Shown here piece by piece: positions 1-23,863 of a stretch of 23,863 nucleotides of DNA. The stretch covers positions 1 to 23,863 of IMG/VR virus record IMGVR_UViG_3300043409_001739; one strand, written 5' to 3'. Position numbers and translations under genes: made by a program. How positions within the stretch are numbered: the stretch's first letter is position 1; every line of letters begins with the position of its first letter. Source of the stretch: a virus. A model generated the notes under the pieces. It searched no databases, was not told the origin of the DNA, and saw only the letters and a list, made by a program, of their open reading frames with translations.

Positions 1-1
1 G

Positions 2-316
2 TTTGAGCACGTGCGTTCAAAGAAGCTCCGTAGCCACTTGGATGCACTGGAAAGCCGTTGCCACTACATGGACTTGGAAATGGATAGCCAGCGTGAGAAA
101 TTGCTGTGGATCAAGAACATCGTGGGCGCTGGCATGTTGGATCGCTATGAGTTTGAACCTGCGGTCAAGCAGGAAGTCCTGGAGTTCATCGACCTTCACA
201 AGGATCGTCTGCGTGAGCTGAGCCTGCGTATGGTGCTCAAGATCAGCGATCTGCGTAAGGCATTTCCTGCCATGTGGCGAGCGATGGCTACTACGACCTG
301 TATGCGTCGCGTGTGA
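2..316 (+). CDS. C-terminal part of a probable phage AAA+ ATPase (5' end outside window)
   Basis: The reading frame is open from base 2, so the start lies to the left; about 104 residues are visible and end in TGA at 314-316. A GTG at 11 is in frame but has no reason to be the true start. The visible part is helical and charged. It ends with a segment reading RELSLRMVLKISDLRKAFP, followed by a Trp-Arg-Ala-Met-Ala stretch and TTCMR. I associate this kind of tail (SLR, a helix, then W..MA..TC) with the lid region of phage MoxR/CobS-like AAA+ ATPases, where the SLR arginine acts as a sensor. The Walker motifs would lie off the window, so the family is inferred only. The stop overlaps the next start as TGATG, which suggests translational coupling. 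Confidence 0.45.
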   Translation, partial: FEHVRSKKLRSHLDALESRCHYMDLEMDSQREKLLWIKNIVGAGMLDRYEFEPAVKQEVLEFIDLHKDRLRELSLRMVLKISDLRKAFPAMWRAMATTTCMRRV

Positions 317-519
317 TGCTGACCCGTATAGCACTATACAGCACACTGGGCTACCTGATCAGTCTGCTGGGGCATGGTTGGGACACTACAGAGTTTTGGT
401 GTGTCCTAGCCTTGTTCTGGGCCAGCGATCAACTGACCCGCATAGAGCTGGCAGCGATCCAACAAGCAGAGCAGAAGCGTAGGCAAGCTCTGCATGACAA
501 CAACAAGGACACGCAATGA
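316..519 (+). CDS. small probable membrane protein
   Basis: This is a 67-residue protein. The ATG at 316 is preferred over an upstream in-frame ATG at 274 because it forms a TGATG stop-start overlap with the preceding gene, while the longer version would overlap it by 43 bases. Residues 4-19 and about 24-41 are hydrophobic and rich in Leu, Trp and Phe, consistent with one or two membrane segments. The C-terminal third is polar and charged, with Gln-Lys-Arg and Asp-Asn repeats. No family is recognised. Small membrane proteins of this kind in phages include holins and spanin-like proteins, but nothing here proves that role. It overlaps the next gene by four bases (ATGA), so it lies in a three-gene plus-strand operon. 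Confidence 0.55.
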   Translation: MLTRIALYSTLGYLISLLGHGWDTTEFWCVLALFWASDQLTRIELAAIQQAEQKRRQALHDNNKDTQ

Positions 520-761
520 TAGTCAAGCGACCCGAGCCCAACTGTGCCTACATAGGCCCTAGAGCTACACAGGGCACATGCTCTAAGCCCTGCATAGAAG
601 GCACCAGCTACTGTGCAGAGCACTACAGCATAGTCTATCAGAAGGGCACTGCCAACCGCAAGCGTAAGAAGGATATCAAGAGGGCCAATGCAGTCTGGGA
701 CTTTGAGTCAGAAATCAACAGCATCGTAGAAGAACTAGAAGGCGAAGGCTTAACCTTCTGA
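516..761 (+). CDS. small Cys/His cluster protein, likely zinc-binding
   Basis: This 81-residue protein starts at an ATG that overlaps the previous stop (ATGA), with AAGGA six bases upstream as ribosome-binding site. The N-terminal half carries C10, C22, C26, C33 and H36 in a CxxxC-x6-CxxH arrangement, a plausible single zinc site. The middle is strongly basic (residues about 47-55, Lys/Arg-rich) and the C-terminus is acidic. A zinc knuckle plus a basic patch fits a small nucleic-acid-binding phage protein, but no named family is recognised. It is the last gene of its operon: an intrinsic terminator begins 15 bases after the stop. Confidence 0.65.
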   Translation: MIVKRPEPNCAYIGPRATQGTCSKPCIEGTSYCAEHYSIVYQKGTANRKRKKDIKRANAVWDFESEINSIVEELEGEGLTF

Positions 762-775
762 CAGGCAGTCGAGGG

Positions 776-803
776 GCACCTGGGGTGGGTCAGGTGCTTT
801 TTT
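776..803 (+). terminator. Rho-independent terminator
   Basis: GCACCTG (776-782) and CAGGTGC (791-797) form a perfect 7-bp stem around an 8-base loop, followed directly by six T. It lies 15 bases after the stop of the small Cys/His gene and closes the first plus-strand operon. Confidence 0.9.
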
Positions 804-960
804 AAAAACTGTTGTATAAAAGCAACAAGCGCATGCCGTAAAATTCATGGTGTTAGAGTAGAACCTGGTGGTACGAGATCTTGAAAACCTTTAAAATATT
901 TGCGCCCAAATTTTGCACTGTATAGACCCCGGTCTGGCAATTCTGGTATTCGTGTGTGTG

Positions 961-968
961 TGTAAATA
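961..968 (+). promoter_or_regulatory. T4-late-type promoter octamer TGTAAATA
   Basis: TGTAAATA matches TATAAATA at 7 of 8 positions and ends only four bases before the ATG of the lipoprotein gene. If it acts as in T4, the transcript would start essentially at the start codon. It is preceded by a GT dinucleotide run. The rest of the 804-960 gap contains no gene that I can see. Confidence 0.45.
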
Positions 969-972
969 ATGA

Positions 973-1362
973 ATGCGATCACTCTTATTCATTTTAGTCA
1001 TCACTCTGCTCACAGCGTGTACCAGCACTAATACTATAAGAACTCCCCGTGCGCTAGAAGCCGCAACTGCTGATACTGTCACTACTGCACATGCTCTAGC
1101 ACAGGGAGGGCGAGAGCTTAATCCCTTGGGCTTTTGGGGAGTGCTGGCTGCTAAGGCTGGTTATTTCATGCTATCCACACCCCAACAACGGACTCTGCAT
1201 GATCCCTTGGTCAGTCAGTTATGGACCACAGCCGCTGTTAACAATGCTCTACAGTTAGCATTCGCAGGCACAGCGCCCGTAGTCTTCACTCTGGCTCTGG
1301 GCTATATTATAGTTGATGGGTGGTTTAAATATGAAGAGAGGATAGCTAAGACGGGGCCTTAA
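973..1362 (+). CDS. small phage lipoprotein with a DUF5658-like membrane domain
   Basis: This 129-residue protein starts with a basic residue and a hydrophobic stretch leading to the lipobox LLTAC (residues 12-16), so C16 should be lipidated after signal peptidase II cleavage. The mature part has the pattern D-x-x-TT-x6-GG-x-E-x-NP followed by hydrophobic segments (about 52-66 and 95-115). To me this resembles membrane proteins of the DUF5658 type, where a D..TT and an E.NP motif flank the first helix. ATG 973 is chosen over ATG 969 because only this frame stays open. Phage lipoproteins often take part in outer-membrane disruption (o-spanin) or in superinfection exclusion, but the integral membrane segments make a simple o-spanin unlikely. 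Function unknown. Confidence 0.6.
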   Translation: MRSLLFILVITLLTACTSTNTIRTPRALEAATADTVTTAHALAQGGRELNPLGFWGVLAAKAGYFMLSTPQQRTLHDPLVSQLWTTAAVNNALQLAFAGTAPVVFTLALGYIIVDGWFKYEERIAKTGP

Positions 1363-1380
1363 AAATTTTTACGCACAATT

Positions 1381-1397
1381 TTTTTGCTCCGCAAAAA
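1381..1397. repeat. AT-rich inverted repeat between convergent genes
   Basis: TTTTTGC (1381-1387) and GCAAAAA (1391-1397) pair around TCC. The stem has only two GC pairs and no proper T tract on either exit side, so it is at best a weak bidirectional terminator between the convergent genes ending at 1362 and 1428. Confidence 0.3.
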
Positions 1398-1427
1398 GAA
1401 ATCTGTGGGTATTGTGTGGGCCCGGTA

Positions 1428-1661
1428 TTAAAGAGCCTTATCGCAAAGTTCTGCAAAAGTACTGTTTATAACTATACCATCGTTGGCAATGGCATATCCA
1501 AAAGTAAGATCTATCTTGGCAGTTGGGGGTGTTAATGGATCCAAACTCAATGGAGGTACTTCTACATATAGTTGTCCATATGCTTCGTTGGCTGTTGCGT
1601 ATGCAGTATCAGTATACGTCAACTGATTGCTGTCTGTAAATACTCTAACTGTATATTGCAT
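1428..1661 (-). CDS. hypothetical small phage protein
   Basis: This 77-residue protein starts at an ATG with AGGAG about nine bases upstream, one of the better ribosome-binding sites in this part of the window. The sequence is Thr/Ala/Tyr-rich with alternating polar and hydrophobic residues, suggesting a small beta-rich fold. No cysteine motif beyond one Cys near the C-terminus, no signal peptide and no membrane segment is seen. The leader contains a GTGTGT/ACACAC hairpin just downstream of a late-promoter-like octamer. No family is recognised. Confidence 0.6.
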   Translation of the reverse strand: MQYTVRVFTDSNQLTYTDTAYATANEAYGQLYVEVPPLSLDPLTPPTAKIDLTFGYAIANDGIVINSTFAELCDKAL

Positions 1662-1690
1662 TCTAGTGCTCCTGGTGTAATAAAGGGTGT

Positions 1691-1710
1691 GTGTGTTGTA
1701 TATTACACAC
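1691..1710 (-). promoter_or_regulatory. leader hairpin upstream of the 77-residue gene
   Basis: Read on the minus strand, GTGTGT (1710-1705) pairs with ACACAC (1696-1691) around an 8-base loop. With the octamer at 1718-1725 the predicted transcript starts near 1712, so this hairpin would sit almost at the 5' end of the mRNA. Confidence 0.4.
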
Positions 1711-1717
1711 TGGCATA

Positions 1718-1725
1718 TATTTAGT
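1718..1725 (-). promoter_or_regulatory. T4-late-type promoter octamer ACTAAATA
   Basis: The site matches TATAAATA at 6 of 8 positions, keeping the TAAATA core. It lies 57 bases upstream of the ATG at 1661, giving a predicted leader of about 51 bases that holds both the hairpin and the AGGAG site. Confidence 0.45.
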
Positions 1726-1733
1726 TTAACTAG

Positions 1734-2375
1734 TCAAGACCAGCTAGGGAATACTTCCCGTGCAAATGCTTGATGTTGTTCCAAATTCGGGTGCTGGTTT
1801 GTGCTAAATCCACGCCTAATTCTGAATTGATCAAGAGATTCTTTGTGATCCAATAGGTCATATATTTCCCGCACCTTTTGCACATCCAGTGCCGTTAATC
1901 CCAATAGATCACTGTGGGATTCGTAATGGCTATTGTCCAGGCCCATGACGAGGTCATGCCCGCAATTCCGATTGATCAGCAGGTGTTTGATAGACTGGAC
2001 AGCTACCCAGGACTGCTCCACTGCCATTCTGGCACTCCACATGTGATCACGGAATGACCGTACCCATGGCAAGTTTGTTTGGGCATCTTGGCTTTCCACC
2101 CAAGTATCTAGGTCTCCGTGGGTATGCCAATCTTGCCCGTCATTGGCCAGCCAATTGAATCTATTGAATCCCGTCAACATGACTGCCACATGATCATCTA
2201 CTTGGAATTTGTGCTCAGCATCCGCTTCAAGGACTTGGTGCAGGATCATCATGTTACTCATCCCACCACGACCAAAGTTATGGAATTGATCAAACCTGGG
2301 CGCTATGCAGTCAGCCCAAGTTGGCCCGCTATAATTTGTATAACTACAGCCAAAAACAAATAATCGCTTGTTCAT
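1734..2375 (-). CDS. SGNH/GDSL-hydrolase-like phage protein
   Basis: This protein has 213 residues when started at the ATG at 2375. A longer GTG-started form from 2423 is possible but adds a segment that overlaps the promoter motif. The N-terminus reads MNKRLFVFGCSYT, with the GCS in the place of the GDS block I of SGNH esterases. An FGRGGMSN segment about 30 residues later resembles block II (Gly) and a hydrophobic strand ending in TGFNR resembles block III. A clear C-terminal DxxH block was not identified, so catalysis is uncertain. Proteins of this kind occur in marine phages and in host surface-glycan loci, where they may act on acyl groups of polysaccharides. It is a single-gene unit with its own late-promoter-like octamer. 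Confidence 0.6.
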   Translation of the reverse strand: MNKRLFVFGCSYTNYSGPTWADCIAPRFDQFHNFGRGGMSNMMILHQVLEADAEHKFQVDDHVAVMLTGFNRFNWLANDGQDWHTHGDLDTWVESQDAQTNLPWVRSFRDHMWSARMAVEQSWVAVQSIKHLLINRNCGHDLVMGLDNSHYESHSDLLGLTALDVQKVREIYDLLDHKESLDQFRIRRGFSTNQHPNLEQHQAFAREVFPSWS

Positions 2376-2382
2376 ATATCTA

Positions 2383-2390
2383 TATTTAAC
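2383..2390 (-). promoter_or_regulatory. T4-late-type promoter octamer GTTAAATA, near-leaderless
   Basis: Seven bases separate the octamer from the ATG at 2375. With T4 late geometry, transcription would begin about two bases before the start codon. No Shine-Dalgarno sequence is present. Confidence 0.45.
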
Positions 2391-2412
2391 GACTACTGAT
2401 TTGGCATGAAAA

Positions 2413-2420
2413 ATTAAATA
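2413..2420 (+). promoter_or_regulatory. T4-late-type promoter octamer ATTAAATA, near-leaderless
   Basis: The octamer is followed by CACTTGTT and then the ATG at 2429. Predicted transcription starts about three bases before the start codon. The same arrangement, TAAATAC plus YTTGTT before ATG, recurs before the gene at 7414. Confidence 0.45.
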
Positions 2421-2428
2421 CACTTGTT

Positions 2429-2683
2429 ATGATCGCACTCTACGATAGATTCGTTGACGATTTACCCTACCACGCTCGCGCACCCTGGCCCCGTATCGAA
2501 CGCAACGGTAACTGGGACTGGATTGAATCTGCTGGCAGTGTGGAACTATGGTTAATGACCAGCGTGGGATCACACTACACTGAATGGGCATGGAGCATGT
2601 GGGATTCGTGTGATAGCTATCATTGTAGAGTTAGCTTCCGACGGGCTCGGTCAGTTAGCCTGTTTTTATTGAGATTTGGTTAA
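2429..2683 (+). CDS. hypothetical Trp-rich small protein
   Basis: This 84-residue protein is unusually rich in tryptophan (residues 20-58 hold most of them) and in Ser and Arg near the C-terminus. No family is recognised. It is called a gene because a late-promoter-like octamer lies at a conserved distance from its ATG and because no competing gene occupies either strand. It has no Shine-Dalgarno sequence, in keeping with the near-leaderless arrangement. Weaknesses are the lack of a recognisable domain and the arginine/serine-rich tail, which could be translated noncoding sequence. Confidence 0.45.
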   Translation: MIALYDRFVDDLPYHARAPWPRIERNGNWDWIESAGSVELWLMTSVGSHYTEWAWSMWDSCDSYHCRVSFRRARSVSLFLLRFG

Positions 2684-2695
2684 TTGTTTACCTTC

Positions 2696-2723
2696 TTGAC
2701 CGCGAATAGATAAGTAATACTAT
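2696..2723 (+). promoter_or_regulatory. possible sigma70-type promoter
   Basis: TTGACC (2696-2701) and TACTAT (2718-2723) are separated by 16 bases. The -10 box is only a 4/6 match. It would serve the GNAT-like gene starting at 2742 and be used early, by unmodified host polymerase. Confidence 0.3.
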
Positions 2724-2741
2724 ATTGGGGTGGTTGGATGG

Positions 2742-3209
2742 ATGGCGGCGTTACACGTGATAAAATTGTTGACAGATCCCTTGCTAAATCTTTTGGCAGA
2801 CGATCCCGTGAGACCCGAGATACCCGCAGACTTCCGTGTAAGTGATTCAAGCGAAGTCTTTGTCCTACAAGATAAAGAAACTTTGGAACCCCAAGCAGTG
2901 GTCTGTGTTGTCTATACTGATCGTGTGCCCGCAGACATACTTGAACTGGCCTGGGTACCCGAGCTGGATCTAACACATGCCATATTCTATACCATATGGA
3001 GTTACAAGCCCGGTGCAGGTCGAGAACTTATCATGGCCGCTAGTCGAGCGATCAAACGGACTCGTCCGGGGATCTCTGAGTTTGTTACCCTAAGTCCCCC
3101 AACTGAAATGGCACGCCGCTTCCATCTTAAAAATGGTGCTAGCGAATGGCGCAAGAATTACGATACAGTTAACTACCGCTATCAGCTAGCCATCGAATCC
3201 GAAGACTAA
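2742..3209 (+). CDS. GNAT-like acetyltransferase
   Basis: This protein has 155 residues from the ATG at 2742; a GTG at 2730 is in frame but adds only four residues, and GGGGTGG lies about nine bases before the ATG. The central part has a GNAT layout: beta strands ending in a YKPGAGRELI segment that fits the acetyl-CoA pyrophosphate loop (R/QxxGxG/A), then a helix, a strand, and FHLKNGA, which matches the FYxKNGF motif near the end of the fold. It could acetylate an amine on a protein, small molecule or aminoglycoside-like substrate; the target cannot be told. Its 3' end overlaps the convergent nucleotidase gene by 24 bases. Confidence 0.6.
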   Translation: MAALHVIKLLTDPLLNLLADDPVRPEIPADFRVSDSSEVFVLQDKETLEPQAVVCVVYTDRVPADILELAWVPELDLTHAIFYTIWSYKPGAGRELIMAASRAIKRTRPGISEFVTLSPPTEMARRFHLKNGASEWRKNYDTVNYRYQLAIESED

Positions 3210-3740
3210 CGAGAACGCTCGTTCTAGATGTTCCAATGCCTCTTCTGGATCTTCTGCTAATACCTGTATGGCACGACCGCCGGCTCTGCGCCATTCTTCA
3301 CAGTTACCCACACGATCATCTACTAGTATATCTCCGGGGCTACATTGCTTATGCTTGTCGTGACTATATGGACCAAAGTGTACTCTAAAGCCTGCATCGG
3401 GCCATCGTTCGGTAAACCAATCAATCTTATCATGGAAAGCCGCGGGCATGTCGTTACCCCGCGGAATAGCGGACAGTAGTCGAACACGCCATCCCAGTTC
3501 ATTCTGGAATCTTAACGCCAGGTCAATTACACGATCTGCTATGGCAGTTTTGGGCAAGTTCCTATAGAAGTTTTGATCGTCTACAAGGCGGCGCCATTGA
3601 TCTTCGGGCCATCGTCCTCGCTTTTCAGTTTGCGCCACTTCTTCGGGCGGCGCTCCAAGTAGTTCTGCGGCTCTAGCATTAAAATCTGCTAGAACTCCGT
3701 CCATGTCTAAGTAAAGAGTAAATTTTTGTTGAGTTGTCAT
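3186..3740 (-). CDS. 5'(3')-deoxyribonucleotidase-like HAD phosphatase
   Basis: This 184-residue protein has the motifs of the HAD superfamily in order. Motif I is DMDGV with D12 (nucleophile) and D14 (acid/base), motif II is S90 after a hydrophobic strand, a lysine near 129-131 fits motif III, and motif IV is the D141-D142 pair in ILVDDR. The size and the short cap insertion after motif I fit the NT5C family, which removes phosphate from deoxyribonucleoside monophosphates. In a phage it would trim nucleotide pools or help replace a normal base, working alongside DNA synthesis. It has its own late-promoter-like octamer and, upstream of that, a strong terminator isolating it from the next gene. 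Composition is GC-richer than the genes to the right. Confidence 0.8.
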   Translation of the reverse strand: MTTQQKFTLYLDMDGVLADFNARAAELLGAPPEEVAQTEKRGRWPEDQWRRLVDDQNFYRNLPKTAIADRVIDLALRFQNELGWRVRLLSAIPRGNDMPAAFHDKIDWFTERWPDAGFRVHFGPYSHDKHKQCSPGDILVDDRVGNCEEWRRAGGRAIQVLAEDPEEALEHLERAFSLVFGFDG

Positions 3741-3748
3741 TATATGTG

Positions 3749-3756
3749 TATTTAAT
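3749..3756 (-). promoter_or_regulatory. T4-late-type promoter octamer ATTAAATA, near-leaderless
   Basis: The octamer is followed by CACATATA and then the ATG at 3740, so the predicted mRNA starts about three bases before the start codon. It lies immediately downstream of a terminator for the preceding gene. Confidence 0.5.
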
Positions 3757-3759
3757 AGA

Positions 3760-3781
3760 AAAAAGGGCCGAAGCCCTTTTT
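3760..3781 (-). terminator. Rho-independent terminator with TTCG tetraloop
   Basis: On the minus strand AAAAAGGGC and GCCCTTTTT form a perfect 9-bp stem closed by a TTCG loop, the extra-stable C(UUCG)G type. The T tract is part of the right arm. It terminates the 97-residue gene (3805-4098) and may also work on the plus strand (CGAA loop). Confidence 0.9.
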
Positions 3782-3804
3782 ATGAATTGAAATATAATTT
3801 ATTA

Positions 3805-4098
3805 CTAAATTTCAGTAATCGTTGGCTTCGTTGTAGTAATGCCGTTTGCTTTTAGGTAGGCTTTGCGTTGGATAGCCCATTCTTTTACTGCTGAATTATT
3901 ATTGAATTCATCATAAGCAGCCTGATTGATCCATTCTGAGGTAACAGTCTGTGTCAGCCCGGCAACTACTCTCGTTATGCTAAGTCTCTTACCGGTATCG
4001 GCAAAATTTGCTTTTATAGTTGCATTAGCATCAGTAGAACCTTCAAAAAAACGAACCTCAGTAGTTGGTCTTACAAATGTTTTAGTTACTCGAATCAT
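3805..4098 (-). CDS. hypothetical conserved-looking small phage protein
   Basis: This 97-residue protein starts at an ATG with AAGGGG about eight bases upstream. It is an alpha/beta protein with no Cys and no membrane segment. An N-terminal strand-rich half (phages often use this size for virion accessory or regulatory proteins) is followed by a WINQAAYDEF helix and a basic helix ending in YLKANGI. I do not recognise a named family. It forms a complete one-gene transcription unit, with a perfect TATAAATA promoter in front and a TTCG terminator behind, so it is probably made in large amounts late in infection. That makes a structural or assembly role possible but unproven. Confidence 0.65.
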   Translation of the reverse strand: MIRVTKTFVRPTTEVRFFEGSTDANATIKANFADTGKRLSITRVVAGLTQTVTSEWINQAAYDEFNNNSAVKEWAIQRKAYLKANGITTTKPTITEI

Positions 4099-4128
4099 GG
4101 TTGTTCCCCTTGTTAATTCTCTTGCTAT

Positions 4129-4145
4129 TATTTATGTTATTTATA
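4129..4145 (-). promoter_or_regulatory. T4-type late promoter TATAAATA with a second CATAAATA copy
   Basis: TATAAATA at 4138-4145 (minus strand) is a perfect match to the T4 late consensus and is preceded by C. CATAAATA follows at 4129-4136. From the perfect site the predicted mRNA has a leader of about 34 bases that contains the AAGGGG ribosome-binding site of the gene starting at 4098. Confidence 0.75.
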
Positions 4146-4171
4146 GTTTTATCCTGCCTCAATTTGATTCC

Positions 4172-4179
4172 GATAAATA
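4172..4179 (+). promoter_or_regulatory. T4-late-type promoter octamer GATAAATA
   Basis: The site matches TATAAATA at 7 of 8 positions and faces the cupin gene. Predicted leader length is about 16 bases, with only a weak GAGTAA as ribosome-binding site. It is back to back with the minus-strand pair at 4129-4145. Confidence 0.55.
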
Positions 4180-4200
4180 TTAGTTTAGAGTAACCCATTC

Positions 4201-4812
4201 ATGCTATCATATTCATTTTATTCCACAGACACCCCTGTAATAATCGAGTCAAAAGACTTTGATTTATATGCATATCGGGTTTACATAGGAAAGCACGATG
4301 TGCCTGTTGACAAGTTTAATAGTTATTGGTATATCCAGGGAGATTTGGTAATATCCGGAACTAGTAATTTACCAATTCATAGTGAAAGGGTATGTGTTGA
4401 AATTATTGGATATCGTCCAGAAACTAGATCTAGTACATTTTCTAGATATACTGATTTGCCTTATATTAACGGATGTAGCACCAAACAACTAATTCCGCCA
4501 AATCGAGCAGGAGACCCCACATGGCAAATGTTATTAATCCCGCCGTTTACTAGCGAACAGCAACATCACATACATTCAACAGGTCGGGTAGTATATGTAC
4601 ACAGTGGGCAAGGAACGAGTCATATCGGGTCTTCGGGTAAAACAGTAGAGTTTCCGTTGACACCCGGAATGGTATTAATACTTGACAAAATGATTCCCCA
4701 TCATTTTAGTACAAACGACGAGAGTCTAATAGTCCTGCCTCTTCATATTTTTAGTAGCAGTCCATTTGAAAACAATCATCCCATGTTCAACGGTACTTAC
4801 AAGACTGAATAA
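4201..4812 (+). CDS. cupin-fold protein
   Basis: This 203-residue protein has a C-terminal cupin barrel. Motif 1 has H123 and H125 in an HxH followed by a strand and GQG; motif 2 has PGMVLI, then P166-H167-H168 and N172. These give a plausible metal site. The first roughly 95 residues are a separate beta-rich part that may be a second, degenerate cupin half. Cupins include isomerases, dioxygenases, epimerases and simple binding proteins, so the reaction cannot be told. It converges with the asparagine-synthase-like gene, with one base between the two stops, but they are on opposite strands and need not be co-expressed. It is AT-richer than the genes to its left. Confidence 0.75.
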   Translation: MLSYSFYSTDTPVIIESKDFDLYAYRVYIGKHDVPVDKFNSYWYIQGDLVISGTSNLPIHSERVCVEIIGYRPETRSSTFSRYTDLPYINGCSTKQLIPPNRAGDPTWQMLLIPPFTSEQQHHIHSTGRVVYVHSGQGTSHIGSSGKTVEFPLTPGMVLILDKMIPHHFSTNDESLIVLPLHIFSSSPFENNHPMFNGTYKTE

Positions 4813-4813
4813 T

Positions 4814-5944
4814 TTAAATAAAATCATTCATATCATTCCAACAATCACTTGGATAGACAGTATCGTAAAATACTCCGTTACTATCGATACATTTGGCAAT
4901 GTGTTTACCTGTTACTACTCGTATTAAACTACCAAATTTAGTTTTATTATCTCGATAGTTTTCGTCCGGATTAACTTCAAATATCACTTCTTTACATTTC
5001 CATTTATAGCTAGCCCAAGTTTCTCTAATTAACTGGTCGGGATGCCGCATCACCCATTTTTGAAAATCCGGAGCATGAAAAAATGTAAAATAATTGTCTT
5101 CAATTTTAACGGTTGATCTAAACTTAGGAGAAGTATAAGCAACCATACGCATATAAACACTTTGCCATTTTAGTGTAAAGTTTAGCCACCAAAAATATTG
5201 GTTCACTGTTTCTATTTTCATGGGAGCACTGTTAACAACACGATTAAACAATTCGGTTATTTTTTCACTCTTTTCTCGATCGTGAACTGATTCATTTATA
5301 AGTTCTGATATTAAACTTGAGGTAGGAGTTGCTGTTATAATATCAGGGCCTTTCTTAAGAACGAACCGATGCATAACTGCTGATCCAAATAACTGATCAT
5401 TGCCCTCTCCGGTAACTACGATGTATTTTGGGTTTCCTAAAAAATTTTGAAATGCATATCCCGATTCTAAAGTAAACTTTTTTAAAACATGATTTCTATA
5501 AAAAGTAGGATTTTCATCAATACTAGTGTTAGTCAGCAATACTACTATGTTGTTTTTTAGTTCTTCAACGGTGCCGACCATAATGAAACTTGATAATATT
5601 AAAGTGCTATCAATACCTCCACTATACATCACTACTATTTTTCTATTTGTGTTTTGAGCGTAGTCTAAAAACCATCTTGCCCGTGCCTGACATATATCAG
5701 TAAAGTCTAAACTAAAATTTGGATCGTAGTTGGGCAATTTGCAACAATCTAACAACTGCATGTTTAGTGGAGTTGTTAAAGTTTTAGTCCGATCTACTAG
5801 AGAAAGGTTGGCAGCAAAGATACGAAACATATATTGAAATAAATCAAACCCCGGTTTTTCATTTACAAATTCTGCATATAAATTACTTTTTTCCGGATGA
5901 AATAGATCAACTGAATTATAAAATATTAGATTAGAGTCTGCCAT
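4814..5944 (-). CDS. asparagine-synthase-like ATP pyrophosphatase without glutaminase domain
   Basis: This protein has 376 residues from the ATG at 5944, which has AAGGAG eight bases upstream; an alternative start nine codons earlier is less likely. The P-loop of N-type ATP pyrophosphatases is SGGIDS (108-113), after strand IVVMY. The second signature TGEGNDQLFG (about 178-187) matches the SGEGxDELFGG of asparagine and beta-lactam synthetases. Such enzymes adenylate a carboxylate and transfer an amine. The usual N-terminal glutaminase domain with catalytic Cys2 is absent and is replaced by about 100 unrelated residues, so it would use free ammonia, a partner amidotransferase or an internal amine. 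It overlaps the upstream 244-residue gene by 14 bases, which suggests coupled expression. The substrate is unknown. Confidence 0.8.
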   Translation of the reverse strand: MADSNLIFYNSVDLFHPEKSNLYAEFVNEKPGFDLFQYMFRIFAANLSLVDRTKTLTTPLNMQLLDCCKLPNYDPNFSLDFTDICQARARWFLDYAQNTNRKIVVMYSGGIDSTLILSSFIMVGTVEELKNNIVVLLTNTSIDENPTFYRNHVLKKFTLESGYAFQNFLGNPKYIVVTGEGNDQLFGSAVMHRFVLKKGPDIITATPTSSLISELINESVHDREKSEKITELFNRVVNSAPMKIETVNQYFWWLNFTLKWQSVYMRMVAYTSPKFRSTVKIEDNYFTFFHAPDFQKWVMRHPDQLIRETWASYKWKCKEVIFEVNPDENYRDNKTKFGSLIRVVTGKHIAKCIDSNGVFYDTVYPSDCWNDMNDFI

Positions 5945-6665
5945 ATACTTCTCCTTCTTTATAAAAATCATTTAAAATTGGGTGTAGTTGCTGTACATCA
6001 GAACAATCTTTTATTTTTCTAAGATATTTTAATCTAAGCATTTCTGTATTCAACATACGAGTTTGAAAAAATTTATCCTGTATGTTTATACTTTGTGCGG
6101 CAGTCTGTAGGTCAATGCCCTCAAATTCAGCATAGGCTTCTGTAAAAGGAAAGTCGCCGTTCATGTCTGTAATTTTATTTTTTATTATCTCCAAAGACTC
6201 GTTTGCTTTTAATCGATATATGTCCTGTTGAAACAAATAATCATGACTGAACATTCTGCGATAATGTTGTAGTTTATGCAATATGATATCTAGTACCGCT
6301 GCCTTTTCTGCTATTAGTATATAGAAGTATTTTTCATCAAAGGTTAATGAAGGATCGGATTTTAGATATTTTATTTGAGAGCTATCCCACTGCCATAACC
6401 AAGGGTTACTGGAATCAAAATCTTTAGTAATGACCGAGCCAGTGACAGAGTTGACCCAAAAGCGTTGAGTTGTATTCAGGGTACTTTCTGCAAGTATATT
6501 AGGAACCGCTTCCCAATAACTAATACACAATGGTCTACCGGTTGGAATGTGAATTAGACTGTGATATTTTACACCTGCTAATGTAAAGTCAATTGTTCTT
6601 TTAAATCGATAAGTTTTTTTTAACTTTGTTAATTCATCAAATTGTTGTTGAGATGTAATATTCAT
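5931..6665 (-). CDS. hypothetical protein coupled to the asparagine-synthase-like gene
   Basis: This 244-residue protein has an N-terminal beta-rich half with many aromatic residues (Trp at about 51, 70, 89 and 91) and an entirely helical, charged C-terminal half. A FPFTEAYAEFEGID segment followed by TAAQSI near residues 173-192 resembles short helical repeats seen in phage tail-assembly-type proteins, but that likeness is weak. No catalytic motif is visible. Its start codon lies exactly where the late-promoter octamer at 6671-6678 would begin the transcript, and it overlaps the ATP-pyrophosphatase gene by 14 bases. It may be the amine donor, the substrate or a binding partner of that enzyme; this is inference from gene order alone. 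Confidence 0.65.
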   Translation of the reverse strand: MNITSQQQFDELTKLKKTYRFKRTIDFTLAGVKYHSLIHIPTGRPLCISYWEAVPNILAESTLNTTQRFWVNSVTGSVITKDFDSSNPWLWQWDSSQIKYLKSDPSLTFDEKYFYILIAEKAAVLDIILHKLQHYRRMFSHDYLFQQDIYRLKANESLEIIKNKITDMNGDFPFTEAYAEFEGIDLQTAAQSINIQDKFFQTRMLNTEMLRLKYLRKIKDCSDVQQLHPILNDFYKEGEVYGRL

Positions 6666-6670
6666 ACGAA

Positions 6671-6678
6671 TATTTATC
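6671..6678 (-). promoter_or_regulatory. T4-late-type promoter octamer GATAAATA, exactly leaderless
   Basis: Five bases (TTCGT) separate the octamer from the ATG at 6665, so T4 geometry puts +1 on the A of the start codon. It sits in the 20-base gap between two genes on the same strand. Confidence 0.55.
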
Positions 6679-6685
6679 TGCGTAC

Positions 6686-7381
6686 TTAACTGATACTTAA
6701 TTCTTGATCATGTAGTCTATCAATTAGTATTGAGATGCCCTGTATTACTTGATCATTGCGTAGGCTTTTGTAGACCAGATTTGGTATACTAAATTCACCC
6801 TCGGGCTTTTTCAAACCCAGCTTTCTATACTGCCTTAATAGTTTTAATGCATTTCGACAGGTCCGCAGATCACCGGTTTTAATTGCTTGCCGGAATATTT
6901 TTTTCCAAATTGCAACCCAATGTGCTAGTTCTTTTTCGTTATATTTTGGTAAATCTTGTTGTGGCTTTTTGATCCAGTTGCCCGATAACACACTGTATGC
7001 TCCTGCGCTAACTGCGGGCATACGATGATCTTCTACATACAACTCTACAGGTATTCCGTGGATAGATAAATCGTATTGTCGTTTGTATAAGAGTCGCTTG
7101 CTATCAAACAGTTCTGCAACTTCGCGATCGCATCTAACTTGATCAAAGTCTGCGATTAGATGTAGATCAATATCACTGTGTTCCGTATAGTTGTAGTTAA
7201 CATTGCCGCCGGTAATAACAACATCTGCGGCCTCAAACGGCACTCCGATAAATTCTTTAAAATCTTCAGCCATGCGTAGTAAGGCGCCCCTAACATTGCT
7301 TTTGAGACGATTATTATCCCAAATTGCGGGATTCAGTACAGTATTGTACTCTACAGGTTTTGCGTATTCGTTTTGGATCAT
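6686..7381 (-). CDS. pol-beta-fold nucleotidyltransferase
   Basis: This 231-residue protein has the nucleotidyltransferase signature GGNVNYNYTEHSDIDL (about 58-73): the Gly-Gly helix-capping pair, then D70 and D72 as metal ligands. E113 in VELYVED is a likely third carboxylate on the neighbouring strand. The rest is helical. The pol-beta superfamily transfers nucleotides to RNA ends, proteins, antibiotics or other nucleotides. Here the short loop between GG and DxD and the C-terminal helices do not point to one subgroup. Comparable predicted nucleotidyltransferases are common in T4-like aquatic phages. It lies upstream of the 244-residue gene on the same strand, but a promoter between them allows independent expression. 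Confidence 0.75.
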   Translation of the reverse strand: MIQNEYAKPVEYNTVLNPAIWDNNRLKSNVRGALLRMAEDFKEFIGVPFEAADVVITGGNVNYNYTEHSDIDLHLIADFDQVRCDREVAELFDSKRLLYKRQYDLSIHGIPVELYVEDHRMPAVSAGAYSVLSGNWIKKPQQDLPKYNEKELAHWVAIWKKIFRQAIKTGDLRTCRNALKLLRQYRKLGLKKPEGEFSIPNLVYKSLRNDQVIQGISILIDRLHDQELSIS

Positions 7382-7388
7382 ATACGGA

Positions 7389-7405
7389 TATTTATGCGGT
7401 AAATA
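7389..7405. promoter_or_regulatory. back-to-back divergent late-type promoters
   Basis: CATAAATA on the minus strand (7389-7396) and GGTAAATA on the plus strand (7398-7405) are separated by one base, forming an inverted TATTTA/TAAATA repeat. The start codons lie seven bases (ATG 7381) and eight bases (ATG 7414) beyond the octamers, so both transcripts are predicted to start within four bases of their ATG. Confidence 0.55.
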
Positions 7406-7413
7406 CTTTTGTT

Positions 7414-7974
7414 ATGACATCAAATAAAAAATATCCCGGCTATCTACTTGTAGCCAATCCCAATAATCCCCGTGACGAACTTGGCAAGAGTGTAATGCTG
7501 ATAGTTAGCCACACAGATAAGTTAAGCATTGCCCTACAAGTTAATAATCCTGTAGAAGATGTTAATTTACAAACAATAGCATATAACATAGGATTGGAAA
7601 GTTATCCAAGAGAAGATTTGGTTTACTTTGGCGGTAATATAGCACAGAATAAGATCCATGTGATACATAGCAATGATTGGAAAGGAATGAGCACAACAAA
7701 ACTTAACGATCAGATTAGTGTTACCAATGATGTAAGTGTGTTGGCGGCCCTTAGCAGGAATGAAGGACCGGAACACTTTAGAGCCTGTGCAGGTTATTGG
7801 TTATGGGACAATGGTATGTTAGATGACATGCTAGATCCCCGTGATAGAACTTATCCACATAAGTGGGAAATAACTCCTGCTACTGTTGACGGTATATTTG
7901 ACGGAGAAGGACCTGAACAATGGCGAGCCGCAGTAGATAACGCTGCCAAATATCAGGTCAATGCTTGGTTTTAA
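7414..7974 (+). CDS. YqgE/AlgH (UPF0301)-family protein
   Basis: The ATG at 7414 gives 186 residues and starts MTSNKKYPGYLLVANP; a longer reading from 7324 would run through the promoters and is rejected. The family hallmarks are present in order: the N-terminal G-x-LL-x-A-x-P, the SVMLIVSH strand, a short Asn-Pro loop, YFGGNIAQ in the place of the family's GGPV, HVIHS, and near the C-terminus a GYWLWDNGMLDDML helix matching GYAGWGxGQLExEL. The bacterial family is widespread, and its biochemical role is poorly defined (AlgH affects transcription in Pseudomonas). A phage copy may mimic or interfere with the host protein. Its stop shares TTAA with the convergent helicase gene. Confidence 0.75.
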   Translation: MTSNKKYPGYLLVANPNNPRDELGKSVMLIVSHTDKLSIALQVNNPVEDVNLQTIAYNIGLESYPREDLVYFGGNIAQNKIHVIHSNDWKGMSTTKLNDQISVTNDVSVLAALSRNEGPEHFRACAGYWLWDNGMLDDMLDPRDRTYPHKWEITPATVDGIFDGEGPEQWRAAVDNAAKYQVNAWF

Positions 7975-9443
7975 TCTTTCTCAGGATTTAGGTTAGGCAT
8001 ATTATTAACCCATTGCCTAATTAGCGGAGCAGGAGTAGCAGATTTATTCAGCTTGAGATTTGCACCTTGCTTAGGATCCACTTCTATAATTTCCCCGGTG
8101 TCCGGATCAGTAGTAGTACTTACAGAGCTAGTCCTCTTAAGATTGCTATAAATTCCGACCGCAGGGCTTTGTGGTTTACCACCACCACCCTGACTATAGC
8201 TTGTACTATCTGCTTCATCTCCAAGATCACTAATCCGTAGAGTATCAATGTTAAACTCTAGGTCTACCTTTTGTCCAACGCCACTGCTTGACCGAGTTTT
8301 CATAAACTGGATTTGGAAGCGGCCCCGCTCTTTCATAGCCCTGCTAGTAAAGATACCAATTACATTATCTGCAGTCATGATCTTACTCAAGCCACCTGAA
8401 ATATGGCTGTGATCAAACTCAATCTCTTCTACAGCACTACGATTCAACTGTGATGCTGTTACCGTAATACATTGCGTCTCCATTGCTAGGTTTCGAATTT
8501 CTTCTGACACATATTTGTCTTTTACGAACAGATCGCTGGGCGATACCTTCACACTTAAAGGCATCATCAAATCGAGGTAATCTATTAACAAAACATCCGG
8601 TTTCCGACCAGTTTTAACTTGATATTCCTTCAAATAGGCTCGTAAATCGTTACAATTTTTCCCCGAAGGCATGTACTTAACTTGTAGGCTTCCCGACTTT
8701 TTACCCAACATTCTAACCTTTAATTCAACATCGTCGATGTTCTTAAAGATATCACGAGTACTAATACCAGTAGTCATGCTGTCAAGCCGCATACTAACCA
8801 ATCCCTCATTCAACTCGAAAGTTAGATAAACAACATTCAAACCAGCCAGTACCCAGTTCAACCCCAAGTTAGCAAGGAACAATGATTTACCGCCACCCGA
8901 TCCTGCACAGAACATGTTTAACTCACCGCGGTTAAATCCACCATAGAGTTTCTTATCAATGCTAGGCCATCCTGTACTAACCTGCCCGTTGCCATCTTTA
9001 AGTTTAGTTAATCGAGCCCGAGGGTCATCAAAGTAGTCTGTACCCATATCTTTGTTTAGACTAATTTGAATAGCATCCTTAATCAGCTTTTCAACTGGGC
9101 CGTAATCACCTGCTTCAAGTAAATCGCTACTTTCAATAATAGCTCGCTCTAATCCTTTGTGTCGACTAAAGTTTTCAAACTCATCCATCAACCAATCGTA
9201 ATTTTCTTTTGGTAGTTGTACCGATTCAAATTGACTCTTAGTTGAAGCATTAACGATGCTAACTTCGGGCATGACTTTATATTCGTCAACATAGTTGCTG
9301 ATGAATTCAGCAGAATCTTGTAATCGCTGATCAAAGTTTTTTGGATCAAATATATTTTGACACCGGATGAAAGTTTCTGCATCTCCAAGAAACATTTCAA
9401 GATATAATTTCTGCATTGCATGGTCGTAATTTGGTTTATTCAT
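7971..9443 (-). CDS. 41: replicative DNA helicase (T4 gp41-like, DnaB family)
   Basis: This 490-residue protein is the hexameric 5'-3' helicase that unwinds the fork and partners the primase. The helical N-terminal domain covers about 1-130 and a linker leads to the RecA-like domain. Seen motifs are STGWPSIDKKLYGG (156-169, DnaB H1 region), Walker A GSGGGKS (181-187), catalytic E210 in YLTFE, Walker B with D288 in LLIDYLD, and a TASQLNR sensor segment. The C-terminus has a Gly/Pro-rich tail after about residue 400. It starts in an 8-base overlap with the primase gene, so the two are translationally coupled, and converges with the YqgE-like gene with a 4-base overlap. Confidence 0.95.
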   Translation of the reverse strand: MNKPNYDHAMQKLYLEMFLGDAETFIRCQNIFDPKNFDQRLQDSAEFISNYVDEYKVMPEVSIVNASTKSQFESVQLPKENYDWLMDEFENFSRHKGLERAIIESSDLLEAGDYGPVEKLIKDAIQISLNKDMGTDYFDDPRARLTKLKDGNGQVSTGWPSIDKKLYGGFNRGELNMFCAGSGGGKSLFLANLGLNWVLAGLNVVYLTFELNEGLVSMRLDSMTTGISTRDIFKNIDDVELKVRMLGKKSGSLQVKYMPSGKNCNDLRAYLKEYQVKTGRKPDVLLIDYLDLMMPLSVKVSPSDLFVKDKYVSEEIRNLAMETQCITVTASQLNRSAVEEIEFDHSHISGGLSKIMTADNVIGIFTSRAMKERGRFQIQFMKTRSSSGVGQKVDLEFNIDTLRISDLGDEADSTSYSQGGGGKPQSPAVGIYSNLKRTSSVSTTTDPDTGEIIEVDPKQGANLKLNKSATPAPLIRQWVNNMPNLNPEKD

Positions 9444-10437
9444 TTAGGCCCTCTAATTTTTTCTTCAGTAGATTTATTTTTATCTCTCCAGAGACTCTAT
9501 AGTGTAAGATCGTGGTCAATACATAGATGCGTCCATACTTACGGACTGCTTCTGCTATATCTTTTACATCGTCACCCCAAGGTGGTAAGCTAACTGACCA
9601 ATTGTGTTTGATGGCATGCTTTAGCATCTTAGCACCAGGACGATCGCGATCGGGTACAACAATAACTTCTCTAGCTAATGCATTTATCCTTAGCACTTGG
9701 GCATCGTTTGGTTCATTAGTCATTATGCCAACGCCGTCTACGGCAATGGCATCAAACTGCCCTTCGACTACTATAACATATCGGCGGTTCCAATCTTGGC
9801 GGTCTATGTTGAAAACATACCCGCTTTGACTGTCCGTAAGATACTTTGGTTTACCATCTGTTATCTTTCTCCCAGTATATCCAACTATCTTTCCGTCCTG
9901 ATAGAACGGAATCAACACCCTGTCTACATAACCGGGAGCAGGTGACCACATCCAGTTGTACCAATCTAGATCCATTCCGCGGCCTAGTATATATTCTATT
10001 ACTTTACCAATGTCTTCACTTATGTCAGGAAGATACGCAGTGTTAATCCATTCCATAACAGACAGCGATCCTTCGGGTAATTCTGTTTCTTTAAGGTTGA
10101 GATTTAATACCCTTTCTGCTTTGGGCATATTCTCTTGATGCTTGAGCGCAACAAGGCCTAACTTACCTATGTCTAGGTCGGTTAATCCCAACCATTTAAA
10201 TAGGAGTTTAGTATTGCCACTTAATAGTTTGCCCGGACTCCATCCTGCTTTAAAACCACAATTGAAGCAGTGATAGGTCCAAGAGTCGCTATTAGATATT
10301 ATGCCGCCTCGGTTCTTTGTGTCCGGATTCTCACCTTTGTGGTGACAGCAGACGGCATTGAAACTAACCCACCCACCGGATGTGTTTTTTCTATTATGCG
10401 GTAAAAGACTTAGAAGTGTAGACTGTATTTCGTTCAC
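9436..10437 (-). CDS. 61: DNA primase (T4 gp61-like)
   Basis: This 333-residue protein makes RNA primers for lagging-strand synthesis with the gp41 helicase. The N-terminal zinc module has C30/C31, H33, C57 and C60 (CxHxnCxxC). The Toprim core has the VVEGQFDA block with E225 and the VVPDRDRPG block with D263 and D265, the metal-binding acidic residues. A GRGMDLDW segment near 152-159 precedes the core. The start is GTG at 10437, nine bases after the stop of the preceding gene, with only a weak upstream ribosome-binding site, so translation is probably coupled to that gene. The downstream helicase start lies inside its last codons. Confidence 0.92.
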   Translation of the reverse strand: MNEIQSTLLSLLPHNRKNTSGGWVSFNAVCCHHKGENPDTKNRGGIISNSDSWTYHCFNCGFKAGWSPGKLLSGNTKLLFKWLGLTDLDIGKLGLVALKHQENMPKAERVLNLNLKETELPEGSLSVMEWINTAYLPDISEDIGKVIEYILGRGMDLDWYNWMWSPAPGYVDRVLIPFYQDGKIVGYTGRKITDGKPKYLTDSQSGYVFNIDRQDWNRRYVIVVEGQFDAIAVDGVGIMTNEPNDAQVLRINALAREVIVVPDRDRPGAKMLKHAIKHNWSVSLPPWGDDVKDIAEAVRKYGRIYVLTTILHYRVSGEIKINLLKKKLEGLNE

Positions 10438-10446
10438 ACTTACATA

Positions 10447-11289
10447 TTAACATCTATATAGGACCTTGTCAAATGAACCGTAGTATTCTGGATTATTATT
10501 AACAGATTCGCTTGGCGCAACAGCAGGCTGGAAAGTGAATCGAACAAAGCTGAATATACCGTTAAAGTTCACATAATCAATTCCGGTAAAACCGTTGTAC
10601 TCTCGAGTTTCAATGGTAACATATCGATCGAATGTAGCAGGACTGTTATATAATGTTCCTTCAACAGAAACTGTACCAATAAAATTGGTCATATACATTG
10701 CGGCGGTATGTAATGCTGTATTACTGTTGTATTCTGGGTAAGCGTAGATGTTTCCGCTCTTATGTTGATATAAACCTATCGAATCGTTATAAACTCGATT
10801 ATACGCCACTACTTCTTGGCTTGGCTGTAGGTTTGGATAAACATCTTGTAGTAGAGTTAATGTCCCTGCTACACCGTAATAGGTGTTGCTGTATGCGGGC
10901 AAGTAGGTGTGATCATCTGGATCCAGATACTTGACGGAATATTGATAGTTACCAACATCCAAGTCCATAGTATCACTTTCAGTTAGGGTAAATTCTGCTA
11001 GTCCTCTTAGAGAAAAGGTATCACCGTCATCTAAGACAGTTAATTCTTTTTCTAATAGTAGCCGTTGGTTGGTTGCATCAAATAAGGAAAACACATAGAC
11101 ATCAGAATCACTAAGGGTAATCCGCTTTTGATCGCTGTTTTTTACTTGGACACGGATCTTATTTTTTATGCCCTTCTGTATTTTTAGTTCGCGCTGATAC
11201 ATAATCCGATTAACTCCCTTGACTGTTGAATCCAGATCTAATATCACCCCGAGGGTGTTTGGATATAAATAGATTGGTAAATTTTGCAT
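10447..11289 (-). CDS. probable phage virion or baseplate-type structural protein
   Basis: The ATG at 11289 gives 280 residues. A TTG nine codons earlier is in frame but lies in the promoter and is rejected. The protein is nearly all beta-strand, rich in Thr, Tyr, Asn and Ser and free of catalytic motifs. The N-terminal half (about 30-135) looks like an immunoglobulin-like sandwich with KIQKG and RVQVKNSD strands ending in GNYQYSVKY, a pattern common in baseplate and fibre-attachment proteins of marine myoviruses. The C-terminal half is a second beta domain. The late-promoter octamer fits a structural role. Oddly, it lies directly upstream of the primase gene, so late readthrough would also make primase and helicase. 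Confidence 0.6.
   Translation of the reverse strand: MQNLPIYLYPNTLGVILDLDSTVKGVNRIMYQRELKIQKGIKNKIRVQVKNSDQKRITLSDSDVYVFSLFDATNQRLLLEKELTVLDDGDTFSLRGLAEFTLTESDTMDLDVGNYQYSVKYLDPDDHTYLPAYSNTYYGVAGTLTLLQDVYPNLQPSQEVVAYNRVYNDSIGLYQHKSGNIYAYPEYNSNTALHTAAMYMTNFIGTVSVEGTLYNSPATFDRYVTIETREYNGFTGIDYVNFNGIFSFVRFTFQPAVAPSESVNNNPEYYGSFDKVLYRC
11264..11271 (+). promoter_or_regulatory. T4-type late promoter TATAAATA inside the opposing gene
   Basis: This perfect consensus on the plus strand lies within the first codons of the minus-strand structural gene. It would start a transcript near 11277 and give a 33-base leader for the plus-strand gene at 11310. The first part of that RNA is antisense to the 5' end of the structural gene's coding region. 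Confidence 0.5.
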
Positions 11290-11296
11290 TATAGAG

Positions 11297-11304
11297 TATT
11301 TATT
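11297..11304 (-). promoter_or_regulatory. T4-late-type promoter octamer AATAAATA, near-leaderless
   Basis: The site matches TATAAATA at 7 of 8 positions. CTCTATA separates it from the ATG at 11289, so the predicted mRNA begins two bases before the start codon. No Shine-Dalgarno sequence is present. Confidence 0.55.
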
Positions 11305-11309
11305 GAAGA

Positions 11310-11690
11310 ATGACAACTAAAACAAACACCTTTCAAGAAAACTATCCATTTATTTCATGTATCAAAAGTAATGATATTGAGTATGTAGGCATCGTTATAA
11401 ATTTAGATAACTTTGTAGCTAGTATCTACGATATCTCTACTATTAGGTCCGAAGACGAGCGTACTCTATTTTTAGAAATGGGGGAAACTTGGTGGTGGGA
11501 AAGCAACCGTAGAATACCCATTAATATATTCCTAAAAAAAGAAATGCAATTTTTTAGATACACTATTAAGACATTTAATAGCAAAGATGCTGAGCTTATA
11601 TTTGGCCCAACAGTTAATCTAAGTGAAATAGCAGAAAAACGCATTAAGAGAAGATCTATACAACTAGTTAGAGTTCCCTCTAAGCGTTAA
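11310..11690 (+). CDS. hypothetical small phage protein with WWWES motif
   Basis: This 126-residue protein has a beta-rich N-terminal half, a striking ETWWWESNRRIPINIF segment at about 51-66, and a basic C-terminal tail (KRIKRRS). The WWW cluster followed by a conserved-looking Arg-Arg-Ile-Pro suggests a small beta barrel with an aromatic binding face and a basic surface, possibly for RNA or DNA. I have an impression of similar uncharacterised proteins in T4-like aquatic phages but cannot confirm it. It is a lone plus-strand gene between two minus-strand operons. Its stop codon shares TTAA with the convergent DnaE-like gene. Confidence 0.65.
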   Translation: MTTKTNTFQENYPFISCIKSNDIEYVGIVINLDNFVASIYDISTIRSEDERTLFLEMGETWWWESNRRIPINIFLKKEMQFFRYTIKTFNSKDAELIFGPTVNLSEIAEKRIKRRSIQLVRVPSKR

Positions 11691-12265
11691 CTGTATTCGT
11701 AACTAATTCCCTCGCAGATCAAGTTCATCTGAACTACAATTGCCATTGCATAGGCTATAGCGTGGGCTTTCTTGAAATGGTACTCACCGTTCGTCGGTTT
11801 CTCCCATATCTGATTCATAATATCGATCTTCGTCATCTCTTGTAGGTGTCGCTTCCCTGGGCGGATCAAGGCTAGGCACACGGCCACCTCTTCTACACTC
11901 TTCGGCTTCTGCGTCCGTAGTAAGTCGCCATACCCGCTTATGTGAAACAATAAATTCGTGAAACTGTCGTCCTGTAGTAAATCCCATAGTGGTTCAGTCT
12001 CCATTAGTCTGGTGAGGTGTGCTTCGTCTTTTATACCGCTATACATGCTAACATTTAAAAAATCAAGTTTAAAGTAGCCACGGTCTTCAGCTTCTTTGTA
12101 TTCTATGCTTGCAGTACCAGTCAGTGGATTAACTGGAATAGAAGTGCAATATACTCCGGTATTGTGCTTTTTAAAAGTACCATTTGTTTCTATTGCCGCA
12201 GGGACATGTTTGATTACATCAAGGATTTTTGTTCTATCAGCAAAGTCTATATCAATATCTGGCAT
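11687..12265 (-). CDS. very small DnaE-like (DNA polymerase III alpha) catalytic-core protein
   Basis: The ATG at 12265 gives 192 residues; it follows GAAGAAATTGAAA inside the end of the heptose kinase gene (14-base overlap). Segments of bacterial DnaE appear in the right order: PDIDIDF (residues 2-8; counterpart of the first two catalytic Asp), HNTGVYCTSIPV (hPsGVVI), GYFKLDFLNV with D68 (third catalytic Asp), LLFHISGYGDLL (FQxES-type), ALIRPG (132-137) and KKAHAIAYA (165-173; counterpart of the SHaaAYA block). Missing are the PHP domain, most of the thumb and fingers, the clamp-binding and OB regions; spacing between motifs is shortened everywhere. It may be a minimal nucleotidyltransferase or a regulatory decoy. 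The open frame and coupled start argue against a dead remnant. Confidence 0.75.
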   Translation of the reverse strand: MPDIDIDFADRTKILDVIKHVPAAIETNGTFKKHNTGVYCTSIPVNPLTGTASIEYKEAEDRGYFKLDFLNVSMYSGIKDEAHLTRLMETEPLWDLLQDDSFTNLLFHISGYGDLLRTQKPKSVEEVAVCLALIRPGKRHLQEMTKIDIMNQIWEKPTNGEYHFKKAHAIAYAMAIVVQMNLICEGISYEYS

Positions 12266-13046
12266 TTTCAATTTCTTCTAAAGTTGGAGCATAGTTTCCA
12301 CGATGTTGAACAGTAACACCTGCCGCCATATTTGCATATATTATAGCGTCATTAATCTTATGTGTAAAGAGGTATTTATATGCAAACGCTGCCAGGAATG
12401 TGTCTCCGCAGCCGCACACATCCACGACTTCTACCTGGGTGGTACTATAGGTCACTTCTTCGCAGCCTAATCTATAAATTGTAGCACCTCGATCACCAAT
12501 AGTGACAATTAAGTTTTGAGGAATGGAAAATCTATTCTTATATTCCAATTCGTTTATCTTAACATACACATGAGGAGCACTGAATCTAGATAAGTCTTGT
12601 TTTTTGGTATCAATGAACACAGGGCAGTTAACTGTACGAATAATGGTCTCTATGTGCTCGTAGCTCAGAAAACCTTTGTTGTAATCTGATATTATAACAG
12701 CGTCATATTCTTCTATGGGAAAAGGAGTACGACCACTCCATGGAACAATTTTTGGTTCGTCGTCTACCCTCAGTAGATGTTGTCCAGATCTTTTATCAAT
12801 ATATCTAGTTTTTGTAACCGTTTCTCCGTTTGTAATAAAGTCAGCTTCAATTCCTAATGCCTGCAGGTTAGCATGTACATTACTGGCCATTCCCGGAGCA
12901 GAATAGTGTTGTACTAATTTTATTACTGGTACTGGTGCTTCCGGACTTAGTCGGTCAACCGATCCCACCATATATACATCTAGGCAACTATCACCTATCA
13001 ATAATACGCTGAATGATTTCTGTTGTTGAATGTTCTGTTCTATCAT
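12252..13046 (-). CDS. hldA: D-glycero-D-manno-heptose-7-phosphate kinase-like (HldE/RfaE domain I)
   Basis: This 264-residue PfkB/ribokinase-family kinase would phosphorylate heptose-7-phosphate at C1 to the 1,7-bisphosphate. The RfaE hallmark RLSPEAPVPV is at 32-41, with PGMASNV after it, SDYNKGFL at 120-127, DTKK at 146-149, and the catalytic anion-hole motif GCGD at 212-215 (normally GAGD) with base D215. It is shorter than the kinase half of bacterial HldE (about 315 residues), having lost internal segments. It overlaps the nucleotidyltransferase gene upstream by 56 bases and the DnaE-like gene downstream by 14 bases. The ATG at 13046 has only a weak ribosome-binding site, so it is likely coupled. 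PfkB kinases vary in substrate, so the heptose assignment relies on the RLSPEAPVPV motif and its neighbours. Confidence 0.82.
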   Translation of the reverse strand: MIEQNIQQQKSFSVLLIGDSCLDVYMVGSVDRLSPEAPVPVIKLVQHYSAPGMASNVHANLQALGIEADFITNGETVTKTRYIDKRSGQHLLRVDDEPKIVPWSGRTPFPIEEYDAVIISDYNKGFLSYEHIETIIRTVNCPVFIDTKKQDLSRFSAPHVYVKINELEYKNRFSIPQNLIVTIGDRGATIYRLGCEEVTYSTTQVEVVDVCGCGDTFLAAFAYKYLFTHKINDAIIYANMAAGVTVQHRGNYAPTLEEIENARY

Positions 13047-13383
13047 AAAATTTTATTTCTTTACAAAGACTTTCTCCTACTATAGGTTTTCCTATGTAGT
13101 CGCTACCTTTAACCATGATATTTGGCTTGTACATTTCTATTATTTCAATAAGCTCTTCTGTGCTATCAAAGAACTTTACGATGTCTACACATTTCAAACT
13201 TTGAAGAACAAATGCCCTATCTTGCTGATTGTTAATTGGTCTTGTTGGGCCTTTTAATTTTGTTACTCTACGATCGGTATCAATACATACTAATAACTGA
13301 TCACCTAGACTCTTGGCATATTCAAGCATTTCGATATGTCCACGATGTAAGATATCAAAGGTGCCGTTTACAACTATCGTCAT
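12991..13383 (-). CDS. hldC: heptose-1-phosphate nucleotidyltransferase-like (HldE/RfaE domain II)
   Basis: This 130-residue cytidylyltransferase-family protein would join a nucleoside monophosphate to heptose-1-phosphate to give ADP- or CDP-heptose. Seen motifs are NGTFDILHRGH with H13 and H16 (HxGH nucleotide-binding motif), a VCIDTD strand, RPINNQQDRAF at about 48-58, VKGSDY, and a C-terminal STTEII matching the ISTT-type motif. In many bacteria this domain is fused behind the kinase as HldE; here it is a separate gene placed before the kinase, so the order is inverted. It begins in a 4-base ATGA overlap with the epimerase gene. The nucleotide choice (ATP or CTP) cannot be read from sequence. 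Confidence 0.82.
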   Translation of the reverse strand: MTIVVNGTFDILHRGHIEMLEYAKSLGDQLLVCIDTDRRVTKLKGPTRPINNQQDRAFVLQSLKCVDIVKFFDSTEELIEIIEMYKPNIMVKGSDYIGKPIVGESLCKEIKFYDRTEHSTTEIIQRIIDR

Positions 13384-14156
13384 GCGTCAATGTACCGTTT
13401 GAGTAGATCAATATCTGCACAGGTATAAGTTTGATATTGATTTTTCATGTTGTCTGGCATGGGAATATATTCAATCGTTGCATCGTATTTCTCTGCAATC
13501 ATCCTAGCAACCGATTCAAATGAGGTTGCTCTGCCGAGCCCTACATTCCAAATTCCTGTTTCTTTAATGTTTAAAAATTGTTTATGTATGTCGCATACCC
13601 GCTCAACAGGAACAAAATCTCTTAGATAATTTTCCGAGCCTTCAAACAATTTGATCACACCAGTTTCTTTTGCCTGCTTTTCAAATTTATGATAAGGACT
13701 TGCTTGGTCACCTTTATGATCTTCGTGAGGACCGTAAACATTAAAATAACGGAATCCTTGCACCAGTATAGGCCAGCTACCTGCAAGGTGGGCAATGTAA
13801 CGATCAAACAAGAACTTGCTCCAAGCATACGGGCTTCGTGGATCGGACGGATCGCTTTCGTTGAAACTATTTTTTAAACCGTATACACTGGCGCTACTAG
13901 AATACTGAAAGTTTACACCGTTGTCTCTACACTGAGTAGCAATCCATCTACTAAAATCATAGTTGTGTTGCATCATTAGTTCTACATTTGTTTCTGTTGT
14001 AGAAGTAAGTGCGCCAAGGTGTATTACCCAGTCTAATCCCTTAATATTCGGAAGGTCATCGCCAGGCTCATAAAAAGATAAAGTATGTTCGTCTTTTAAG
14101 ACTTTGATCATATTTTGACCAATAAACCCTTTATGTCCTGTAATTAATATTTTCAT
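13380..14156 (-). CDS. hldD: ADP-heptose-6-epimerase-like NAD(P)-dependent SDR (HldD/RfaD-like)
   Basis: This 258-residue extended short-chain dehydrogenase has the nucleotide-binding GHKGFIG at 7-13, SSSASVYG at about 86-93 and the catalytic YxxxK as Y110 and K114. The segment RYFNVYGPHEDHKGDQAS followed by KLFEGS and RDFV is very close to what I recall for HldD/RfaD, which inverts C6 of ADP-D-glycero-D-manno-heptose. It is shorter than bacterial HldD (about 310 residues). It is followed at once by the nucleotidyltransferase and kinase genes, giving a compact heptose-activation cassette. GmhA-like isomerase and GmhB-like phosphatase genes are not in the window, so host enzymes would have to supply them. 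A different deoxy or keto hexose substrate is possible. Confidence 0.82.
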   Translation of the reverse strand: MKILITGHKGFIGQNMIKVLKDEHTLSFYEPGDDLPNIKGLDWVIHLGALTSTTETNVELMMQHNYDFSRWIATQCRDNGVNFQYSSSASVYGLKNSFNESDPSDPRSPYAWSKFLFDRYIAHLAGSWPILVQGFRYFNVYGPHEDHKGDQASPYHKFEKQAKETGVIKLFEGSENYLRDFVPVERVCDIHKQFLNIKETGIWNVGLGRATSFESVARMIAEKYDATIEYIPMPDNMKNQYQTYTCADIDLLKRYIDA

Positions 14157-14368
14157 CTAACTACCTTTGACATTTGCCAACAATTACCTGTACCAGTAGT
14201 GCCGTCATCAAATTTTACTTGGACATTGCCGTAGAATGTTTCTGGTCCGTCATAATGGAGTATTTGTTTAATTACTGTAGCTTCCATTTTTAAAGGAGCA
14301 ACCCATACTCTATCTCCCTTCTTATAGGTAGGGCCGCTGCCGTCTGAGTCTTTTCTATACCTTGGCAT
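14153..14368 (-). CDS. hypothetical small SH3-like beta protein
   Basis: The ATG at 14368 gives 71 residues, with AAAGGTG upstream; a GTG four codons earlier is less likely. After a basic N-terminus, the stretch YKKGDRVWVAPLKMEATV followed by VQVKFDDGTTG looks like a small SH3/KOW-like barrel: a KGDxV strand, a turn, then a strand ending in DDG. Such domains often bind RNA, DNA or ribosomes, or act as protein adaptors. It overlaps the cupin gene by 14 bases and the epimerase gene by 4 bases (ATGA), so it is embedded in the heptose cassette; whether it takes part in sugar metabolism is unknown. Confidence 0.7.
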   Translation of the reverse strand: MPRYRKDSDGSGPTYKKGDRVWVAPLKMEATVIKQILHYDGPETFYGNVQVKFDDGTTGTGNCWQMSKVVR

Positions 14369-14723
14369 TTTGACTATCACCTTTACCTACACGATAGTTA
14401 TCTTCAACACTATCGGGTGTGCTGACTTCAACTAATACCCCTTCCTCAACACAAATTATTTGATGAGGGAATAGTGGCGGGTTATGCCACACATCATTCT
14501 GTGATAGCTCGACTTCGTGGTGTTCTGCATCTTTAGTAGTAATATATCGAACGATAAACTTCCCACTTAATACAAACCAAGTTTCATCTTTTTCTGCATG
14601 GAAGTGCATACTAAATTTTGCACCTGTGTTAAATCTTAATAGTTTACCACAGTACTTGTCGTTGGTAGCAAATATAAATTCACTACCCCAACCTTTTTCA
14701 ACGAGGCCGTGCAGTTGAGTCAT
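14355..14723 (-). CDS. single-domain cupin, sugar-isomerase-like
   Basis: The ATG at 14723 (GAAGGA nine bases upstream) gives 122 residues; a longer reading from 14831 overlaps the previous gene completely and is rejected. The N-terminus VEKGWGSEFIF, then CGKLLRFNTGAKFSMHFHAEKDETWFVLSG, matches the EKPWGxE...S.H.H..K.E...VLxG layout of the mannose-6-phosphate isomerase/ManC type cupin domain. Likely metal ligands are H40, H42, E47 and H87. Position beside the heptose genes suggests a sugar or sugar-phosphate as ligand, perhaps replacing a missing isomerase step, but this is inference. It overlaps the preceding 69-residue gene by 26 bases. Confidence 0.78.
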   Translation of the reverse strand: MTQLHGLVEKGWGSEFIFATNDKYCGKLLRFNTGAKFSMHFHAEKDETWFVLSGKFIVRYITTKDAEHHEVELSQNDVWHNPPLFPHQIICVEEGVLVEVSTPDSVEDNYRVGKGDSQNAKV

Positions 14724-14907
14724 TCTCAGGTCCTTCACTAAATTTTGATAAGAAGCTTTCAAGATAACAGCTAAATTCTGTTGGCTGTTCTTTACCTTCT
14801 TCAATATAATGTATCCATTGATTGCCATCAATTTCTACTAAATTAACTACTCTAAATTTTTTTCCATCGGAGGCAAACCACCTGCTTCCTGTTTTTGGTT
14901 TGTTCAT
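14698..14907 (-). CDS. hypothetical small phage protein
   Basis: This 69-residue protein starts with an ATGA overlap with the gene before it. The pattern GSRWFASDGKKFRV, then a WIHYIEEG strand and C-Y-L-x-S-F-L helix, is a compact beta sheet of the kind found in small phage regulatory proteins (W-x5-G-x-x-F-x-V, then W-x-x-Y). I do not recognise a named family. Its C-terminal codons hold the ribosome-binding site and start of the cupin gene, giving a 26-base overlap, so the two should be expressed together. Confidence 0.65.
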   Translation of the reverse strand: MNKPKTGSRWFASDGKKFRVVNLVEIDGNQWIHYIEEGKEQPTEFSCYLESFLSKFSEGPENDSTARPR

Positions 14908-15290
14908 AGTTCTCCGCTTTCAGCTAACTTTAATATAAGACTATAATGTTCGTAGGCTTTTTTCACAGAAGGATACTTTTCTCGCAACCTTCTTTCCTCT
15001 TGTTTCTGTTCCATTATCATCTCAAACATCATATAATGATTACTACCGTGCGTTTTCATGTTATTAAAAACTTGATCTTCAAACTCTTTAATTCTATCTA
15101 ATTCACTCTCCGGAATCGTGATAGTTAACAGTTTTTCCGTGTCATACGCAATTGCGTTATTGTATACTGCATTATAGTCGTTACCATCTTTAAAAAACTG
15201 AGGGTTAACCATCCTATGTCGCTGAAATCGTTTATTGGTATCAATCACCTGTATATGATGTCGTTGACAGAATTCTTTTTCAGTCGTCAT
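14904..15290 (-). CDS. hypothetical helical phage protein
   Basis: The ATG at 15290 is chosen (AGGAGG about ten bases upstream, ATGA overlap with the previous stop) and gives 128 residues. The N-terminal 60 residues carry several His, Arg and Tyr; the C-terminal 70 are charged helices (an EQKQEERRLREKYPS stretch) that look like a coiled-coil or helical hairpin. Only one Cys is present and no known catalytic motif is visible. It is one link in the long minus-strand operon and could be a small partner of replication or nucleotide-metabolism proteins, but nothing shows that directly. Confidence 0.65.
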   Translation of the reverse strand: MTTEKEFCQRHHIQVIDTNKRFQRHRMVNPQFFKDGNDYNAVYNNAIAYDTEKLLTITIPESELDRIKEFEDQVFNNMKTHGSNHYMMFEMIMEQKQEERRLREKYPSVKKAYEHYSLILKLAESGEL

Positions 15291-15982
15291 TTTATTCCAA
15301 CCTCCTTGCATATTTCTTTAACTAACGAAACATCTGCAGGAACACTTTTAAATTTTCTAACCCAGAACGGAATATCAAATGCCGGGGAAATCATCTCCAA
15401 TTGTTCGTCATTCATCTTCTGGATCATAGATTGTCCTGATACTGTATTTAAAATTATCCAAGGACTAACATGGCCATTTCTGATATCGTGTACTGCCCTA
15501 TTAAGGCTAACATAATTGAAGTAATGAGAAAATTCTGCAGAGTTATCGTCGGCCCATGACATCATCGTCTGTAGGCTTCGTTGTACTGCACTCTCAACTG
15601 GTTCAGATTTTAATACTTCAAATAGATACTGTTCATATAACTCATCTCTACACCAGTGATCAAGTTTAATTCCACTTTTGATTACATAGTCAATGAACTT
15701 ATCTGGATACAACGGATTAACATTGTTGATGAAAGATCCAAATTTAACAAAGGCGTTATAATAAGAAGTATCACTGAATTCATCATATGTTTTTAACTTT
15801 TTTCCGCCTTGCGCCAATTGCCAAAATCGGTTAAAGGCCATGTATCCGGCCTGAACACGCTTTTCATCTTTTTGTAGAGCTCTCCTCTTTCTTTCGCACA
15901 TGTGAGCAACAAGAGTCTTTTCTTGCATAAAACTCTTTTTACAATGTACGCAGGTATAAGGCTGATCTACCAATGCTATCAT
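15287..15982 (-). CDS. phage protein with an N-terminal C2HC zinc finger
   Basis: This 231-residue protein begins with a classical finger: C11, C14, a 12-residue span with F18 and L24, then H27 and C29 (C2HC variant of C2H2), followed by a basic stretch (CERKRRALQKDEKR). The remaining roughly 185 residues are helical with many aromatic residues and no catalytic motif I recognise. One zinc finger next to a basic helix suggests nucleic-acid binding. I believe similar proteins occur in other T4-like aquatic phages, but function is unknown. Start and stop both sit in 4-base ATGA overlaps with neighbours, so it is translated as part of the operon. Confidence 0.75.
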   Translation of the reverse strand: MIALVDQPYTCVHCKKSFMQEKTLVAHMCERKRRALQKDEKRVQAGYMAFNRFWQLAQGGKKLKTYDEFSDTSYYNAFVKFGSFINNVNPLYPDKFIDYVIKSGIKLDHWCRDELYEQYLFEVLKSEPVESAVQRSLQTMMSWADDNSAEFSHYFNYVSLNRAVHDIRNGHVSPWIILNTVSGQSMIQKMNDEQLEMISPAFDIPFWVRKFKSVPADVSLVKEICKEVGIK

Positions 15983-16443
15983 TTTGCTAGGTCGTAGGTT
16001 ATTTTAAAAATGTCTGTTTTTACTACACCGTAGTCACCGGGGCCGTGTTTTACAATATAATCCTTGCCCGCATTATAATGCAACTGTTGTCCCCAACTAG
16101 TATTCACAACCCCGTCGTGGTCTGCTAGTTTAGCAAGTTTCATTATTGGTTTTGGAATTGCAGTACCGTTGCCATTATCAATTTTAAGTTCTTGAAACTT
16201 TTCCGGAGGCATACTATACCGTTCTCCCTTAGGACCGGTTATGATATACCAACCTCTTTGGTAATGCTGTGTCTTACCGTTGCCCTCTAGATGATCTAAT
16301 TCTCCAGGGTGTTTTGCAACCTCGTATTTTTCTAAACTAGGTTTTTTATAGGCTTTAAAACTGTCGGTATCAAACCAATTATCTGTGATACCTGCGCTTT
16401 CAACCAGGTTAATAAATTTGCGAATATCTTCCATTTTATTCAT
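15979..16443 (-). CDS. hypothetical protein with a possible capsid-targeting N-terminus
   Basis: The ATG at 16443 lies in an 8-base overlap with the gp62-like gene (AAAGG close upstream) and gives 154 residues; ATG 16434 is an alternative. The first residues form an amphipathic helix ending in FINLVESAG. This resembles the N-terminal capsid-targeting peptides of T4 internal proteins, which the prohead protease gp21 removes after a (L/I)xE site; here L13-V14-E15 followed by S16 would fit. The remainder is basic, Gly/Lys-rich, with an YIVKHGPGDYGVVKTDIF segment near the C-terminus that looks like a small conserved fold. A head-packaged, injected protein is one possibility; a simple cytoplasmic protein is equally open. 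Confidence 0.6.
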   Translation of the reverse strand: MNKMEDIRKFINLVESAGITDNWFDTDSFKAYKKPSLEKYEVAKHPGELDHLEGNGKTQHYQRGWYIITGPKGERYSMPPEKFQELKIDNGNGTAIPKPIMKLAKLADHDGVVNTSWGQQLHYNAGKDYIVKHGPGDYGVVKTDIFKITYDLAK

Positions 16444-16897
16444 ATGCCTTTCTATCTTTTTTGTCAAAACCCATTTTATCAAAGAGTTCTTTTTTCTCTT
16501 CTTCAGTCATTATAGAAGCAAGTAATTTTATATCATCCATCTTATATGTAGAATGCAGTTCAGCAAGTAGTTTTTCAAACTTATCTGCCTTACCTTTTTT
16601 CCCTGCCGCCAAATACGGATGATACATTGATGAACCAATGCCGGTGCCTGCATATAATTTCCACATTAGGCCTTTATGATTCTTGCTTATATCAAAATGA
16701 TTTTTATTGACAAATTCATTAGTTCTTTCTACAAACCATTCCTGCAAGTCTGGATCGCCTTGCACATTGCTAGTATATCTCATAAGAACATACGGACTAA
16801 ACACTTTCTTTTCTTCATCCGTTAGTGTATCATAAAAATCATACTGCTTGAGATCTACTGCTTTTAGTTCTCGTTTAATATCAAGTTTCGCTGCCAT
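16436..16897 (-). CDS. 62: clamp-loader small subunit (T4 gp62-like)
   Basis: This 153-residue, mostly helical protein resembles the small subunit that joins four gp44 ATPases to load the gp45 sliding clamp. Seen features fitting that family are an N-terminal helix with YDFYDTLTDEEKK, an SPYVLMRYTSN helix, a WFVERTNEFVNK helix leading to NKNHFD, then a WKLYAGTG helix and a YHPYLAAGKKGK segment. These parallel the T4 protein's 'yAMNLIGSGLSDEAHF' and 'PRGKRYGKW' regions as I remember them. It is somewhat shorter than T4 gp62 (187). ATG 16897 has AAGGAAG upstream, inside the end of the 53-residue gene. gp44 and gp45 are not in the window. Confidence 0.65.
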   Translation of the reverse strand: MAAKLDIKRELKAVDLKQYDFYDTLTDEEKKVFSPYVLMRYTSNVQGDPDLQEWFVERTNEFVNKNHFDISKNHKGLMWKLYAGTGIGSSMYHPYLAAGKKGKADKFEKLLAELHSTYKMDDIKLLASIMTEEEKKELFDKMGFDKKDRKAYE

Positions 16898-17042
16898 AAT
16901 CTTCCTTAGTGTGGGGAGTTAACTCAGTTTGTTCTACTCCATCTTTGTACCATTTAGTTAATATCTCCTGTCTTGTTTCAAGAGTCATATCTTCGGAGCC
17001 CATAGTACCAAATACTAAACTTGAAAAATTAGTATTGGTCAT
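16881..17042 (-). CDS. 53-residue small gene bridging two operon members
   Basis: The frame opens at ATG 17042 and ends with TGA at 16881-16883. It reads MTNTNFSSLVFGT at the start and has a helical EDMTLETRQEILTKW middle and an acidic end. It fills what would otherwise be a 131-base gap in a run of touching genes. It overlaps the upstream gene by 14 bases and the gp62-like gene by 17 bases, the same overlap sizes seen at other junctions here, and its last codons carry the AAGGAAG site of gp62. A GAGAG lies just before its ATG. It was found by translating the gap by eye; the function is unknown. Confidence 0.65.
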   Translation of the reverse strand: MTNTNFSSLVFGTMGSEDMTLETRQEILTKWYKDGVEQTELTPHTKEDYGSET

Positions 17043-17292
17043 GTTCTCTCTTACTTAGATGATATATCATTATAGCACGATCTATTGCCCGTTGTAAAGT
17101 GGGATTGGTTGTTGCTGCCTTGCGAATATCTCTCCACAACTTATCTTCTGTAATGCCGGCACGCTTTTCCGATGCCTTTAGACTTTCTCCGACTAGGAAT
17201 CGTTCAGTCTCTCCACGATACCGTCCATAGACAGTTTCTCCACCGTCCGGACTTTCGTATATTATTTCAGCATTTGGTCTCAAACTTCCCAT
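17029..17292 (-). CDS. hypothetical small conserved-looking phage protein
   Basis: This 87-residue protein begins MGSLRPNAEIIYESPDGG with a YGRYRGETERFLVGES strand pair, then a helical C-terminus rich in Arg and Lys that ends in YHLSKREHDQY. The N-terminus looks like a two-strand beta unit around a GE-x-ER turn. I have an impression that similar short proteins occur near uvsW in T4-like aquatic phages but cannot confirm it. It starts three bases after the stop of the previous gene with no clear Shine-Dalgarno sequence, so translation is probably coupled. No function is proposed. Confidence 0.7.
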   Translation of the reverse strand: MGSLRPNAEIIYESPDGGETVYGRYRGETERFLVGESLKASEKRAGITEDKLWRDIRKAATTNPTLQRAIDRAIMIYHLSKREHDQY

Positions 17293-17295
17293 AGT

Positions 17296-17799
17296 TTACC
17301 AACATTTAGTAAAGTCTACTAGTTCACTCTGTCGACTTACTTCTTTAACAAAATAGGCACATAACGGTTTTTCGCCGGGCTCTAACGGAGTACATAGTAG
17401 TTGTCCAGGTTTCATTTTAGGGAAGTACCATTTAACATCTTGGTACACATCGATAATGTCGATGTCGTGAAACTCGGGTCTGAAACTACTCAACGGATTA
17501 AAGCAGAAAGTTCTAAAGCCTCGATCATTAAGACTTGTAAGAGGAAGTATTTCCATTGCTGGTCCTTCCGGATCACCAACAATCGTACACCAATCTAGTG
17601 GCATAGTTATTTCATATTTTCCAATCTTTAATACTACTCCGGGCCCAGTAAAGCTCTCGAGAAAGATTAATGGAATATAAAAATAATCAGGATTGTTGTG
17701 ATCGCTATTATCTAAAATAGCGAATCGAAGATCGTCCTCAATTTCATCGGGTAGATCATTCAGATAGAATGTCTTGTTTTCTAAACTTAATATTTGCAT
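17296..17799 (-). CDS. hypothetical protein coupled to uvsW
   Basis: This 167-residue, beta-rich protein starts in a TAATG overlap with the uvsW stop. Notable stretches are YIPLIFLESFTGPG, IGKYEITMPLDW, an ILPLTSLNDRGF segment, and a C-terminal GQLLCTPLEPGEKPLCAYFVKEV. The acidic N-terminus (DLPDEIEDD) and the lack of catalytic motifs suggest a binding or regulatory role. Its strong coupling to the UvsW helicase hints at a shared process, recombination or translational control, but no named family is recognised. Confidence 0.7.
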   Translation of the reverse strand: MQILSLENKTFYLNDLPDEIEDDLRFAILDNSDHNNPDYFYIPLIFLESFTGPGVVLKIGKYEITMPLDWCTIVGDPEGPAMEILPLTSLNDRGFRTFCFNPLSSFRPEFHDIDIIDVYQDVKWYFPKMKPGQLLCTPLEPGEKPLCAYFVKEVSRQSELVDFTKCW

Positions 17800-19253
17800 T
17801 ATTGGTATTTCACTTTCTCTATCGTAAATGGATATTTGGCATCTTTGTAAAACTTCTTTCGTTCAGTAAGATGGCGTTTTGCATATTTTGTTGTCGCAGT
17901 CATGTCCCAGATTTGTACGAAGTCTTTGTCGTCCGCTTTTCTAATGCCGCGGCCAATGCTCTGGATAACTCGGACAAAGCTCTTTCCGGGCTCCAAAAGA
18001 ACCATATTAAAAATACGAGGGATATTAATACCCACAGAGGCCACACCGTAAGTCGCCACAATAATCTTGTTAGTACTTGTCTTAACTTCATCATACTCTT
18101 CTTTTCTATCTTTTGTTTTAACTGAGCCCGATATAAACACACTATCAGGCAAATGCCCTGCAAGAAATTGCCCGCTTTCTATTCGGTCAACTAGTATAAG
18201 TGTATTGCCAGTCTTTGAAATATTCAATAGCAATGATGAAATATATTTCATACGAGTCTCATCTGTAACAAGGAATTTTAATTCTTCGGCGTAACTTTTA
18301 AACTCTTTCCATTCATTTGTTTGTATAATTTGCACATGACAATCACTAAGAACGCCCGATTCTTGTAATTCGTGTGCCTTAACACGATGAACTACTTCAC
18401 CAAGACTGGCACGAATACTTTGAAACTCGTGATCTGCTTTTGGCACAGTCCCCGTTAGTCCCCATCGTATAGGAGCATTGGCCAAGTTTTGGGTTAGTAA
18501 TTTTTTAAGAACTTCAGCTTTGGCCATATGAACTTCATCGACCATAACACACTGAACTCCGTCTAATAGTTCTGCAAGGTTTGATACTTCTTCGTTATCG
18601 TGCGACTTCTTTTCTAGAATGTTTAGACTTTGCCAAGTGCAAATTGTATGCGTTTTATCTAGATTCTTTCGATCGCCATAATAGACACCTACATCTAACT
18701 GACAGTTGATAAAGTCTTCTTCTGTCTGTTCAACCAATGACTTATTAGGCACAATCGTTATTGTTCGACCATATTTTTCACAAATCTTTGCCAATGTCGC
18801 TGTGGTAATTGTCTTACCAAAGCCCGTGGCAATCTCTTGGATACATTGTGGATGTTCTAAGAATTTATTAATAACTTCAACTTGATCGTCGCGTAGTCTA
18901 ATCTTCGTACCTGCAAATCTGTGTCCTTCTGGCCAAGTTTGATCCCCCCAAAACTCTGCCGCCACAAGATCAAAACTAAGTGAGGTTGTGTTTCTTTGAT
19001 CGTCAAGTTCAATATAATAATTATGATTCTCGAGGTATTCTAATACCTGAGGAAGCATTGACATGTAGGTAGTGCCGCCAATACCAAAAAAGCTAATTGA
19101 TCCGTCCCACCTTCCTAATTTATAAGCAGGGCGGAATCTTGCTGTAGGATCTTCATATTTGAATTTTTTAACCAAGGCTTTACGGGCGTCAAGACTTAAA
19201 TTTTCTATCTTAACATTTACTTCATCTTTAATAACAATTTTACATGATGCCAA
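17799..19253 (-). CDS. uvsW: UvsW-like superfamily 2 DNA/RNA helicase
   Basis: This 484-residue SF2 helicase unwinds R-loops and branched recombination or fork intermediates, switching origin-type to recombination-dependent replication in T4. The N-terminal 100 residues form the small beta-rich DNA-binding part (RPAYKLGRWDGSISFF). Motifs seen are RDDQ (121-124), Walker A ATGFGKT (142-148), DEVH (239-242), GLTGT in motif III, and QSIGRGIRK as motif VI. Length is near T4 UvsW (503). The start is unusual: TTG at 19253, supported by AAGGA eight bases upstream, inside the end of the previous gene (14-base overlap); the next in-frame ATG would remove the N-terminal domain. Confidence 0.93.
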   Translation of the reverse strand: MASCKIVIKDEVNVKIENLSLDARKALVKKFKYEDPTARFRPAYKLGRWDGSISFFGIGGTTYMSMLPQVLEYLENHNYYIELDDQRNTTSLSFDLVAAEFWGDQTWPEGHRFAGTKIRLRDDQVEVINKFLEHPQCIQEIATGFGKTITTATLAKICEKYGRTITIVPNKSLVEQTEEDFINCQLDVGVYYGDRKNLDKTHTICTWQSLNILEKKSHDNEEVSNLAELLDGVQCVMVDEVHMAKAEVLKKLLTQNLANAPIRWGLTGTVPKADHEFQSIRASLGEVVHRVKAHELQESGVLSDCHVQIIQTNEWKEFKSYAEELKFLVTDETRMKYISSLLLNISKTGNTLILVDRIESGQFLAGHLPDSVFISGSVKTKDRKEEYDEVKTSTNKIIVATYGVASVGINIPRIFNMVLLEPGKSFVRVIQSIGRGIRKADDKDFVQIWDMTATTKYAKRHLTERKKFYKDAKYPFTIEKVKYQ

Positions 19254-20412
19254 TGGTAAAGTTCCTTGTATGGTTATCTTTAGTATAATACACTAAATTT
19301 GCGTGTTTATCAAGATATTGTTGCATTGTATAATGCACATTCATGTAACCCATATTAACAACGGAATTGAACTTTATTCCAGATTTAACTACGGGTTTTG
19401 GTAACTTACTGCTGACAAATACTACTTTAGTATCTTCTGTAATTGGTGCGTTGTATTGGTTATCTTTTACAAAGCAATTAAATTCTTTGCCATCGGCTGA
19501 ATCTAATCTAAACATAACACTCATTTGTTCGTTGCTAATACCGCAATTGTGAAAAAATTCAACTGCTTGCGATAATTTAGTTAACTCGGCGCCACCCGGA
19601 ATCACTGCTATAGTAGGTGATAGATTCTTTATAATTGTTGACATTACTGACATCGAGTGATTGTCGGAGTTTACTAGAAATTTAGAATCTGGGGAAGTTT
19701 TTAGAAAATCTCTAGTTATAGAATCAACATCGTTTTCAATGTAGGTGTCAATTTCTTCATCCCATATACTTACACCTTGCAACCTCGCTTCGAACACTGC
19801 TTCTAATATACCGGTGGATACTAGCGGTGGACAATTTCGGTGGCAATTTTTTAAAACCGGTTTTCCTTCTTCCATTACTAGAATAGGAAAGTAATTTTCT
19901 AAGTTGTCCCGTATTTCTTTTATTTGAGAAATATAATTTTGAAAAGTATTATCTGTATCAAATCCCTCAAGAGAAGATAGAAACATAATAGCCGATTCGG
20001 ACAAGGGAAATATCCAACATTTTTCTTCTTTATTCCAAAATGCATTAGTGTTTGAATCTTCTTTATATTTTCTAATACTTGCTACTAGCTCTTCATTGAA
20101 AGGAAATACTGCACGAATATTTTGACCATAGGTATCGTCTGGAGTGATTGACAGTTTCTTTTCGTTGTTTAGTTTACGAATTGATAATTTATAAATTGGA
20201 TTTTCTAGGAAGGGAGTAACATCTTTACAAATAGTGTTTGTTAATGCGTTGCTATGTCGCTTGAGTATCTTAACTGCTAGAGCACCTTGCTTTTCTGTTA
20301 GGCCAGATCCCCTAGTAATTTGGTCGTAGAAACTGCTTATCAATTTTGAATCCCACTGATTAAGTGGAATCCTTGATAAAATTAAAGAAATAATGAGATC
20401 TTCAATATGCAT
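19240..20412 (-). CDS. HARP-domain-like protein upstream of uvsW
   Basis: This 390-residue protein has an N-terminal GLTEKQGALAVKILKRH helix (37-53) and, at about 99-148, a segment with the HARP-domain layout known from SMARCAL1: a PFNEELVASIRKYK helix, a charged loop, then CWIFPLSESAI. HARP domains bind forked or single-stranded DNA and support annealing helicases. No Walker A or DEAH motif is visible, so it does not look like an active ATPase. The C-terminal 200 residues resemble a degenerate RecA-like fold (IAVIPGG, VVFVSS strands) with a few Cys. It is coupled to uvsW by a 14-base overlap, which suggests a fork-remodelling partner. It begins the long minus-strand operon and has its own sigma70-like promoter. 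Confidence 0.6.
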   Translation of the reverse strand: MHIEDLIISLILSRIPLNQWDSKLISSFYDQITRGSGLTEKQGALAVKILKRHSNALTNTICKDVTPFLENPIYKLSIRKLNNEKKLSITPDDTYGQNIRAVFPFNEELVASIRKYKEDSNTNAFWNKEEKCWIFPLSESAIMFLSSLEGFDTDNTFQNYISQIKEIRDNLENYFPILVMEEGKPVLKNCHRNCPPLVSTGILEAVFEARLQGVSIWDEEIDTYIENDVDSITRDFLKTSPDSKFLVNSDNHSMSVMSTIIKNLSPTIAVIPGGAELTKLSQAVEFFHNCGISNEQMSVMFRLDSADGKEFNCFVKDNQYNAPITEDTKVVFVSSKLPKPVVKSGIKFNSVVNMGYMNVHYTMQQYLDKHANLVYYTKDNHTRNFTIGIM

Positions 20413-20417
20413 GATTA

Positions 20418-20446
20418 ATTATAACATCAGATAGAAATATCTTCAA
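20418..20446 (-). promoter_or_regulatory. sigma70-type promoter for the HARP-uvsW operon
   Basis: Read on the minus strand, TTGAAG (20446-20441) and a perfect TATAAT (20423-20418) are 17 bases apart. The predicted transcription start, six to seven bases after the -10 box, falls on the ATG at 20412. No Shine-Dalgarno sequence precedes that ATG, so this transcript would also be leaderless. It overlaps the end of uvsY. Confidence 0.65.
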
Positions 20447-20882
20447 GACCTGCTGCCCTTAATTTAATGATGTTGCTTAACTGCCATTGTTTGATATCAA
20501 GACCTTTGATAATTCCAAGCCATTGATTTCGCAACATAGCAAACTCGTTGATGATCTTTTCCATATCAACAACATCGGCTTCACCATCTACATATTTTTC
20601 AACATCTCTAGAGCTTAACGCTCGCTGATAGCTTTCCAAATATTTCTTAAAGGCTTTGGATCTAGTTCTTCTCAATTCGATATTGAGATATTCAAGGATA
20701 GCTTCAATTTCCTGAAGCTGATTAAATCTCTGTTCTACAATACCCGGAAGTGAAGCAGAAGCCCTTTCAACACTTCCGTGTATCTTGACTTCTGCTCTCG
20801 CACTTTCGATTTCGTTGTAGTAGTGATCTAGACAGCTAGGAAGGTGTGCTATGTCCTTTGAGACTTTAGCATACCAAGACAT
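20427..20882 (-). CDS. uvsY: UvsY recombination mediator
   Basis: This 151-residue, all-helical protein would load UvsX onto gp32-covered ssDNA. It has the long coiled helical profile of UvsY, with a basic RRTRSKAFKKYLE stretch in the middle, a NEFAMLRNQWLGIIKGLD helix and a C-terminal WQLSNIIKLRAAGLEDI that parallels the end of T4 UvsY (FAIKHIQDMRAFEAG). The length is close to T4 UvsY (137). The start has GAGGAG six bases upstream, inside the end of the acidic gene. Its place beside uvsX supports the call: UvsX, this acidic protein and UvsY form a consecutive run with gp32. Confidence 0.85.
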   Translation of the reverse strand: MSWYAKVSKDIAHLPSCLDHYYNEIESARAEVKIHGSVERASASLPGIVEQRFNQLQEIEAILEYLNIELRRTRSKAFKKYLESYQRALSSRDVEKYVDGEADVVDMEKIINEFAMLRNQWLGIIKGLDIKQWQLSNIIKLRAAGLEDISI

Positions 20883-20885
20883 GGA

Positions 20886-21140
20886 TTACTCCTCGTCTTC
20901 GTTTTGATCCCAACCATCTTCGTCGTACTCGTCGGCATCATCTTCGACCTCATCTTGAATGGCTAGGTTAATAGCGTCATCAAGGATGGGATCATACCCT
21001 AGCAAACCTTTTAAAGTCTCAGGATCAACATCTTTACCTAGTAGCATATCGATGTAATGACTTGCCGCAGTTTCTTTATTTTTATCTGGAATATACTCTC
21101 GAAATATATCCCAAACTTCAACGATTAAATCTTCATCCAT
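20886..21140 (-). CDS. small acidic protein between uvsX and uvsY
   Basis: The ATG at 21140, with GAGGAAG upstream inside the uvsX end, gives 84 residues; an earlier in-frame start would overlap uvsX more and lacks a site. The protein has an N-terminal helical domain (VEVWDIFREYI, HYIDMLLG, LKGLLGYDP) and a tail of 20 residues made almost only of Asp, Glu, Tyr and Trp. Acidic tails of this kind act as DNA mimics or as docking arms for ssDNA-binding proteins. Because the gp32-like protein here lacks the strongly acidic C-terminus seen in T4, this protein could supply that contact; that is inference. Confidence 0.75.
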   Translation of the reverse strand: MDEDLIVEVWDIFREYIPDKNKETAASHYIDMLLGKDVDPETLKGLLGYDPILDDAINLAIQDEVEDDADEYDEDGWDQNEDEE

Positions 21141-21141
21141 T

Positions 21142-22200
21142 TTATTCTTCCTCGATTTCTTCAATTAGAGTAGATGTAGTTACTACTGCACTGGCATCCC
21201 ATTCTGCCATGATCTTCATTAATTTATCTTCTGTCCAGCCTTTTCTAAATTCAGCGATAATCTCACCGGTTCCTTTGCTGGTATAAGCAAGTTTATTGCC
21301 TACTTTAGATAATACACCCATCTTCTCAAACATGTCAAGCAGTCCAGAGGTAGGACTCATGCCTGTTGAATAAGGGATTTCAACTTGAACACTTTCAAAC
21401 GGTTTGGCATATCGTGTCTTCATAATTTTACATGCAGAACGAATTCCTAGAACCGAAGTTACTTTGTTGCCATCAGCATCAATTTTAAGTTTCAACTTCT
21501 TCATGGCAACAACAATTGATGATGCATATATGAAGCCTTGGCCGCCACTAATTTTGTCATCAGGATCAAACATGTCTTGACTTGCGTATGTATGATTGGT
21601 ACAAACTAGTCCAACATTCCAAGAACCAAACATATTGACACAGTTACGAACAAGACTTGTAAGTGCTTTAGGCTTGCGGCCCATATCACCTTTCATCTCG
21701 CCTGCTTCAAACTGATTTACATCAGTCGGAGTTAGTAACATACCTAAACTATCAATTACAAACAAAACTTTTGGACGATCTTCTTCGGCCATTAGTTTAT
21801 ACTCTTTCATAAACTCACTGATAGTTTTGGCCACATCATCGATCATAGCCATGTTAAGTTTAAGAAGTTTTTGCTCACTGGTATCAACATCCAAAGCATG
21901 TAACCATGCTTCATCTAGAGCATTTTCACTGTCAACTAGGATAACATAAATTCCCTGTTCCTGTGCGTGACGGATGATGTTTCCAGCGCAGACATATGAT
22001 TTGCCTGCACCGGATTCTCCGGCAAACACCGTTACCTTACCAAGCGGAACTCCTTTAAAGAAGTCGCCGCTGATAAGATAATTTAGGGCATAGTTACCTG
22101 TTGATATCCAGTCTGTAGGATCGTTAAATCCAACACCTAGGCCATCGATCGACTTGGTGATGGATTTACGAAACTTTGAAATATCAAAGGCTTTTCCCAT
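21142..22200 (-). CDS. uvsX: UvsX recombinase (RecA/Rad51-like)
   Basis: This 352-residue RecA-family strand-exchange protein is the centre of phage recombination-dependent replication. Walker A is GESGAGKS (61-68), catalytic E92 lies in VDSENALD, Walker B ends at D150 in VLFVIDS, and a CTNHTYASQ segment fits the L2/sensor region. The C-terminus has acidic residues (EEIEEE). Length is near T4 UvsX (391), slightly short. ATG 22200 has AAGGGG about nine bases upstream and lies 14 bases after the gp32 stop, so it is probably co-transcribed with gp32 and followed by the acidic gene and uvsY. Confidence 0.95.
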   Translation of the reverse strand: MGKAFDISKFRKSITKSIDGLGVGFNDPTDWISTGNYALNYLISGDFFKGVPLGKVTVFAGESGAGKSYVCAGNIIRHAQEQGIYVILVDSENALDEAWLHALDVDTSEQKLLKLNMAMIDDVAKTISEFMKEYKLMAEEDRPKVLFVIDSLGMLLTPTDVNQFEAGEMKGDMGRKPKALTSLVRNCVNMFGSWNVGLVCTNHTYASQDMFDPDDKISGGQGFIYASSIVVAMKKLKLKIDADGNKVTSVLGIRSACKIMKTRYAKPFESVQVEIPYSTGMSPTSGLLDMFEKMGVLSKVGNKLAYTSKGTGEIIAEFRKGWTEDKLMKIMAEWDASAVVTTSTLIEEIEEE

Positions 22201-22214
22201 TCTCTATCCCCTTA

Positions 22215-23204
22215 TTACTTGTTACGATTGCGAATCATCGCAATGATGTCGGCAGCACGACTGCCTGCGTCACCATTTGCTGGGGTAGATTCTGCTGGTG
22301 CAGGAGCCGGATCAGCATCAAACGGAGCATCATTGTCTGCAGGAGCAGATGCTTGTGGTGCCGTGGTTGCCTTTGGCGCAGGTGCGCTTGCCGGCGTGTT
22401 TGATGAACTATTACCACTATTAAAGCCTGCTGGCTTAAAATATTGACCCCACCGGGCTCCGTCATATGCTTCTCCGTCAACGGATGCCGCAAACATTTCA
22501 GCTATAACTTTGATTTCAACTGGACCTGGCTTCTTGGGCAAGAAGTCACCTAGGCTGTATAGCCCGTACTGTGCAATAGCCGCATTTTCTGCTTCGCTCA
22601 AGGCACGCTCTCGACGAGCCCATGTGCTGGTAGAATAGTCAGCATAGCCACCTTTAGATGTCTTAGTGATTTTGAAGTCTAGCCCGCGAACATAGTCGGT
22701 TGGCAATTCTTCAATTTCTGCGTCCATCAAAGCATTCTTAACGATGTTAAAAATTTGGCTACCAATGATAAATCTACGGATTGGATTTTCCGGAGTCTTA
22801 TCTTCTTGTAGTTTGCTGTCAACAACAAACCCTTGGAACAAGTAAGACTTCTTTTTCCAATACTTACGACCCATTTCTTCGAGACTCTTATCCTTAAACC
22901 AAGGACGGACTTCTGTTAGAACTGGACAAGTTTCGCCCCACATTTCCATACATGGAACTTGTACCTGTGTTGGTTTACTGTTTGTTTCACCTTTAATACC
23001 GGCGAATGGCAATCGAATCATTGCTCGTTCAATCCAGAAAAAAGTATTTTTAGAATCACCATCTGGTAGGAAACGAATTGAAGTATTCGAGCCTTCCGGC
23101 ATGTTCCAATGGGGATAAATTGCGTTGTCTCCACCAGTTGCGCCGCCGGTGTTGTTTTGAGATGATGCTTGAAGTTTTGCGCGAATTTCTGCTAAAGTGG
23201 CCAT
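22215..23204 (-). CDS. 32: gp32-like single-stranded DNA-binding protein
   Basis: The ATG at 23204 (AAGGAG eight bases upstream) starts MATLAEIRAKLQ and gives 329 residues; an in-frame start 14 codons earlier is rejected. The OB-fold core covers about 30-255, with aromatic and basic strands such as TSIRFLPDGD, TFFWIERAMIRLP and YWKKKSYLFQGFV. T4 gp32 holds zinc with three Cys and a His; here only C85 and C93 are obvious, so the zinc site may be missing. Residues about 258-313 are a Pro/Ala/Ser-rich flexible linker, ending in a conserved-looking AADIIAMIRNRNK helix rather than T4's acidic tail. It has a perfect late promoter and a leader hairpin upstream. Confidence 0.9.
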   Translation of the reverse strand: MATLAEIRAKLQASSQNNTGGATGGDNAIYPHWNMPEGSNTSIRFLPDGDSKNTFFWIERAMIRLPFAGIKGETNSKPTQVQVPCMEMWGETCPVLTEVRPWFKDKSLEEMGRKYWKKKSYLFQGFVVDSKLQEDKTPENPIRRFIIGSQIFNIVKNALMDAEIEELPTDYVRGLDFKITKTSKGGYADYSTSTWARRERALSEAENAAIAQYGLYSLGDFLPKKPGPVEIKVIAEMFAASVDGEAYDGARWGQYFKPAGFNSGNSSSNTPASAPAPKATTAPQASAPADNDAPFDADPAPAPAESTPANGDAGSRAADIIAMIRNRNK

Positions 23205-23262
23205 AATGATTTCTCCTTGTTTAATATGCCTCTTCTTTAAAGCCAACTGACTAAAAAGAAAA

Positions 23263-23292
23263 ATGTGTGCATACGGTTAAGTATACACACAT
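23263..23292 (-). promoter_or_regulatory. hairpin in the gp32 mRNA leader
   Basis: On the minus strand ATGTGTGTATAC and GTATGCACACAT pair over 12 positions (one G-U) around the loop TTAACC. The promoter predicts a transcript start near 23288, so at least 8 bp of it would form at the very 5' end. It lies 59-88 bases upstream of the gp32 ATG, followed by an unstructured T-rich stretch. Confidence 0.7.
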
Positions 23293-23293
23293 C

Positions 23294-23301
23294 TATTTAT
23301 A
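23294..23301 (-). promoter_or_regulatory. T4-type late promoter TATAAATA before gp32
   Basis: This perfect consensus on the minus strand directs a transcript starting near 23288 with an 84-base leader ahead of the gp32 ATG. It is the only late-promoter octamer seen for the gp32-uvsX-uvsY group. Confidence 0.75.
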
Positions 23302-23332
23302 CATGCAACCTAAAAGATTGCAATAATATGGT

Positions 23333-23863
23333 TTATTTTGCCAAACCAGCTAATTTTAAAATACTTTCCATTTCTGCGTTTTCTGCTCTAGGAACACCAC
23401 CTTTGGTTAGATAGTCGGCACGATCTTTGTAACTTCTACGCTCTACATCTTTATCGTGCGGTGCAAGTTCTTTTTTCTTTTGCGGATCAGTTATATGTTT
23501 TGATGGATGCCAATTATCTTTATCTTCTTTTTCTTTAGTAAAATAGTCTTGCACATTACTACCCAACTTTGCCCCGGCCATTGCTCCGCTTGGTGTTTTA
23601 GTTAATAATGCTCCGCCTACTCCGCCTACTACAGCCCCACCTATACCTTCTACTCGACCTTTAATGCTTTGAACAAGTTCTTTTAATCTTGCTAATCCGT
23701 CATCGCCTACATTGCCATGCTTTTGATGCCATTCGGTTGTAAGTTTTTCAATAAACTGTCCTGCAATACCTTCAGCAAACTCACCTGCTTTGTCACCAAA
23801 TTTTTCTGTAACTTGTTTTTTGCAGTCAAGTGCGATGTTTTCTGTACCACGAAATGGTCCAAC
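23333..23863 (-). CDS. partial phage protein with a glycine-zipper segment (5' end outside window)
   Basis: The frame is open from the right edge of the window (base 23863) to the TAA at 23333, giving at least 176 residues with no in-frame ATG until the internal one at 23581. The part before that codon reads helical and charged (KFGDKAGEFAEGIAGQ, TTEWHQKHG), then a glycine-zipper GIGGAVVGGVGGALL about 80 residues in, a hydrophobic segment able to enter or cross a membrane. The C-terminal half is very polar (Lys, Asp, His), ending in a MESILKLAGLAK helix. This could be an internal or ejected virion protein or a membrane-active factor. The start and any N-terminal domain are not visible. Confidence 0.65.
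   Translation of the reverse strand, partial: VGPFRGTENIALDCKKQVTEKFGDKAGEFAEGIAGQFIEKLTTEWHQKHGNVGDDGLARLKELVQSIKGRVEGIGGAVVGGVGGALLTKTPSGAMAGAKLGSNVQDYFTKEKEDKDNWHPSKHITDPQKKKELAPHDKDVERRSYKDRADYLTKGGVPRAENAEMESILKLAGLAK

Follow-up and report, generated by a model that had tools for sequence, protein, structure and literature searches.

Predicted leaderless late genes behind closely placed T4-type late promoters in uncultured giant phages

In a group of uncultured giant phages, a conserved set of late genes very likely carries a T4-type late promoter placed so that transcripts start at, or just before, the AUG and are read as leaderless mRNAs. This reading rests on sequence and on T4 biochemistry, without mapped 5' ends. 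The hexamer TAAATA would be the core of the promoter, read by the host RNA polymerase together with a phage gp55-like sigma factor. In the short arrangement, with the box 4-9 bases ahead of the start codon, transcription is predicted to begin at the A of the AUG or up to about 3 nt before it, and the mRNA, without leader or Shine-Dalgarno sequence (SD), would have to be translated from its 5'-terminal AUG. In the long arrangement, where the box lies 17 or more bases upstream, a leader would be made, often with an SD. Intermediate spacings, at which the leader would be too short for an SD, are avoided.

The window (the whole 23.9 kb stretch of DNA analysed) is a fragment of an uncultured phage and encodes a DnaB-like helicase, a primase, UvsX, another DNA helicase and gp32-like proteins. 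No near nucleotide match to it was found among phage records. According to the helicase, the closest isolates are the PA5oct-type Pseudomonas jumbo phages (54%) and Atu_ph07 (51.5%), and the same protein is 76-99% identical in at least 80 environmental viral contigs. Host searches in genome collections returned just scattered MAG contigs with 51-63% helicase identity, and the host remains unidentified; an Rfam search of the window found no RNA family. The minus strand at 12252-14156 shows a cassette resembling ADP-heptose synthesis, with sugar kinase, heptose-phosphate adenylyltransferase-like and nucleotide-sugar epimerase genes, a gene content that suggests, as a possibility, a Gram-negative host or surface-sugar modification. 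Furthermore, the AlgH/YqgE-like gene at 7414-7974 (plus strand) is of host type and is conserved at about 69 related loci close to that of the helicase.

Distances are given as the number of bases between the last A of TAAATA and the ATG. In the window, eight of 35 ORFs have TAAATA 4-9 bases (actual range 4-8) before the most upstream in-frame ATG (Table 1), and none of the eight is preceded by an SD. A first-pass annotation of the window had described seven of these sites as nnTAAATA octamers 5 to 8 bases from an ATG and lacking an SD, and the one at 973 as similar. All of them exist as claimed; the spacing mostly held, the gene at 973, with 4 bases, falling just outside the range; and the octamer held only in part, the shared element being really a hexamer with loose flanks. 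An A is usual just before TAAATA and the first T of the octamer is frequently A or G; A at -13 is a known variant of T4 late promoters (PMC2988020). Orthologues in the data set support the short spacing of the genes at 7381, 7414, 11289 and 2429, and give no such support for those at 2375, 6665 and 3740 (singletons, or one of 36).

The window also contains boxes of the leadered class. The same annotation had assigned good ribosome-binding sites to the genes at 4098, 1661 and gp32, which held, with the start of the gp32-like gene corrected to 23204. No good SD was seen in the window copy of the leadered gene at 11310. This gene has its promoter (window 11266-11310) inside the virion gene on the opposite strand, and the leader sequence is the reverse complement of that virion gene's promoter region.

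Table 1. TAAATA boxes, the genes that follow them and one terminator in the window
Feature	Positions	Strand	Remarks
TAAATA box	963..968	+	4 bases to ATG at 973
Predicted leaderless gene, 129 aa, without family match	973..1362	+	short spacing in 2/3 orthologues
TAAATA box	2383..2388	-	7 bases to ATG at 2375
Predicted leaderless gene, 213 aa, without family match	1734..2375	-	without orthologue in data set
TAAATA box	2415..2420	+	8 bases to ATG at 2429
Predicted leaderless gene, 84 aa	2429..2683	+	short spacing in 5/7 orthologues
TAAATA box	3749..3754	-	8 bases to ATG at 3740
Predicted leaderless gene, 5'(3')-deoxyribonucleotidase-like	3186..3740	-	
Intrinsic terminator, GGGC-UUCG-GCCC stem and U run	3760..3781	-	-12 kcal/mol, z -4.1; abuts box of 3740 gene
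TAAATA box	6671..6676	-	5 bases to ATG at 6665
Predicted leaderless gene, 244 aa, without family match	5931..6665	-	
TAAATA box	7389..7394	-	7 bases to ATG at 7381
Predicted leaderless gene, phrog_36119 (unknown function), family F9	6686..7381	-	short spacing in 55/56 orthologues
TAAATA box	7400..7405	+	8 bases to ATG at 7414; back to back with 7389-7394
Predicted leaderless gene, AlgH-like (PF02622), family F5	7414..7974	+	short spacing in 56/69 orthologues; others truncated or at distance 10
TAAATA box	11297..11302	-	7 bases to ATG at 11289
Predicted leaderless virion structural protein gene, phrog_14467, family F2	10447..11289	-	short spacing in 72/76 orthologues; remaining 4 truncated
TAAATA box, leadered class	1718..1723	-	56 bases to ATG at 1661; SD AGGAG
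Two TAAATA boxes, leadered class	4129..4143	-	30 and 39 bases to ATG at 4098; SD AAGGGG
TAAATA box	4174..4179	+	21 bases to ATG at 4201; short leader, weak SD
TATAAATA box	11266..11271	+	38 bases to ATG at 11310; box at 17-60 bases in 70/71 orthologues
TATAAATA box of gp32-like ssDNA-binding protein gene	23294..23299	-	89 bases to ATG at 23204; strong SD AAGGAG

The simplest rival is that an AT-rich hexamer comes to lie near ATG codons by chance in an AT-rich genome, and the 38-43% G+C of the clade genomes speaks for it. This rival is all but excluded, since shuffles, permuted hexamers and conservation across families refute it. In 2000 dinucleotide shuffles of the same upstream sequence of the window, the mean was 0.29 short-spaced genes and the maximum four, against the eight observed; TAAATA is rarer than expected in the window as a whole (20 vs 34). 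In the clade, 142 short-spaced genes were observed vs a shuffle mean of 10.8 and a maximum of 19 (60 shuffles). The window together with 14 large relatives, about 1 Mb in all, contains 709 TAAATA sites. Counting sites whose ATG begins an ORF of at least 60 aa, these show a bimodal distribution of distances, with 159 at 4-9 bases, eight at 10-16 and 140 at 17-45, and a mode of 5. The refuting test proposed with the first-pass annotation, which asked for enrichment at 5-8 bases over whole genomes, was thus passed, with a peak at 5 and an almost empty interval at 10-16. The fraction at 4-9 bases is 22.4% for TAAATA vs 1.5% for the permuted AATAAT and 2.5% for the reversed-strand TATTTA; ATAAAT reaches 9%, and it overlaps TAAATA, many sites being common and shifted by one. 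Comparison phages show few TAAATA at 4-9 bases: six of 225 in T4, seven of 206 in P-SSM2, five of 611 in PA5oct and none of 168 in CBB.

The two classes also differ in their translation signals. An SD core is found in 2-4% of the short-spaced genes vs 41-51% of the genes with a box at 17-60 bases, and in 42-48% of clade genes without a nearby box, so the genes that are not short-spaced do use SDs in these phages. Start codons at distances 4-9 are ATG in 144 cases, GTG in four and TTG in two (ORFs of 100 aa or more). In addition, the first 40 nt fold more weakly in the short class (-2.13 vs -2.99 and -3.28 kcal/mol, P 0.013 and 0.0003).

When all ORFs were clustered, short-spaced members occurred in 63 families, and in the best conserved of them the spacing drifts just within 4-10 bases. 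Short spacing was found in 11 of 11 members of F32, 10 of 10 of both F36 and F40, nine of 10 of F37, eight of nine of F44 and 11 of 13 of F30, besides the window families F2, F9 and F5 (Table 1). The exceptions are truncated contigs, gene calls beginning elsewhere or a distance of 10, and all intact members of the conserved families keep the TAAATA core. PHROG matches and the place of the orthologues in PA5oct identify F32 as the terminase large subunit, F37 as the head-tail adaptor Ad2, F36 as tail-tube-like, and F30, F40 and F44 as virion proteins; by these identities the short-spaced families are late genes by kind. Strong SDs are kept in the clade by the sheath, the major capsid and the first tail-tube protein genes, and are lacking in those of the terminase, the head-tail adaptor and several other virion proteins. 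The late genes are therefore split into SD and no-SD classes in a conserved way.

A second rival holds that the box is not a promoter and acts instead as an A/U-rich translation enhancer within a longer mRNA coming from upstream, to which ribosomes bind without an SD. SD-independent initiation through A/U-rich leaders does exist, and some of the predicted leaderless genes trail a same-strand gene by a gap of only 4-24 bases. Against it, in all 25 members of three families (F32, F36 and F75), the U run of the intrinsic terminator of the upstream gene stops a few bases before the box; the hairpin before the terminase gene has -13.9 kcal/mol and a z of -5.6, and a terminator also abuts the box at 3740 in the window. 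Furthermore, 61 divergent pairs have both genes short-spaced and in 56 of them the ATGs lie 26-34 bases apart, as in the window pair 7381/7414, with 32 bases. There is no room for a leader in these places, because a leadered transcript would start inside the terminator or the opposite gene. Moreover, leadered genes have the same hexamer 17-45 bases upstream, and there the SD comes after the box. The enhancer is consequently an unlikely explanation.

In the 56 places with ATGs 26-34 bases apart, including window 7381-7414, the two polymerases at the opposing late promoters should exclude each other, so that transcription could begin at only one of the two genes at any moment. A different layout is seen in F30 and F40 (for example L091:5656 and L091:8545), where the upstream gene has its stop codon within the TAAATA box or next to it and the promoter is thus part of the gene junction. 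Read-through with reinitiation could possibly contribute in these two families.

The late-promoter reading gives a prediction for the transcription start. T4 late promoters span -13 to -6 (PMC2988020), which makes +1 the sixth base after TAAATA. By analogy with T4, the predicted +1 is the A of the ATG at distance 5, with a leader of 1-3 nt at distances 6-8; the exact start is thus inferred. The base before the ATG is T in 71-84% of genes at distances 5-9 vs 37-45% in the other classes, and G is rare; at distances 7 and 8 the fifth or sixth base following the box is an A, often in the form ACT-ATG. From sequence alone, this T at -1 and the placement of the A fit a pyrimidine-purine start at one of these two positions. 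A homologue of gp55 is present in the two largest relatives (G001, E 4e-27; G002, E 5e-26), in PA5oct (E 4e-18) and in CBB. The T4 family model of the gp45 sliding clamp matched T4 alone, not even PA5oct or CBB. The start rule is borrowed from T4 by analogy, and this search speaks neither for nor against activation through a gp45-like clamp.

It could also be argued that the boxes are -10 elements of host sigma-70 promoters, in which case the genes would be leaderless and not late, and TAAATA does have bases in common with TATAAT. We consider this very unlikely: no -35 hexamer (TTGACA) was found at 16-18 bases upstream of the boxes, the families include the terminase, the head-tail adaptor and virion proteins, and the relatives encode the gp55 homologue. 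Two other candidates were set aside. A TTGTCA-TATAAT match ending at 11288 places its -10 element on the ATG itself, and transcription from it would begin within the gene. Nor is a distinct consensus claimed for the promoters of the leaderless class, with [A/G]A preceding the box and T-rich sequence farther upstream, because a single family (F3, TATAAATA) contributes most of the T in the leadered class, and terminators and opposing boxes account for the T-rich stretch.

The last rival is that the starts are mis-assigned and the true ones lie farther downstream, at codons that have an SD and a normal leader. Of the 227 internal ATGs that lie in frame within 40 codons, 98 do have an SD-like core. 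However, substitutions in codons 2-16 fall mainly on third positions, and the matching start codon of F2, six residues before a conserved aromatic-x-aromatic motif, is common to the short-spaced phages and to CBB, XaC1 and Vibrio 2.275, which use it behind a leader. Both observations make mis-assignment very improbable, and the proposed start codons are likely to be authentic.

Family F2 also shows that the arrangement is not fixed. The PA5oct gene, PQE65_gp262 with the A of its ATG at record position 144985, reads TATAAATA-CGTGT-ATG, the leaderless arrangement, and the annotation of its product is that of a structural protein detected by mass spectrometry. In CBB, XaC1 and Vibrio 2.275 an SD accompanies the leader. 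Among PA5oct-like and marine relatives, the gene is short-spaced in eleven contigs and leadered in five (18-21 bases, with a purine-rich stretch before the ATG). Mapped on a helicase tree, these states require at least 3-4 changes, three of them forced by well-supported branches. F2 has therefore likely switched between the leaderless state, itself inferred, and a normal leader several times in evolution, with the reservation that the tree was made by a quick method and has some long branches.

Initiation directed by a 5'-terminal AUG and any difference in yield between the classes are inferred, and the ability of the host to translate leaderless mRNAs is unknown. In E. coli, leaderless initiation is weaker than leadered initiation, is stimulated by IF2 and is inhibited by IF3 (PMC4633059). 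Searches for phage-encoded helpers found neither bS21 nor IF3 in the incomplete contigs of the clade. An IF3-like protein is present in Atu_ph07 and CBB (L139, L142), and a bS21-like protein in PA5oct and Atu_ph07. CBB has a leadered F2 and the F2 start of Atu_ph07 is unclear; IF3 was not found in PA5oct either, and the sample is small. That the leader class controls protein amounts is a reasonable guess and no more than possible. A bolder reading takes the promoter-to-AUG spacing as a two-state translational switch, in which leaderless, low-yield mRNAs would serve low-copy parts (terminase, head-tail adaptor, minor virion proteins), SD-led, high-yield mRNAs would serve high-copy parts (capsid, sheath, tube), and lineages would flip genes from one state to the other; we regard this as possible but less likely than not. 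As for the interpretation in the first-pass annotation, the start of mRNAs at or near the ATG by T4 geometry is supported by sequence, with 5' ends unmapped; a leaderless or near-leaderless class of late genes beside an SD class is supported too, both classes existing and their division being conserved; and different expression of the classes is unproven. Overall, that interpretation was essentially right.

If the predicted leaderless state is correct, leaderless translation would be a design conserved across a large number of lytic late genes in abundant and widespread uncultured giant phages. The repeated gain or loss of a leader before one start codon would be a natural experiment on the worth of a leader, and direct testing is feasible, PA5oct being culturable. 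Gene finders that favor a ribosome-binding site may misplace such starts.

Leaderless mRNAs and T4 late promoters are each known, and no report of leaderless T4-type late genes was found in the open-access literature searched, outside which most subscription papers lie; their systematic combination is thus not described in the literature we searched. The likeness to T4 late promoters includes the TAAATA core, the absence of a -35 element, the late virion genes and the gp55 homologue; in T4, however, not one of the 32 TATAAATA sites has an ATG (ORFs of 60 aa or more) 4-9 bases after it, most being 17-45 bases upstream. Phage leaderless translation is mostly known from single genes, lambda cI being the textbook case. 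The short class resembles lambda cI and the leaderless mRNAs of mycobacteria in the expected start at or next to the AUG, the lack of an SD and the strong requirement for AUG. It differs in that a phage sigma factor would serve a whole group of lytic, late structural genes, in that the other genes of these phages use SDs, and in a predicted leader of about 1-3 nt in part of the class; furthermore, GTG works in mycobacteria (PMC4633059), whereas it is almost absent here. The late promoter motif TATG of phiKZ can likewise overlap the ATG, but it is another motif and belongs to another polymerase, the non-virion RNA polymerase of the phage, which starts at the G of TATG (PMC5312081). The Pseudomonas phage PA5oct (Arenbergviridae), with the Agrobacterium phage Atu_ph07 the nearest isolate, shares the leaderless arrangement of F2, while its F37, F40 and F44 orthologues have boxes 23-34 bases upstream and SDs.
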